Of a DNA stretch of 64,000 nucleotides, positions 1 through 64,000 are shown in pieces. The stretch's first letter is position 1, and every line of letters begins with the position of its first letter. The notes beneath the pieces are model-generated. The model saw nothing but the letters and a program-made list of their open reading frames with translations, was not told the origin of the DNA and searched no databases. Location: the NCBI GenBank assembly GCA_027077805.1, contig JALWTS010000033.1, positions 105,133-169,132 on the forward strand. The letters run 5' to 3'. This stretch comes from Gammaproteobacteria bacterium. GTDB taxonomy: Bacteria; Pseudomonadota; Gammaproteobacteria; JABHGC01. Position numbers and translations under genes: made by a program.

Positions 1-1
1 A

Positions 2-1258
2 GTTTATCATAAAGTACCTTTGCAACAGGCACAGTTATCCGAATTAAGCTCAAGCGACAATCAAGCGATTATTAAAAAATTAGGTGACGATAAAAGCTAT
101 GATACTTACCGACAAGGGCAACGTTATCATGTGATTGAACGGCATTATGCCATTTTTCCCCAACAAGTCGGCAAATTAAGCATTTATCCCATTCAGTTTG
201 AAGCAGAATTAGCCTCACGACAACGACATAATTTTTGGTCATTACCCAGTAGTCAGATTCAGCGACTACGCAGTCAACAACTGACGGTTGAGGTCAAAGC
301 CATACCTGATTCGGTGAAACAAGGCTGGCTACCTTCCAAACAAGTCCAGTTAGTAGAAACATGGGATAAACCGATTGATAATTGGCAACAAGGGGAAACT
401 TTAACTCGCACTATTGCTTTAATGGTTGATGATCAAGTTGCCTCACAATTGCCAGACATTCCCTTAGATTATCCTGATGCCATAAAAATTTATCCAGATC
501 AACCCGAATTAAAAAATAAAATGGATAATCAATCAATAGTTGCCATTCGCCAACAAAAAATTGCCATTCGACCTACTCAAGCAGGTCAATATATTTTACC
601 TGAGATTCAAATCCCTTGGTGGAATGTTTTGACAGAGCGTTTAGAATATGCAAGTTTACCTGCAAGGACGATTAATATTGTTAATACTATGTCTAATCAA
701 GCACAAGCAACTGATAATACTATGGTGCTTGATGATGTTGCTGATGTGTCAATAACAGCGCCTGAGCCTTATATTCCTTCATGGTTATGGGCAATTGTAG
801 TGTTTTTGAGTTTAGGATGGTTAACGACGATGTGGTTATGGTGGCGTGCGTTACAGATTGCTAATAATATATCACCATCTTTAAAGACTACTATCGCTAA
901 TGCTTCCGATAATTTATCTAGTACAGAATTAGAACAACAATTAAAACAAGCGTGTTTATCTAATCAACCTCAACAAGCGAAAAAAATACTACTACAATGG
1001 GGACGATTACTGCCTGATAAAGCAAATATTACTCATTTAGAACATTTAGTCGATGATACTGAATCCCGTTTCTATCAACAAATTAGTCAACTGAATCAAA
1101 CCTTATATTCACCAGATAAGCCGATTTGGCATGGTGAGGCATTATGGCAGGCGTTTTTGGATTTTAAACAAACGCATCCGCCTGTTTCAACTCAGCTTAA
1201 ATCTGATGATAAACTCGTCGCATTACGTTGGAATTTTGACCGCAAAGCTGGTCATTGA
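2..1258 (+). CDS. BatD-like (oxygen tolerance) protein, 5' end outside window
   Basis: The reading frame is open from the left edge (codons start at base 2), so the N-terminus is missing; the TTG at 20 is probably an internal codon. The visible part is an extracytoplasmic beta-rich region ending near base 700, a single membrane segment around WLWAIVVFLSLGWLTTMWLW (about bases 781-840), and a cytoplasmic helical tail. This is the layout of BatD, a membrane protein encoded with the MoxR ATPase and VWA-domain proteins BatA/BatB in Bacteroides aerotolerance-type operons and widespread in Proteobacteria. Its partners would lie upstream, outside the window. It converges with the pyrC' gene. Family assignment comes from architecture and general sequence character; biochemical function is not established for the family. 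Confidence 0.7.
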   Translation, partial: VYHKVPLQQAQLSELSSSDNQAIIKKLGDDKSYDTYRQGQRYHVIERHYAIFPQQVGKLSIYPIQFEAELASRQRHNFWSLPSSQIQRLRSQQLTVEVKAIPDSVKQGWLPSKQVQLVETWDKPIDNWQQGETLTRTIALMVDDQVASQLPDIPLDYPDAIKIYPDQPELKNKMDNQSIVAIRQQKIAIRPTQAGQYILPEIQIPWWNVLTERLEYASLPARTINIVNTMSNQAQATDNTMVLDDVADVSITAPEPYIPSWLWAIVVFLSLGWLTTMWLWWRALQIANNISPSLKTTIANASDNLSSTELEQQLKQACLSNQPQQAKKILLQWGRLLPDKANITHLEHLVDDTESRFYQQISQLNQTLYSPDKPIWHGEALWQAFLDFKQTHPPVSTQLKSDDKLVALRWNFDRKAGH

Positions 1259-1406
1259 TCGGATTGTTCAATCCATTTCAGCGATGAATGCAGAGTTTAA
1301 AAGCCTAAATAAGGTTGATAATATTTTATATCGTCATTATTTTTTGTTAATTATTTGATCATATTCGATATTTTGTGGGGGATGCCCCAGACTCCCTTAG
1401 TTATTT

Positions 1407-2705
1407 TCAATTTATTGAGATTGATGAATCTTGATAAACCACTTCTCCCCGATACAAAGTATATTTAACCCGTCCTTGTAAGGGCCAGCCTAAAAATGGT
1501 GTGTTATATGCTTGGCTATACATATTATCTTGAGTTAAAGTCCATTCAGTATTCGTATCTATAATACAAATATTGGCCCAAACGTCTGGATTTAGGGAGC
1601 CAGCATTGATTTGTAAAATTTGTGCGGGTTGCCAGCTTAATAATGAAACCATTTGGCTTAGACTGATGGTATTATCATTAACTAAGCGTAAGGCTAAGGG
1701 AATAAAACTATCTAAGCTGGAAATTCCGGGTAAACTGCTGGGAAAGGGGGCGAGTTTTGCGTCTTGGGTTAATGGGGTGTGATCTGAACAAATGGCTTGA
1801 ATTGTACCATTAGCAATACCTTGTTTTAAGCCCAGTTGGTCTTGTTCCGTACGCAAAGGCGGAATCACATGGCAGTTGGTATTAAAATCAGCCACATCCA
1901 TGTCAGTTAAATATAAATGGGAAATGCTAACATCGGCTGTTACAGGTAAGCCTTGTTGTTGGGCTTTGCTCACCATTTCTACCGATTTATGACAGCTTAA
2001 ACGACAAAAATGGGCTCGGACACCTGTTTGTTCGATTAGGGCTAAATCTCTGGCAATGGCAATGGTTTCTGCTGCTTCTGGAATGCCAGTTAAACCTAAT
2101 CTTAAGCTCACTTTCCCTTCATGCATACAGCCATGTCGTTGTAGCCAATGATCTTGGGCGTAAATAAAAACTAATAAGTCGTGAGTGCTGGCATATTCTA
2201 AGGCTCGACGTAAGACTAGGGTATCAGAAATAGCATAAACCCCATTGCTTACGGCAATACAGCCTGCTTGTTGTAAGGATACCATTTCACTTAAATGCTC
2301 ACCTGCTAATTCTTTGCTTAAACTGCCAATGGGTAAAATTTGTAGTTGTTTGTTAGAATGATGTACCATTTTCGCTACCGCAGGTGTGTCAATATAGGGA
2401 CGTTGATGGGGAGGGCAACATAAGGTGGTAATCCCATTGGCTTGGGCTGCTTCACATTCTCGGTTAAAATTAAATTTTGGTTCGATTTCAGGTGATTTTA
2501 GATGGAGATTTAAATCTACCAAGCCTGGAATGACTAATAAACCCGTGGCATCAATAATTCTATCTGGGGTAAAGTCAGTGAGATTAGGATGAATCGTAAC
2601 AATTTTTTGCTTGGCAAGATAAAGATTGCTAATACCATCGAAATTTTCAGCAGGGTTGATGATATGAGCATTTTGAATGCAAATTTTTTCAGTGGCGGTT
2701 GACAT
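1407..2705 (-). CDS. pyrC': Dihydroorotase-like protein PyrC' (probably non-catalytic)
   Basis: A 432-aa amidohydrolase-fold protein of the dihydroorotase family, last gene of ruvX-pyrR-pyrB-pyrC'. The N-terminal metal site, usually DxHxH, reads VDLNLHLK here, so the first histidine is Asn. The later HxCHxS-type segment reads AHFCRLS, with the second histidine replaced by Arg. The aspartate in ICSDHTPL is kept. Pseudomonas has the same arrangement, in which an inactive dihydroorotase homologue is needed to assemble active aspartate transcarbamoylase with PyrB. The missing ligands and the gene order indicate that structural role. An active PyrC should be encoded elsewhere. The ATG at 2705 lies 7 bp after the pyrB stop. 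Confidence 0.88.
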   Translation of the reverse strand: MSTATEKICIQNAHIINPAENFDGISNLYLAKQKIVTIHPNLTDFTPDRIIDATGLLVIPGLVDLNLHLKSPEIEPKFNFNRECEAAQANGITTLCCPPHQRPYIDTPAVAKMVHHSNKQLQILPIGSLSKELAGEHLSEMVSLQQAGCIAVSNGVYAISDTLVLRRALEYASTHDLLVFIYAQDHWLQRHGCMHEGKVSLRLGLTGIPEAAETIAIARDLALIEQTGVRAHFCRLSCHKSVEMVSKAQQQGLPVTADVSISHLYLTDMDVADFNTNCHVIPPLRTEQDQLGLKQGIANGTIQAICSDHTPLTQDAKLAPFPSSLPGISSLDSFIPLALRLVNDNTISLSQMVSLLSWQPAQILQINAGSLNPDVWANICIIDTNTEWTLTQDNMYSQAYNTPFLGWPLQGRVKYTLYRGEVVYQDSSISIN

Positions 2706-2712
2706 ATTGGAT

Positions 2713-3672
2713 TTATTGGGATTGTGGTGGGGTTAAAATCATTGACATTACTGCCATACGAATGGCAATACCATAACTGACTTGCTGTAAAATTACTGAG
2801 TGAGGACCATCCGCAACAATAGAATCCATTTCAACGCCACGATTAATCGGGCCTGGATGCATGACAATAACATCAGGTTTGGCAAGTTTAAGTTTATTGG
2901 CTGTTAAGCCATAAAGTTGAAAGTATTCATTTTCACTGGGTAATAACGCCCCTTGCATACGTTCTTTTTGTAATCTTAACATAATAATGACATCAACATC
3001 TTTAATGCCTTGTTCTAAATTATGATAAACTTCAACGCCTAAGGTTTTTATGTGATTGGATAGCAAGGTTTTTGGGGCAATGACTCTAATTTCTCCTGTT
3101 TGCAGTAAATTTAAGGCATGAATTTGGGAACGAGCAACTCTGGAATGTAAAACATCACCTACAATCGCAACGGATAGTTTAGTAAAATCGGTTTTATGAT
3201 GACGAATGGTAAACATATCTAACATTGCTTGGGTTGGGTGGGCGTGGCTACCATCCCCTGCATTAATCACACTCACATCTGGATGGGTGTGTTGGGCAAT
3301 AAAATGAGCAGCACCACTATCGGCATGACGCACAATAAACATATCGCACTGCATGGCTTCAATGGTATGTAAGGTATCAAGTAATGACTCACCTTTTTTA
3401 GTGGCAGAGGTTTTAGGATGAAAGTTTAAAACATCGGCAGATAAACGTTTTGCTGCTAATTCAAAGGTTGTTAAAGTGCGAGTGCTGGGTTCAAAAAATA
3501 AATTAACAATGGTATGACCTCGTAATAAGGGGACTTTTTTGATACTACGCTTAGTGATGCCAACAAATGATTCAGCGGTATCCATAATACTGATTAAATG
3601 TTGATAGCTAAGATCATCAAAGTTTAAAAAATGACGAAGGTGTCCTTGCGAATCAGTTTGTAGCATGGTCAT
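2713..3672 (-). CDS. pyrB: Aspartate carbamoyltransferase catalytic chain
   Basis: Second step of pyrimidine synthesis: carbamoyl phosphate plus aspartate to carbamoyl aspartate. The carbamoyl-phosphate loop is visible as [13 protein letters not shown] near the N-terminus, followed by [12 protein letters not shown] and the C-terminal [14 protein letters not shown]. The protein resembles the longer Pseudomonas-type chain that pairs with a PyrC' partner instead of a PyrI regulatory chain; no pyrI is present. The frame is open to a TTG at 3723, but family proteins begin close to the QGHLRHF segment. The ATG at 3672 is therefore chosen; ATG 3666 is equally possible, and none of the three has a clear ribosome-binding site. 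The gap to pyrR upstream is short, consistent with one operon. Confidence 0.93.
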
Positions 3673-3746
3673 ATTGGGGGAATGAGTATTAATCTTGGCT
3701 AATAATGTACCTGATTTTGGCAAAAATATCTAATGTTAAAACAAGT

Positions 3747-4253
3747 TTAATTATTGGTGAGAATTTCTAATTTTAGTGGCTTAGGGCCAGTTATTTTTAT
3801 CTGTTGGTGTTTTGACAATTGCCATGAATGTCCAATAATATCGGCTTGAATGGGTAATTCTCGACCATTGCGTTCTGCTAATACCACTAATAATACAGAG
3901 GCAGGTCGGCCATAGTCAAAAATTTCATTTAAAGCGGCACGAATAGTACGTCCTGTATATAATACATCATCGACTAAGATAATATGCTGATCTTCAACAG
4001 TAAAAGGCAGTTGTGAGGGTTTAACGCTAGGGTTAATGCCAATTTTAGTAAAATCATCACGATAAAATGAAATATCTAAATAACCCAATTTGCTATTGAG
4101 ATTAAGTTGTTGATGTAAATAATCCGCAACCCAAACACCACCTGTATGAATGCCTATCATTTTTGGATGGGTGATCTGTTGTTGTGCCAGCTTGGCTTGC
4201 AGTTGTTGGGAGATGTTGGTAAGCATGGTGTCAATTTCAATTGCAGAGGTCAT
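3747..4253 (-). CDS. pyrR: PyrR bifunctional pyrimidine regulator / uracil phosphoribosyltransferase
   Basis: A 168-aa type I phosphoribosyltransferase. The PRPP-binding loop is plain: ILVDDVLYTGRTIRAAL, preceded by the flexible-loop region. In Gram-positive bacteria PyrR binds pyr mRNA to control attenuation; in Pseudomonas-type operons the homologue sits directly before pyrB, as here. No typical anti-antiterminator could be recognised in the short pyrR-pyrB gap (3724-3746 to the TTG, or to 3672 for the ATG), so the regulatory mode is open. The start codon overlaps the end of ruvX by four bases (ATGA), which shows translational coupling and supports the chosen start. Confidence 0.92.
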   Translation of the reverse strand: MTSAIEIDTMLTNISQQLQAKLAQQQITHPKMIGIHTGGVWVADYLHQQLNLNSKLGYLDISFYRDDFTKIGINPSVKPSQLPFTVEDQHIILVDDVLYTGRTIRAALNEIFDYGRPASVLLVVLAERNGRELPIQADIIGHSWQLSKHQQIKITGPKPLKLEILTNN

Positions 4254-4669
4254 GGATTCTCTCTAAACCAAGTTTCAATAATTAAAGTAGCCGCAATCGC
4301 ATCCAGTCTATCCCGTTTGGGTAATTTTGCTTTAGGACGATGTTGGGTATGGCGTTGCCATGCTTCACGAGTCGTTAAACGCTCATCCACTAAATGTATG
4401 GGTAGGTGATAACGTTGTTTCAGTTGCTCAGCAAATTGGCGTGCAAGTTGGCTAATCAGTTGTTCACTACCATCCATATTGTAAGGTAAGCCAACAACGA
4501 AATCCGTGGGTTGCCATTCTTGGACTAACTTCGTAATTGCTTGCCAGTCTGGTTGTTGCCTATGATAGGGCAGGGTTATTAGGGGGCGCGCTTGTTTGGT
4601 CAGTGTTTGTCCTAAGGCAATGCCAATTTTTTTTTGACCAAAGTCAAAACCTAAGATTTGTTGTAACAT
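4250..4669 (-). CDS. ruvX: Holliday junction resolvase-like YqgF/RuvX
   Basis: A 139-aa RNase H-fold protein, the usual length for the family. Motifs: GFDFGQKKIGIALG at the N-terminus (first catalytic Asp), VVGLPYNMDGSE in the middle, and VDERLTT followed by the C-terminal RDRLDAIAATLIIE carrying the last acidic residue. YqgF proteins act on RNA or branched DNA, with a proposed role in 16S rRNA 5' processing. Its place directly upstream of pyrR matches Pseudomonas; the algH/yqgE gene usually found upstream is absent here and tonB follows instead. Confidence 0.93.
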   Translation of the reverse strand: MLQQILGFDFGQKKIGIALGQTLTKQARPLITLPYHRQQPDWQAITKLVQEWQPTDFVVGLPYNMDGSEQLISQLARQFAEQLKQRYHLPIHLVDERLTTREAWQRHTQHRPKAKLPKRDRLDAIAATLIIETWFRENP

Positions 4670-4708
4670 TAGGCATGTCCTATTTGTGATGACATGAAAT
4701 AAATATCA

Positions 4709-4729
4709 AGGCCAAGCTACTGCTTGCCT
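4709..4729 (-). terminator. Hairpin between tonB and ruvX
   Basis: On the minus strand AGG-CAAGC, loop AGTA, GCTTG-G-CCT form an 8-bp stem with one bulged base. It lies between the tonB stop and the ruvX start. No run of T follows, so it may be an attenuator or mRNA end stabiliser instead of an intrinsic terminator. Confidence 0.3.
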
Positions 4730-4751
4730 AAGATCATTATTGCTCTCTGGA

Positions 4752-5642
4752 TTACTCTCTGGTTTTTAAGCGTTTATCTTTAAACTGCCAGGTGCGTACA
4801 ATGCTTAAAATATTGGCTTGTTCATCATTATCTCGTTGTAAAATATCGTCCGTAATTTTATCAAATGGTGCGGATTTACGCACAATTTTGATGGCAGCAT
4901 TGTCTAAAATTTCATGACCTGAGGATTGTAATAAGATAATATCATGGATCGTACCATCCATATTAACATCAACTTGTAAACGCAACTCACCATAAATATT
5001 ACGTTTAATGGCCTCTTGGGGATAATTTAGATTGCCTGTATATTCAACTTTACGACGCCAAGCCTCTAAATATTGGGCGGGAGCGTATTCTTTCGTATTG
5101 GCACTAATAAATTTCTTTTTGGGCGATTGGGCATAGGCTTGTTCGATTTCACTTAATTGGGAACTTAATTTAGCAATTTCCATATCCTGTTCAATAAGCT
5201 CTTCTGCCGTTAAGGGTTTTTTTATTGGATTTTCTTGCGGTTGTTGCTTATTATTTAACGTCATTTTAGAACGCTGTTGTAAAATTAGCTTTGGACGTAC
5301 AATTTCCACATGTTCTGGCGAAGCTGCTTGCATTTTTTGAGGTGAATGTCCTTGATCTGGGGTAATATTAGGTGTGGACATTTGGCTTGATGGTCGCACT
5401 TTTTCTTGTTCGCTACCGCCACCTTCATGGCTGGCTTGGGCTAAGTATTTCGCATCTTTTGGTGTGGTTTCAGAGCGATGGTGAACCAAAATAATTTCCA
5501 TTGTATTTAAGGTACGATCAGATAATTTTTTGGGAGGAATACTAAAGCCAATGGAAAAAATTAGAATGGCATGAATGCTACCTGCAATAAATAACATAAT
5601 GCCAAATAAATTAGTAGAATTAACGGTATCTTTATCGGTCAT
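4752..5642 (-). CDS. tonB: TonB-like energy transducer
   Basis: A 296-aa protein with the TonB plan: a short cytoplasmic start, one N-terminal membrane segment (LFGIMLFIAGSIHAILIFSI, about residues 12-31), a long hydrophilic periplasmic linker with a predicted helical stretch, and a C-terminal TonB domain from about residue 195 (YPQEAIKRNIYGELRLQVD ... ILSIVRTWQFKD). It would couple the inner-membrane proton gradient to outer-membrane transporters. The linker is less proline-rich than classical TonB. No exbB/exbD is nearby. In Pseudomonas aeruginosa a tonB paralogue (tonB3) occupies the same position next to the twitching-motility cluster and has been linked to pilus function, so a role in pilus assembly is possible here too. 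Confidence 0.85.
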   Translation of the reverse strand: MTDKDTVNSTNLFGIMLFIAGSIHAILIFSIGFSIPPKKLSDRTLNTMEIILVHHRSETTPKDAKYLAQASHEGGGSEQEKVRPSSQMSTPNITPDQGHSPQKMQAASPEHVEIVRPKLILQQRSKMTLNNKQQPQENPIKKPLTAEELIEQDMEIAKLSSQLSEIEQAYAQSPKKKFISANTKEYAPAQYLEAWRRKVEYTGNLNYPQEAIKRNIYGELRLQVDVNMDGTIHDIILLQSSGHEILDNAAIKIVRKSAPFDKITDDILQRDNDEQANILSIVRTWQFKDKRLKTRE

Positions 5643-5746
5643 AATATTTATTTTTAGTCTTGTGGTTTGTTTATTATTATAGTCATTAATTTATAATAAT
5701 GAGCTATTAATGAGGAAATCGTTTTGTTACTGTATTGTTATTAGGT

Positions 5747-7024
5747 TTAATGGTAAGCGATTTCTCTAGCTGCGGCTAGTAATGCTAAGCGTGCGATTAC
5801 ACCATAGGCATAAAAGCGATTAGGTTGGGCATTGGCTTGTTGCTTGCGATCTGGGATAGTACAAGATTTTGCAAAGGCTAAGGGTTGAAATGACATACCT
5901 GGGGCATTAAGATTTTCATTACTTTTACGTTGGCTATGAATGCGATAAAATCCCCCTACTACAAAATGGTCAATCATATATACTACTGGCTCTGCCACGG
6001 CTTGTTGCTCTCCCCAAGTTTCATCCGTATAAATACCTTCTTGAATAATGACCTGGGTAACATTGTTGCCTTCTTTATTTGTCGCCATTTTAGTGCGTTG
6101 TCTGCGGTTTAATTGTCGCACATCGTCCGTGCTATGGGCTGTCATAATTCCCATGCCATAAGTACCCGCATCCGCCTTAACTATCACAAAAGGTGGTCGC
6201 TTAATTTGATATTGTTGATATTTTAGTTGAATGGCGTCGAGTAAGGTTTCAACATTGCGAACTAAGCAATCTTCACCTTCACGTTTCATAAAGTTAATTT
6301 CACCACAGTTGCGATATAATGGATCAATCAACCAAGGGTCTATTTCTAATAATTGAGAAAATTCTTGGCATACTTGTTTGTATTCAAAAAAATGATTAGA
6401 TTTTAGTCGATTAATCCAGCCAAAATGTAGGGGAGGGGCAATATCTTGTTCTAAATTTTCTAAAATTTCTGGACGACCGCCTGATAAATCGTTATTCAGC
6501 AATACCAAGCAAGGGTCAAAATCTTGATCTTTGATGACGAGACGTTGCTTTTTGCGAGTCATAGGATATAAAGTTAGGTTTTGTTTTGAGGGTAATGCAA
6601 TGCTCAATGGTTCTGAGTGTTGTAATGAGCCGATTTTAACTTCAAATCCTGCTAGGTCAATAATATTGGATAAGGTTGCTAAACTTTCTAAATAATAAAG
6701 ATTGCGAGTATGATTTTCGGGAATGATAATAATTTTATAAGCCGTAGGGCAAATTCTTTCAATGGCAGATTGTACGGCATGAATACACAATGCCATAAAG
6801 CCAGGGTTAAGATTGTTAAAGCCTGCTGGAAATAAATTAGTGTCAACGGGTGCCAGTTTAAAACTCGCATTGCGTAAATCAACCGAAGCATAAAATGGTG
6901 CTGGCGTGTCTAGCCATTGATGTCTTAGCCAACCTTCAATAATGGTTTGATGTTTGAGCAAGTGAGTTTCTAATTCTAATAATGGACCAGACAAAGCGGT
7001 AATCAAATGTGGTACAGCATTCAT
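5747..7024 (-). CDS. gshA: Glutamate-cysteine ligase, Acidithiobacillus type
   Basis: About 425 aa. It matches the GshA class first described in Acidithiobacillus and common in sulfur-oxidising and other Proteobacteria, unrelated in length and motifs to E. coli GshA. Visible landmarks are FYASVDLRNASFKLAPVDTN and GFNNLNP near the N-terminus, and a C-terminal ATP-grasp-like region with PFVIVKADAGTYGMGIMT. It makes gamma-glutamylcysteine, the glutathione precursor. The frame extends to a TTG at 7039; the ATG at 7024 is preferred because the five extra residues add nothing recognisable. gshB, which often follows this gene and sits at this locus in Pseudomonas, is not found in the window. Confidence 0.88.
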   Translation of the reverse strand: MNAVPHLITALSGPLLELETHLLKHQTIIEGWLRHQWLDTPAPFYASVDLRNASFKLAPVDTNLFPAGFNNLNPGFMALCIHAVQSAIERICPTAYKIIIIPENHTRNLYYLESLATLSNIIDLAGFEVKIGSLQHSEPLSIALPSKQNLTLYPMTRKKQRLVIKDQDFDPCLVLLNNDLSGGRPEILENLEQDIAPPLHFGWINRLKSNHFFEYKQVCQEFSQLLEIDPWLIDPLYRNCGEINFMKREGEDCLVRNVETLLDAIQLKYQQYQIKRPPFVIVKADAGTYGMGIMTAHSTDDVRQLNRRQRTKMATNKEGNNVTQVIIQEGIYTDETWGEQQAVAEPVVYMIDHFVVGGFYRIHSQRKSNENLNAPGMSFQPLAFAKSCTIPDRKQQANAQPNRFYAYGVIARLALLAAAREIAYH

Positions 7025-7323
7025 AAAATATTTTGCCAATTAAAAATCAATATTCTATCATGTTTATGAGCTTTGAAAAGATTTTGGATTTCGTAAAAAA
7101 TTTTCAGTATTTTTTAGTTCTTGGTATAAAATTAAATAAAATTTAGTTGTGAATTATAAAATCATGCACTACATTTAAAGCAGGATTTGGCTAAAGGTTT
7201 AGTGAAATTTCAAGCAATTTTACTATATTTATTACAAATAATGTTGCAGTTAGCATAATTCGTTGAGTAATTTTTGATTTAATGAGAATGAATCTTAACA
7301 CATAACATAAATGAGGAGTGCCG
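7025..7323. promoter_or_regulatory. Divergent intergenic region gshA / pilG
   Basis: About 300 bp of AT-rich non-coding DNA separates the divergent gshA and pilG genes and must contain promoters for both. No single consensus sigma-70 or sigma-54 site stands out well enough to mark. GAGGAG at 7313-7318 is the pilG ribosome-binding site. Confidence 0.5.
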
Positions 7324-7716
7324 GTGGCAGAGCATGCAGTAGAACCCGATATTGCGGGGTTAAAGATTATGGTGGTAGATGATAGTAAAACTATCCGTCG
7401 GACTGCTGAAACTTTATTAAAAAAGGCAGGATGCGAAGTAATTACCGCAATCGATGGGTTTGAAGCATTATCCAAAATTGTGGATAACAAACCCCATGTT
7501 ATTTTTATTGATATTATGATGCCACGTTTGGATGGTTATCAAACCTGTGCTTTAATTAAACATAATAGGGATTATAAAGCAACACCAGTCATTATGTTAT
7601 CAAGTAAGGATGGTTTGTTTGATAGAGCAAGGGGTCGGATTGTCGGTTCTGAAGAATATTTAACTAAACCTTTTACCAAAGATGAATTATTAGGGGCAAT
7701 TCGAAAATACTCTTGA
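7324..7716 (+). CDS. pilG: Twitching motility response regulator PilG
   Basis: A single-domain CheY-like receiver of 130 aa. The acidic pocket is MVVDDSK (residues 16-22), the phospho-acceptor is D63 in FIDIMMPRLDGYQ, and the C-terminal Lys lies in YLTKPF. The segments MMPRLDGYQTCALIK and PVIMLSSKDGLFD are strongly PilG-like. In Pseudomonas PilG is phosphorylated by ChpA and drives pilus extension and polarity through FimV/FimL. The frame opens at GTG 7318, but that codon overlaps the GAGGAG ribosome-binding site. GTG 7324, five bases after it, is the better start. First gene of the Chp cluster. Confidence 0.95.
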   Translation: MAEHAVEPDIAGLKIMVVDDSKTIRRTAETLLKKAGCEVITAIDGFEALSKIVDNKPHVIFIDIMMPRLDGYQTCALIKHNRDYKATPVIMLSSKDGLFDRARGRIVGSEEYLTKPFTKDELLGAIRKYS

Positions 7717-7819
7717 AAATTAATAAAAACTAAATGTAACATAAAATGATACTATACTATAGGACTAAATTTATTTCGTTTAACTTTCCTCTGCCTTTTA
7801 CTCTTAACTAGGTGATAAA

Positions 7820-8239
7820 ATGAGGTGGTTATTTGGTTTGTTTAAGCCAAGAAAGGGAAAAAACCGGATGGCACGTGTATTAATTGTCGATGATTCTCCA
7901 ACAGAAACTCATGTTCTAAAATCAATTTTGGAACGCAATGGTTATGAAACTTTATCTGCACCTAACGGTGAAGAAGGTATTGAAACGGCAAGACAGGAAC
8001 GCCCTGATCTCATATTGATGGATGTGGTGATGCCTGGTTTAAATGGCTATCAAGCCACGCGACGTTTGAGTCGTGATCCCGTTACATCTTCAATTCCTGT
8101 GCTAATTGTAACCACGAAAAATCAGGAAACAGATAAGGTTTGGGGTTTAAGACAAGGTGCAAAAGGATATATTGTGAAACCTGTGTCTGAGCATGAGTTA
8201 ATGTCTAAAATTAAAGCTGTTTTACCTACGGGGAGATAG
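7820..8239 (+). CDS. pilH: Twitching motility response regulator PilH
   Basis: Second CheY-like receiver of the Chp system. The core starts MARVLIVDDSPTE; the phospho-acceptor Asp is in ILMDVVMPGLNGYQ (D52 of the core, D68 from the first ATG) and the switch Lys in YIVKPV. In Pseudomonas PilH competes with PilG and is thought to act as phosphate sink or retraction regulator. Two starts compete: ATG 7820, preceded by AGGTGA at 7810-7815, gives a 16-residue basic hydrophobic extension (MRWLFGLFKPRKGKNR); ATG 7868 gives the usual length. The extension has a good ribosome-binding site and may be real. The pilI gene follows without a gap. Confidence 0.94.
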   Translation: MRWLFGLFKPRKGKNRMARVLIVDDSPTETHVLKSILERNGYETLSAPNGEEGIETARQERPDLILMDVVMPGLNGYQATRRLSRDPVTSSIPVLIVTTKNQETDKVWGLRQGAKGYIVKPVSEHELMSKIKAVLPTGR

Positions 8240-8242
8240 TTG

Positions 8243-8797
8243 GTGGGAATGCCAAATATGCAAGACCCATTTGATGTTTTGGTCAATATAGAGAATAAAA
8301 GCAGAAAGTATGCTCTCGTACCCGAACAGGAAAAAATGGAAGAATTGTGGCCGGGAATTGCCTTTAAAGTATGTGATGCTAAGGTAGTTTCACCCGTTGG
8401 GCAGATCACTGAAATTATTCACTATCCAGAGCCTTCCATCATTCCGGGTACTAAGATATGGATGAAAGGAATTGCGAATATTCGGGGTAGTTTAGTCCCT
8501 ATTGTTGATTTGCAAGCATTTTTATGTGGTCATGTAATCGTTCCTAATCCACGAAGTCGCTTATTGATGGTTGAGCATCAAAAACAAGATACCGTCTATC
8601 CCTTAGGTTTATTAATTGCTGATGTAATAGGGATGAAACAGTTTCGGCATGAGGAATCTTCCTCTAATATTGCAATGTATTCGGATTTTTTTCAACCTTA
8701 TATGAAAGAATCATTTTACAGAGAAAAGGAGCGATGGGGTGTATTTGATATGACTATTTTATTACAAAATCCTGACTTTTTGGAAGTGACATTATAA
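8243..8797 (+). CDS. pilI: CheW-like adaptor PilI
   Basis: A CheW-domain protein of about 184 aa that should couple PilJ to ChpA. CheW features include PVGQITEIIHYPEPSIIPGT, WMKGIANIRGSLVPIVDLQ, and LLIADVIGMKQFRHEE, as in Pseudomonas PilI. The exact start is uncertain. The frame opens at TTG 8240 directly after the pilH stop; GTG 8243 lies seven bases after GGGGAG (8230-8235) and is chosen; ATG 8249 and ATG 8258 are alternatives, the last giving the family-like start MQDPFDVLVNI. Tight spacing to pilH indicates co-transcription. Confidence 0.93.
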   Translation: MGMPNMQDPFDVLVNIENKSRKYALVPEQEKMEELWPGIAFKVCDAKVVSPVGQITEIIHYPEPSIIPGTKIWMKGIANIRGSLVPIVDLQAFLCGHVIVPNPRSRLLMVEHQKQDTVYPLGLLIADVIGMKQFRHEESSSNIAMYSDFFQPYMKESFYREKERWGVFDMTILLQNPDFLEVTL

Positions 8798-8831
8798 TTA
8801 TTTTTATTTTAAATAGATAATTTTTTTTTTC

Positions 8832-8844
8832 CAACTAAACTAAA
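8832..8844 (+). repeat. 13-bp motif CAACTAAACTAAA upstream of pilJ
   Basis: CAACTAAACTAAA occurs here, 56 bp before pilJ, and again identically at 11077-11089 just before chpA. It may be a shared regulatory site or a coincidence of AT-rich intergenic sequence. Confidence 0.4.
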
Positions 8845-8900
8845 CTGTATAGTGTTTAAACAATAACAATAATAATGCCTGAATTGGGAGAATATCTGCG

Positions 8901-10946
8901 ATGAAATCCATTGCCACCAATGATGCTTTGCAACGAATTACTGCAAATCGACTGACTGTTATCTTATCAACTTTACTTTTGTTAGTAATTACTTTAGCTC
9001 TGATCACCTTTATCTATGTTGCCCAATGGGAGTTACATGACAAAGGATATCTTAACCGTGCGGGGGAGCAAAGAGTATTATCTCAACAAATTGCAAAATA
9101 CGCACTTGCGGCGGCAAGTGGTAAAAAGGAAGCCTTTCGTCAATTAGAAGCCTCACGCAATCGTTTTGATGAAATTTTACAAGAGTTAAAAAACGGAATT
9201 CCTGGCAAATTACCTGCTTCTCCTAAGGATATCAATGACATTTTAGCAGATGTTGAATCTCAGTGGCGCATATTACGGGAAAATGCAGACGAAATTTTAA
9301 GTGGTGAGAATCCAATTACTTCTGTGGGGGAGTGGGTTAATGTGATCACTGAGTTAATGCCACAATTGCAAGATACTGCAGCATCTGTCGCAAAAGTTTT
9401 AGTAAAGCAAGGGGCTGATCCTCGTCAAGTTTATATTGCAACTCGTCAATTGATGTTAGCACAACGAATTCAAAATAATGTGAATCAGGTATTAGCGGCA
9501 AGTAATGTTGAAACAGAACAATCAGTGGAACAATTTAAACGTGATTCCGATTTATTTGGACGGGTTTTAGAGGGCATGTTTAAAGGGGATGAAAAACTAA
9601 AAATCACCAAAGTGGAAGGTCCTGCTGAGCGACGTTTGGGTGATGTGGCAATGTTGTTTGTTACTATTCATGATCATGCCGAGGAGATCATTCAAACGAC
9701 ACCTAAAGTCATTCCTGTATTAAGAGCAGCCGTAAAATCAACTGAGGTTAGTGATTCGTTAGATCAGGCTACGAAAGAATTGATTGTTGCTTATGGTACA
9801 TCACCTGGTCGTTTAAGTATTGGTCCTATGAAAGTTGGTACGAATTTGATTATTATCTTGGGTGGTTTTGCCTTACTTTTATTGGTAATTTTAGGTATTC
9901 ACTTATTATTTGAATCACGTCGTCGTGAGCGTGTGAGTGATGAAATGAACCAACGCAACCAAAAAGCGATTTTGCGTTTGATGGATGAGATGGATGCCTT
10001 AGCCGATGGTGACTTAACGGTACATTGTACCGTAACAGAAGATGATACGGGAGCGATTGCAGATGCAATTAACAACGCCATTGAAACCTTAAGACGATTA
10101 GTAAAAACGATTAACACTACTTCAGAGCAGGTATCGGCTTCAGCACAAGAAACTCGGGCAACCGCAATGCACTTAGCCGATGCAACCGAACACCAAGCCC
10201 AACAAATTAGTGGGGCGAGTCAGGCGATTCAACAAATGGCAGACTCCATTGATCAGGTCTCACAAGATGCGACAGATACCGCGCAAGTCGCACAGCAATC
10301 GCTGATTACTGCAAATAAAGGAGCGGATAAAGTACGTTCTACCATTAATGGTATGGATTCCATTCGTGAGCAAATCCAAGAGACTTCAAAACGGATTAAG
10401 CGTTTAGGGGAAAGTTCGCAGGAAATTGGAGATATTGTAGAGTTGATTGATGATATTGCGGATCAAACCAATATCTTAGCCTTAAATGCTGCCATGCAGG
10501 CGGCAATGGCAGGTGAGGCAGGTCGAGGTTTTGCTGTGGTAGCCGATGAGGTGCAACGCTTAGCTGAGCGTTCTGGTAACGCGACCAAACAGATTGAGGC
10601 ACTGGTAAAAACGATTCAGGCGGATACCAATGAAGCAGTAAGTTCAATGGAATTAAGTACCGCAGGGGTAGTGAGTGGTGCACGTCTCGCAGAGGATGCG
10701 GGTGATACTTTAGAAGAGATTCAAAACGTATTTAAACAAGTGGTAAACTTAACCCAACGGATTTCTGAGGCATCACAACAACAGGTATCTTCAGCCACTA
10801 ATATTTCTGATACTATGAATGTGATTCAGGAAATTACGAAACAGACTTCAGATGGTACAACCCAAACAGCACGTTCAATTGGACGATTGGCTGATTTGGC
10901 CGACGATCTACAGAAATCTGTATCCGGTTTCCGATTACCAACCTAG
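8901..10946 (+). CDS. pilJ: Type IV pilus methyl-accepting chemotaxis protein PilJ
   Basis: A 681-aa MCP with a first membrane segment at about residues 19-42 ([20 protein letters not shown]), a periplasmic region of about 270 aa that includes the tandem helical PilJ sensor modules ([18 protein letters not shown] and [17 protein letters not shown]), a second membrane segment near residue 316-338, a HAMP region, and a long cytoplasmic coiled coil. The signalling tip is clear: [20 protein letters not shown] followed by [18 protein letters not shown]. It senses pilus tension or surface contact in Pseudomonas. The start has GGGAG at a good distance. It is followed by an intrinsic terminator, so chpA likely has its own promoter. 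No pilK methyltransferase follows. Confidence 0.96.
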
Positions 10947-10973
10947 TGTTTGCAGGTTGTTCCTTTACCAAAG

Positions 10974-11013
10974 AAATACCTCACTTAGCAATCAAAGTGG
11001 GGTATTTTTTTTT
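10974..11013 (+). terminator. Rho-independent terminator after pilJ
   Basis: AAATACCTCACTT (10974-10986), an 8-nt loop, then AAGTGGGGTATTT (10995-11007) form a 13-bp stem with one G-U pair, followed by a run of T to 11013. It lies 28 bp after the pilJ stop and should separate pilGHIJ transcription from chpA, at least partly. Confidence 0.85.
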
Positions 11014-11076
11014 AAAAAATCGACAGTCGCTAAAAATAAGCTAAAATTTTAAATAGGCTATATTTTTATTTACTTG

Positions 11077-11089
11077 CAACTAAACTAAA
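11077..11089 (+). repeat. Second copy of CAACTAAACTAAA, upstream of chpA
   Basis: Identical to 8832-8844. It lies between the pilJ terminator and the chpA start (12 bp before the ATG), in the region that must hold the chpA promoter and leader. Confidence 0.4.
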
Positions 11090-11101
11090 GATGAAATTCT
11101 T

Positions 11102-14100
11102 ATGAACGATACTATTGATTATAGTGCTATCAAATGGATCAAAACGGAAGTTGATGAAACCCTTAAATTAGCAGGACATGCTTTAGAACAGTATATGGAA
11201 AGTGGCTTTGATCTAGATGAACTTGACGCTTTGGCGAAGTTACTACATCAAGTTCATGGGGTCTTACAAATGGTTGGATTATATGGTGCTGTTCAACTGT
11301 TGGAGGAAATGAGCCATGTTATTTCAGGTCTAAAACAAGATGTTATTGCTAGAAAAGAAGATGCGGTTGAAGTATTATCAAGAGCGATTTTACAAATTCC
11401 TGATTATTTGGAAAGATTACAAGCTGGAAGTAAAGATATTCCCTTAGTTTTATTGCCATTGATGAATGATTTAAGGGCAAGTCGAGGAGATAATTTACTC
11501 AGTGAAGAAGCCTTATTTTCGCCAAATTTATCAAATTTTAAACACAATCAAGTTTATCAACAAGATCAAGTCGAAAATGATTTATCAGCATTAGCAAAGT
11601 CCTTACGCCATAATTATCAGCGGGGTTTACTGAGTTGGTATCAAGGGGAAGCGAAAGAAGGCTTAAAGCGAATTCAAGATGTATTAGAAGTGTTGGAAAA
11701 CTCAGCGACATTTTTACCTGTAAAAAAATTATGGTGGGTTTGTAGTGGTTTAGTGGATGCTTTAATTAATGACGATTTAGAATCGAGTGTTGCGGTTAAG
11801 CTATTAGTAGGGCATGTTGATCGGCAAATATTAAAGTATTTAATTGATTATGATGAGTCAAGGCTTGCGAATAATTTGCCTGAAAATTTACTCAAAAATT
11901 TACTTTATTATATTGCGAGATCAAATCGAGGATCGCAAATTGTCAACCAAATCAAAGATGAATTTGCCTTAGATCGAGCATTGCCCAGTGAAGCAGAATT
12001 ATCATCTGCCCAGGCGGATTTAAGTGCACCAACGGTTGATATGTTACGCACTGTGATTGTTGCCATTAAAGAAGATTTAGCAGGGGTTAAAGACGTATTA
12101 GATTTATATATTCGAGTGGGGCAAAATCAAGATGAGTTAAGTAAATTACAAGAAAGTTTACGCAAAATTGCAGATACTTTAGGCATGATGGGGCAAGGTG
12201 GCTTGCGTCAGAAAATGATGGATCAAATTGAGTATTTGGCTTCATTATTATCAGCAGATACGAAAATCAAAGATGATAGCATCATGAATGTTGCCAGTGA
12301 ACTATTAGTCATTGAGACAGCATTAGACGGTTTATTAACTGGGAAAATTGCCTTATTTGAATCAGGTTACGATCAAGACGAAATGAATGCTGACTTATCA
12401 CTAGATGGTTCTGTACCTGAAGTTGAGTTTCAACGGGTATTAGGAATGGTTTTACATGAGATTACCATTGAGATTGGTCGGGCAAAAGATGCCATTATTG
12501 AATATATTGACAATCCTTCAAAATACCAACTGCTAGAAAATACCCCCAATTCTTTTCATATTATATGGGGAGCATTTGAAATCTTAGGTATGGATAGAAT
12601 TAATTTGTCGTTAGATTCGATTTCTCAGTATATTACAACTAATTTATTAGAAAACAAAATTGAACCAAGTCAAGATCATTCCAATTACTTGGCAGATGCG
12701 ATTACTGGCATTGAATATTATGTGGAAGCAGTCGATGAAGGGCGACCTTATCGTAGCGATATTTTGGCAATGATTGAAGAAAGTGTGGCAACTTTGGGTT
12801 ATCCTATTGAAAATAATGATCCTGATTTAACCGTAAGGCATGATGAGGCTGAGTATTCCACACCTGAGCTTACTGAAAATGATATTAGCACTCAGCAATC
12901 AAGTGAGGTTGATGATAATGCGGTTGAGTTAGCACCCCTTGAATTTGAAAGCAGTCATGCTGATGGGCAAACGGATAGTAATGTTGTTGAAGCTTCATTA
13001 GCTGAACCTATGGTCGTTATTCCTGAAGCAGTTGCCCCTGTTGAATTAGTCATGGGTGATGTCGATGATGAAATTAAAGAGATTTTTATTGAAGAGGCTT
13101 TAGAAGTTTTAGAAGATATTAAAACCTATTATCCTCAATGGAAAGCGACAGGTGATAAAGAGGCTTTGACAATTTTTAGACGTGCTTTTCATACGATGAA
13201 AGGTAGCGGGCGTATGGTTCAAGCCTTGACAATTTCAGAATTAGCTTGGGCAATTGAAAATTTACTTAATCGAGTGATTGATGAGACAGTGGAAATCACT
13301 GATGCTTTGTATCAAGTGATGGATAGTGTCATAGATGTATTACCTATAGTAGTTGATGCTTATCAACATGGCACAGCTATTACGATTGATTTAGAAACGA
13401 TTCAAGCAAAAGCAAATGCTTTAAGCGAAGGTCAAGCGGAAGATGTGGTAGCGTCAATGAGTCTTGAATCAATTAATGCCGTTGAAATTCCAGAAACAGA
13501 TGCGGAAGAATCAGTGGCTGAGACGGACGAAGCCATGAGTTTTGAGTTAGAAAGTACTGAAGAATCAACGGATAGTGAATCTGAACAAGATCAAACCATG
13601 AGTCTTGATTTAGAAGCCTTAGGTATTGAATCTGAACAAGAGCAAACTATTGTTGATGCCGATATTGGGTATGATATTGAAGCCATTGATTTTGCTGAAC
13701 AGGCACCTGCTCAACCTCGCATGGATGCAACATTACTCAGTATTTTTCAACAAGAAACGAAAGGTCATACTGATGTTATACAGAGTTTTATTAGTCAAGC
13801 TGGAGAGACAGGCGATGATTTACGTTGTAATGAGTCCTTAAAGCGAGCCTTGCATACGCTGCATGGCAGTGCCCATATGGCAGAAGTAACACCGATTGCT
13901 AAAGTGTCAAGACAGCTAGAATACATTGTCAAATCTTTGTTATTATCGAAACGACCTGTTAATGCTGAGATAATTCAAGCATTAGAAAAAGGTATGGGAA
14001 TTATTGCAGATGTCATGGATTATCTAGCGGATGATAAGTTAGCAGAACCTGAATATCAGCCATTTGTAAGTTATTTGGAACAATTAAGAGAAAATGTTGA

Positions 14101-16918
14101 ACAAGCCAGTAATGATATGAGTCATGATCGGGTTGAAGAAGAGCTTAAAGCGGATGTTTTAGATGATGAATTATTAACTATTTTCCTAGAAGAATGTTCT
14201 GATTTATTAGAAACTTTAGATGCTTCGCTACAGAGTTTTGTGGCAGAACCTACTAATATGAAATTTGTTGCTGATTTACAGCGTTCGTTACATACCATTA
14301 AGGGCAACGCGAAAATGTCTGGGTTTGAAATCATGGCAGATTTAACCCATAGTTTTGAGACTATGTTAACTGCTGTGAGTCAAGGTAAATTAACCGTGTC
14401 AGAACCAGTCATTGATTTAAGTCATCAAGCGACAGATGGTTTGATTAATATGTTAGATACTATTGCCACAAAACAAGACTTAGTGCCTGCTACTGCCTTA
14501 ATTAATGATCTGGAAAATATTGTTAAGGAAGTCCCTGACACTGGTATTTCTGAGCGTGATCCATTGCTAGACAGTGAAAATATTGGTGGTGATACTGTTA
14601 TTGAAGGTATTAGTAATACTGTGAGTGAATCTTTAACGGATTTAGTTGATACATCTGATGCCGATATTTCTATGGAAACTTTGGCTCAAGATTTACAACA
14701 AATTTCAGAAACTTTAACGACAGCTGAGTCTGATAGTCAATTAACTGTAAGTGATAGCCAAAAGCAAGTCAGCGAAATTGTGGAACAGCCACTTGATAGT
14801 TCTGAGCAAGTATCAGAAACAACTGAAACCATCGCTGAGTCAATTGAGCTAAGTAGTCAAGACCAAGCACATCATTCTAAGGAGGCAAAAACCCAAAATA
14901 CTGTTACTCCGCTTGAAACAAAATCACAACCCAAAGATCAACTTGAAGATTTTGTTAAAGCCTTGCCAAAATCAGTCATGACAAATCTTCAAACGGATCA
15001 ACAACAAACTTCGATATCTAAACCTGTTAATAAAAAAGTTGAGGAAGAAGACATGGCCAAAGTTAAGACGCCTAAAAGAGTTGCCCAAGAGCAAATTAAA
15101 GTTCGTGCGGATTTACTAGATGATATGGTGAATTATTCTGGGGAAATCAGTATTTATCGTGCCCGTTTAGAACAACAAAATGGTACGTTTCGATTTAACT
15201 TAACTGAGCTATCACAAACCGTTGCTCGCTTGCGTGAACAATTACGCAAGTTTGAAATTGAAACAGAAGCTCAAATGTTATTTCGTTATGAAAAAAATGC
15301 CCCTGATTCCAAAGATGAAGAGTTTGATCCCTTAGAAATGGATAGATTTTCTAATATGCAGCAGCTTTCTCGAAGTTTATTAGAAAGTATTAGCGATTTG
15401 GTGAGTATTCAGGAGATTATGGAAAATCTTAGTCGTGAATCTGAAACCTTATTACTACAACAATCACGAGTGATTACTGAATTACATGAAGGTTTGATGC
15501 GAACTCGTATGGTTCCTTTTTCTAGCATGGTACCTAGAATGAACCGCTTGGTCAGACAAACTTGTAATCAATTAAACAAGAAAGTGGAACTAGAAGTCGT
15601 TGGTGCAGAAGGTGAAATGGATAGAACCATTCTTGATGGTATGATGGCGCCTTTAGAACATATGATTCGGAATGCTATTTCACATGGTATTGAAACCCCT
15701 GATGATAGAAAAGCAAAAGGTAAACCAGAGACAGGTAAAATTACTTTAACTTTATCTCGTGATGGTACTGATATTGTGTTAGATATTGCTGATGATGGGG
15801 CAGGTATTCCCGTTGATGTGGTAAAAAATAAAGCCATTAAAGCAGGAATTTATACTCAAGAAGAAGCCGATCAAGCACCTAAAGAGGATATTTTACGTTT
15901 GATTTTACATTCTGGTCTAAGTACTGCTCAACAAATTACCCAGATTTCTGGACGTGGTGTTGGCATGGATGTGGTGAATAGTGAAATTAAACAATTAGGT
16001 GGTGTATTAGAAATTGGCTCAGAAAAAGATAAAGGTTCGCAATTTACCATTCGCTTACCATTTACATTGGCAATTAACCAAGCCTTACTCGTTCAAGTTA
16101 ATGAGGATGTGTATGCCGTACCTCACTCTAGTATTGATGGTGTGGTAAGGCTTTCTAGGGAAGAATTAGAACGTTCTTATACTAAGGATAAGGAATACGA
16201 ATATGCAGGTCATAAATATCATGTACAACATTTATGTACCCTGTTAGGTAGTGCACAACCTTCACTACCAGAACAAGGGCGATGGTTTCCAGTATTACTA
16301 GTGCGTTCAGGGCAACATAGGGTAGCATTACAAGTGGATGCATTAATGGGAAATAGAGAAATTGTAGTGAAATCAGTCGGGCCCCAGTTAAGTAATGTCA
16401 ACTGGATATCAGGAGCGACAATTCTTGGCGATGGTCGTGTCGTATTGATTTTGGATGTAACTACTTTGGTTAGAATAGGGGCAATTAAAACACCTGATGA
16501 GGCAACGCCTGTTGAACAAAAAGTAGAGGAACAACGTCAACAAATCACAGTAATGGTTGTAGATGATTCGATCACCGTAAGAAAAGTTACCACCCGTTTA
16601 TTAGAACGTCATGGCATGAATGTCTTTACGGCTAAAGATGGGGTGGATGCCGTTGGTAAACTACAAGATCAAGTTCCTGATATTATGTTGTTAGATATTG
16701 AAATGCCCAGAATGGACGGTTATGAGTTAGCACAACATGTTCGTAATAACGAACGTTTAAGAGATATTCCCATTATTATGATTACCTCTAGGCATGGTGA
16801 AAAACATAGACAAAGGGCAATGGAAATTGGGGTAAATAGTTATTTAGGTAAACCTTATCAAGAAGCAGAGTTGTTGGATAATATTCATTCTTTATTAACT
16901 TCAACTCATTCAGTTTAA
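11102..16918 (+). CDS. chpA: Chemosensory hybrid histidine kinase ChpA (CheA family)
   Basis: A 1938-aa CheA-type kinase of the type IV pilus Chp system. In order: an N-terminal Hpt-like module with H49 in LLHQVHGVLQMV, two degenerate helical Hpt-like modules to about residue 560, then three Hpt domains with standard phospho-acceptors: H697 (FHTMKGSGRM), H918 (LHTLHGSAHM, where the usual Lys after the His is His) and H1064 (LHTIKGNAKM). A long acidic Ser/Thr/Gln-rich linker follows to about 1330. Then come the dimerisation helices (RADLLDDMVNYSGEISIYRA), the ATPase with N box HMIRNAISHGIE and G boxes DIADDGAGIP and GRGVGMDVV, a CheW-like regulatory domain (about 1660-1800), and a C-terminal receiver with D1865 in MLLDIEMPRMDGYE. 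It should phosphorylate PilG, PilH and its own receiver. Confidence 0.96.
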   Translation: MNDTIDYSAIKWIKTEVDETLKLAGHALEQYMESGFDLDELDALAKLLHQVHGVLQMVGLYGAVQLLEEMSHVISGLKQDVIARKEDAVEVLSRAILQIPDYLERLQAGSKDIPLVLLPLMNDLRASRGDNLLSEEALFSPNLSNFKHNQVYQQDQVENDLSALAKSLRHNYQRGLLSWYQGEAKEGLKRIQDVLEVLENSATFLPVKKLWWVCSGLVDALINDDLESSVAVKLLVGHVDRQILKYLIDYDESRLANNLPENLLKNLLYYIARSNRGSQIVNQIKDEFALDRALPSEAELSSAQADLSAPTVDMLRTVIVAIKEDLAGVKDVLDLYIRVGQNQDELSKLQESLRKIADTLGMMGQGGLRQKMMDQIEYLASLLSADTKIKDDSIMNVASELLVIETALDGLLTGKIALFESGYDQDEMNADLSLDGSVPEVEFQRVLGMVLHEITIEIGRAKDAIIEYIDNPSKYQLLENTPNSFHIIWGAFEILGMDRINLSLDSISQYITTNLLENKIEPSQDHSNYLADAITGIEYYVEAVDEGRPYRSDILAMIEESVATLGYPIENNDPDLTVRHDEAEYSTPELTENDISTQQSSEVDDNAVELAPLEFESSHADGQTDSNVVEASLAEPMVVIPEAVAPVELVMGDVDDEIKEIFIEEALEVLEDIKTYYPQWKATGDKEALTIFRRAFHTMKGSGRMVQALTISELAWAIENLLNRVIDETVEITDALYQVMDSVIDVLPIVVDAYQHGTAITIDLETIQAKANALSEGQAEDVVASMSLESINAVEIPETDAEESVAETDEAMSFELESTEESTDSESEQDQTMSLDLEALGIESEQEQTIVDADIGYDIEAIDFAEQAPAQPRMDATLLSIFQQETKGHTDVIQSFISQAGETGDDLRCNESLKRALHTLHGSAHMAEVTPIAKVSRQLEYIVKSLLLSKRPVNAEIIQALEKGMGIIADVMDYLADDKLAEPEYQPFVSYLEQLRENVEQASNDMSHDRVEEELKADVLDDELLTIFLEECSDLLETLDASLQSFVAEPTNMKFVADLQRSLHTIKGNAKMSGFEIMADLTHSFETMLTAVSQGKLTVSEPVIDLSHQATDGLINMLDTIATKQDLVPATALINDLENIVKEVPDTGISERDPLLDSENIGGDTVIEGISNTVSESLTDLVDTSDADISMETLAQDLQQISETLTTAESDSQLTVSDSQKQVSEIVEQPLDSSEQVSETTETIAESIELSSQDQAHHSKEAKTQNTVTPLETKSQPKDQLEDFVKALPKSVMTNLQTDQQQTSISKPVNKKVEEEDMAKVKTPKRVAQEQIKVRADLLDDMVNYSGEISIYRARLEQQNGTFRFNLTELSQTVARLREQLRKFEIETEAQMLFRYEKNAPDSKDEEFDPLEMDRFSNMQQLSRSLLESISDLVSIQEIMENLSRESETLLLQQSRVITELHEGLMRTRMVPFSSMVPRMNRLVRQTCNQLNKKVELEVVGAEGEMDRTILDGMMAPLEHMIRNAISHGIETPDDRKAKGKPETGKITLTLSRDGTDIVLDIADDGAGIPVDVVKNKAIKAGIYTQEEADQAPKEDILRLILHSGLSTAQQITQISGRGVGMDVVNSEIKQLGGVLEIGSEKDKGSQFTIRLPFTLAINQALLVQVNEDVYAVPHSSIDGVVRLSREELERSYTKDKEYEYAGHKYHVQHLCTLLGSAQPSLPEQGRWFPVLLVRSGQHRVALQVDALMGNREIVVKSVGPQLSNVNWISGATILGDGRVVLILDVTTLVRIGAIKTPDEATPVEQKVEEQRQQITVMVVDDSITVRKVTTRLLERHGMNVFTAKDGVDAVGKLQDQVPDIMLLDIEMPRMDGYELAQHVRNNERLRDIPIIMITSRHGEKHRQRAMEIGVNSYLGKPYQEAELLDNIHSLLTSTHSV

Positions 16919-16981
16919 GAATAAGAAGTAAGAACAAGAAGTAAGAACAAGAAGTAAGAAGAATAATAAGAAGAAGAAAAA
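16919..16981 (+). repeat. Purine-only tract with three 13-bp tandem repeats
   Basis: Immediately after the chpA stop, the unit AGAAGTAAGAACA occurs twice exactly (16924-16936, 16937-16949) and a third time with a changed end (16950-16962), and the A/G-rich stretch continues to 16981. It forms most of the leader between chpA and the next gene. No hairpin terminator is visible, so read-through from chpA is likely. Confidence 0.8.
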
Positions 16982-17018
16982 GTTTTGTTTTTAGATTATT
17001 TTGAGATAGGTAAATAAG

Positions 17019-20000
17019 ATGGCAGAAGCAGTTCAACAAATTGTTCGTAGTATGTTTATTCCTTATGGTAACAGCCAACTCGTGTTGCCTAACGTTGCTA
17101 TTGCTGAGATTATTTCTTTTGTTGAACCAGAAATGGCACCAGGTACGCCAACATGGTTACTTGGTGGTCTTATTTGGCGAGATAAAGTTGTGCCTTTGGT
17201 CTCATTTGATGAACTTTGTGGTGAAGCCTGGACTCGCTCTGGGCCAAGAAAAAATCGGATTGCAATTTGTCACACTTTAAGTGATAACTCTGAAGTGGAA
17301 TTTATTGCGTTTGTGGTAACAGGGACGCCATCTTTAATTCAAATTAAACGTGATTCTATTAAAGGTGAAGTGAGGAGTAAAAATGAATCTCCTGTGATTT
17401 TATATCATGTTATGGTTGGCAACAATACGGCGATTATTCCCAATCTAGTCGAGTTGGAGAATATGCTGAAAATGTATATTACGCCATTGAGAACTTATGC
17501 TCAAGAAGCCTTGGAACGCAAGAAAAAACCTGAACTTAAACCATTGGATCTTGGGGATGTTGATGAAGAAATCGTAGAAATCTTTATTGAAGAAGCTCAA
17601 GAAAATATGGCACTAATTCAAGAATATTATCCAAAATGGAGAGAGACGGGTGATGAAGAGGCCTTAACGATGTTTAGACGTTCATTTCATACTATTAAGG
17701 GAAGTGGACGCATGGTTAATGTTGACTTTATTAGTGAATTAGCATGGTCAGTGGAAAATATGTTAAACCGATTAATTGATAATAGCATTCAGGTCACGCC
17801 AGCTTTATATAGTGTCATGGATGATGTATTAAGCGTCTTACCAACTTTAATCCAGTTTTTCGTGGATAGATATTATCCTGATATTGATGTGCAAGCCTTA
17901 CGAGATCGTGCCGATGCTTTAAGTCGAGGGGAAGAAATTGAGGCGACGTCAGTCTTTGATCAATCAGTGGAAACATCAAAAGCACAATTACAGCCACAAT
18001 CCACTGCGGATATCGATGAAGACTTATTAGAAGTCTTCTTAGAAGAAGGTCAAGAATTGATTGATAATATTGAAACTGCGTTTCAATCCTGGAAACAATC
18101 CCCTAATGATGAAGCAATTATTGCTGGTTTACATCGTTCTTTACATACGTTAAAAGGCAGTGCTAGATTAACTGGTTTGACAGTGATGGGGGATATTAGT
18201 CATGCTTTAGAATCTTTATTAAATGCCGTAGGTGACAAGAAAATTGCCGTGTCTGAAGAAGTCGTTACTGTTGCAAATACGACGGTTGATCATTTATCAG
18301 TCATGTTAGAAAAGATTAAACAAAACAATATTCCCGATTCGGATTATGGTTTAGTGGCTGAGATCGAAGCATTGTTATCACCTCCTGATGATGCAGAAGA
18401 ACAAGAGATTGATCCTGAATTAGTAGAAATCTTTTTAGAAGAAGGTCAAGATTTGATAGAAAGCATTGAACAAACTTTCCAAGAATGGAAACAACAACCG
18501 AATGATCATCAGTTAATTTCAAGTTTACATCGTAGTTTACATACTTTGAAGGGAGGGTCTCGCTTAGCAGGAATTAAAGTGATTGGTGATGTGAGTCATA
18601 TGTTTGAGTCTATGTTAACTGCTGTATCTGAAGGACGACTTAAGGTCGATGATGAAGTGATTACAATGGCAAATACTACCATTGATAGTTTAGTTTCAAT
18701 GTTAGATCAAGTCAAAGGAGGGAATATCCCAGATTCTGATTATGGTTTGACCACAGAAATTGAGGCAATTTTATTTGCACCCACAGAACAAAGTGAGGAT
18801 GACGTTGATCCAGACCTATTAGAGGTATTTTTAGGCGAAGCTCAAGAATTAGTCAATCAAATTGATCACATTTTTCAAGATTGGAAAGTGAAACCTGAGG
18901 AACCTAATATCATTGCAGAACTTTATCGGGCCTTACATACTTTAAAGGGTGGGGCAAGACTGGCAGGATTAACGGCAATTGCGAACTTAAGTCATAGCAT
19001 TGAATCTGTGTTAACTTCAATTAGCGAGCATCGTTTAACCGTTTCAGATGACATTACTCGTGTGACTGAATTAACAGTTGATAATTTAGCTTCAATGGTA
19101 GAGTTGACACAACAAGGTGAGGTCCCTGATATTGATCAAGATTTATTAGCACAGATAGAACAAATATTAGAACGATCAACGGCACCAGAAGACAAAATTG
19201 ACAAAGATTTATTAAGTGTTTTTGTTGATGAAGGTCAGGAATTAATGGATGCCATTGAGACTACCTTCCAAAAATGGAATGATAATCCGAATGATGTTGA
19301 AGTCATTGCTAGTTTAAAACGTTCGTTACATACTTTAAAAGGGGGAGCAAGACTCTCTGGTTTAGATATTATGGGGGAACTCAGCCATGCTTTAGAATCG
19401 TTGTTAGGTGCCGTGGAAGAGCATCGTTTGCAAGCGTCTGATTCTATTATCCAACTGGCAAATATGGCAGTAGATGGGCTTGCATCTATGCTGGAAATAT
19501 TACAACAAGGCGATATTCCAAGCAGTGATAATGGTTTGCTCATTGAAATTGAGGCGGTATTACCAAAAGCAGCGTTTGAGTCCGATGAAGAAGTTGATCC
19601 TGAGTTAGTCGCTATTTTTCTACAAGAAGCTCATGATTTGGTGGATAATGTTGATGCTAATTTCCAAACTTGGAAAACTGATTCTTACAACAATGAATTA
19701 ATTGCCGATTTACATAGAGCTTTACACACTTTAAAAGGGGGGGCAAGGTTAGCGGGATTAACTGTTATTGGAAATTTAACACATGCAATTGAGTCGGTAT
19801 TTACTGCGGTAGGTGAGCGTCAACTCGCAGTATCTGAGCATATTACTGAGGTTGTAAGTGCTGCTATTGATCATTTGGCAACTATGTTAGAACTTGTGGA
19901 AAAAAATATTATACCTACCTCTGATCAAGGCTGGATTGAGAAAATTGAGGCTATTTTAGAAAATGTGGCCACTACAAGTGTAGGTAATAGTGTGGATGAT

Positions 20001-21620
20001 ATTAGCGATACATTGCTTGCTGGTGATGGTGATACGGAGCTAACTGTTGCTGATGATCAAGTCGTTGATGCAGGTGATGAGGAAGATGACGTTGATGAAT
20101 TACTGCAAGTATTTTTAGAGGAAGGGCAAGACTTATTTGATGGGATTGATACCAGCTTCAAAGAATGGTTAAGTAATCCAACGGATCCAAATATTATCGC
20201 TGATTTACATCGTTTTTTGCATACTTTAAAAGGTAATGCAAGATTATCTAGTTTTATTGTCATGAGCGATGTTGCTCATGCTTTAGAATCTTTGTTTATT
20301 GCTTTAGGTGAACATCAATTGCAAATTTCCGAGGATATTTTAGATATTGCTAGTCAAACCTTAGACCATTTAACTTATATGTTTCACCAAGTGAAACAAG
20401 GCGAAATACCACAATCTGACAATGACTTAGTGGCGAAAATTGAAGATTTATTTAATGTAGTAGCAGTTGACGAAGAAGAAATTGATGAGGATTTATTAGA
20501 AATCTTTTTGGAAGAAGGTCAGGAGTTATTAGATGCCATTGAATTAAGTTTTCAAGATTGGATGGAACAACCGACTGACGCGGGTATTATTGCTGATTTA
20601 CATCGTTCCTTACATACGTTAAAAGGCAGTTCCAGATTAGCAGGATTAAAGGTTATTGGCAATTTAAGTCATGCTTTGGAGTCAATGTTTACTTCAATTG
20701 GCGAGAATAAAATGCCTGCAACTGATGCCATTATGAAGTTAGCAAATCAGGGGGTTGATCAACTAGTTGCAATGTTAGAGCAGATTGAGGGTGTGAGTAC
20801 CATTCCTGATTCTGATCAAGGTTTAGCAGAAAGAATTAAATATTTGGTATCACATCCTGATAAAGTGGATTCTTTAGTCGATGTGAAACATGAACAAGCA
20901 GTGATTGACAATAATTCGCCGACTGTAGAGGTAATGCCAGATGCCACGATGAAAGTTTCAGAAGACACAAGGGATACTAAGGTAATGCCAGATGTTGCGA
21001 GGGAAGTTGTAGAACATATTGAGGAATCCCCATTAGAATCTGAAGTCATTCCGAATACAATGCTTGAAACTATGGCAGGCAATGAAACTTTAGCGTTAGA
21101 AGTAACAGATGAAACTGCGATGGTTTCAGATTCAACGGTAGGGACAAATGATGTTCAAACTGAGAGCACAGTTGATGAAACAGTTGAACAAACTACCACT
21201 GAAATGACTTCACTTCGAGAATTAGATGATTTTGATGAGGATTTATTAGATATTTTCTTATCAGAAGCCGATGAATTAATTGAAAGTATTGAATTAACCA
21301 TTCAGGATTTTCGGGTTGATAGGGGTAATACTGAACTATTGACTAGTTTACAGCGTTCTTTACATACTTTAAAAGGTGGTGCAAGAATGGCTAGTATTAT
21401 GAGTATTGGCGATTTAAGTCATGCTTTAGAATCTTTATTAGTTGCGGTAGTTAATCATAAACTAGAGGCAAGTGATGAAGTCATTGAGTTAACGGAACGT
21501 ATTGTGGATGAATTGGTGAATATGTTGGAAATTGTTTCGCAACAACAATTACTTCCTTTTGCAGCAGATAATTTGGTTGAAGAAGTTAAAACCATGTTAG
21601 GTGGTGAGTTAACAGCTTAA
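17019..21620 (+). CDS. CheW domain fused to nine tandem Hpt domains
   Basis: A 1533-aa protein without membrane segments. Residues 1-150 form a CheW-like domain (SQLVLPNVAIAEIISFVEP, WLLGGLIWRDKVVPLVSFDE). Nine Hpt domains follow, each with an intact phospho-acceptor in an RxxHTxKG context: H224, H376, H508, H640, H771, H903, H1068, H1199 and H1449. Spacing is 131-132 residues for most repeats (152, 165 and 250 at three junctions), each opening with an acidic segment such as DPELVEIFLEEGQDLIESIE. Before the last Hpt lies an acidic low-complexity linker (about 1280-1400). There is no dimerisation helix, ATPase or receiver, so it cannot autophosphorylate. The N-terminal part resembles the ChpC-type CheW adaptors of Chp systems. 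I infer an array-bound phosphate acceptor or relay served by ChpA and/or the hybrid kinase downstream. AGGT before ATG 17019 is a fair ribosome-binding site. Confidence 0.92.
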   Translation: MAEAVQQIVRSMFIPYGNSQLVLPNVAIAEIISFVEPEMAPGTPTWLLGGLIWRDKVVPLVSFDELCGEAWTRSGPRKNRIAICHTLSDNSEVEFIAFVVTGTPSLIQIKRDSIKGEVRSKNESPVILYHVMVGNNTAIIPNLVELENMLKMYITPLRTYAQEALERKKKPELKPLDLGDVDEEIVEIFIEEAQENMALIQEYYPKWRETGDEEALTMFRRSFHTIKGSGRMVNVDFISELAWSVENMLNRLIDNSIQVTPALYSVMDDVLSVLPTLIQFFVDRYYPDIDVQALRDRADALSRGEEIEATSVFDQSVETSKAQLQPQSTADIDEDLLEVFLEEGQELIDNIETAFQSWKQSPNDEAIIAGLHRSLHTLKGSARLTGLTVMGDISHALESLLNAVGDKKIAVSEEVVTVANTTVDHLSVMLEKIKQNNIPDSDYGLVAEIEALLSPPDDAEEQEIDPELVEIFLEEGQDLIESIEQTFQEWKQQPNDHQLISSLHRSLHTLKGGSRLAGIKVIGDVSHMFESMLTAVSEGRLKVDDEVITMANTTIDSLVSMLDQVKGGNIPDSDYGLTTEIEAILFAPTEQSEDDVDPDLLEVFLGEAQELVNQIDHIFQDWKVKPEEPNIIAELYRALHTLKGGARLAGLTAIANLSHSIESVLTSISEHRLTVSDDITRVTELTVDNLASMVELTQQGEVPDIDQDLLAQIEQILERSTAPEDKIDKDLLSVFVDEGQELMDAIETTFQKWNDNPNDVEVIASLKRSLHTLKGGARLSGLDIMGELSHALESLLGAVEEHRLQASDSIIQLANMAVDGLASMLEILQQGDIPSSDNGLLIEIEAVLPKAAFESDEEVDPELVAIFLQEAHDLVDNVDANFQTWKTDSYNNELIADLHRALHTLKGGARLAGLTVIGNLTHAIESVFTAVGERQLAVSEHITEVVSAAIDHLATMLELVEKNIIPTSDQGWIEKIEAILENVATTSVGNSVDDISDTLLAGDGDTELTVADDQVVDAGDEEDDVDELLQVFLEEGQDLFDGIDTSFKEWLSNPTDPNIIADLHRFLHTLKGNARLSSFIVMSDVAHALESLFIALGEHQLQISEDILDIASQTLDHLTYMFHQVKQGEIPQSDNDLVAKIEDLFNVVAVDEEEIDEDLLEIFLEEGQELLDAIELSFQDWMEQPTDAGIIADLHRSLHTLKGSSRLAGLKVIGNLSHALESMFTSIGENKMPATDAIMKLANQGVDQLVAMLEQIEGVSTIPDSDQGLAERIKYLVSHPDKVDSLVDVKHEQAVIDNNSPTVEVMPDATMKVSEDTRDTKVMPDVAREVVEHIEESPLESEVIPNTMLETMAGNETLALEVTDETAMVSDSTVGTNDVQTESTVDETVEQTTTEMTSLRELDDFDEDLLDIFLSEADELIESIELTIQDFRVDRGNTELLTSLQRSLHTLKGGARMASIMSIGDLSHALESLLVAVVNHKLEASDEVIELTERIVDELVNMLEIVSQQQLLPFAADNLVEEVKTMLGGELTA

Positions 21621-21644
21621 GCCTTGTCTAGTATCGTTTTCATG

Positions 21645-21668
21645 TAGGAATGCTAGTATAAACCAATT
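21645..21668 (+). repeat. 24-bp repeat TAGGAATGCTAGTATAAACC-type, copy 1
   Basis: This 24-bp stretch after the CheW-Hpt gene matches 44133-44156 at 21 of 24 positions. Both copies are in non-coding DNA. It is possibly a trace of a mobile element end. Confidence 0.4.
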
Positions 21669-21732
21669 TGGACAAGTCATTATGAATTAATGCTCCCCTT
21701 GATTTTAAATAAGAATTTCAATACTATCCCAA

Positions 21733-21867
21733 ATGATACAAAATTCTATGGGGAAAAAGCAGGGCATTCAAGTGAGTTTTGTTCAACCGCATTATACCCG
21801 TCAAGAATGCCACCAATGTCATTATGTGGATAAAAAAAATCGCCAAACTCAAGAACATTTTCATTGA
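21733..21867 (+). pseudogene. TnpB (IS200/IS605 accessory protein) zinc-ribbon relic
   Basis: A 44-codon frame starting ATG at 21733 encodes VSFVQPHYTRQECHQCHYVD and then KKNRQTQEHFH before a TGA. This matches the C-terminal zinc ribbon of TnpB/OrfB, which normally reads about CxxCG(H)xxKxNRxxQxxFxCxxCG. The first CxxC pair is present and the second is lost to the stop. The RuvC-like catalytic core is absent. It is therefore an inactive fragment of an IS605-family element, followed directly by another relic. Confidence 0.75.
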
Positions 21868-22047
21868 TTACCTGAATCACCTGGGACCGTGCGCACAGGT
21901 GGATATTGTCCTTGGTAAGTACGAATAGGCCAACTAGATTGATATAAATCTAATGGTGGTACTGGATCGAGCAATGCCATATTTGCATCATAAATAGCTG
22001 TCAATTGTGCCAATATCTTGCCAGTAACCATCGGGACTCACTCGTCG
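21861..22047 (-). pseudogene. glgC: glgC (glucose-1-phosphate adenylyltransferase) fragment, frameshifted
   Basis: On the minus strand from 22047 the translation reads RRVSPDGYWQDIGTIDSY, then needs one base removed (extra T in the run at 21992-21994), and continues DANMALLDPVPPLDLYQSSW and PIRTYQGQYPPVRTVPGD before a stop. This is the characteristic YWRDVGTxDSYxEANMDL ... LYDxxWPIRTY region of ADP-glucose pyrophosphorylase. Only about 60 codons remain of a roughly 420-codon gene, so glycogen synthesis genes were once here or the fragment was carried in. Confidence 0.8.
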
Positions 22048-22414
22048 TTAATACTTAAAACTTGATCTAACATTGCTAATTAACAACAAATTGCTTATAA
22101 AGTAATAATAATGCCTGACATAATAAAGCGATGTAAAAGCTTAGGCTAGTGTTTCGTGATTAAAAATATTTAAACAATAGATAAGGTTAAACTAATATTA
22201 CTCATTAAAAATAAACCTGCTAAAGCAATCAATGACTAGCCTAGCTATGCGATGAGTGTCATAATGAGGTTTAGACAAGGGTATATGGGTATGGTCATGG
22301 TAACGCATGATTGTTCTTTATAAATTAGCTGATGTAATCATAGTTAAGCAATAATAGTACCACTATTTTATATGGTTCTAATTATATGATTTTATTGATG
22401 ATTTTTATTGAATC
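22048..22414. other. Non-coding region without recognisable gene
   Basis: AT-rich DNA between the glgC relic and the hybrid kinase. I saw no coding frame with family features, no tRNA and no clear terminator. It should contain the promoter of the kinase gene. Confidence 0.5.
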
Positions 22415-22441
22415 ATGATTTTTTTCGGGGACACTGTTTGG

Positions 22442-25141
22442 ATGAATAAACAATCTGATAACAAAACGCACCGAAATAGTGCTATCAATGATAAAAATTG
22501 CTTTGCTTACTTAATTTCTTGGTTTCGGACAACTCATTTTTCGCAATTAGGGCAATTTCAATCAAAATTATTTGTTGTTTTTGCCATTATTGTGGTGATG
22601 ACGATGTTAGCAACCGGTTTTGCTTTTTATTCTTTTGCTCGTCTTGGACATATGGTAAGTGTTACCGTTGATAATACGATTCCTGAAATGATTGCGGTAA
22701 TGAATTTATCAAAGCAAGGGGCTTTATTAACATCAGTTGCACCGACTTTGGCCTTATCACAAAAAGAAGAAGAAATTAAACATACGGTTGCTTATATGGA
22801 TCAATTAATGAACACCATACTTCATGATGTGATGGTTTTAGGCAATCAACAAAATCGGCAAAGTATTTATCATATTCGAGATTTATCATTAACATTACTC
22901 AAAAATTTGGAACAACTCAAAGATCAAACCGCACAAAAATTAATTCTTAAACAAAAGAGCAAACAACAATTTCAAAATATTAGAAGTATTCAACAAGATT
23001 TAGTCAATTCGGTTGATCCATTGGTATATGGTATTAATACTATGATGAATAAATTAGCTGAACAAATTATTCAGCAAAATCGGCAAATTGTTCAGCAAAT
23101 GATGGAACAATATGTTAACTATATTATGATATTATATCAACTACGTTTGGATTTATTTGAATTTGAGTATATATCAGGAGGGGCAAAACAACAATTTCGT
23201 CGAATACTTGATATTGCCATTAAACAATTAGAAAAAAATCAAGCATCTGCTGCTCAAGTCGTCGTAGAGTTGTTGAAAAAAGATATGTCGCCTTCAAAAC
23301 AGAATCTACAACTTGTGAATAATCGAATATCGCATCAAATTCAAAAACAAAAAGAGTATTTAAGCGAAGTTTACCAACAATCTTTGGATTTTAATGAATC
23401 ATCAGTAACAGCATTAATTGAAAAAATTGTTAGAGATTTAGGATATGCACTTAATATCAAGGGGGAAGGCAATCTCTTAATTGGTTTATTAAATGCCGTA
23501 TCAGAAGTGTCAGAAGCAATGATGATATTGCATTTAAACAATGAATTTTCTCGTTCTGTTGCTGAGTTTGAAAATGCTGTTGCAGTATTTGAGGCTAGCC
23601 AACTAGCAAAACAACAACCTGTATTGATAACAAATATTTTGGATATTAAAAATCGCTTATTAGCCTTAGGTGATAATAGCAATGAAAATGGTATTTTTAC
23701 TATTCGACAACAACAAATTATTGTTACTAATAATATTAGAGATTTGTTAGCCAAAAATCAAAAAATTGCCACATTGATGATAGAACAAATCGAAAGATTA
23801 TTGACTGAAGTAAGTACGGTTTCATATCGGCAAAAAAATGATGTACGTCATATTAAAAATACTAGTCAGTGGTTATTATTAGGTGTTTCAGTGGTAACCA
23901 TCTTTTTACTGGTTTTGATTGCCTATCGTTCAATTTATATTTTGGATTTACATGAGAAGAACTTACAGTCAGCCAAAGAGGTTGCGGAAGTTGCGAATCA
24001 AGCTAAATCCGAGTTTGTGGCATCAATGAGTCATGAGTTAAGAACACCAATGAATGGGATTATTGGCTTTACGGAACTATTATCAGAAACCAAGTTAGAT
24101 ACAAAACAAAAACATTATGTTGATACCGTATATGATTCTGCAAGTACCTTATTAACGATTATTAATGATATTTTGGACTTTTCTAAAATTGAAGCAGGCA
24201 AATTAGAGTTAGAACATATTGAATTTAATTTGCATGATGCCGTATGCAATGTTACCGCATTACTAACAAAAATTGTTGATTCTAAGGGGATTTATTTGCG
24301 AATCAATGGCTTGGATTCCGTGCCCAAATTATTTTGTGGTGATCCCGTGCGATTGCGTCAGGTATTACTGAATTTGGTGAATAATGCAGTGAAATTCACT
24401 GAAAAAGGGGGGGTAGTGCTTAAAGTTGAACAGGCATTTAAACGAGCAAATAAGGTTGGTTTAAGATTTGAAGTGGAAGATACGGGTATTGGGATTCCTA
24501 AGCATCGTTTATCATCACTGTTCCAAAAGTTTTCTCAAGTTGATTCTTCTACTTCTAGGAAATATGGTGGGACTGGTTTAGGACTGGTAATTAGCCAAAA
24601 ATTGGTAGAAATGATGGATGGTGGCATTGGAATTGATAGTATTGAGGGAAAAGGAACTAAGATTTGGTTTGTGATTGTATTAGATGAATCTGAGCAATCT
24701 GAAATGATGAAACCTGTGGAAGTTGTTAAACAAGAAATTGTAACAGAAAAGAATATTTTATTGGTCGAAGATAATAAAGTCAATTGTATGTTAGCACAAG
24801 CATTACTTAAAAAGGATCAACATCAAATTACTACTGTTTATAATGGTAAAGAAGCATTAGAGGCGGTACAGTTAAATGATTTTGATTTGATATTAATGGA
24901 TGTGCAAATGCCTGAAATGGATGGTTATGAAGCCACGGGGGCGATTCGACAACTATCAGAGAACAAGTCTAAGGTAGTGATTATTGCGTTAACAGCGAAT
25001 GCGATGGAGGGGGATGCCCAGCGTTGTTTAGAGGCAGGAATGGATGATTATTTATCCAAACCCATACAACATAAAAAACTGCGAGAGAAAATTGCTTACT
25101 GGGCAGATAAACAGCATTCATCCACCCAGATTATCAGATGA
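22442..25141 (+). CDS. Membrane hybrid sensor histidine kinase
   Basis: About 899 aa from ATG 22442 (frame open to ATG 22415; a GGGG 8 bp before 22442 favours the shorter form). Layout: membrane segment [20 protein letters not shown] near residue 40-60, a long helical periplasmic sensor of about 420 aa without a recognised domain, a second membrane segment ([19 protein letters not shown]), then HisKA with H531 in [12 protein letters not shown], an ATPase with [18 protein letters not shown] and [12 protein letters not shown], and a receiver with D820 in [15 protein letters not shown]. There is no C-terminal Hpt, which phosphorelay kinases of this type (BarA-like plan) need for output. The adjacent nine-Hpt protein could supply it; this is inference from proximity. 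It ends one base from the convergent porin gene. Confidence 0.92.
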
Positions 25142-25142
25142 T

Positions 25143-26399
25143 TTAAAGTTTAAATTTAGCCCCAAGTGTTAACCAAATTTTTTCCGTGTCAAATGAAAAA
25201 TCTTCCGCATCATAATTGGCATATTTAACACTAATGGTATAATCTTTTAAGAATTTTTTCGCTAATATCACATCCCATTCTTGACCATAATCAAGGCCAC
25301 CGCCTTGTGATTCAAATTCGTGATAAACAACCGTTAATTTAGCCCCAAACATTTTAGCACCAAGTGTGTAAAATAAATCGTCTAATCCATCTGGGGGGGT
25401 TGTTAAAAATTTATCTGCCCATCCATTAAAAGCATGTAGGGTTGCTAATGGTGTTGAAAAAGCAATGCCATCTTCTCCTGATAAGATTTCATAACCTATT
25501 TTGCCAAAGACACTGGATTTCTTATTAAGTTGGTATTGTGTGCCTAACTCAACTAGGTAATAATCTAAGCCAAAATTGTTTGGATTATTAGCATGATCCG
25601 TTTGATGAGCATATTCAAAGGTATAAAGTGCTTTAATCCCCGGACCTACGCCTGGTTTCCCGTGTAATCGTATGCCCAAGGTTTGCGATGATAGACCTGA
25701 GAAGTCATAACGTGATGAGTAGTTATTAAAGTTTAACCAATAGGCATAGGCAGTTGCCGTACCAAAACCTAAACCATGATAGCTAATATTTAGCAAGTGC
25801 GAATCCATTCTAAAATCATTGGCTTGTCTGGAGTTATGGCTGTTATCTGTAAAAATGCGATTCACATTGTCAATAAAAACATAATTAACTTTAACATCGC
25901 CAATGGATTCATTCAAAACGGAAATCGCATCAAAGGTTTGTTCATTTTGTCGCCAGCCAACATTGCCAACGAATCTGGCATTGTCCAAAATAATGCGTTG
26001 TCGTCCAATTTTGGTTTTAGTGCCAAAGCCTTCATAATAAAGGTACATTTGGTTAAGTTCAGTATCATGGGCATCCGCAACTACTGAATGATTAGTCGTA
26101 CCTTCACCCACTGGATCTAAAAAGTCATCAGCACGTCTGGAGCCAATATTAACGGTATTTTCAATTTCACCAAAAATTTTAAAGCCATGAAATAGTTTTG
26201 TTTCATAGCCTAAGCGAGTTCTTAAGGTTGAAGCATTCGCATGATCTTTGCCATTATCTTCATCGACATGTTCATAACGATAACGAAGATCAGCGTGAAT
26301 TTTACCTTTGCTTAAAGCTTCAACAAAGCTGGTGGCATAAGCTGTCGGTATGCTTAAGCTCAGCAAACCTAATGCAAGATAAGCGTGATATTTTTTCAT
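25143..26399 (-). CDS. Outer-membrane beta-barrel, porin / alginate-export-like
   Basis: A 418-aa exported protein. Signal peptide MKKYHAYLALGLLSLSIPTA ends near AYA-TS. The mature part has many alternating aromatic/hydrophobic strands (LRYRYEHVDEDNGKDHA, TRLGYETKLFHGFKIFGEIE, TKIGRQRIILDNARFVGNVG) and ends in a strand finishing WLTLGAKFKL, as outer-membrane barrels do. RYRYE ... TRLGY ... and GRQRI ... are seen in the alginate-export-type porin family; the substrate cannot be told. It stands alone between the hybrid kinase (convergent) and glnD, with a roughly 180-bp upstream gap. Confidence 0.75.
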   Translation of the reverse strand: MKKYHAYLALGLLSLSIPTAYATSFVEALSKGKIHADLRYRYEHVDEDNGKDHANASTLRTRLGYETKLFHGFKIFGEIENTVNIGSRRADDFLDPVGEGTTNHSVVADAHDTELNQMYLYYEGFGTKTKIGRQRIILDNARFVGNVGWRQNEQTFDAISVLNESIGDVKVNYVFIDNVNRIFTDNSHNSRQANDFRMDSHLLNISYHGLGFGTATAYAYWLNFNNYSSRYDFSGLSSQTLGIRLHGKPGVGPGIKALYTFEYAHQTDHANNPNNFGLDYYLVELGTQYQLNKKSSVFGKIGYEILSGEDGIAFSTPLATLHAFNGWADKFLTTPPDGLDDLFYTLGAKMFGAKLTVVYHEFESQGGGLDYGQEWDVILAKKFLKDYTISVKYANYDAEDFSFDTEKIWLTLGAKFKL

Positions 26400-26584
26400 T
26401 ATTATTCCTTTTTTTCAAGTTTATTATAATATTATTATATTTTGAAAATTTAATGTTTATGGACAACAAAAACTTCCATTATTTTGCCATAATAATACGA
26501 TTATAGTCAAGACTTATGCCAAATGTAATCAATACTCGCCTAAAAATTCTATTAAAACTCCACATCAATGAGTTGGTTAAACAA

Positions 26585-29221
26585 TTAATTACCAAAATTT
26601 TGTAAATAATGACGTAATAATTTTTCAAGTTTCGCTTGTTCTAATAAGTTCAAGGCATGACCTTGTTGATTGGTAATATAAAAAACATCTTCTGCTTGCA
26701 ATCCAATGGTTGCGATTTTTGCATTTTGTAGTTGAGTGTCAGTATCGGCAAAGGCGGTTCCCACCCAAGACAATAATCCGGGTCTATCTTTGGTAATTAG
26801 CTCCATGATTGTGCTATCTGCCTTAGGATTGCACCAAAAGTGCACTCTGGTTGGAATATCGAATTGTTGCATAATTCTTGGCATTTTGTAGTGTTTTTTG
26901 ATTAGGGGTAAGGGCTTTTGTTGGAAATAAATGGCGAGTTTGTCCAAGATTTCAGTTTTTCTTGCAAGAGAAACCTTTTGGGTCGGATCCCGTTCTAAAA
27001 TTAAGTAACTTGCTAATTGATAATTTTCTGTCGTAGTAGTAATTCTAGCATTAACAACATTAAATTGAAGTTGATCAATCAATGCTGTGGCAATGCTAAA
27101 TAAATAGTCCTGATGTTGAATATAGAGAAAAATTTCTACGCCACCTTTGGCATGTTGATGCACTAAAATCAATGGTTGCTTTTTGTCTCTATGTAAAATA
27201 TAAGGCGTATGCCAACAAATTTCATCGACTTGGTAACGAATAAAATAATTTTCATCTAAGGTTTGCCAAAGGCTTTGTATATCTTTGAGTAAAATATCGG
27301 GTTTGATTAATAGCTGTTTTAATACATCTTGTTGTTTTTCACTGATATAATCTTGTAAGTCAATAGGATTGGCTAAACCTCGTTGCAACGCTTGTTTGGT
27401 TGACAAATAAAGTTCTTGAAGCAAGGCTTGTTTCCAACTCGTTAATAAATTAGGGTTGGTTGAGCGAATGTCTGCCATTGTTAATAAATACAGATAATTA
27501 AGATGAATTTCATCCCCAACGAATTGAGCAAAGTCTTGAATAACTTTGGGATCGCTAATATCTTGGCGTTGTGCCGTTAAAGAAAATACCAAATGTGATT
27601 TCACCAGCCATACCACTAAATTCGTATCATATTTACTTAAACCATGTTGTTGACAAAATAGCTGGGTTTCTTCGGCACCTGCTTCTGAGTGATCACTGCC
27701 TCGACCTTTGGCAATATCATGAAATAAACCCGCAAGATATAATAATTCAGGTTTGACTAAATCTTGCATAATATTACTACATAATGGAAATTCATGATTA
27801 AATTCCGCAAGGGCAAAGCGTCTTAAATTGCGAACAACAAACAACAAGTGTTCATCAACGGTATAAGTATGAAATAGATCATATTGCATTCTACCAACGA
27901 TTTTTGCAAATACAGGTAAATAAGCGGATAGTACCCCATAACGATGCATACGTCTTAGTTCGTGAGTAATCCCTTTGGCTTGTCGAAACAAACTGATAAA
28001 TAAATGTTGGTGATAATCATTTTGACGAAAATTATCATCGATTAAATTTAAGTGTTGATGAATAGATCGAATCGTATTGGCTCGAACACCTTTAATATGC
28101 GGATGCGTTTGTAATAACAAAAATATTTCTAAAAGTGCCGAAGGGTGTTTTTCAAAAGTATTAGCGTGAGTTGTTTCAATATGGCAGTTTTTAATTTGGA
28201 AACGAGAATTAATGGGTTCAATGGGGTAAGTTTGGTCTTGTTTTAAAATATTTTCTTCAAATAATTGAAGTAACATTTCACTCAAATATATTACTTGGTG
28301 GGCTATCTGATAATATTTTTGCATGAATTGCTCAACTGCCAGTAAATGATTATCAGTGTAAGCAAATTTCTCGGCGATAATTTTTTGATATTCAAATAAT
28401 AATCTATCTTCTGCACGTTGGTTTAATGAGTGCAATATAAATCTAACTTGCCATAACCACGTTTGGGCATTGATCAATATTTGATATTCTGCTTCTGTCA
28501 AAAATTGATGAAATACCAAGTCTTTAATATAAGTCGCTCCAAAATGACGTTTAGCCACCCAAGCAATGGTTTGAATATCTCGCAAGCCACCGGGGGCTTC
28601 TTTAATATTGGGTTCTAAGTTAGACAAACTATCATATTTCATATAACGCTGTTGTTGCTCTTGTTGTTTTGCCAAAAAAAAGCGTTGACCTTGCCAGATA
28701 TGATCCGCATCTGTTTCAATTTGTAATCGGGTAAATAATGAACGCTCCCCTTGCAATAGCCTTGCCTCCATTAAGGTTGTTGCAATAGTAATATCTTTTT
28801 GGGCATAGTTTTTAGCTTCATCTATCGTATAAACGGCATGTCCAATTTTTAGATTCAAATCCCAAAGAAATGTGATAAATTTTTCAATATCAGTGTTATA
28901 TTCCAAAGTTGTTATTGAAATTAACATCAAATCAATATCAGAGTAGGGATGTAGCTCACCACGTCCATAACCTCCACAAGCAATCAATATCATATCACTA
29001 TTTTCGGGGAAATAGTGTTGCCAAATCATTGCTAAAATTTTATCAATTAGCCAAGAGCGAGCATGAACTAATTGTGATATTTCAACACCATTTGCAAATA
29101 AATTTTGCAGTGTTTGTTGTGAGTGAATGAGTATTTGTCGAATATTTGCAATCGTGATTGCTGAGTTAGTTGTCTCTGGCCATAGTTGTTGCGTAATCTG
29201 GGGATCGATTTGATATTGCAT
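26585..29221 (-). CDS. glnD: Bifunctional uridylyltransferase / uridylyl-removing enzyme GlnD
   Basis: An 878-aa nitrogen sensor that modifies PII proteins according to glutamine. Domains: nucleotidyltransferase with CGGYGRGELHPYSDIDLMLI (about residues 80-100); a central helical region; an HD domain carrying AGLFHDIAKGRGSDHSEAG (uridylyl-removing activity); and two ACT domains at the C-terminus (about 700-878, for example ELITKDRPGLLSWVGTAFAD). All catalytic motifs are present and length is normal. It starts at the ATG overlapping the map stop codon (TAATG), so the two genes are translationally coupled. Confidence 0.96.
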   Translation of the reverse strand: MQYQIDPQITQQLWPETTNSAITIANIRQILIHSQQTLQNLFANGVEISQLVHARSWLIDKILAMIWQHYFPENSDMILIACGGYGRGELHPYSDIDLMLISITTLEYNTDIEKFITFLWDLNLKIGHAVYTIDEAKNYAQKDITIATTLMEARLLQGERSLFTRLQIETDADHIWQGQRFFLAKQQEQQQRYMKYDSLSNLEPNIKEAPGGLRDIQTIAWVAKRHFGATYIKDLVFHQFLTEAEYQILINAQTWLWQVRFILHSLNQRAEDRLLFEYQKIIAEKFAYTDNHLLAVEQFMQKYYQIAHQVIYLSEMLLQLFEENILKQDQTYPIEPINSRFQIKNCHIETTHANTFEKHPSALLEIFLLLQTHPHIKGVRANTIRSIHQHLNLIDDNFRQNDYHQHLFISLFRQAKGITHELRRMHRYGVLSAYLPVFAKIVGRMQYDLFHTYTVDEHLLFVVRNLRRFALAEFNHEFPLCSNIMQDLVKPELLYLAGLFHDIAKGRGSDHSEAGAEETQLFCQQHGLSKYDTNLVVWLVKSHLVFSLTAQRQDISDPKVIQDFAQFVGDEIHLNYLYLLTMADIRSTNPNLLTSWKQALLQELYLSTKQALQRGLANPIDLQDYISEKQQDVLKQLLIKPDILLKDIQSLWQTLDENYFIRYQVDEICWHTPYILHRDKKQPLILVHQHAKGGVEIFLYIQHQDYLFSIATALIDQLQFNVVNARITTTTENYQLASYLILERDPTQKVSLARKTEILDKLAIYFQQKPLPLIKKHYKMPRIMQQFDIPTRVHFWCNPKADSTIMELITKDRPGLLSWVGTAFADTDTQLQNAKIATIGLQAEDVFYITNQQGHALNLLEQAKLEKLLRHYLQNFGN

Positions 29222-29985
29222 TATTTTTCTTCATTTCTAAGCGTCAGGATTTCATAAGCTGTATCGGTAACCAGTATAGTATGTTCCCATTGTGCGGATA
29301 AACTATGATCTTTTGTAACGACTGTCCAGTCATCTTTTAATAGTTTTACTTGATGTCCACCTATATTGACCATAGGTTCTATGGTAAAGGTCATGCCTGC
29401 TTTTAAGCTTAAACCCGTATTGCGTTGACCATAGTGTAGCACTTGCGGATCTTCATGAAATTGGCGACCAATACCATGACCACAGTAATCTCTCACAACA
29501 GAGCAATGATTTGCCTCAACATAATGCTGAATAGCATAGCCAATATCACCAAGTTTTGTGCCAGGTTTTACTTGTTCAATGCCTAAAAATAATGCTTTAT
29601 GGCTGATCTCAACGACTCGTTTCGCTTGGATTGAGGGTTTTCCTATTATAAACATTTTACTGGTGTCCCCATGAAAACCGTCTTTAATCACCGTAACATC
29701 AATATTGATAATATCGCCTTTTTTTAAAATTTTCTGACTTGGAATGCCATGACAAACCTGATGATTGACGGAGGTACAAATAGATTTAGGAAAACCACGA
29801 TAATTTAATGGGGCAGGAATTGCTTTTTGTATGTTGACAATATAGTCATGACATCTTTGATCCAATGCTTCAGTGCTAACCCCTGCTTTAACATAAGGGG
29901 CAATCATTTCTAACACTTGGGCGGCAAGTTTGCCTGCAACCCGCATTTTTTCTATCTCTTGAGGGGTTTTAATGGTAATTGTCAT
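29221..29985 (-). CDS. map: Methionine aminopeptidase type I
   Basis: 254 aa from ATG 29985, preceded by AAGGA at a normal distance. The frame extends to 30066 but the added cysteine-rich residues are not family-like and would cover the rpsB promoter region. Metal-binding residues are visible: IDVTVIKDGFHGDTSKMF (two Asp), CGHGIGRQFHEDP (His), FTIEPM (Glu) and WEHTILV (Glu). It removes the initiator methionine from nascent proteins. map is divergent from rpsB, the usual gammaproteobacterial arrangement, and is followed by glnD as in E. coli. Confidence 0.96.
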   Translation of the reverse strand: MTITIKTPQEIEKMRVAGKLAAQVLEMIAPYVKAGVSTEALDQRCHDYIVNIQKAIPAPLNYRGFPKSICTSVNHQVCHGIPSQKILKKGDIINIDVTVIKDGFHGDTSKMFIIGKPSIQAKRVVEISHKALFLGIEQVKPGTKLGDIGYAIQHYVEANHCSVVRDYCGHGIGRQFHEDPQVLHYGQRNTGLSLKAGMTFTIEPMVNIGGHQVKLLKDDWTVVTKDHSLSAQWEHTILVTDTAYEILTLRNEEK

Positions 29986-29996
29986 TGTCGTCCTTA

Positions 29997-30025
29997 TTGT
30001 TGTTGTACTCAGAATATGGTATAAG
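29997..30025 (+). promoter_or_regulatory. Predicted sigma-70 promoter for rpsB
   Basis: TTGTTG at 29997-30002, a 17-bp spacer, and TATAAG at 30020-30025 match the consensus at 4/6 and 5/6. The start of transcription would be near 30032 and give a leader of about 128 nt before rpsB. The fit is good but AT-rich DNA yields chance matches. Confidence 0.5.
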
Positions 30026-30040
30026 GCAGTTTCAATTTTC

Positions 30041-30140
30041 GCAACCATACACATACATCGACACATGATGTAGGGTGCCTTCTATTTTGTGATAAACAAA
30101 ACTGAGGGTTGCAACATGGGATGTATGAGAGAAAAACCCT
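30041..30140 (+). promoter_or_regulatory. Putative structured rpsB leader with alternative pairing
   Basis: In the leader, AGGGTTGC (30105-30112) can pair either with the upstream GCAACC (30041-30046) or with the downstream AACCCT (30135-30140). These pairings exclude each other. In E. coli and relatives the rpsB leader is a target for feedback repression by ribosomal protein S2; this element could serve that purpose, but I cannot align it to the known leader here. Confidence 0.35.
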
Positions 30141-30159
30141 AAATTAAATGGAGTAATTA

Positions 30160-30933
30160 ATGTCAAATCAAATCACAATGAAAGAAATGTTAAAAGCGGG
30201 CGTACATTTTGGGCATCAATGCCGTTTTTGGAATCCGCAAATGTCGCCCTTTATTTTTGGGCAACGTGGTAAAATTCACATTATCAATTTAGAAAAAACC
30301 TTACCCATGTATCAAGAGGCAATGAATTTTATTGGTAGTTTAGTGGCTAATCGTGGTACGGTCTTGATGGTGGGAACCAAACGTGCTGCTCATAAAATTA
30401 TTAAAGAAGAAGCGATTCGTTGTAATATGCCCTATGTTAATCATCGTTGGTTAGGCGGGATGTTAACCAATTTTCATACGATTAAACAGTCAATTAAACG
30501 TCTTAAAGAATTAGAGCAAATGTTTGAAGATGGGACGATTAGTCGTTTCAATAAAAAAGAAGCATTAAATATTCGCCGCAGTGCTGAAAAATTAGAGTTA
30601 AGTTTAGGGGGTATTAAAAATATGCCAAATTTACCGGATGCCTTGTTTATTATTGATGTACAACATGAAAAAATTGCAGTAAAAGAAGCCAATAAATTAG
30701 GTATCCCTGTCATTGCAGTCGTAGATACAAATACGAGTCCAGATGGTGTTGATTATATTATTCCTGGCAATGATGATGCGATGAGTGCCATTCAATTGTT
30801 TACTCAAGGTGTCTCAGCAACTATTCTGCAATCAAAAACCAGTATATTAGATGTTGCGGATATTGAAGAAGATGAGTTTGTTCCTTTGGATGATGAGGGT
30901 AATCCTATTCAAGAAACAACCGCGAAACAATAA
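30160..30933 (+). CDS. rpsB: 30S ribosomal protein S2
   Basis: 257 aa with the S2 landmarks [38 protein letters not shown] and the C-terminal [19 protein letters not shown]. It is an essential component of the small subunit that binds late in assembly. It is first in the long plus-strand operon and is preceded by GGAG at a normal distance. A perfect 10-bp inverted repeat lies between it and tsf. Confidence 0.98.
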
Positions 30934-30989
30934 TTGCTGTCGATTAGTAACAATTCGATAAAGAAAAAATAATTAATCATAATGATTAC

Positions 30990-31017
30990 ATTACCAGAGA
31001 TAAGCCTCTCTGGTAAT
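30990..31017 (+). terminator. Hairpin between rpsB and tsf
   Basis: ATTACCAGAG (30990-30999) and CTCTGGTAAT (31008-31017) form a perfect 10-bp stem with an 8-nt loop. There is no strong T run after it, so partial termination or RNA processing that lowers tsf relative to rpsB is more likely than full stop. Confidence 0.6.
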
Positions 31018-31041
31018 AGCATATTTTACAAGGAGACTATT

Positions 31042-31926
31042 ATGGCTGTGAGTGCAGTTCAAGTAAAAGAACTAAGAGAGCGGACTGGTGCGGGGATGAT
31101 GGAATGCAAAAAAGCATTAGTCGAAAGTAATGGTGATATTGAGGTTGCGATTGAATCAATGCGTAAAAAAGGTCAGGCAAAAGCAGTCAAAAAAGCAGGT
31201 CGGATTGCTGCTGAAGGCTTAGTTGTCGTTAAGTTAAGCGATGATCAAAAACAGGCCGTGATTTTGGAAGTCAATTCTGAAACCGATTTTGTGGCAAAAG
31301 ATGATAATTTTGTTGGATTTACTGAGCAAGTCGCAACGGCAATTTTGGCGAATAAACCTAGTAATATTGAAGAATTACAAGCAGTAAGGATAGGTAATGG
31401 CGAGACGGTTGAAGACGCTCGCAAAGCATTGATTGCTAAAATTGGTGAAAATATCCAAATCCGACGTTTTGTTTACTATCAAACCGAAACGGCGAATATT
31501 GCGAGTTACGTTCATGGTTCTCGTATTGCTGTCATCGTTGAATTGGAAAATGCGAATGCGGTATTAGGTAAAGATATTGCAATGCATATTGCGGCAAGCA
31601 AGCCTATGTGTGTCTCTGAGCAACAAGTTCCTCAAGATGTGTTAAATAAAGAGCGAGAAATTTTCACCGAACAAGCCCAATCATCTAATAAGCCTGCCAA
31701 TATTATTGAAAAAATGGTCAATGGTCGTTTACAAAAATATTTGTCCGAGATTACTTTGCTTGGTCAAGGATTTATCAAAGACCCAGATACCAAGGTAGGT
31801 AAATTATTAAAACAACAAAATGCCAACGTCATTCGTTTTGAGCGTTTTGAAGTTGGTGAAGGTATTGAAAAGAAAAATGAGAACTTTGCAGAAGAAGTGA
31901 TGGCACAGGTCAAAGATTCTAAATGA
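31042..31926 (+). CDS. tsf: Elongation factor Ts
   Basis: 294 aa from ATG 31042, which follows AAGGAG at a good distance; the frame runs upstream to 30982 through the hairpin and those residues are not family-like. The N-terminal UBA-type region [19 protein letters not shown] and the core [15 protein letters not shown] are diagnostic. It exchanges GDP for GTP on EF-Tu. Confidence 0.98.
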
Positions 31927-31940
31927 TTTGTGATTATTTT

Positions 31941-31964
31941 ATTCCCACGTCAATACATGGGAAT
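31941..31964 (+). terminator. Hairpin between tsf and pyrH
   Basis: ATTCCCA (31941-31947) and TGGGAAT (31958-31964) form a perfect 7-bp stem with a 10-nt loop 14 bp after the tsf stop. It lies just before the pyrH ribosome-binding site (AAAAGGA) and has no T run, so an effect on translation or RNA stability is as likely as termination. Confidence 0.4.
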
Positions 31965-31980
31965 CTTAAAAGGATTTTAT

Positions 31981-32691
31981 ATGCCAGAATATCGTCGTAT
32001 CTTGTTAAAATTGAGTGGTGAAGCTCTAATGGGAGGCTTAGAGGCGGGAATTGATCCTGTGATTCTGCATCGATTAGCAGGTGAAATCAAAGCCTTAATT
32101 GAATATCCCGTACAATTAGCCCTAGTGATTGGCGGGGGTAATATATTTCGTGGTGCCGGGCTTGCAGAACATGGTATGAATCGGGTTACGGGGGATTATA
32201 TGGGTATGCTGGCGACTGTGATGAATAGTTTAGCCATGAGTGATGCTTTAAAACAGCAGGGTATCACTGCCCATGTGGTGTCTGCGATAAGCATGGATAG
32301 CATCGCAGAGGTTTATCAAGCACAACAAGTTGATCAGTATTTAGAACAAGGGGACGTGGTTATTTTTGCCGCAGGGACGGGGAATCCATTTTTTACGACT
32401 GATTCTGCGGCCAGCTTACGAGCGATTGAGATTAGTGCTGATTTATTAATCAAAGCAACTAAGGTGAATGGAATTTTTTCTGCTGATCCAGTCAAAGACC
32501 CAAATGCGGAATTTTATCCTAGATTAAGTTATGATCAAGTTTTAGCGGGAAAACTTGCGGTCATGGATTTAACGGCAATTGTATTATGTCAACAACATCA
32601 GTTACCATTACGGGTCATGAATATTTATCAAGAAAATGCCTTATATCAATTATTACAAGGACAGGATATTGGTTCTTTGGTCATGGATTGA
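31981..32691 (+). CDS. pyrH: UMP kinase
   Basis: 236 aa from ATG 31981 (AAAAGGA upstream); the longer frame from 31930 would translate the hairpin. Amino-acid-kinase fold motifs: [38 protein letters not shown] and [15 protein letters not shown]. It converts UMP to UDP and is standard between tsf and frr. Confidence 0.97.
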
Positions 32692-32700
32692 TTATTTGTT

Positions 32701-32750
32701 CGCTCAGCTAGGGACTAGAAACTAGGAATAGGACTAAGAATAGGAATAAA
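32701..32750 (+). repeat. Degenerate CTAGGAATA-type short repeats between pyrH and frr
   Basis: The 65-bp gap contains imperfect repeats of ACTAGGAATA / ACTAAGAATAGGAATA. It resembles the purine-rich repeat at 16919-16981 in style, not in sequence. The last AGGAATA may serve as the frr ribosome-binding site. Confidence 0.4.
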
Positions 32751-32756
32751 AAGCAA

Positions 32757-33314
32757 ATGTTAACGGAAATATATGATGATTCCAAACAACGTATGGAAAA
32801 AAGTATTGTTGCTTTAAAACAAGCGTTTTCTAAAATTCGGACAGGGCGGGCACATCCCAGCTTATTGGATCATGTGCAAGTATCGTATTATGGTGTGGAT
32901 ACGCCATTAAAACAAGTGGCTAATGTAACTGCGGAAGATGCACGCACGATCGCGATTACGCCTTGGGAAAAAAATATGGTTGCACCCATCGAAAAGGCAA
33001 TTATGAGTTCAGATTTAGGCTTAAATCCAAGCACAGCAGGTTTAGTGATTCGGATTCCAATTCCGCCTTTAACGGAAGAACGCCGACGGGATATGATTCG
33101 TATTGTGAAACAAGAAGCAGAATCAGCACGGGTGGCCATTAGAAATATTCGGCGTGATGCGAATGCTGATTTTAAAGAAATGTTAAAGGAAAAAATGATT
33201 TCTGAAGATGAAGATCATAAAGCCCAAGAAAAAATCCAACAGTTGACGAATACTTATGTGGCCAAAGTTGATGAATTACTCAAACAAAAAGAAGATGATT
33301 TGTTAACGATTTAA
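32757..33314 (+). CDS. frr: Ribosome recycling factor
   Basis: 185 aa, the standard length. Landmarks: [39 protein letters not shown], and [20 protein letters not shown]. It splits post-termination ribosomes together with EF-G. It is two bases before the uppS start. Confidence 0.98.
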
Positions 33315-33316
33315 TT

Positions 33317-34063
33317 ATGAATTTAAATCTTACTCAACTTCCCGCACATATTGCGATTATTATGGATGGTAATGGTCGTTGGGCTAAACAACGGCAACTA
33401 CCACGTTATAAAGGGCATCAAGCTGGAAAACAAACGGTAAAAACCGTTATTCAATATTTAGCCAAGTTAAATGTTCAAGCCTTAACCTTGTTTACTTTTA
33501 GTAGTGAAAATTGGCGACGACCAAAGAAAGAAGTTGATCTGTTAATGAAGTTATTTGCAGATGCCCTAGCCCAAGAAGTGGAAGCGTTACATCAAAATCA
33601 AATTCGATTGCAAATTATTGGGGACAGAACAGCATTAGCCAATAATTTGCAACAAGCGATTATTGAGGCTGAACAAAAGACTTATCACAATACTGGAATG
33701 CGGGTAGTCTTAGCCGTAAATTATGGTGGGCGTTGGGATTTGGTTAATACTATGCAAGGTATTGCAAGGCAAGTAAAACATAATCAGTTGGCCATAGACA
33801 ATATTAGCGAACAAACACTAAGTCAATATGTTGCTTTAGCGGATTTGCCTGAACCTGATTTATTTATTCGCACAGGTGGCGAACAACGTATTAGCAATTT
33901 TTTATTATGGCAATTAGCTTATACCGAACTTTATTTTACCGATTGTTTTTGGCCCGATTTTGGCACTGAGCAATTACAACAAGCCTTGCAATGGTTTGAT
34001 CAACGTCAACGTCGCTTTGGTTATACCCCAGAACAAATTAAGTTTGGGTCGTGCAATGAGTAA
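33317..34063 (+). CDS. uppS: Undecaprenyl diphosphate synthase
   Basis: 248 aa cis-prenyltransferase making the C55 carrier lipid for peptidoglycan and polysaccharides. Motifs: IAIIMDGNGRWAKQR (catalytic Asp), LTLFTFSSENWRRP, and DLFIRTGGEQRISNFLLWQ with AYTELYF. The gene end overlaps the cdsA start by eight bases. Confidence 0.97.
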   Translation: MNLNLTQLPAHIAIIMDGNGRWAKQRQLPRYKGHQAGKQTVKTVIQYLAKLNVQALTLFTFSSENWRRPKKEVDLLMKLFADALAQEVEALHQNQIRLQIIGDRTALANNLQQAIIEAEQKTYHNTGMRVVLAVNYGGRWDLVNTMQGIARQVKHNQLAIDNISEQTLSQYVALADLPEPDLFIRTGGEQRISNFLLWQLAYTELYFTDCFWPDFGTEQLQQALQWFDQRQRRFGYTPEQIKFGSCNE

Positions 34064-34862
34064 TTTACAAGCCAGAGTATTCACCGCTGTCATTTTACTA
34101 CCCATGGTCATTGCCAGTATTTTTTTATTAGATACCTTCTGGTTTGCCCTAGTTTTTGCAGGAATTTTATTATTAGCCGCATGGGAATGGGCAGAACTTA
34201 GCTATTTAAGCACTTATAAAACCATTGCTTTTGTGGCTGTCAGTGCAAGTTTATTATTCCTTGTATGGCACTGGCAAGGGTTGATCTTAATGCCCCTACT
34301 TTGGGTGAGTATGGTATTGTGGTCAATTGCGACTATTTTGATGTTTTCTTACCAACCTAAATCAGAAACACCGCATTATTTGTGGTTAAAACAAGGTTTA
34401 GGCTGGTTAATTCTTAGCACTGCTTGGTTAAGTTTAGTTGATTTGCATCAACAAAGCCAAGGTTCGTGGCTGGTTTTATATATTTTCGTTTTGATTTGGT
34501 GTGCGGATGTTGGAGCCTATTTTGCCGGGCGAATATTTGGCAAAACCAAATTAGCCGCTAAGATCAGTCCTGGAAAAACTTGGGAAGGTGTTTTAGGTGC
34601 ATTGCTGTTGACATCTGTGTATGCCTTACTTGTCAGCGTTTATACGGATTTATTTGATAGTGATTGGGGTGTCGTTGTCATCAGTATTATCACTGTTGCT
34701 ATTTCAATTGTAGGGGATTTAGCGGAAAGTGTTTTAAAACGAGAGCGTGGTTTTAAAGATAGTGGGCAATTGTTACCCGGACATGGCGGTATTTTGGATC
34801 GGATTGATAGCCTATTAGCAGCACTGCCAGTATTTGTTTGCTTGCAAAGGACGGTGATGTGA
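34056..34862 (+). CDS. cdsA: Phosphatidate cytidylyltransferase
   Basis: 268 aa multi-pass membrane enzyme making CDP-diacylglycerol. The CdsA signature is at the C-terminus: SVLKRERGFKDSGQLLPGHG followed by GILDRIDSL; ISPGKTWEGVLGA precedes it. ATG 34056 overlaps uppS and fits the family N-terminus (MSNLQARVFTA); the longer frame to 33960 is antisense-like extra sequence inside uppS. It overlaps dxr at GTGA. Confidence 0.95.
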   Translation: MSNLQARVFTAVILLPMVIASIFLLDTFWFALVFAGILLLAAWEWAELSYLSTYKTIAFVAVSASLLFLVWHWQGLILMPLLWVSMVLWSIATILMFSYQPKSETPHYLWLKQGLGWLILSTAWLSLVDLHQQSQGSWLVLYIFVLIWCADVGAYFAGRIFGKTKLAAKISPGKTWEGVLGALLLTSVYALLVSVYTDLFDSDWGVVVISIITVAISIVGDLAESVLKRERGFKDSGQLLPGHGGILDRIDSLLAALPVFVCLQRTVM

Positions 34863-36025
34863 AGATTAGTATTTTAGGTTCAACAGGTTCTATTGGCAAT
34901 AATACCTTAAGTGTGATTGCCAATAATGATGATTATCAAGTGATAGCACTTACGGCAGCAAGCAATGTTGACATTTTATACCAACAATGTTTGCAATATA
35001 CGCCAAACTATGCAGTAATGGTTGATTTCGATGCTGCCGAGCAATTACAACGACGTTTACAAGCAATGGGTTCTGCAACCACAGTATTGTCAGGGGTAGA
35101 AGGCTTAGAAACTGTTGCTAGTCTTGCTGAGGTTGATATTGTCGTTGCTGCGATTGTGGGTGGTGCGGGTTTATTACCCACATTAGCTAGTGTGAAAGCG
35201 GGTAAACGAGTCCTCCTAGCGAATAAAGAATCATTAGTGATGTCAGGTGAATTGTTTATGCAGGCTGTAAAACAATTTCATGCCACATTATTACCCGTGG
35301 ATAGTGAACATAATGCCGTATTTCAATGCTTGCCTGAAAATTTTAATTTGGGTTTAAGCGAAGTCGGGGTAACAAACATTATTTTAACTGCTTCTGGTGG
35401 ACCATTTCGTCAATTTAGTTTAGAACAATTACAACAGGTTACGCCTGAACAAGCGTGTCAACATCCTAATTGGAAAATGGGACGTAAGATTTCTGTGGAT
35501 TCTGCTACCATGATGAACAAAGGCTTAGAAGTGATTGAAGCTCATTGGTTGTTTGCAGCAACACAAGCCCAGATTCAAGTCGTGATTCATCCGCAAAGTA
35601 TTGTGCATTCAATGGTTGCTTATAAAGACGGGTCGGTATTAGCTCAATTAGGACGGCCTGATATGCGTACCCCTATTGCTTATGCCTTGGCTTGGCCACA
35701 GCGTATTAATGCAGGGGTAAGCGATTTGGATATTAGCCGTTTATCAAATCTAAGTTTTGAAGCACCTAATTTACAACAGTTTCCTTGTTTAAACTTAGCC
35801 TATCAAGCCTTGGAATCAGGCGGTTTATTTCCTGTTATTCTTAATGCTGCTAATGAAGTAGCCGTAGAATTATTTTTGCAACAAAAAATTGGTTTTACTG
35901 ACATTGCAAAATGGGTAGAATTTGCTTTAGAACAATTTAGTTTTCAAACAATGCAATCAATTTCACAAATTTTAGAACAAGATAAGCAAACCAGAGAACT
36001 GCTATACCAACATATAACTAACTGA
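34859..36025 (+). CDS. dxr: 1-deoxy-D-xylulose 5-phosphate reductoisomerase
   Basis: 388 aa, second enzyme of the MEP isoprenoid pathway. NADPH site ISILGSTGSIGNNTL; metal/substrate motifs LPVDSEHNAVFQCL, TASGGPFR and NWKMGRKISVDSATMMNKGL. GTG 34859 is the preferred start: AAGGACGG lies five bases before it, it overlaps the cdsA stop by four bases, and it gives the family N-terminus; the TTG at 34838 is less likely. Confidence 0.96.
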   Translation: MKISILGSTGSIGNNTLSVIANNDDYQVIALTAASNVDILYQQCLQYTPNYAVMVDFDAAEQLQRRLQAMGSATTVLSGVEGLETVASLAEVDIVVAAIVGGAGLLPTLASVKAGKRVLLANKESLVMSGELFMQAVKQFHATLLPVDSEHNAVFQCLPENFNLGLSEVGVTNIILTASGGPFRQFSLEQLQQVTPEQACQHPNWKMGRKISVDSATMMNKGLEVIEAHWLFAATQAQIQVVIHPQSIVHSMVAYKDGSVLAQLGRPDMRTPIAYALAWPQRINAGVSDLDISRLSNLSFEAPNLQQFPCLNLAYQALESGGLFPVILNAANEVAVELFLQQKIGFTDIAKWVEFALEQFSFQTMQSISQILEQDKQTRELLYQHITN

Positions 36026-36032
36026 ATACATT

Positions 36033-37397
36033 ATGAATACTTTATTATTAACCTTTATTGCATTTATATTAGCCTTAGCTATTTTAGTAACAGTCCATGA
36101 ATTTGGTCATTTTTGGGTGGCTAAAAAATTGGGGGTTAAGGTATTACGTTTTTCAGTCGGTTTTGGTAAGCCATTATGGAAAAAGGTTTGGGGTAATGAT
36201 GGGACGGAATTTGTTGTGGCAGCTATTCCTTTAGGTGGTTATGTTAAAATGCTGGATGAAACCGAAATGGACGTCAAACCCGAAGAGCAACATCGAGCCT
36301 TTAATCGCCAAGCGGTGTGGAAGCGAATTTGTATTGTATTAGCAGGACCTTTGTTTAATTTTTTATTTGCAATTTTTGCTTATAGTATGCTTTATACTAT
36401 TGGTGTCGAAGGGATGATTCCTAAAGTTGGTCAAGTCGCAAAACAATCATTAGCTGAACAAATAGGCTTAGAAACTGGGGATCAGTTTATGCAGGTTGGA
36501 CAACGGCAAACGCCGACTTGGGAAGGGGTGATTATGGGCATTTTATTTGAAATTGGTCAAGATCAACCCATTACTATACAAGTTCAAAAATCAACAGGTG
36601 AGCTTAAATCCTATCCATTGATAATGCCTGAGGATAAAGATATTACCAAAAAAGGGGAATTATTAAAGAATTTAGGCATTACGCCTTGGAAACCAAGTTT
36701 TCCCGCAATTTTAGGTAAAATTCGTGAGCATAGTCCTGCTGAGAAAGCAGGCTTGAAAATGTATGACAAAGTCGTTATGGTCAATCAGCAAGTGATTAAT
36801 GATTGGCAAGCATGGGTTAAAATTATCCAACAACATCCAGAAAAACCTTTGCAAGTAACCGTCATTCGTGATGAAGCAGAATTACATTTAGAAGTGATTC
36901 CTGAAAAAATAGAACGTCAAGGCAAAACGATTGGTCAAATTGGGGCTTATGTGCATATTCCTGATGATTTATGGCAACAAAATCGGGCCTTGTTGCAGTA
37001 TTCACCCATAGAATCATTTGCCGTTGCTTTAGATAAAACTTGGGAAATGTCAGCATTAATGTTGAAAATGTTAAAAATGATGGTATTTGGACAAGTGTCT
37101 TTGGATAATTTAAGTGGTCCAATCAGTGTTGCTCAATTTGCTGGAAAGTCTGCTAGTATTGGCTGGAAATCATTTTTAATGTTTTTAGCTGTCGTTAGTA
37201 TCAGCTTAGGCGTATTAAATTTACTGCCGATTCCAGTATTAGATGGTGGGCATTTACTATATTATACGGTAGAAATTATTCGGGGAAAGGCGTTGTCGAT
37301 GGAAGCTCAATGGTTTGGTCAGCAAGTTGGGCTGTTTCTCTTATTTTTTTTAATGACAATTGCATTGTTTAAAGATATTGAACGAATATTAGGATAA
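36033..37397 (+). CDS. rseP: Site-2 protease RseP
   Basis: 454-aa inner-membrane zinc protease. HEFGH (H22, E23, H26) lies in the first membrane segment and the third ligand in LPIPVLDGGHLLYY near residue 401. Two PDZ regions are in between (about 115-200 and 205-300), for example IREHSPAEKAGLKMYDKVV. It performs the second cut of the anti-sigma factor RseA in envelope stress and clears signal peptides. It sits directly before bamA, as usual. Confidence 0.96.
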   Translation: MNTLLLTFIAFILALAILVTVHEFGHFWVAKKLGVKVLRFSVGFGKPLWKKVWGNDGTEFVVAAIPLGGYVKMLDETEMDVKPEEQHRAFNRQAVWKRICIVLAGPLFNFLFAIFAYSMLYTIGVEGMIPKVGQVAKQSLAEQIGLETGDQFMQVGQRQTPTWEGVIMGILFEIGQDQPITIQVQKSTGELKSYPLIMPEDKDITKKGELLKNLGITPWKPSFPAILGKIREHSPAEKAGLKMYDKVVMVNQQVINDWQAWVKIIQQHPEKPLQVTVIRDEAELHLEVIPEKIERQGKTIGQIGAYVHIPDDLWQQNRALLQYSPIESFAVALDKTWEMSALMLKMLKMMVFGQVSLDNLSGPISVAQFAGKSASIGWKSFLMFLAVVSISLGVLNLLPIPVLDGGHLLYYTVEIIRGKALSMEAQWFGQQVGLFLLFFLMTIALFKDIERILG

Positions 37398-37418
37398 TCA
37401 AGCATTGGATGCTTAGTA

Positions 37419-39701
37419 ATGATAAAACATAAAATAATAACTTTCATATTACTGGGGTTAATGAGTTCTGCGACATTAGCTTTAGAACCATTTCAAGTGG
37501 ATAAAATTCAAGTCGATGGCTTAGAACGGATTTCAGTGGGAACAGTTTTTAACTACTTGCCCATTGAAGTAGGTGATACATTAACTGACGCTAAAAGTGC
37601 AAAAGCGATTCGAGCTTTATATAAAACTGGCTTTTTCCAAGATATACGATTTTTTCGTCAAGGCAATACCTTATTGATTACCGTGCAAGAACGAGCATCA
37701 ATTGCCAAAGTTGAAATTACAGGAAACCAACAACTGGATTCTGATCAGCTTTTACAGGCATTAAAGGAAATTGGCTTGGCCGAAGGGCGGGTATTTAACC
37801 GAAGTTTGTTAGATAAGGTTGAACAAGAATTACGACGACAATATTTTAGTGCAGGGAAATATGGGGTGCAAATTAACTCTAGTATTACCGAGTTAGAACG
37901 TAACCGAGTTGAAGTTTCGATTGATATTATTGAGGGTCGAGTCGCTAAAATCAAACAAATTAATATTACTGGCAACCATAGTTTTTCTGATGAAGATTTA
38001 TTGGAGGTATTTCAACTCAGTACACCAACGATTATTTCGTTTTATACTCAAAGTGATCAATATTCCAAACAAAAGTTGTCGGCTGATTTAGAATCACTGC
38101 AATCATTTTACCGAGATCGAGGCTATATTAATTTTAAAATTGAATCGACTGAAGTAGCGATTACGCCTGATAAACAAGACATTTATTTAGCGATTAATAT
38201 CAAAGAGGGGGATGTTTATCATATTAAAGAGGTGAAACTCACTGGGCAAATGGTCGTGCCTAAAGAAGAATTGTTTCCTTTAATTAAAATTCCATCAGGA
38301 TCAACGTTTTCACAACGTAGCATTACCGAAAGCTCTACTCGAATAACAGACCATTTAGGTAAATCAGGGTTTGCCTTTGCTGAGGTTAATATGTTACCGA
38401 GTTTAGATGCTGAAACCAAAGAGGTGAGTTTAACGTTTGTGGTGGATCCCGGTCGTCGGGTTTATGTCAGACGTATCAATATGATAGGAAATACGAAAAC
38501 AAGGGATGAAGTCTTACGTCGTGAGATGCGTCAAATGGAATCAGGTTGGATTGCCACTGACAAAGTGGAACGCTCACGCATTCGTTTACAACGCTTAGGG
38601 TTTTTTGATGATGTGGCTGTTGAAACCGTGCCTGTACCTGGAACTAATGATCAAGTCGATATCAATTTTACGGTAACAGAAAAGGCTTCAGGAAATTTAC
38701 TGGCCGGTTTGGGGTTTTCGCAATCACAAGGGTTTATTTTTAATGCCAGTGTGACTCAAGATAATTTTTTAGGCAGTGGTAAACGCATTAGTTTTACTTT
38801 TAACAATAGCGAGTTTAATACCACCTATCAATTTGCATATGTGAATCCTTATTATACGATTGACGGTATTAGTCGGGGATTTCGATTTTCTTACAATAAA
38901 ATTGATGCCAGTCAGGTGAATATCTCCAATTACAGCACGAATAGTTTAGTGGCTGGAATGGTTTATGGGTTTCCATTGAATGAATTTGATCGTTTTAGCG
39001 TAAGTTTTGATGTCGAACAACTGGATATTAATTTAGGACGTGATCCTTCTGATGAAGTCGAAAAATTTGTTGAGCAAGAAGGCAAGGATTTTACCTCATT
39101 TAAGACCACACTTGGTTGGTCTCATGATACCCGTAATCGAGCAATTTTCCCAACTAGGGGGGGGTTACAATCAGCCAGTTTAGAATTAGCGGTTCCAGGT
39201 GGCGATTTAAACTATTATAAACTAAACTATCGACAACTACGTTATTTTCCTTTGACCAAAGCACTGATTATTTTGTTAAAAGGTGATTTTGGTTATGGGG
39301 ATGGTTATGGTCATACCTCAGAATTACCATTTTTCAAGAACTTTTTTGCAGGGGGGAGTCGAACAGTGAGAGGTTTTGAAGATAATACTTTAGGTCCGAG
39401 AGATTCAAATAATGACCCCATTGGAGGAAATTTGAAAGTGATTGGAAACTTAGAGCTTATTTTCCCCGTCCCTTTTCTTGAGGATAAACGTAGTATAAGA
39501 ATGAGTGGATTTGTCGATGCAGGTAATGTATTTGATGGTTTTAATGATTTTGATGTTGCCGATATTCGGTTTTCAGTTGGCTTAGGGGCACAATGGTTAT
39601 CACCGATTGGTGCCTTGACTTTTAGTTTAGCAAAACCATTAAATGATGAAAGCAATGATGACACTCAGTTTTTCCAATTTTCTTTTGGTTCAACATTTTA
39701 A
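37419..39701 (+). CDS. bamA: Outer-membrane protein assembly factor BamA
   Basis: 760 aa with a signal peptide (ITFILLGLMSSATLALEPF), five POTRA domains to about residue 425 and a C-terminal 16-strand barrel. The conserved barrel-lumen loop appears as FAGGSRTVRGFEDNTLGPRD (VRGF motif) and the protein ends FFQFSFGSTF, with the final Phe needed for barrel recognition. It folds and inserts outer-membrane barrels. Followed closely by skp. Confidence 0.98.
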   Translation: MIKHKIITFILLGLMSSATLALEPFQVDKIQVDGLERISVGTVFNYLPIEVGDTLTDAKSAKAIRALYKTGFFQDIRFFRQGNTLLITVQERASIAKVEITGNQQLDSDQLLQALKEIGLAEGRVFNRSLLDKVEQELRRQYFSAGKYGVQINSSITELERNRVEVSIDIIEGRVAKIKQINITGNHSFSDEDLLEVFQLSTPTIISFYTQSDQYSKQKLSADLESLQSFYRDRGYINFKIESTEVAITPDKQDIYLAINIKEGDVYHIKEVKLTGQMVVPKEELFPLIKIPSGSTFSQRSITESSTRITDHLGKSGFAFAEVNMLPSLDAETKEVSLTFVVDPGRRVYVRRINMIGNTKTRDEVLRREMRQMESGWIATDKVERSRIRLQRLGFFDDVAVETVPVPGTNDQVDINFTVTEKASGNLLAGLGFSQSQGFIFNASVTQDNFLGSGKRISFTFNNSEFNTTYQFAYVNPYYTIDGISRGFRFSYNKIDASQVNISNYSTNSLVAGMVYGFPLNEFDRFSVSFDVEQLDINLGRDPSDEVEKFVEQEGKDFTSFKTTLGWSHDTRNRAIFPTRGGLQSASLELAVPGGDLNYYKLNYRQLRYFPLTKALIILLKGDFGYGDGYGHTSELPFFKNFFAGGSRTVRGFEDNTLGPRDSNNDPIGGNLKVIGNLELIFPVPFLEDKRSIRMSGFVDAGNVFDGFNDFDVADIRFSVGLGAQWLSPIGALTFSLAKPLNDESNDDTQFFQFSFGSTF

Positions 39702-39712
39702 CGGAGGATGAA

Positions 39713-40201
39713 GTGAGAATAATCGGACTTTTAATATTATTATTTCCTATGGTGGTTTACTCAGCGAGCTTAAAAATTGGCTTTGTCAATTTAGTCGAGG
39801 TGCTAGAAGAATCACCACAATATAAGGCAGCTCAAACACGCTTACAAAAAGAATTTGAACCCCAACGTAATTTACTATTAGCAGAGCAAAAAAAATTAAA
39901 GAATTTAGAGGAACAATACAAACGTGATGTTGATATCATGAGTGCGACGAAAAAACGCAATCTTGAAAAAGAAGTTCGAGATAGACGGCGTAATATCAAA
40001 CGTTCTGCGGATGAATTGCGTGAAGATTTTAATATTCGTAGCAATGAAGAGCGGGTGAAATTAGAACGTATTGTGTCTAAAACCATTAAAGACCTTGCCA
40101 AAAGAAATGGGTATGATTTAGTCATTTACGATGGCGTGCTATTTGCGAGTAAACAAATCGATATTACCAAATTAATTATTACCAAACTTAAACAGCAGTA
40201 A
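39713..40201 (+). CDS. skp: Periplasmic chaperone Skp / OmpH
   Basis: 162 aa with a signal peptide (MRIIGLLILLFPMVVYSAS) and then a highly charged coiled coil typical of the Skp tentacles (EEQYKRDVDIMSATKKRNLE). It holds unfolded outer-membrane proteins in the periplasm. Start is GTG 39713, five bases after GGAGG, better than the out-of-frame ATG at 39708. Confidence 0.94.
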   Translation: MRIIGLLILLFPMVVYSASLKIGFVNLVEVLEESPQYKAAQTRLQKEFEPQRNLLLAEQKKLKNLEEQYKRDVDIMSATKKRNLEKEVRDRRRNIKRSADELREDFNIRSNEERVKLERIVSKTIKDLAKRNGYDLVIYDGVLFASKQIDITKLIITKLKQQ

Positions 40202-40206
40202 CGGAT

Positions 40207-41214
40207 GTGGTGTTTTCTTTACTAGAACTCGCTAAAAAACTTGATGCTAAACTAGTGGGCGATCCTGATTGTAGTATTTATAAAGTGGCAACGCTGCAAA
40301 ATGCGAAACCGGGTTGTATTAGTTTTTTAGCCAATTCTCGTTATCAAAAATATTTGGCAACGACTAAAGCCAGTGCGGTAATTTTATCGCCAGAGGCGCT
40401 TGATTTATCACCAGTACCCGCATTAGTCGTTGCCCAGCCTTATGTTGCCTTTGCTAAGGTTGCCCAATTATTACATACCGTTAAAATTGATAACCAAGGC
40501 ATTCATGAGCAAGCGGTGGTTCATCCTTCTTGTCGTGTGGATGAATCCGCTTGGATTGGACCCAATGTAGTATTAGAACAAAATGTAGTGATTGGGGCGA
40601 ATGCCGTGATTAATTCTGGTTGCGTAGTCGGTGAAAATACTATGATTGGGGACAATACCCAATTAATGGCAAATGTTACCATTGCCCATAGCTGTGTGAT
40701 TGGTAAAAATGTAACCATTCATTCGGGTACAGTCGTAGGTAGTGATGGTTTTGGTATTGCTTGGGATAAGGATCATTGGTTGAAAGTCCCACAAATTGGA
40801 CGTGTTATCATTAAAGATGAGGTTGAAATTGGGGCGAATACTGCCATTGATCGAGGGGCTTTAGATGATACGATTATTGAGAAAGGTGCTAAAATTGATA
40901 ATTTAGTACAGATTGCTCATAATTGTGTTATTGGTGAACATACCGCAATTGCGGGCTGTGCTGGAATTGCAGGCAGTAGTAAAATTGGTGCGTATTGTAC
41001 TATTGCGGGTGGGGTGGGGATTGTTGGTCATATTCAGATTGCTGATAAGGTTCATATTACAGGTATGTCATTAGTCTCTAAGTCGATTACTAAATCAGGC
41101 AGTTATTCTTCAGGTACAACTTTGCAACCCACTATGGCATGGAAAAAAAGCTGTGTAAGATTTAAACAATTAGATGATATGGCGAAGCAGTTAAAATCAT
41201 TAACAAAATTATAA
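40207..41214 (+). CDS. lpxD: UDP-3-O-acylglucosamine N-acyltransferase
   Basis: 335 aa, third step of lipid A synthesis. N-terminal uridine-binding domain (NAKPGCISFLANSRYQKYL), then a left-handed beta helix of hexapeptide repeats (IGPNVVLEQNVVIGANAVIN) with the catalytic His in VQIAHNCVIGEHTAIAG. It starts with GTG (40207 or 40210), six bases after the skp stop; the ribosome-binding site is weak, so coupling to skp is likely. Confidence 0.95.
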   Translation: MVFSLLELAKKLDAKLVGDPDCSIYKVATLQNAKPGCISFLANSRYQKYLATTKASAVILSPEALDLSPVPALVVAQPYVAFAKVAQLLHTVKIDNQGIHEQAVVHPSCRVDESAWIGPNVVLEQNVVIGANAVINSGCVVGENTMIGDNTQLMANVTIAHSCVIGKNVTIHSGTVVGSDGFGIAWDKDHWLKVPQIGRVIIKDEVEIGANTAIDRGALDDTIIEKGAKIDNLVQIAHNCVIGEHTAIAGCAGIAGSSKIGAYCTIAGGVGIVGHIQIADKVHITGMSLVSKSITKSGSYSSGTTLQPTMAWKKSCVRFKQLDDMAKQLKSLTKL

Positions 41215-41257
41215 CAACAAAAAAAATATATAAAAAATAAAAGGTATAAAATAATAT

Positions 41258-41698
41258 ATGGACATGGATATTCATGAGATTTTAAGAGTTTTACCCCACC
41301 GTTATCCCTTTTTATTAGTTGATAAAATTGTTGAATTTGAACCCCACAAGCGTTTAGTTGCATTAAAAAATGTCAGTTATAACGAACCTTTTTTTCAAGG
41401 ACATTTTCCTGTGCGTCCTGTTATGCCAGGGGTATTGATTGTGGAAGCCTTAGCCCAAGCAACAGGCTTATTGACCATGAAATCACAAGCTGACAAAGTG
41501 AAAGAAAATTCACTATACTATTTTGTAGGAATTGATAAAGCAAGATTTAAACGTCCAGTGGAGCCGGGGGATCAGTTGTTTTTAGATGTTACCATTAAAA
41601 ATTCAAAACGTGGTATTTGGATGTTTTCAGGGCAAGCCTTAGTGGATAATAAAGTAGCAACAACCGCAGAACTAATGTGTACTGCAAAGGATTTTTAA
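41258..41698 (+). CDS. fabZ: 3-hydroxyacyl-ACP dehydratase FabZ
   Basis: 146-aa hotdog-fold enzyme of fatty acid elongation. Active-site region [13 protein letters not shown] and [20 protein letters not shown] (catalytic His and Glu). Its place between lpxD and lpxA balances phospholipid against lipid A synthesis. ATG 41258 or 41264 can serve as start. Confidence 0.97.
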
Positions 41699-41699
41699 T

Positions 41700-42470
41700 T
41701 TGATTGATCAGCGAGCTATTGTTGATAGCAAGGCAAACATTGATGAGTCAGTCGATATTGGACCATTTTCAATTATTGGGCCTGATGTTGAGATTCAAGC
41801 AGGCACTTGGATTGGACCTCACGTTGTGATTACAGGCAATACCTCAATTGGTCAAGATAATCAAATTTATCAATTTGCCAGTGTTGGTGAAGCACCACAA
41901 GATAAAAAATATCAGGGAGAAGCGACCAAATTAGTGATTGGCAATAGAAATGTGATTCGAGAATATGCCACATTACATAGAGGCACGATTCAAGATCAAG
42001 GCATGACTCAAGTTGGCAATGATAATTTATTAATGGCATATTCCCATATTGCCCATGATTGCCAAGTGGCAGATCATGTCATTTTAGCCAATGCCTCATC
42101 ATTAGCGGGGCATGTAAAACTGCATCATCATGCGATTTTAGGTGGTTTTACAGTAGTACATCAATTTTGTCATATTGGTGCTTATGCGTTTTCAGCCATG
42201 GGCTGTGTGATTACCAGAGATGTACCACCTTATACCATGTTAGGTGGTCGTCCGACCAAACCTTATGGCATTAATATCGAAGGTTTAAAACGCAATCAGT
42301 TTAGCGATGAAGCGATTCGGATGATTCGTAAAGCCTTTAAATTAATTTATCGTTCTAAACTGACGTTAGAACAAGCCATTGACGAAGTCGCAGAATTATC
42401 CAAACAATATCCTGAGCTTGATTTATACAACGACTTTTTTAAATCGAGTCAACGCAGTATTTTACGTTAG
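41700..42470 (+). CDS. lpxA: UDP-N-acetylglucosamine acyltransferase
   Basis: 256 aa, first step of lipid A synthesis. Hexapeptide-repeat beta helix (IDESVDIGPFSIIGPDVEIQ), catalytic His in MAYSHIAHDCQV, and the C-terminal helical part beginning GLKRNQFSDEAIRMIRKAF. The start is TTG 41700, giving the family-typical MIDQRAIV, with AAAGGA upstream and one base after the fabZ stop; no ATG is available nearby in frame, so the rare start is well supported. Confidence 0.95.
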   Translation: MIDQRAIVDSKANIDESVDIGPFSIIGPDVEIQAGTWIGPHVVITGNTSIGQDNQIYQFASVGEAPQDKKYQGEATKLVIGNRNVIREYATLHRGTIQDQGMTQVGNDNLLMAYSHIAHDCQVADHVILANASSLAGHVKLHHHAILGGFTVVHQFCHIGAYAFSAMGCVITRDVPPYTMLGGRPTKPYGINIEGLKRNQFSDEAIRMIRKAFKLIYRSKLTLEQAIDEVAELSKQYPELDLYNDFFKSSQRSILR

Positions 42471-42472
42471 CT

Positions 42473-43651
42473 ATGATTCGCATAGGGATAGTAGCAGGTG
42501 AAGTCTCGGGCGATTATCTTGGGGCCGATTTAATTCAAGCCCTCAAACAACAACATCCAAATCAAACCCTAAAATTTGAAGGTATTGCAGGGCCTTTAAT
42601 GATAGAGCAGGGCTGTGAGGCACTGTTTCCTATGGAGAAATTAGCGTTATTTGGTATTGTGGAGATTTTAGGGCATTTACCTGAAGTATTAGCAATTCGG
42701 CGACAATTACTGCAACACTTTATTAGTAATCCTCCCGATATTTTTATCGGCATTGATGCCCCAGATTTTAATTTAAGCTTAGAAAAAAACTTAAAACAGG
42801 CGGATATTAAAACCGTACATTATGTGAGTCCCACAGTGTGGGCATGGCGACAATCTCGGGTAAAAAAAATCCAGCAGTCGGTCGATTTAATCTTAAGTAT
42901 TTTTCCATTTGAAGTAGAATTTTATCAAAAATATCAAGTGCCTGTTTGTTTTGTTGGTCATCCTTTCGCTGATCAAATTCCATTGCAAAGTGATAGACAA
43001 AAAGCCAGAGCCGAATTAAAGTTAGAAGCGGATAAAACCATGATTGCTTTATTACCGGGGAGTCGGCGTAGTGAGATTAATTATTTAGGGCGTTTATTTT
43101 TTGAAACGGCGAGCAAATGCTGGCAAAACCAACCACAATTGCAATTTGTTGTGCCTGTCGTAAATAGCAAAATTCGTCAATGTCTGGAAACCTTACTTAA
43201 AGATTACCCTGATTTACCCGTCACCTTATTTGAGGGTCAATCACGTCAAGTATTAACTGCTGCGAATATCGTATTAACCACCTCAGGTACGTCAACTTTA
43301 GAAACCTTATTGGTGAAACGACCAATGGTAGTCGCCTATAAGATTTCACCCATCACTTATCAATTACTAAAATGGCTGAATATGGTCAAAATTAATTTAT
43401 TTGCCATGCCAAATTTACTCGCAGGTAAACAAATTGTGCCTGAATTTATTCAAGATCAAGCCACAGTTGCTAACTTAAGTCAGGCATTATTAGAATTTCT
43501 AAACTCGGCGGATAAGGTTGAACAGTTGTTGCAAGATTTTGAGCAGATTCATCTTGATTTGAGAAAAGATGCGAGTCAAGAGGCGGCTAGGGCCGTGTCA
43601 GATTTGTTTTTGTCGGTTTCAGGAGCTAGCAACTTCTCAGATAAAAGATAG
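42473..43651 (+). CDS. lpxB: Lipid-A-disaccharide synthase
   Basis: 392-aa GT19 glycosyltransferase that joins lipid X and UDP-diacylglucosamine. Landmarks: GIVAGEVSGDYLGADLI, IGIDAPDFNLSLE, SPTVWAWRQSRVKKI, LLPGSRRSEI and the nucleotide-binding TTSGTSTLETLL. The last ten residues (SGASNFSDKR) include the translation of a 12-bp sequence, GGAGCTAGCAAC, that occurs twice elsewhere in non-coding DNA, so the native C-terminus may have been replaced. Last gene of the operon in this window; rnhB and dnaE, often next, are absent. Confidence 0.95.
   Translation: MIRIGIVAGEVSGDYLGADLIQALKQQHPNQTLKFEGIAGPLMIEQGCEALFPMEKLALFGIVEILGHLPEVLAIRRQLLQHFISNPPDIFIGIDAPDFNLSLEKNLKQADIKTVHYVSPTVWAWRQSRVKKIQQSVDLILSIFPFEVEFYQKYQVPVCFVGHPFADQIPLQSDRQKARAELKLEADKTMIALLPGSRRSEINYLGRLFFETASKCWQNQPQLQFVVPVVNSKIRQCLETLLKDYPDLPVTLFEGQSRQVLTAANIVLTTSGTSTLETLLVKRPMVVAYKISPITYQLLKWLNMVKINLFAMPNLLAGKQIVPEFIQDQATVANLSQALLEFLNSADKVEQLLQDFEQIHLDLRKDASQEAARAVSDLFLSVSGASNFSDKR
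43620..43633 (+). repeat. Copy of GGAGCTAGCAAC at end of lpxB
   Basis: The 12-mer GGAGCTAGCAAC (from 43622) is found here inside the last codons of lpxB, again at 48030 and at 60025. The copies here and at 48030 share one more base (a following T). Confidence 0.6.
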
Positions 43652-43762
43652 ATCAAAATATTGGTATCAAAAAATACGCTCTTGATGTTGTTATCGTTCA
43701 TTTAATTTTAGTATATCATTTATTTCTCAAATTACTTAGTTAAAAATTAAATATTGGCAAAC

Positions 43763-44131
43763 TTAAGGCGGTGTCAGCTTTATTTCCGTTGGTTTCAAAG
43801 CAACATCTAACTTAGTTAGCTGTTGTGAAACAATAGTAACATCTACCATTAAATTTTGGTAATTGGTTTTTTTCAAAACTAATTGGTAGCTTTCGGGCGT
43901 TAAACTAATATCAATGGGTGTAACCCCTAAAAAATCACCCTCAGTGGTCGCAACGACAGCCCCTTGAGGATGACTGTTTAATTGTAATTGTCCGTTGATA
44001 TTGGCAATAGGAGTAGTTTGGGGCGTAGTGGCATTGGATTGACTGGCTTGGTATTCTTTATAAAATACCAAACCCGCTAAAGCAGCCACTAAAATCAGTC
44101 CTAAAATATTAAAAACTCGAATAGTATTCAT
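43763..44131 (-). CDS. Membrane-anchored PEGA-domain protein
   Basis: A 122-aa protein: N-terminal membrane segment (VFNILGLILVAALAGLVFY), a short Thr/Pro/Gln linker, then a PEGA-type domain with LNSHPQGAVVATTEGDFLGV and TPIDISLTPESYQLVLKKTN. PEGA domains are small beta modules found in surface or periplasmic proteins. Function is unknown. It is a single gene between lpxB (convergent) and mltB. Confidence 0.7.
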   Translation of the reverse strand: MNTIRVFNILGLILVAALAGLVFYKEYQASQSNATTPQTTPIANINGQLQLNSHPQGAVVATTEGDFLGVTPIDISLTPESYQLVLKKTNYQNLMVDVTIVSQQLTKLDVALKPTEIKLTPP

Positions 44132-44132
44132 A

Positions 44133-44156
44133 TAGGAATTCTAGTGTAAACCCATT
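44133..44156 (+). repeat. 24-bp repeat, copy 2
   Basis: Matches 21645-21668 at 21 of 24 positions. It lies directly upstream of the PEGA gene, between it and mltB. Confidence 0.4.
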
Positions 44157-44243
44157 AAAATTTGAACTTGATTTTTTATTCAAGCAATTGCCATGATCTC
44201 CCACTGGTGATATTAATAAAAATAATATTACCTTAGTTAAGTT

Positions 44244-45275
44244 TTAAGTCTTAGCCGAAGTATCTTGAGCTTTATCCCGTTTTTTCCGAATTTCTTGGCT
44301 TAATTGATAAACTGCCATGGCATATAATTGGCTATGATTGTAACGGGTAATCACATAAAAGTTTTTATAAGCTAACCAATATTGTTTATCATGTTTAAAT
44401 CCAAATTCCATTAAGGTCGCTTTAGTTGAGGCAGGAACATCCTCACTTAAGTGTACCCCCTGCTGTTTCATTTGTTGCACTGTTATTTTTGGTTTCATGC
44501 TTTTTTTAACCAACGTAGCATAGTCTTTGCCTGATACTCTGACTAAGCTGGCGACTTTTTTATTGGCTTGCCAGCCATGTTTGGCAAAATAATTGGCAAC
44601 ACTGCCAATGGCATCAACGGGATTGTTCCATAAATCGCGCTTGCCATCACCATCAAAATCAACGGCATAGGCTTGATAGCTAGTAGGAATAAATTGGGGA
44701 ATGCCCATGGCACCCGCATATGAGCCTTTGAGTGATAATGGATTAATATTTTCTTGACGGGTTAATATTAAATAGGCTTCTAATTGTTTTGTAAAAAATT
44801 TAGAGCGATCTGGGTAATTAAAGGCTAAACTTGAAATCGCATCTATTACCTTATAAGACCCCATATTACTACCATAACGTGTTTCTACCCCAATAATTGC
44901 CACAATAATCTCAGGATCAACCCCATATTTCTGTTGAGCTTTTTCTAGGGCATCTGCATGTTTTTCCCAAAAGGCAAGCCCTGCTTGTATATTACCTCTC
45001 GTAAGGAAAATAGGGCGATATTGATACCATTGTTTCTTTTTTTCCGCCGAATTTTTAATGGCTTTGACGACTCTAGGGCGTAGTTTGACTTGTGCAAATA
45101 ATTGAGTCAGTTCTTGTTTGGAAAATTTGTGTTTTTTTACCATGCTGTCAATAAACGCTTGCACATCTTTTCTTTGTTCGGTAGGTGTTTGCGTGGCAAA
45201 ACTTGCCGTGATAATTAAACTAAGCCATAAGGCAATAAGCCAGCGAATTTGTATGATATGAATTGTTTTAATCAT
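44244..45275 (-). CDS. mltB: Lytic murein transglycosylase B
   Basis: 343 aa with a signal-like N-terminus (WLIALWLSLIITASFATQTP). The GH103 fold is shown by the catalytic Glu in VAIIGVETRYGSNMGSY, AISSLAFNYPDRSKFFTKQL, SYAGAMGIPQFIPTSYQAY and DFDGDGKRDLWNNPVDAIGS. It cleaves peptidoglycan to 1,6-anhydro products. No lipobox cysteine is seen at the signal end, so it may be soluble periplasmic instead of lipid-anchored. In many relatives mltB lies beside rodA; here a decayed patch and a phosphoethanolamine transferase separate them. Confidence 0.93.
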   Translation of the reverse strand: MIKTIHIIQIRWLIALWLSLIITASFATQTPTEQRKDVQAFIDSMVKKHKFSKQELTQLFAQVKLRPRVVKAIKNSAEKKKQWYQYRPIFLTRGNIQAGLAFWEKHADALEKAQQKYGVDPEIIVAIIGVETRYGSNMGSYKVIDAISSLAFNYPDRSKFFTKQLEAYLILTRQENINPLSLKGSYAGAMGIPQFIPTSYQAYAVDFDGDGKRDLWNNPVDAIGSVANYFAKHGWQANKKVASLVRVSGKDYATLVKKSMKPKITVQQMKQQGVHLSEDVPASTKATLMEFGFKHDKQYWLAYKNFYVITRYNHSQLYAMAVYQLSQEIRKKRDKAQDTSAKT

Positions 45276-45282
45276 TATCTAC

Positions 45283-45421
45283 CTCTTCTATTCTGTTGCA
45301 ATCAATTTTTTATGAGTGTGAATACTCATAATTCAGCCAAAACCTGCCATTAGTGTTACCATAGACGTGCCACCATAGCTAATAAAGGTAATGGTACGCT
45401 AACTACGGGTAAAATACCACT
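45283..45421 (-). pseudogene. Duplicated 3' end of rodA
   Basis: 139 bp here match 48041-48180 (the last about 135 bases of rodA plus its downstream edge) with about five substitutions and one deleted base. Identity starts and stops sharply at both ends. The copy lies directly after mltB's start, the position expected for rodA in an mltB-rodA neighbourhood. A duplication or insertion event that separated rodA from mltB is the simplest explanation. Confidence 0.85.
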
Positions 45422-45467
45422 AAAGGAAGCGGATTCTGGGCTAGAACTCATCAGGATAAATTCTACC

Positions 45468-45770
45468 TCAAAAACTATCACCATTGGTATTGTCCATTAA
45501 ACTATGCGTTGCTGTTTGTAAAAAGGCGTTGAGTTTATGGAGCATCGTTTTTTTGAGGTGTTTATTGTTAAGCCGTTTCGCATTATCCTCTTGTAAGCCT
45601 ATTTTATATTGAAATAAATCCGCTGGGCGATTAGGTGGGACAATAAGGATGCGGTCATCGTAATAAAGTTTCCCGTCTGGACAAATGGCAAGACCTTCAG
45701 GCGCGTTTAAGTTAGCACGCAAGACAATAAGCTGTTGACTTTTTGGTGAATATCTTAGTAGGATAAGCAA
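45468..45770 (-). pseudogene. Short remnant, possibly of an NHL/SMP-30-type protein
   Basis: A 100-codon frame with a TTG start and no close ribosome-binding site. The segment LNAPEGLAICPDGKLYYDD resembles one blade of NHL or SMP-30-like beta-propellers (PEGIAxDPDGxLYVxD). The rest (LFQYKIGLQEDNAKRLNNK and so on) is not recognised. A single blade cannot fold as a propeller. The frame sits in the decayed patch beside the rodA duplicate, so a gene remnant is more likely than a working small protein. Confidence 0.45.
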
Positions 45771-45862
45771 GTATTAATAAAATTAGGATAAAAACTGCAA
45801 CTAAAAACTGAAGAATCTCATCATGTTTGTAAGGAAAAGAGATGGTCATATTATGCGTAATA

Positions 45863-47644
45863 TCAATTGTTGGCACTAGTTGCTTCTGCTGGCAAGGTTT
45901 GAATCTTATAAGTTGCCGTGCGCTGGTTTAGGTGTTGATGTTTGTTGTTAAAAGGTTGCTTTAATAAATCTCTGAGTTTATTCGGTTGCAAAGGATCACC
46001 AATTAAGATTGGATGGGGTTGGTAACTTGCATTGATGATGCTTCGCTCTGGCTTAAAGCCTGTAAAATTAATGCCTGCCAGATCAGCCCATGTATAAATA
46101 AAATCAGAGGTAGAATAAGGACGGCTGAGAATATGACTGTTTTGGGTAATCGGATGTTGTTGGTGCCAATGTGGGCTTTGCCAAACTATAAAGGGAATGG
46201 TGTACATCGCACTAGTTGGGGTAGCTTCATTCCGACCTGCAAATAAATGTTCCACATGATCATATACTTCTTCGCCGTGATCGGAAAAATAGCTCAGAAA
46301 ACCGTTATCATTTGATTGTTTCAGACAATTGATCAGTTCAGCAACAATATGGTCATTATAACGAACAGCATTATCATATTGATTATATTCTTCCACCTGT
46401 TCATCGCTTAAACGCTTGTCAATGTCGGTATTATCTTTAAAGACATCATAGGATTCAGGGTAACGATAGTAATATTTTCTATGTGTACCCAATAAATGCA
46501 CTACAATGAATTTTTTTTTAGCCTTATCGTTAAGATATTTTTTAAAGGGTGCGAATACTAACTCATCAAATTGATATGTATTTTGCATACGGTTATTATT
46601 AAGATACGTTTGTTCATCCGCTTGTTTGGAAAATACCGTAAGCATGGTATTTCTACGGGTTTGAGTTTGTTGATTGGTGATCCAATAGGTTTTATAACCC
46701 GCTTGTTGCATTAGGTTGATTAAATTAGGTTGGTGTAAATACAAATTAGGATGTAATTCATCAGAAAAACTTAATACTTGCTCTAAAGTTTCTATAGTAT
46801 AAGGTCTAGGTGCATAGACATTGTCAAACACCACTAACTCATTTTTTAGTTGGCTTAATTCAGGATTGGTATTTCTATGATAACCATACAAGCTCATGCG
46901 TTGACGATTCGTCGATTCCCCGATCACTAATACTAGGGTTTTTGCTTGCTCTGGCTGTTGTTCGCTTAAATTTTCAAACGGTTTAATTTGTTGATTAGCT
47001 AATAATTGTCGTTCAATATCGGATAAAATACGCTGATAATTAACATAACCAAATACTAAATTCCACGGTACAACAGGTATCATACGGACAAGTTGTTTAT
47101 CAATGGCTTTATCGAATGATTGCTGTTTAATAAAAAATTGATTGCTAAATGGCCATGATAGGATGAGTACAATAATGGGAATGATCCTGAGTTGATATGA
47201 GCTATTAATGGCAATGGGTTTTAATGATTGCCATAAATAAAAACTTAACATGGTATAAGCAATCAGTGCTGGCAACATCCACCATTGATAATAAGATTCA
47301 ATAAATTCTGAGGATTCCGCCCAATTCGATTCAAAAATAATAAACAATACACTTTGCGAAAATTCCTGCCCATAAATTGCTAAATACCCCCAGTTTACCA
47401 GTGATGCCATCCACAGCACTATGCCAATCGCTAAAGCCGTCCAGCGACTAAAATTTGGCAACAGTAAAACTGGAATCATCCATAAAAAGCTCATGTAAAC
47501 CGCTTGTCTTAACCCTGTACTGCCAGCAAGGTTAATATAAATATAGACTTGAAACACCGCAGAAAAGAATAGAAAAAACAAATAATAATGCCAAAATTGT
47601 TTCCAGCGAAACGATGGTTTTGATAATTTTGAGGTGGTGAGCAT
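45863..47644 (-). CDS. Phosphoethanolamine transferase (CptA/EptA/OpgE family)
   Basis: 593 aa: five N-terminal membrane segments (to about residue 200), then a periplasmic sulfatase-fold domain. The nucleophile Thr lies in VIGESTNRQRMSLYGYHRNT; metal ligands are in FLSYFSDHGEEVYDH and the His of HLLGTHRKYYYRYPESYD. It would transfer phosphoethanolamine from phosphatidylethanolamine to a lipid A/core sugar or a periplasmic glucan. SLYGYHRNTNP is closer to the CptA/OpgE side of the family than to EptA, but the acceptor cannot be decided from sequence alone. It is a single gene in a decayed neighbourhood, with palindromes in its upstream region. Confidence 0.88.
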   Translation of the reverse strand: MLTTSKLSKPSFRWKQFWHYYLFFLFFSAVFQVYIYINLAGSTGLRQAVYMSFLWMIPVLLLPNFSRWTALAIGIVLWMASLVNWGYLAIYGQEFSQSVLFIIFESNWAESSEFIESYYQWWMLPALIAYTMLSFYLWQSLKPIAINSSYQLRIIPIIVLILSWPFSNQFFIKQQSFDKAIDKQLVRMIPVVPWNLVFGYVNYQRILSDIERQLLANQQIKPFENLSEQQPEQAKTLVLVIGESTNRQRMSLYGYHRNTNPELSQLKNELVVFDNVYAPRPYTIETLEQVLSFSDELHPNLYLHQPNLINLMQQAGYKTYWITNQQTQTRRNTMLTVFSKQADEQTYLNNNRMQNTYQFDELVFAPFKKYLNDKAKKKFIVVHLLGTHRKYYYRYPESYDVFKDNTDIDKRLSDEQVEEYNQYDNAVRYNDHIVAELINCLKQSNDNGFLSYFSDHGEEVYDHVEHLFAGRNEATPTSAMYTIPFIVWQSPHWHQQHPITQNSHILSRPYSTSDFIYTWADLAGINFTGFKPERSIINASYQPHPILIGDPLQPNKLRDLLKQPFNNKHQHLNQRTATYKIQTLPAEATSANN

Positions 47645-47764
47645 TGTTCAATCTCCAGAAATATGTCCAAAAGTATGTAATAAGATTCTTAAGTGAAACT
47701 TAAAAGGAGAATTCACTTGAAATTTCTATGGGTAATGATATTTTACATTTTGTTGATTGATTTT

Positions 47765-47780
47765 GTTTACTGAAGTAAAC
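47765..47780. promoter_or_regulatory. Perfect 16-bp palindrome, possible operator
   Basis: GTTTACT-GA-AGTAAAC lies about 120 bp upstream of the phosphoethanolamine transferase start. The size and symmetry suit a dimeric repressor site (for example TetR type). No regulator gene is adjacent. Confidence 0.4.
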
Positions 47781-47924
47781 GCTTTAGGGATGGCTTAAGT
47801 TATCAAAGTTATAATGTATTTAATATTAAAATTCCATTAAATTTTTTGATAGAAAATATCAGCAAACAACTTACTTACCCAGCCTCGGCATACTTGCCCT
47901 TTAGTTGTTCTAGTATCGATATTT

Positions 47925-47941
47925 TTAGTGATCTTCACTAA
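47925..47941. promoter_or_regulatory. Perfect palindrome TTAGTGA-TCT-TCACTAA
   Basis: Seven-bp arms with a 3-bp centre, too tight for a stable hairpin loop, so DNA binding is more likely than an RNA structure. It is about 280 bp upstream of the phosphoethanolamine transferase and 105 bp after the rodA stop. Confidence 0.3.
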
Positions 47942-48045
47942 TGTTAATTTTTTTCCCATCTGTGATGGTGAATGTCGTGATGAAGGTATGTTAAGCAATT
48001 TGCAATATATTATTGATCAGCACCCAACTGGAGCTAGCAACTCTT

Positions 48046-49179
48046 CTATTCTGTTGCAATCAATTTTTTATGGGTGTGAATACTCATAATTAAGCCAAAA
48101 CCTGCCATTAGTGTTACCATAGACGTGCCACCATAGCTAATTAAAGGTAATGGTACGCCAACCACGGGTAAAATACCACTGACCATTCCCATGTTGACAA
48201 ATAAATAGACAAAAAATGTTAAAGAAATACTGCCTGCTAATAAGCGACCATAACTATCTTGTGCTCTTGTTGCAATATATAAGCCTCGAAAAATAATGAA
48301 TAAATAAATGCTAAGCAGTAATAAAATACCAATTAAGCCAAATTCTTCGGCATAAACTGCAAAAATAAAATCAGTCGAGCGTTCAGGTAAAAAACTTAAA
48401 TGTGATTGCGTGCCTTGGGTCCAACCTTTGCCATATAAGCCACCTGAGCCAATAGCAATGGTTGATTGTATAATATGATAACCCGTGCCTAGAGGATCTC
48501 TTTCTGGAAAAAATAGATTTAGAATTCGCTCTTGTTGATAGCTATGTAATTGTTGCCATAATATTGGGGCTGCTGCCGCAATCATCGCTAATAAGCTGAA
48601 AATAATTCGCCATGATAAGCCTGCTAAAAATAATGCAAAGCCACCAGAACTGGCAACTAATAATGATGTCCCTAAATCAGGTTGTTTAAATATTAAAAAC
48701 ATAGGAACTAAAATCAATAATGCGGTAATAATGATTTCACGAGGTTTTGGTGGCAGTGGTTTTTTGGCTAAATACCAAGCAACCATCATAGGTACTGCTA
48801 ACTTCATAATTTCTGACGGTTGAAAGCGAATAAAACCTAAATTGATCCAACGTTGTGCTCCTTTACCAATATCACCAATGACTAACACGGCAATGAGCAA
48901 AATCACCCCTAAGCCAAATAGCCAAGGCGACCAATATTGAAACAGACGAGGATGGATTTGGGCAAACCCTAACAACACAGAAAAGGCTAAACCCATACGA
49001 ATAATCTGACGTTGCATTAACGAGATGTTTTGATCACCCGCACTATATAAAACCACTAGTCCTAATGATGACAGTAATGCTAAGCCAAAGAATAAGGGCC
49101 AATCTAAATGCAAACCTTGGGATAATCGGCGTAATAGATTAAAGCGTTTGTAAGGATTATCGGGAAATGGTTGGTACAT
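48046..49179 (-). CDS. mrdB: Rod-shape peptidoglycan polymerase RodA
   Basis: 377-aa SEDS glycosyltransferase with about ten membrane segments. Landmarks: [40 protein letters not shown] (catalytic Asp), [39 protein letters not shown] and [16 protein letters not shown]. It polymerises lipid II in the elongasome together with PBP2. It starts seven bases after mrdA. Its last bases are duplicated at 45283-45421. Confidence 0.97.
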
Positions 49180-49186
49180 TTTGATG

Positions 49187-51025
49187 TCAATGGCTTAATT
49201 GCTTAAAATAGGCATCTAATACTTTACGGGCAATGGGGGCCGCAAATTTACTGCCACTACCGGCATTTTCTGCAATCACTGCAATCGCAACTTTCGCTTG
49301 TTCAACAGGGGCAAAAGCGACAAATAAAGAATGATCCCTGAGTTCTTTGGGGATGATATTCGCTTGATAAGTTTCATTCTGTTTTAGACTAAATACTTGT
49401 GCTGTGCCTGTTTTACCTGCAATGGTGTAATTAAGACCTTTGCTAATTTTTCTTGCACTACCTCGCCTGCTATGCACGACTGCTTGCATTGCATGAATCA
49501 CTTGTTGCCAGTATTGGCTTGAGCTTAGTGTTATTTTTTGTGATGATTTTATTGCTGAGTCTTGACGCTGTTTGGTTTGGGCAATGGTGATGCTTTCAAC
49601 TATTCGTGGTGGAATCATTAAACCTTTTCGAGCTAAGGTTGCCGTGGCATTGGCGAGTTGTAATGGTGTTGCTAAGGTAAAGCCTTGGCCAATCCCTGTA
49701 TTTAAGGTTTCGCCTGGAAACCATGCTTGTTGATAACGCTGTTGTTTCCATGCGCGGGAGGGCATGAGGCCAGCGACTTCACCGATTAAGTCAATCCCTG
49801 TTTTTTTACCAAAGCCAAACTGGGTCATAAAGTCATGCAGTTTGTCAATGCCTAAACGAGAGGCAAGTTCATAATAATAAACATCACAGGATTGGGCAAT
49901 GGCCGATAATAAATTTACTTTGCCATGACCATGTCGTTTCCAACAACGATATTTATGATCATGATTGGGTAATTGATAATAACCAGGGCAATAACTGCTT
50001 GATTGCGCGTTAATAATATTGTGTTCTAGGCCAGCCAGTGCAATAAATGGTTTTACTGTTGAACCAGGTGGATATTGACCTTTTAAAGCACGATTATATA
50101 AAGGTTTATTTGGGGATTGTTGTAAGGCTTGATAAGATTTATAGGAAATCCCATTCACAAATAAATTATGGTTGTAACTAGGCTGGCTTACAAAGGCAAT
50201 TACGCCACCTGTTGTGATATCTAAAACCACAATCGCACCGTTATAATCTTCTAGGGCTTGGGTAGCGATTCGTTGCAAATTAATATCTAAATAAAGATTT
50301 AAATCTTTACCTGGAATCGGGGCTTGTTGGTTTAATATCCGAATAACACGTCCTATGACATTGACTTCTACTTCTTGGTAACCTACTTTGCCATGTAACT
50401 GGGATTCATAGGTTTTTTCTATGCCTAATTTTCCGATATGCGTAGAGCCAAGATAGTTAGTTTTATCAATTTTAGTTAAATCAGACGGATTAATTCTAGC
50501 CACATAACCTAAAATATGGGCAGTATAATCTGCTAGAGGGTAATGACGATGCAGATTCGCATAAACATTGATTCCTGGAAAATGGTGTTTATGTACTGAA
50601 AATCTGGCAACCTCTTCCTCCGTGAGTCGCCAACGTAAGGGAATTTTTTCAAAACGGCGTTTGTTATGTTGCTTGGTTTTAAATTTTTTAATATCTTCAG
50701 CCGTAATCGTTATAATTTGGCTAAGACGAGTGAGTGTTGCATCTAGGTCTTTTACTTGTTCTGGAATAACTTCCAAACTATAGGAGGGTAAATTTTCTGC
50801 TAAAATTACGCCATTTCGGTCATAAATGAGTCCACGAATAGGTGCTAATGGTAGTAATTTAACCCGATTATCTTGGGAAAGCGTTGTGTAGTGCTGATGT
50901 TGAATAAGTTGTAAATAAACCAACCTAGCGACAACAAAAGCTAATAATAACAAGATAAACACAGCCATAGTAATACTACGTTGAATAAATAGCTGACTTT
51001 CAAAAAGATAATTTTTAATTGTCAT
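49187..51025 (-). CDS. mrdA: Penicillin-binding protein 2 (elongation transpeptidase)
   Basis: 612 aa with one N-terminal membrane segment ([20 protein letters not shown]), a pedestal domain and a transpeptidase. Active-site motifs: GSTVKPF (nucleophile Ser), SCD in [12 protein letters not shown], and KTGTAQ near residue 535. It cross-links lateral wall peptidoglycan with RodA. The ATG overlaps the mreD stop as ATGA. Confidence 0.97.
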
Positions 51026-51465
51026 AGCTTAGAAGGGTGATGTAATTGTTGCAACAACAAAAATAAAATGGGCCATAGAACAGTGCCTGTAATTGATGGC
51101 ATCCAATATAATAAGGTATCAGGTGGCTGATACGTTAATGCCATAATCCATAAATACAGTAATTGTTCTAAGGTGAGTAACATTAATATTGACAAGGTTT
51201 GTTGCCAGATTGGAAAAAGACGGATTCTGGGAGACAGTTGATGGCTTAAATAGGCAATAATTACAAAGCCAAAAGCATGTTGACCTAATAAAACACCACT
51301 TAAACTATCTTGTAATAAGCCTAAGCCAAAGGCAACACCAATGCCAACGGCTTGCGGACGCACCATGCACCAATAGATCAATACTAATAAACTAAAATTA
51401 GGGGCATATTGCCAAGCAATAGTGTCAGCCAGTAATGCTAGAATAAAACTAATGGGGATTATCAT
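51022..51465 (-). CDS. mreD: Rod-shape determining membrane protein MreD
   Basis: 147 aa, about five membrane segments, length normal for MreD. The family is weakly conserved, but WCMVRPQAVGIGVAFGLGLL and the DSLSGVLLGQHAFGF segment are typical. It bridges MreB/MreC with the wall synthases. It overlaps mreC by 17 bases and mrdA by four. Confidence 0.95.
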   Translation of the reverse strand: MIIPISFILALLADTIAWQYAPNFSLLVLIYWCMVRPQAVGIGVAFGLGLLQDSLSGVLLGQHAFGFVIIAYLSHQLSPRIRLFPIWQQTLSILMLLTLEQLLYLWIMALTYQPPDTLLYWMPSITGTVLWPILFLLLQQLHHPSKL

Positions 51466-52285
51466 GTTTGGATTCTACTAATAATAATTTCCAACTGGTG
51501 TCGATTTGAGCTTTAGGTGTCGCTGTGATATAGGCAAATGATTGACTAGGGTCTTGTTTAACAGCATTAATCACCGCAACTGGATAACTAGGGGGGAAAA
51601 CCCCTCCTAAACCAGAGCTTACGAGTAAATCGCCGACTTTTACATCGGCATTATTAGGTAAATGTGGTATTGCTAACTGCGTGCCAGTGCCAACTACGAT
51701 ACTGCGTAAACCATTACGATTGATACGAACGGGTAAACTATGTCCCCTATCCGTAATTAAAATTGCTGTTGAGGTTAACGAGTTCACACGGGTAATTTGT
51801 CCCATAACACCATAAGCGTCTAACACTGGTTGACCTTTAAAAACCCCATCTTGTTTGCCTTTGTTTAAAACGATTTGACGTTTATACGGATCAGTTGAAA
51901 TAGTTAATAATTCAGCGACTTGCACGCTATTATTAATCCGAGCTGAGGATTGTAATAATTGCCTTAGATGATGATTATCTCGTTCTAAGGCTTCCATTTT
52001 TTGTAATTTTGCCAGTAATAACAGATTTTCTTGTTGTAATTGTAAATTTTCTTGGATAATTTGATGGGGCTTGGCAAATTGATAATGTGACCAATTTTCT
52101 ATGGTTCGAGGTAAGTGTACTGCCCATTGCAGTGGATAAGTAACCGTGGCTAAGATCGAGTGGACAGAATCAACTGCTTGCATGCGATAATCTAATACCA
52201 TTAAAGCTATTGCCATTAGCATTGCCATAAGTAATTGTGGCAATGAGGCAGATTTAGGAATAAATAAATCTGATTTAATACTCAT
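51449..52285 (-). CDS. mreC: Rod-shape determining protein MreC
   Basis: 278 aa: N-terminal membrane segment (LPQLLMAMLMAIALMVLDY), a coiled coil (QENLQLQQENLLLLAKLQKM), and a beta-domain with VLNKGKQDGVFKGQPVLDAY and VGDLLVSSGLGGVFPPSYPV. It links the cytoskeleton to PBP2 in the periplasm. It follows mreB after a 38-bp gap. Confidence 0.97.
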   Translation of the reverse strand: MSIKSDLFIPKSASLPQLLMAMLMAIALMVLDYRMQAVDSVHSILATVTYPLQWAVHLPRTIENWSHYQFAKPHQIIQENLQLQQENLLLLAKLQKMEALERDNHHLRQLLQSSARINNSVQVAELLTISTDPYKRQIVLNKGKQDGVFKGQPVLDAYGVMGQITRVNSLTSTAILITDRGHSLPVRINRNGLRSIVVGTGTQLAIPHLPNNADVKVGDLLVSSGLGGVFPPSYPVAVINAVKQDPSQSFAYITATPKAQIDTSWKLLLVESKHDNPH

Positions 52286-52323
52286 AAGTAATGGCTTATC
52301 TATTAATCAGGGTTGCTATTGAT

Positions 52324-53472
<1,149 letters not shown>

Positions 53473-53528
53473 TTAGTGTTGTTGTTGATATACTATGACA
53501 AAAAAATTAGATTTATATTATATGTCCT

Positions 53529-55115
53529 ATGTTATTTAATTCTTACGAGTTTATTTTTTTATTTTTACCCATTGTCTTGTCGGGTTTTTTTTGGGTGTCG
53601 CGTTGGGGACAGGATGTGGCTATCTATTGGCTGGTTATGACATCATTATTTTTTTATGGATGGTGGAATCCTATCTATTTGTTACTCATCATCTTTTCAA
53701 TGTTATTTAATTTTTTTATTGGCGAGAGATTAAGTAATGCGTATCAAAACAAGCAAATTACCATGGGTCGTGTTTATTTCACTGCTGGGCTTATCGCAAA
53801 TTTAGCTTTGCTAGGCTATTTTAAATATGCCGGCTTTTTGGTCGATAATTTTAATATCGTAACAGGAAGTGCTATTGATATTGGTAATATTATTCTACCT
53901 CTAGCCATATCATTTTTTACCTTTCAACAAATTGCTTATCTAGTCGATGCTTTTAAAGGTATAACGCAAGAATATACCTTTTCACATTACGCTTTATTTG
54001 TGACTTTTTTTCCGCAATTAATTGCAGGTCCTATTGTACATCATGGGGAAATGTTGCCACAGTTTATGCGGGAACAAACGTTTTTGCCACAGTTGAAAAA
54101 TATTGTGATTGGCTTAAGTATTTTTATCATTGGTTTGTTTAAAAAAGTTGTGTTAGCAGATGGTGTTGCCCGTTATGCAACCCCCGTATTTGATTCGGCA
54201 TTAGCAGGTGAGGTATTAACATTCTTTGAAGCCTGGGGTGGGGCATTGGCTTATACCTTTCAACTTTATTTTGATTTTTCTGGTTATTCTGACATGGCGA
54301 TAGGGATTGCTTATATGTTTGGTATTGTATTGCCATTAAACTTTTATTCACCCTATAAGGCCACGAGTATAATTGAGTTTTGGCGACGATGGCATATTAC
54401 CTTATCACGTTTTTTGCGTGATTATTTATATATTCCGTTAGGTGGTAATCGATATGGAGTATTCAATCGTTATCGCAATTTATTGCTTACCATGATATTG
54501 GGTGGCTTATGGCATGGTGCTGGGTGGACGTTTGTGATTTGGGGGGGATTACATGGTATGTATTTAGTCGTTAATCATGCTTGGATTGAATTGTGCAGAC
54601 GTTTATGGCCTAATGGCTTATTAAGCAATGGTTTCACTAAGTTTATTGCTTGGCTACTCACATTTATTGCGGTTGTGGTGGGTTGGGTGTTTTTTCGGGC
54701 AGAAACCTTGCAAAGTGCTATGATAATGCTTGAAGGAATGATTGGTTTAAACGGTGTTGCTTTACCAAATGCCATTGTAGTGCATTTAGGTGGGATTTGG
54801 ACATGGTTACAAAGTATTGGGATTACTGTTTATTTGGGGGGAGGACATCAGTTTGTTTTTACCTATCTATGGGTTATTTTGTTATTGTTGATAAGTTTCG
54901 TTTTGCCAAATACGCAACAGTTAATGCGTAGTCATATTTCAATATTTTTTACTTACAGTACTAACTGCGTTAATGAGATTAATCTCATTCTAAAGCGAAT
55001 AGCTAAAACACAATGGCAACCAAGGAAGTTATGGGCTTTGATGATTGGTGCGATGATGGCAATAGCGGTTTTATCAATGACCAGCGTTTCTGAATTTTTA
55101 TATTTTCAATTTTGA
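53529..55115 (+). CDS. MBOAT membrane-bound O-acyltransferase (AlgI-like)
   Basis: 528 aa with about 11-12 membrane segments. MBOAT features: FYGWWNPIYLLLIIFSMLFN, DFSGYSDMAIGIAYMFGI, IIEFWRRWHITLSRFLRDYL followed by YIPLGGNRYG, and the catalytic His in LGGLWHGAGWTFVIWGGLHG. AlgI, DltB and PatA-type proteins share this plan; they pass acyl (usually acetyl) groups across the membrane to a sugar polymer. The next gene is an SGNH-like partner, the normal two-gene arrangement. The polymer acted on is not indicated: no alginate or other polysaccharide genes are present. Confidence 0.92.
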   Translation: MLFNSYEFIFLFLPIVLSGFFWVSRWGQDVAIYWLVMTSLFFYGWWNPIYLLLIIFSMLFNFFIGERLSNAYQNKQITMGRVYFTAGLIANLALLGYFKYAGFLVDNFNIVTGSAIDIGNIILPLAISFFTFQQIAYLVDAFKGITQEYTFSHYALFVTFFPQLIAGPIVHHGEMLPQFMREQTFLPQLKNIVIGLSIFIIGLFKKVVLADGVARYATPVFDSALAGEVLTFFEAWGGALAYTFQLYFDFSGYSDMAIGIAYMFGIVLPLNFYSPYKATSIIEFWRRWHITLSRFLRDYLYIPLGGNRYGVFNRYRNLLLTMILGGLWHGAGWTFVIWGGLHGMYLVVNHAWIELCRRLWPNGLLSNGFTKFIAWLLTFIAVVVGWVFFRAETLQSAMIMLEGMIGLNGVALPNAIVVHLGGIWTWLQSIGITVYLGGGHQFVFTYLWVILLLLISFVLPNTQQLMRSHISIFFTYSTNCVNEINLILKRIAKTQWQPRKLWALMIGAMMAIAVLSMTSVSEFLYFQF

Positions 55116-55125
55116 AGATAAATTT

Positions 55126-56334
55126 ATGCAATATAAACAGTATATTATATTATTGTTAAGCGTTTTTCTGATAGTCATCGCTTTTGCTGGTGGATTTAAT
55201 TATTGGGTGAATCCTTATGGTTTATTTTCCAGTCATGCTATTCAAGGCTTTAATGCGATAAAACCTAGTGCTGGCAGTAGAGTCAGAGTTGTAAAACCAA
55301 GGCAGGTATTGAATTTTAAACCTAGAACTTTGATCATTGGAAATTCTCGACCAGAAATGGGCTTAGATCCTAGGAGTAAATGTTGGCAATCCGAACAACA
55401 GGCTGTTTATAATTTCGGCATACCTGGGGCAAGTGTGTACATGCAAACACGTTATGCACAACATGCTTTAGAAACAGGGACAGTGAAGCAAATTTATTTT
55501 GGTTTGGATTTTTTAGATTTTTTAGTGAACAAAACCTCCGGCGGTTCAGAGCATGAATATAGATTATTAGTGGATGTTAATGGTCGATCAAATCCTGATT
55601 ATATATGGTGGAAGTTTAAAGATAATTTTAAGGCATTATTTTCATTGTCCACTGTGTTGGATTCTTTGAAAACGATTTTAGCTCAGCATAACAAAAACAG
55701 CAGTCATCGCCGTATTGATGGTTTTAATCCCGCAAATGATTATATGGATATTATTGAAACTGAGGGGCAATCAGTGCTGTTTCGCCAAAAAAATCAAGAG
55801 GTAATAAAAAATCTTGTCCAATCTAAGCATAAGATATATGAAAGTAACACTCAGTGGTCAATACATTTTGAGAGTTTGCGTCGGTTTTTGACATTCGCAA
55901 AATCGAAAGGTATTAAGGTGGTTTTGTTTATTAATCCTTACCATGCGGATTATTTGCTCTCTCTGGATTTGACGGGGCATTGGCATTTATTGGAGCAATG
56001 GAAACAAGTTGTGACTAATATTGTTGCTGAAGCAGGCTTTGATTTATGGGATTTTAATGCGTTTAATGTCATAACAACTGAATCATTGGAAAAACTCAAA
56101 TATAGTAACAAAACATCATTGGACTGGTTTTGGGAGCCTGCCCATTATCGGCGTGAAGTTGGTGAGTTAATGCTAGCACAAATGACAGGAAAGTCATGTG
56201 TTGACGATAAAAATTTGTTGTTTGGTCAACGTTTGTTACCACAAACGATTAAGGCACATTTACAACGATTACAGGCACAACTTTTAGCCTTCAAAACCGC
56301 AAATCCTCAGAGAGTAACAAGACTGAAAAATTGA
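55126..56334 (+). CDS. Membrane-anchored SGNH-hydrolase-like partner of the MBOAT protein
   Basis: 402 aa: N-terminal membrane anchor (YIILLLSVFLIVIAFAGGFN), then an extracytoplasmic domain. TLIIGNSRPEMGLDP matches the GxSR/GDS-like first block seen in MBOAT-associated SGNH proteins, VYNFGIPGASVYMQTRYA resembles block II, and WFWEPAHYRREVGELM holds the C-terminal D/E-x-x-H-like part. It should finish acyl transfer outside the membrane. It starts 10 bp after the MBOAT gene, so the two are one operon. Confidence 0.8.
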   Translation: MQYKQYIILLLSVFLIVIAFAGGFNYWVNPYGLFSSHAIQGFNAIKPSAGSRVRVVKPRQVLNFKPRTLIIGNSRPEMGLDPRSKCWQSEQQAVYNFGIPGASVYMQTRYAQHALETGTVKQIYFGLDFLDFLVNKTSGGSEHEYRLLVDVNGRSNPDYIWWKFKDNFKALFSLSTVLDSLKTILAQHNKNSSHRRIDGFNPANDYMDIIETEGQSVLFRQKNQEVIKNLVQSKHKIYESNTQWSIHFESLRRFLTFAKSKGIKVVLFINPYHADYLLSLDLTGHWHLLEQWKQVVTNIVAEAGFDLWDFNAFNVITTESLEKLKYSNKTSLDWFWEPAHYRREVGELMLAQMTGKSCVDDKNLLFGQRLLPQTIKAHLQRLQAQLLAFKTANPQRVTRLKN

Positions 56335-56420
56335 CAGTGATTACCTTTAAATCGACGGGCAGTTGTTTTTATAAGCGTTCATAGGTAAAATGGTTTCCTT
56401 TTATTTCGAGTCCTTTTGTC

Positions 56421-56708
56421 ATGTCTTTAACTGATGAACAAGTAAAAAATATTGCCCATTTAGCTCGTTTAACTTTACCCGATGCTGAAATTCCCAACTA
56501 TACGCAGTCATTATCCGATATTTTGGGCTTGGTAGAACAATTAAACCAAGCGGATACGGCGAATACACAACCTTTAGCTCATCCTTTGGATTTAAGTCAA
56601 CGTTTGCGTGAGGATGTGGTAAGCGAAGTGGATCAACGCGATAAAGTACAACAAATTGCCCCACAAGTCGAAGCTGGCTTGTATTTAGTGCCTAAGGTCA
56701 TTGACTAA
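56421..56708 (+). CDS. gatC: Asp/Glu-tRNA amidotransferase subunit C
   Basis: 95 aa, normal length. Landmarks: VKNIAHLARLTL at the N-terminus, LSDILGLVEQLNQADT and the C-terminal APQVEAGLYLVPKVI. It wraps around GatA to stabilise the GatCAB complex. Its presence indicates that Gln-tRNA and/or Asn-tRNA is made by the transamidation route. Confidence 0.96.
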   Translation: MSLTDEQVKNIAHLARLTLPDAEIPNYTQSLSDILGLVEQLNQADTANTQPLAHPLDLSQRLREDVVSEVDQRDKVQQIAPQVEAGLYLVPKVID

Positions 56709-56768
56709 TTTAAATCCAAACTTAAACTTATTTAAACTTACTTAACCCCAAATTAAAAAGGTCATTTT

Positions 56769-58226
56769 ATGTATAAAAAGACTTTAGCGGAACTTATTGC
56801 TGGTTTAGAGGCAGGTGAATTTTCCAGTGTGGAACTAACCCAAATGTATTTAGAACGAATTAAACGCTGGAATCCAGAGCTTAATGCCTTTATTACCATT
56901 ACTGAAGAATTAGCTTTGACTCAAGCCAAACAAGCCGATCAACAACGACATCAAGGTAAAGGTGGTTTAACTGGCGTACCCATTGCCCATAAAGATTTAT
57001 TTTGTAGCCAAGGGGTAAGAAGCAGTTGTGGTTCTAAAATGTTAGATAATTTTATTGCCCCTTATAATGCGACTGTCGTAGAGAATCTACAACAGGCAGG
57101 CATGGTTCTATTAGGTAAGACTAATATGGACGAATTTGCCATGGGATCGTCTAATGAAACCAGTTATTATGGTTGCGTAAAAAACCCTTGGGATGTTAGC
57201 AAGGTTCCTGGGGGATCATCTGGTGGTTCGGCCGCAGCCGTGGCAGCCCGATTAGCACCTGCTTCAACGGGTACAGATACAGGTGGTTCGATCCGACAAC
57301 CTGCGAGTTTATGCGGTATTACAGGACTAAAACCAACGTATGGACGAGTCTCTCGCTATGGCATGGTAGCGTTTGCTTCTAGTTTGGATCAAGCAGGGCC
57401 CATGACACAAACGGCGGAAGATGCGGCCTTATTATTACAAGCAATGGCAGGCTTTGATGCAAAAGATTCCACTTGTGTGCCACAAGAAGTCCCTGATTAT
57501 TTAAGTGGTTTAAATAATGATATTGCAGGATTAACGCTGGGTTTGCCTAAAGAATATTTTGCCGAAGGTTTAGACGATGAGGTTGCAAGCACAGTGCAAC
57601 AAGCGATTAGTGAATTGCAAAAACTAGGGGCAAAGCTCGTTGACATTGAATTACCGCATTCGCATTTATCCATCCCGACCTATTATGTGGTTGCACCTGC
57701 CGAATGTTCTTCTAATTTAGCCCGATATGATGGAGTAAGGTTTGGTTATCGTTGTCAAAATCCTAAAGATTTAGAAGACTTATACAAACGTTCTCGTTCT
57801 GAAGGCTTGGGTGCCGAAGTACAACGGCGGATTATGATAGGGACTTATGTATTATCATCTGGGTATTATGATGCTTATTATTTACAAGCTCAAAAAGTCA
57901 GGCAATTAATTCGACAAGATTTTCAACAAGCCTTTGAAAAAGTTGATATGATTGTAGCACCAACTTCACCTACGGTAGCATTTGCTTTGGGGGATAAATT
58001 TAATGATCCTGTTACCATGTATTTATCTGATATTGATACCATTGCGGTGAATTTAGCAGGCTTACCTGCCATGTCAATCCCTGCTGGGTTTTCACAGCAA
58101 TTACCCGTTGGTTTACAATTGATTGGCAATTATTTTGATGAAGCCAAATTATTAAATGTTGCCCATAGTTATCAGCAACAAACCGATTGGCATTGCCAAA
58201 TTTCGGATGGATTTAATGTTGAGTAG
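56769..58226 (+). CDS. gatA: Asp/Glu-tRNA amidotransferase subunit A
   Basis: 485-aa amidase-signature enzyme that frees ammonia from glutamine. Catalytic Lys in [11 protein letters not shown], cis-Ser and nucleophile in [14 protein letters not shown] and [18 protein letters not shown]. It also shows [20 protein letters not shown], typical of GatA. Second in gatCAB. Confidence 0.98.
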
Positions 58227-58244
58227 TCGATAAGGAGAATTTAT

Positions 58245-59672
58245 ATGGAATGGGAAACAGTGATTGGTTTGGAAATTCATGCCCAATTAGCCACACAATC
58301 AAAGATTTTTTCAGCGGCTGCTACCGCTTATGGTGCTTTACCTAATACTCAGGCTTGTTTCGTTGATTTAGGTATGCCTGGGGTATTACCTGTATTAAAT
58401 CGACAAGCTGTGGTGATGGCAATTAAATTTGGTTTAGCCATTGATGCGGAAATCAGCCCACGTTCGGTTTTTGCTCGCAAAAATTATTTTTATCCTGATT
58501 TACCCAAAGGCTATCAAATTAGCCAGTATGAATTACCTGTCGTAGGTAAGGGTGAAGTAATCGTCGATTTAGATCAAGGTGAAAGCAAGCGTATCGGTGT
58601 AACTAGAGCACATTTAGAAGAAGATGCGGGTAAATCTTTACATGAAGACTTTCATGGTATGTCAGGCATTGATTTAAATCGGGCAGGCACACCATTATTA
58701 GAAATTGTCTCTGAACCCGATATGCGTTCTGCCAAAGAAGCCATTGCCTATATGAAAAAAATTCATAGTATTGTGCGTTATTTAGAGATTTGTGATGGTA
58801 ATATGCAGGAAGGTTCGTTTCGTTGTGATGCGAATGTCTCCGTACGACCTAAAGGTCAAGTCAAATTTGGGACTAGAACCGAATTAAAAAATTTAAATTC
58901 CTTTCGATTTGTCGAACGGGCTATTAATCTGGAAGTCGCACGCCAAATTGAATTAATTGAAGAGGGTGGCAAAGTCATTCAAGAAACCCGATTATATGAC
59001 GCCGATAAAAATGAAACTCGTTCCATGCGTTCTAAAGAAGAGGCCAACGATTATCGTTATTTCCCCGATCCTGATTTATTGCCTTTGGATATTGATACAC
59101 AACAAATTGAAGCCGTCCGTGCCACTTTACCAGAGCTACCTGATCAAAAACGACAACGGTTTATTGAGCAATATGCTTTAAGCAATTACGATGCAGGGGT
59201 ATTGACAAGTAGTAAGGTTTTAGCGGCATACTATGAATCAGTTGTAAGCATTGTAAAAGATGCCAAACTATCAGCAAACTGGGTCATGGGTGAATTACTG
59301 GGGGCATTGAATAAAGCAGGCTTAAATATTGAGCAAAGTCCTGTTGATGCAAGTCATTTTGCCCAATTATTACAACGGATTGTGGATAAAACTATTTCAG
59401 GTAAAATTGCCAAACAAGTCTTTGAACATATGTGGACAGATAATAAAACGGCGGATCAAATTATTCAAGAACAAGCGTTGGTACAAATTACCGATACCCG
59501 TGCGATTGAATCTATTATTGATGAAGTGATACGCAATAACCCTAAGCAATTAGAACAATATCGTTCGGGTAAGGACAAGTTATTTGGCTTTTTTGTTGGG
59601 CAAGTGATGAAGGCGACAAAAGGTAAAGCGAATCCACAAACCGTCAATCAATTATTAAAGCAAAAATTATAG
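58245..59672 (+). CDS. gatB: Asp/Glu-tRNA amidotransferase subunit B
   Basis: 475 aa. It phosphorylates the mischarged aminoacyl-tRNA and adds ammonia. Landmarks: [58 protein letters not shown] and the C-terminal YqeY-like tail ([20 protein letters not shown]). GGAG precedes the start. Sequence of a transposase relic begins at or directly after its stop codon. Confidence 0.98.
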
Positions 59673-59821
59673 TTACGACAGACATCCGTAAAAATAATTT
59701 TCAACTGCTTCAATAGCGTTGGATTCAATACATCACGCCGATATTTTCTCACAAAGCGCAAGTGGACATACCGATTAAAAACACAATGCCTAGCTGTTCT
59801 AATTTCGCTTTTCTTTTTCAT
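59673..59821 (-). pseudogene. TnpA (IS200/IS605 Y1 transposase) N-terminal relic
   Basis: From ATG at 59821 on the minus strand the frame reads MKKKSEIRTARHCVFNRYVH then LRFVRKYRRDVLNPTLLKQL, matching the N-terminus of IS200/IS605 TnpA (RxxRHCVFxxHVHLVFVTKYRR). The frame runs into the end of gatB after about 50 codons, and the catalytic HUH and Tyr parts are missing. It is inactive. Confidence 0.85.
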
Positions 59822-59844
59822 AGGACAATACTATAATGCTAGGA

Positions 59845-59873
59845 TGATCAGTCAAATGTGGGTAAACTGATCA
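59845..59873. repeat. 8-bp inverted repeat between tnpA and tnpB relics
   Basis: TGATCAGT (59845-59852) and ACTGATCA (59866-59873) flank a 13-nt loop. It lies between the divergent transposase relics and may be a subterminal or promoter-region structure of the original element. Confidence 0.45.
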
Positions 59874-59905
59874 TACTGATTGCCTAGTCGCCAATATGAT
59901 TTTAG

Positions 59906-59995
59906 AGCGGGGACACCGCTTGTGAGCCTGTGGAGAGAATTGGCTCAGTGAAGCAGGAACCACGCAGTGATGAGTTAGCGTCTGTTTACGTATAG
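59906..59995 (+). pseudogene. TnpB C-terminal tail relic
   Basis: An open stretch after an in-frame TAG reads SGDTACEPVERIGSVKQEPR followed by SDELASVYV and a TAG stop. The GDT...SVKQE pattern resembles the tail of IS605-type TnpB proteins from this kind of element. With the opposed tnpA relic it outlines an IS605-like element whose middle, including the nuclease, is deleted. Confidence 0.6.
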
Positions 59996-60036
59996 TCATC
60001 AGGAATCCTCTCCCTTTAGGAAGAGGAGCTAGCAAC
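59996..60036 (+). mobile_element. Probable right end of IS200/IS605 relic, with hairpin
   Basis: TCCTCT (60006-60011) and AGAGGA (60022-60027) form a stem whose interior contains CCTTTAGG, also self-complementary. IS200/IS605 ends carry such subterminal hairpins recognised by TnpA. The 12-bp GGAGCTAGCAAC at 60025-60036 overlaps the right arm. Confidence 0.6.
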
Positions 60037-60082
60037 AGTTAACAACAGTTCTAAGACTGAACAACATAAAAAAACAAAAGCT

Positions 60083-61063
60083 ATGATTATCGAACAGTCT
60101 ATCCAACAGCTTCACCAGTTATGGTTAAAATATGATAGCAAGCAACTAAGTTTAGAAGGCTACCAGCAAGCAAGAACAGAACTTTTAAATCAACTACCGC
60201 AAACAGAATATTGTCCGCCGATTATCTCACACACTATTGTTGATGATATTGCTTCTATTAACAATGATGATCTTATTGCAGACACGGCTGATCTTAGTGA
60301 AATTAATTTCCCATCAAACCCAAATCCTGTCATTATTGTTGATTCAACTAGTCAATTTATTATTGATGATGATATGAGTCAATATGAACAAGATGAAATA
60401 AATGAAGAAAGTGATGTTACCTTACCACGACAAATTACCTCTGAAGAGGATACCGATCCAATCCTTGCATCAGAGTATGATGATATAACATTACCACGTC
60501 AGTCTTATATTATCCCAGAAGATGCTCATGCTAACGCTGATAATGATAGTGACAATGATAACACCTTAACAAAAACATCCTATCCTTCTACAACAGAAAA
60601 TTCTGATACGCTTGAAGAAAAAACCTTTACTGAAACATCTATAGACACTCAAGCATTATCCAGCGAATTACCAGAGGACGATCATACACTGACTAAAACT
60701 TCCTATACTCATTCAGCAACAGATTTAGAACAAACAACAGACTCCCATGATATTTCTGATGATACTACGCTGACTAAAACTTCCTATCCATATTTTCCAC
60801 CTGGGCAAAATAATAACACTCAAGCCTCAGATTTCCATAATCGCACCCCTTATCCTAATTTCAACCAAGCCAATGATGAAGACAGCTTTCCATCGCTGAC
60901 GAATCTCAAGCAAACTATTAATGACATGAAGGATATGGATACCATTCGTCCTGATTTTAATATTGAGGCGAATTTATTTAAACAACCTGCCATCTCTTGC
61001 AAAACATTGGCATTAATAATCATGATAACACTATCAACATTATCACTATGGTGCTTATTATGA
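60083..61063 (+). CDS. Acidic repeat protein with C-terminal membrane anchor
   Basis: 326 aa, family not recognised. An N-terminal helical part (MIIEQSIQQLHQLWLKYDSK, SLEGYQQARTELLNQL) is followed by a long Asp/Glu/Ser/Thr-rich stretch and ends in a single hydrophobic segment (KTLALIIMITLSTLSLWCLL), so it is probably a tail-anchored cytoplasmic protein. The middle carries five related motifs: DVTLPRQI, DDITLPRQSY, DNTLTKTSYP, DHTLTKTSY and DTTLTKTSYP. The gene opens a cluster with an FHA protein, a PP2C phosphatase and a Ser/Thr kinase, so these threonines are candidate phosphorylation and FHA-docking sites. This is inference. Confidence 0.75.
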   Translation: MIIEQSIQQLHQLWLKYDSKQLSLEGYQQARTELLNQLPQTEYCPPIISHTIVDDIASINNDDLIADTADLSEINFPSNPNPVIIVDSTSQFIIDDDMSQYEQDEINEESDVTLPRQITSEEDTDPILASEYDDITLPRQSYIIPEDAHANADNDSDNDNTLTKTSYPSTTENSDTLEEKTFTETSIDTQALSSELPEDDHTLTKTSYTHSATDLEQTTDSHDISDDTTLTKTSYPYFPPGQNNNTQASDFHNRTPYPNFNQANDEDSFPSLTNLKQTINDMKDMDTIRPDFNIEANLFKQPAISCKTLALIIMITLSTLSLWCLL

Positions 61064-61175
61064 ATTCAAAGAATTGCTTAATTTCGTACCCATATATTTT
61101 GAGTCATCAACAAGCACTTGAAATTTAACCGTTATTAATCTTTACTTAATTCATTACAGCGAAACCTGAGAATCT

Positions 61176-62048
61176 ATGTTTTTAATTTTGCGAGTGATTG
61201 ATCATTATAGTCAGCCTGTCATAAGTCTTTCTCTGAAAGAAATAAAGTTTTCAGAACAAGGTGGGCAAATTGGAAGACCATTAAAAAAGCCAAATCAAAA
61301 AAACAATGATTATTGGGGATTGCCTGATCGCTATACCTCAAGTCCACATGCTGAAATCAAATATTCTGACAATGTGTTTTATATTATTGATTTGAATTCT
61401 CGGAATGGCACGTTTTTACAAGATACTGAGCATCGCTTGTCGCCGGGGCAAGCTGTGCCTTTAAATCAGGGGGATAAAGTTATTATTGGTGATCATGTAT
61501 TTGAAGTATGGGTTCAGGATCAGGAGGAGATATTAGAGACATCGGCGGAGCCTTTACTGCAAAATTTGTTGAAAGGGGCAGGTTTAGTGAATACGCAACA
61601 AGATTTTCGTAATATTCCACCTGAAACTTTGATGTGCAATTCAGGTATTTTACTCAAACATTTGATGGCATCAATGCAAGATATTGTTAAAAGTTATACT
61701 CGCATCAGTAATCGGTCTATGATGATTACGTCGCCATTAACAGAACAATCTGTTGAAAATATTCTAACACAGTTATTAATTTCTCAAAATCTTGAACAGG
61801 AATTAGTCGCATATACCCGCACTGTTGATAATCACCAAGCTGCGATGATTGAAGGTATGTATGCCGCAATTAAATTTTTAGCCTATTATTTTGAACCAGA
61901 ACATTTAAAAAAGCAGGCTATTGATCAAGTTAATGCCGCAAAATATCGAGCTTATTACCAGACAATTTTTCAAAATATTCAACAAGAACCATTACGGTTA
62001 GTGTTAGATGCATTTATTCAATCTTATGAGAAAAGAGTTAGGTCATGA
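61176..62048 (+). CDS. FHA-domain protein, TagH/Fha type
   Basis: 290 aa. N-terminal FHA domain (about residues 25-110) with QIGRPLKK, the phosphothreonine-contact segment SSPHAEI and LNSRNGTFL. The C-terminal region opens LLQNLLKGAGLVNTQQDF, like the F-L-x-GAGL motif of the type VI secretion FHA proteins (TagH/ImpI), and continues with helices. It should bind phosphothreonine made by the neighbouring kinase. The protein is on the short side for TagH. It overlaps the phosphatase gene by four bases (ATGA). Confidence 0.85.
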   Translation: MFLILRVIDHYSQPVISLSLKEIKFSEQGGQIGRPLKKPNQKNNDYWGLPDRYTSSPHAEIKYSDNVFYIIDLNSRNGTFLQDTEHRLSPGQAVPLNQGDKVIIGDHVFEVWVQDQEEILETSAEPLLQNLLKGAGLVNTQQDFRNIPPETLMCNSGILLKHLMASMQDIVKSYTRISNRSMMITSPLTEQSVENILTQLLISQNLEQELVAYTRTVDNHQAAMIEGMYAAIKFLAYYFEPEHLKKQAIDQVNAAKYRAYYQTIFQNIQQEPLRLVLDAFIQSYEKRVRS

Positions 62049-62788
62049 CCAATTATCAATGGCTGTCAGCCAGTTCTACTAAAGTGGGAAAAGTTAGAAA
62101 ATTAAATGAAGATGCGTGTTTAGCACTGCCTGAAATTGGTTTATGGGTGGTTGCGGACGGCATGGGGGGGCATAATGCGGGTGATTTAGCAAGCCAGACT
62201 ATTATTTCTCATTTACAAGCCATTAACCCCCCACGATTATTAAGTGAATTTGTTGACGAAGTTGAAGATGCTATTTTAGGCGTTAACGATTTTTTAATTG
62301 AAGAAGCACAACGGCGAGGCGGTCAGGATATGATTGGTAGTACAGTGGTTGCTTTATTGGCTTATCAAGAATATGTCATATGTTTATGGGCAGGGGATAG
62401 TCGATTATATTTATTACGAGATCGGTCATTTTCACGAGTGACCCGAGATCACAGTCAAGTAGAAGAATTAATTCAAATGGGTAAATTATCACTGGATGAG
62501 GCAGAAAGTCATCCTTCGGCTAATGTGGTTACTCGTGCCGTTGGTGGTCAAGAAGAATTATGTTTGCAAGTGGAGTTAAGGGCGGTAAAAGAAAATGATA
62601 TTTTTCTATTATGCAGTGATGGTTTATACAAAGAGCTATCTGAAAAGGAAATTGGTGAGATTATCATGCAGTATCAAAATGATGTTGAGGAATGTATTGC
62701 ACAATTGATGCAGGCTGCTTATCAGCGTCAAGCTAGGGATAATATTACCATTATTATTGCTAAAGCTAAACAACTAGAATTAACATAA
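62045..62788 (+). CDS. PP2C-family Ser/Thr protein phosphatase
   Basis: 247-aa soluble metal-dependent phosphatase (PppA/Stp1 type). All metal motifs are present: KLNEDACLA, WVVADGMGGHNAGD, IGSTVVALL, WAGDSRLYLLRD, LLCSDGLYKELSE and RDNITIIIAKA. It should reverse phosphorylation by the kinase encoded 15 bp downstream. The kinase-phosphatase-FHA set is the post-translational control module of many type VI secretion clusters. Confidence 0.95.
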   Translation: MTNYQWLSASSTKVGKVRKLNEDACLALPEIGLWVVADGMGGHNAGDLASQTIISHLQAINPPRLLSEFVDEVEDAILGVNDFLIEEAQRRGGQDMIGSTVVALLAYQEYVICLWAGDSRLYLLRDRSFSRVTRDHSQVEELIQMGKLSLDEAESHPSANVVTRAVGGQEELCLQVELRAVKENDIFLLCSDGLYKELSEKEIGEIIMQYQNDVEECIAQLMQAAYQRQARDNITIIIAKAKQLELT

Positions 62789-62803
62789 TGCCTTATATTT
62801 AAT

Positions 62804-64000
62804 ATGAACTTACCTGATGAAATTGTTGAATTATTTCAAAACTTTTTGCATAAAACACTAGAGAAAGGACATTTTTTAGATCAGTTAAATCAGATATTAA
62901 CGCTTTATTCTGTGCAACAATTAGATCGGGTGGCTTATTTTGCAGAACATCTCTATCAGGATAAGCATTTATTATCAGCAGACATATATCAAAATGTTAT
63001 AGAAATAGTCAAACAACAACAAACTAGACCTGCTTCTATATCCAGTCAAACAGATAGTACTGAGATGCGTCCATTTCTGAATCAGGATATGTCTGGTTCA
63101 TTTAGTGATGGTACGGTTTGTCGGGTTTATGATGAGTCAACTAATTCATCTCATAGCTCCAGTATCAGTAAATCTAGTCAGATTTCTGGATCAAAAAGCT
63201 ATCCTAAAATTTTAAGTCGTCGTTATCAATTGCAAGATGAGCTTGGTCAAGGCGGGATGGGAACAGTTTACAAAGCGGTTGATTTAACCATTAAAGATGC
63301 CAAAATTCATGAGCATTATGTCGCCATTAAGTTAATGAATGAAAAGTTTCAGGGCAATCAAGATGCTTATGATACCTTGGCTAGGGAGTTTACTAAAACC
63401 AGTCAATTGCGTCATGATAATATTGTTGGGGCACGTAATTTTGAAAAAGATGGCGATGATATTTATATTGTGATGGAATATTTACAGGGGATGACTTTGG
63501 AACAATATATTCATCGTCATCCCAATGGGGTTGGCACTGAAAAAGCCTTGGCTATTTTGCAACAATTGGCATTAGCCTTAGATTATGCACATAAAAAAGA
63601 CATTATTCATTCTGATTTTAAACCAGGTAATGTGTTTATTACTGATAAACAACATATTAAAATTTTAGATTTTGGTGTTTCTAGAATTTTAAATAAAAAC
63701 AAGAAGTTGGGAGATACTATTTATAAGAAAGAAAAAAGTTTAGAACAACGTTTTCGGGGCTTAAGTGTATGTTATGCTAGTTTAGAAATGTTTGATGAAT
63801 ATCGAGAAGAAGCCGATCCCAGAGATGATATTTATGCCTTAGCTTGTGTTGCTTATGAATTGTTTACGGGTGGCAGGCATCCTTTTAATAAAGTTCCAGC
63901 AAATATCGCTTATAAAAAAAAACTAACCCCTATCCCAACCCCTATCAATGGTTTTAGTGAGGCACAATGGCAGGGAATGTTAACTGGGCTCGCGTTTAAA
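62804..64000 (+). CDS. Ser/Thr protein kinase, 3' end outside window
   Basis: Open from ATG 62804 to the right edge (399 codons visible). An N-terminal helical region of about 75 residues and a Ser/Thr-rich linker precede the kinase domain from about residue 140. Motifs: ELGQGGMGTVYKA (P loop), VAIKLM (Lys), HSDFKPGNVF (catalytic loop, HSD instead of HRD), LDFGVSR (DFG) and CYASLEMF (in place of APE). HSDFKPGN is a variant seen in PpkA-like bacterial kinases. It probably phosphorylates the FHA and repeat proteins of its cluster. Whether membrane and sensor parts follow cannot be seen. Confidence 0.93.
   Translation, partial: MNLPDEIVELFQNFLHKTLEKGHFLDQLNQILTLYSVQQLDRVAYFAEHLYQDKHLLSADIYQNVIEIVKQQQTRPASISSQTDSTEMRPFLNQDMSGSFSDGTVCRVYDESTNSSHSSSISKSSQISGSKSYPKILSRRYQLQDELGQGGMGTVYKAVDLTIKDAKIHEHYVAIKLMNEKFQGNQDAYDTLAREFTKTSQLRHDNIVGARNFEKDGDDIYIVMEYLQGMTLEQYIHRHPNGVGTEKALAILQQLALALDYAHKKDIIHSDFKPGNVFITDKQHIKILDFGVSRILNKNKKLGDTIYKKEKSLEQRFRGLSVCYASLEMFDEYREEADPRDDIYALACVAYELFTGGRHPFNKVPANIAYKKKLTPIPTPINGFSEAQWQGMLTGLAFK

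Follow-up and report, generated by a model that had tools for sequence, protein, structure and literature searches.

A ChpC-type CheW protein with nine Hpt domains beside chpA, a candidate trans phosphate carrier for the Pil-Chp kinase

In a 64,000-nucleotide stretch of a gammaproteobacterial genome (assembly GCA_027077805.1, contig JALWTS010000033.1, positions 105,133 to 169,132; hereafter the window), the gene following chpA encodes a kinase-free protein in which a CheW domain precedes nine Hpt domains, each with its phospho-acceptor histidine. We interpret this protein, ChpC-polyHpt, as the adaptor ChpC fused to eight Hpts of the class probably phosphorylated by ChpA and one of the class that probably donates to PilG, and consider it probable (about 60%) that it acts as an array-docked phosphate carrier serving ChpA in trans.

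Domain content and genomic setting

The frame starts with ATG and encodes 1533 aa (Table 1). Pfam identified the CheW domain (E = 4.8e-10) and nine passing Hpt stretches (E = 9e-126, far beyond chance), while no HATPase_c, H-kinase_dim or receiver match was found at a threshold of E = 0.001. These results bear out the initial annotation, which had described a CheW-like N-terminus followed by nine Hpts and no kinase or receiver, and all nine histidines lie at exactly the positions it gave, each in an HT-x-K-G context. The His, Lys and Gly and a Glu at +22 are kept in every domain. Spacings between successive histidines are 152, 132, 132, 131, 132, 165, 131 and 250 residues, so that the proposed period of 131–132 holds for five of the eight; the linkers outside 108-aa Hpt windows measure 22–56 aa, with one exception of 141 aa. 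Pfam entries ExsD_C, FAD_binding_2 and HTH_35 had no passing stretch, their best stretches overlapping the Hpts, and were dismissed as chance. Small frames elsewhere in the same genome (113 and 117 aa) also gave Hpt matches.

The reading of the repeats as Hpt folds was likewise upheld. They belong to the CheA P1 subtype, with a helical bundle like that of CheA P1, the P1 domain of Rhodobacter sphaeroides CheA3 is among their best PDB matches, and a predicted structure of two tandem Hpts shows two separate helical bundles.

Table 1. Features of the ChpC-polyHpt gene and its neighbours (positions in the window)
Feature	Position	Strand	Remark
PilG-like single-domain receiver (putative)	7318..7716	+	gene order
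PilH-like single-domain receiver (putative)	7820..8239	+	gene order
pilI	8240..8797	+	the cluster's separate CheW adaptor
pilJ	8901..10946	+	chemoreceptor (MCP), likely docking partner
chpA	11102..16918	+	likely partner kinase, 1938 aa; His-Hpts, kinase box patterns, CheW-like and receiver domains
ChpC-polyHpt gene	17019..21620	+	1533 aa; CheW domain, then nine Hpt; no kinase, no receiver
CheW domain, ChpC type	17064..17444	+	residues 16-142
Hpt1, SGR type	17550..17909	+	His224; Hpt2-class by order in six-Hpt ChpA
Hpt2, GAR type	18003..18368	+	His376; type from tree; first half of two-Hpt model
Hpt3, GAR type	18396..18764	+	His508
Hpt4, GAR type	18792..19160	+	His640
Hpt5, GAR type	19188..19553	+	His771
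Hpt6, GAR type	19584..19949	+	His903
Hpt7, GAR type	20079..20444	+	His1068
Hpt8, GAR type	20469..20837	+	His1199; last member of seven-Hpt clade
Hpt9, GAR type	21222..21587	+	His1449; outside seven-member clade
Hybrid kinase	22415-25141		HisKA, HATPase_c, receiver; no Hpt match

The CheW part has the CheW fold and is closer to ChpC than to PilI, which refines the earlier description of it as CheW-like. Searched as a single sequence, it matched ChpC-like proteins outside the family with E-values down to 5.5e-25 and the PilI of its own cluster at 1.7e-5; a ChpC profile, which includes the window sequence itself, scored it at 5.8e-52 against 7.1e-8 for PilI. The gene begins 100 bp after chpA, and ChpC directly follows chpA in eight of nine other chpA loci, the exception being the related genome G001 described below; the eight were retrieved because a ChpC match was already known there, so they show that chpA lies upstream, not how frequent ChpC is. 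Since it combines a ChpC-type CheW domain with the place of ChpC after chpA, we regard the protein, which at 1533 aa with nine Hpts is not a stand-alone CheW protein, as a probable fusion of ChpC to an Hpt array. A scan for promoters and terminators gave no more signals than shuffled sequence.

Hpt types and age of the duplications

Phylogenetic trees divided the array into one SGR-type Hpt and eight of GAR type; two long-branch rows (G013_A_857 and G015_A_1118) were present in the first tree and dropped before the later one. Hpt1 is akin to the SGR-type Hpts of the order's own ChpAs, and a topology placing it with a GAR-type copy was rejected (p-AU 1.24e-10). The middle seven (Hpt2–Hpt8) form one clade, sister to the middle Hpt of the G001 protein, and grew from one domain. 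Tree support for the GAR group as a whole was weak; a single clade of the eight GAR copies had a p-AU of 0.287, and Hpt9 as the counterpart of the last G001 Hpt one of 0.271, so that neither grouping was rejected.

The initial annotation had proposed recent internal duplication and a repeat tree to examine it. Descent of the middle seven from one domain agrees with internal duplication, but their recency is rejected: they share only 58–67% DNA identity and 42–56% protein identity (mean 49%, with 23 of 104 columns invariant), NG86 dS among them is 0.9–2.5 and thus saturated, and Tandem Repeats Finder did not report the Hpt array. The duplications are old.

By domain order in one six-Hpt ChpA, from a single genome, the SGR type corresponds to Pseudomonas aeruginosa Hpt2 (the donor class) and the GAR type to P. 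aeruginosa Hpt4–6 (the class phosphorylated by the kinase). In the primary study on ChpA phosphotransfer, Hpt2 reportedly serves PilG rather than PilH. The array is not uniform, and its composition of one SGR-type and eight GAR-type domains predicts a direction of phosphate flow.

Distribution of the fusion

An intact CheW-Hpt3 protein of 630 aa is encoded by G001, which belongs to another genus of the same order and whose PilJ is 65% identical to that of the window. The number of Hpts, whose variation in related genomes the initial annotation had proposed to examine, differs between the two (three against nine), and both proteins have exactly one SGR-type Hpt, placed first. The G001 gene lies on a different contig from chpA, where its neighbours encode a receiver and a hybrid kinase, and linkage of the fusion to chpA is therefore not constant.

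The fusion was rare in the samples searched, in keeping with the earlier view that a kinase-free CheW-polyHpt protein, here within a Pil-Chp gene cluster, is unusual. In a class-wide sample, 254 of 369 genomes matched (at most ten candidates scored per genome), and the best 150 matches came from 149 genomes; judged by frame length, none of the other 147 carried a fusion. Twelve frames among these 150 exceeded 225 aa. Two of them are the fusions; the remaining ten were fetched, and none of these ChpC frames contained an Hpt. In a phylum-wide sample that did not include G001, matches came from 62 of 398 genomes (up to five candidates scored in each); only the window's own match spanned both CheW and Hpt, and the four longest other CheW frames (259–359 aa) were fetched and had no Hpt; of 48 genomes of another class, 14 matched, in the Hpt part only. 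A scan of genome contigs returned two loci at 29–35% identity.

The protein database was searched at lengths of about 173–549 and 843–2683 aa, ranges on either side of the 630-aa G001 form. In the longer range (7993 candidates scored), the window protein alone had a listed CheW domain without HATPase_c among the best 120 of 2839, and the CheW part found nothing else among 210 candidates; in the shorter range, none of 24 matches had a listed CheW domain. The CheW-Hpt array was undescribed in the literature searched; a possibly relevant paper on CheW-like domain architectures (Vass 2023) lay outside that search.

Repeats do misassemble in draft genomes and this one is a 50-contig draft, yet we think it very improbable that the long frame is an artefact of assembly or annotation. 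The same protein occurs in a second database record, whose contig measures 328,970 bases (169,132 here), albeit possibly from the same sample; G001 has its intact three-Hpt counterpart in another genus; and the middle seven repeats are too divergent to collapse easily.

Proposed phosphate flow, alternative readings and known systems

Docking and phosphate redistribution by ChpC-polyHpt, as suggested in the initial annotation, are plausible. Judging from its fold, the CheW domain probably docks to PilJ and the P5 domain of ChpA, whose kinase domain would phosphorylate the GAR-type Hpts in trans; phosphate would then equilibrate with the ChpA receiver and the SGR-type Hpts, and these would feed the response regulator PilG. 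ChpC-polyHpt would in this way be an acceptor, store and relay of phosphate for ChpA. The window ChpA has four His-Hpts of its own, H49 (HQVHG), H697 (SGR), H918 (SA) and H1064 (GAR), and phosphotransfer does not formally require the fusion. This genome has one GAR-type site in ChpA against eight on the adaptor, and the adaptor's share in the array would therefore set phosphate capacity and gain. More tentatively, the kinase may in this order have exported acceptor Hpts to an interchangeable ChpC, a modular phospho-battery in which how many Hpts each adaptor carries (three or nine) and how much of the array it makes up would, independently of the kinase, set the gain and the memory time of pilus steering.

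It is unlikely, in our estimation, that the nine Hpts are instead a phosphate sink, draining the ChpA receiver or PilG and so damping or ending the signal with no forward transfer. A kinase-free chain with many acceptor sites, nine against the four of ChpA, would suit such a role, and passages of PMC5812489 describe transfer from the P. aeruginosa ChpA receiver to Hpt2–6 as reversible. A pure sink would have no need of an SGR-type domain, yet there is exactly one, in first place, in both genomes. Moreover, phosphate on Hpt domains is usually long-lived, and the array would be expected to store it rather than lose it.

The initial annotation had also named the downstream hybrid kinase as a partner, and kinases of this kind could use ChpC-polyHpt as the relay they lack, tying another signal to the pilus array. 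The G001 fusion gene likewise adjoins a hybrid kinase without an Hpt match. We regard this as improbable, however. In the window the link is weak, with a gap of 794 bp and a TnpB-like relic between the two genes; the hybrid kinases of the window and of G001 can be aligned in the kinase-receiver part only (34% over residues 472–896), and are therefore not clearly the same gene; the Hpts are of CheA P1 type and kin to those of ChpA; and the genome has Hpt matches in separate small frames. We are similarly doubtful that the array is a structural spacer or scaffold that keeps partners near the pole, with phosphorylation incidental, although a passage of a review proposes a possible binding-scaffold role for those Xpt domains of ChpA that are not phosphorylated (PMC12632253) and the modelled tandem Hpts form separate bundles. 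Conservation of the four motif residues in all nine domains, despite the low identity and few invariant columns of the middle seven, argues against it.

If ChpC-polyHpt is a carrier for ChpA, it holds, apart from the kinase, the sort of sites that are usually part of it. One Hpt class has been placed on a coupling protein and expanded there with every histidine kept. The reason for the many phosphotransfer domains of ChpA-type kinases is described as poorly understood in a passage of PMC12632253, and the question becomes testable, as the same Hpt class can be studied in trans, in three or nine copies, with the kinase untouched.

Among known proteins, ChpC (the second CheW-like adaptor in Pil-Chp) has a CheW domain of the same type, and the window gene occupies the ChpC place after chpA, but other ChpC-like frames have a median length of 167 aa (stop to stop, among the matches listed) against a 1533-aa chain with nine Hpts. 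CheV, which consists of CheW and a receiver, is likewise an adaptor extended by a phosphotransfer-related domain, although with an Asp receiver in place of His Hpts. ChpA, the multi-Hpt CheA of the Tfp class, for which passages of PMC10782961 give up to 14 Hpts (in Oleiphilus messinensis), shares acceptor-His Hpts of both SGR and GAR types, SGR first, whereas ChpC-polyHpt has no match to dimerisation, kinase, P5 or receiver domains and no HQVHG-type or SA-type Hpt. Split CheAs, counted as 11 against 470 complete CheAs in a passage of PMC3591291, resemble it in that the Hpt is carried apart from the kinase chain, by another gene in the operon (PMC10782961), but their kinases lack an Hpt, and the relevant parts of both papers name no CheW-tethered nine-Hpt array. 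In principle ChpC-polyHpt would work like R. sphaeroides CheA3 of the CheA3/CheA4 split kinase, described in passages of the same papers (PMC10782961; PMC3591291), which combines Hpt and CheW-like domains on a chain without a working kinase and receives its phosphate in trans from a kinase docked in the array. The two differ in partner, domain order and origin: CheA3 has one His-Hpt, a C-terminal CheW and a partner without Hpt, whereas ChpC-polyHpt has nine, an N-terminal CheW and a partner that keeps four. CheA3 also retains a decayed kinase remnant, seen only by HHpred according to a passage of PMC10782961, while ChpC-polyHpt has none by the less sensitive Pfam. ChpC-polyHpt would also extend the concept of the split chemosensory kinase to cases other than CheA3/CheA4.

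The ChpC-polyHpt gene and its setting

The ChpC-polyHpt gene is an intact open reading frame encoding a protein of 1533 aa, in which Pfam identifies a single CheW domain (residues 16–142) and nine Hpt stretches, confirming the architecture proposed in the initial annotation; Pfam finds no kinase, dimerisation or receiver domain in the protein, which agrees with the earlier claim that kinase and receiver are absent. All nine phospho-acceptor histidines had been correctly placed, and are separated by 152, 132, 132, 131, 132, 165, 131 and 250 residues. The gene begins 100 bp after chpA and accounts for 9 of the 19 Hpt matches in the genome, with a further four in chpA.

The upstream cluster has the gene order pilG-pilH-pilI-pilJ-chpA, and by this order we take the two single-domain receivers to be PilG and PilH, as in P. 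aeruginosa. The ChpA of the window retains the N, G1 and G2 box patterns and the receiver DD, and among the matches listed from the protein database the closest named ChpA proteins are mostly from Marinobacter, which points to an assignment of the genome to Gammaproteobacteria. Elsewhere, the genome contains six CheW-domain matches in all (one lies on a different contig, in a frame of 668 aa) and three PilT-family ATPases above the cut-off.

Features of the window and of G001, a genome of the same order
Feature	Position	Strand	Remarks
Single-domain receiver	7318–7716	+	upstream of fusion gene
Single-domain receiver	7820–8239	+	upstream of fusion gene
CheW protein (PilI)	8240–8797	+	upstream of fusion gene
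MCP with PilJ domains	8901–10946	+	upstream of fusion gene
chpA, CheA-type kinase	11102–16918	+	upstream of fusion gene; four Hpt stretches (Pfam), HATPase_c, CheW-like and receiver domains
13-bp repeat (TAAGAACAAGAAG)	16916–16978		about five copies, occupying much of the chpA-fusion gene spacer
ChpC-polyHpt gene	17019–21620	+	ATG start
39-aa frame	21748–21867		probable transposon relic, matching a TnpB/Cas12f-like TNB domain (E 3.2e-6); lies within the 794 bp that separate the fusion gene from the gene for the hybrid kinase
418-aa protein	25146–26399	-	Alginate_exp match above cut-off (E 7.4e-11); adjoins GlnD-type gene
G001 receiver	L022:387–764	-	single-domain; about 180 bp downstream of CheW-Hpt3 gene, same strand
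G001 1138-aa frame	L050 (G001:C415), 3235–6648	-	three Hpt stretches; contig other than that of chpA

Origin of the CheW and Hpt parts

Used alone as a query, the CheW domain of the fusion had matches in 16 of 36 relatives, with E values of 3.3e-33 in G001, up to 5.5e-25 for ChpC-like proteins of other families and 1.7e-5 for PilI of its own genome. A profile of twelve ChpC-like sequences, including that of the window, matched this domain with an i-E of 5.8e-52, compared to 7.1e-8 for PilI. Of nine other chpA loci fetched, eight, all picked around ChpC matches, have their best ChpC match on the strand of chpA and downstream of it, at distances from overlapping frames up to about 1.5 kb; the ninth locus, that of G001, has no ChpC match downstream of chpA. 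In the window, the fusion gene occupies the position of ChpC.

In a tree of 68 Hpt domains, the HQVHG, SGR and SA types each form one supported group, and GAR forms one group with weak support (88/57). The fusion carries one SGR domain, eight GAR domains and none of type HQVHG or SA. ChpA of the window has one of each type, and ChpA of G001 has one SGR, one SA, two GAR and an N-terminal HQVYG variant. In a tree of 58 domains, Hpt1 of the window fusion and its G001 counterpart are sisters (99/86), within a group that also holds the SGR-type Hpts of the order's two ChpAs (99/92). Because ChpA occurs widely, unlike the fusion, this domain was likely copied from ChpA into the fusion. The middle seven domains (Hpt2 to Hpt8) form one clade in both trees (99/93 with 58 domains, 100/92 with 68), and its sister is Hpt2 of the G001 fusion (95/77 and 100/87, in that order of trees); Hpt9 falls outside this clade. 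The simplest history suggested by these trees is an ancestral CheW-SGR-GAR-GAR protein, whose middle domain would have expanded from one to seven in the lineage of the window.

The middle seven share 58–67% DNA identity and a mean of 49% protein identity, with dN of 0.30–0.48 and dS of 0.9–2.5 (NG86), the latter saturated such that the ratio is indicative only. Among 23 invariant columns of 104 are the His, Lys at +3, Gly at +4, His at +19 and Glu at +22; Hpt1 has Trp at +19 and keeps the others. The P1 domain of T. maritima CheA aligns across this stretch; the phosphorylation site of CheA P1 is built from His, Lys and Glu residues of this kind.

Distribution of the fusion

Both genomes of the order examined carry the fusion. 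G001, of the same family and a different genus, encodes a complete 630-aa CheW-Hpt3 protein on a 5.4-kb contig. The copy-number variation among relatives raised in the initial annotation is found, with three Hpts versus nine. The chpA of G001 lies on a different contig, not adjacent to the fusion gene; a hybrid kinase gene is divergent from the latter, and the nearby receiver is a candidate phosphate target of CheW-Hpt3. The 1138-aa frame possibly belongs to a second chemosensory system.

In a sample of the class, the ChpC profile matched 254 of 369 genomes. Among the best 150 rows (149 genomes), the 147 genomes besides the window genome and G001 have frames of 120–324 aa, and no Hpt was found in the ten longest of these. 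Across 398 genomes of the phylum (G001 not among them) only the row of the window spanned both CheW and Hpt; 14 of 48 genomes from a different class gave matches, all confined to the Hpt part. In the protein database, whose searches covered lengths of about 173–549 aa and 843–2683 aa, the 210 candidates scored for the CheW part of the window included no other protein of 843–2683 aa that carries it.

Proposed phosphate flow and comparison with split kinases

The primary work on ChpA phosphotransfer reportedly pairs Hpt2 mainly with PilG and Hpt3 with PilH. The ChpA of genome G541 has six His-Hpts in the order HQVHG, SGR, SA, GAR, GAR, GAR. That of P. aeruginosa is described in a review as having six conventional Hpts, of which Hpt4–6 are autophosphorylated and Hpt2 and Hpt3 are the chief donors to PilG and PilH, with phosphate passing reversibly between Hpt2–6 and the receiver of ChpA (PMC5812489). 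Read by domain order, GAR may represent the class that the kinase phosphorylates and SGR the donor class of Hpt2, so the fusion would have eight sites of the input class and one of the output class. We infer a flow in which the adaptor fold likely docks in the PilJ array, ChpA would phosphorylate the fusion in trans, phosphate would be stored on the GAR sites, and delivery to PilG may proceed via the receiver of ChpA and the fusion's own SGR site.

Berry et al. (PMC10782961) describe CheA proteins with as many as fourteen Hpts and Hpt genes located apart from CheA; in the CheA3/CheA4 pair, which they also describe, a separate kinase phosphorylates the chain that bears Hpt and CheW. Such splitting is argued to permit ultrasensitivity and bistability if the Hpt chain doubles as a phosphatase (PMC3591291). 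The window fusion may work like CheA3 in principle. However, its partner kinase retains Hpts, Pfam reveals no remnant of a kinase in the fusion, and the CheW and Hpt parts come in the reverse order and have another origin than those of CheA3.
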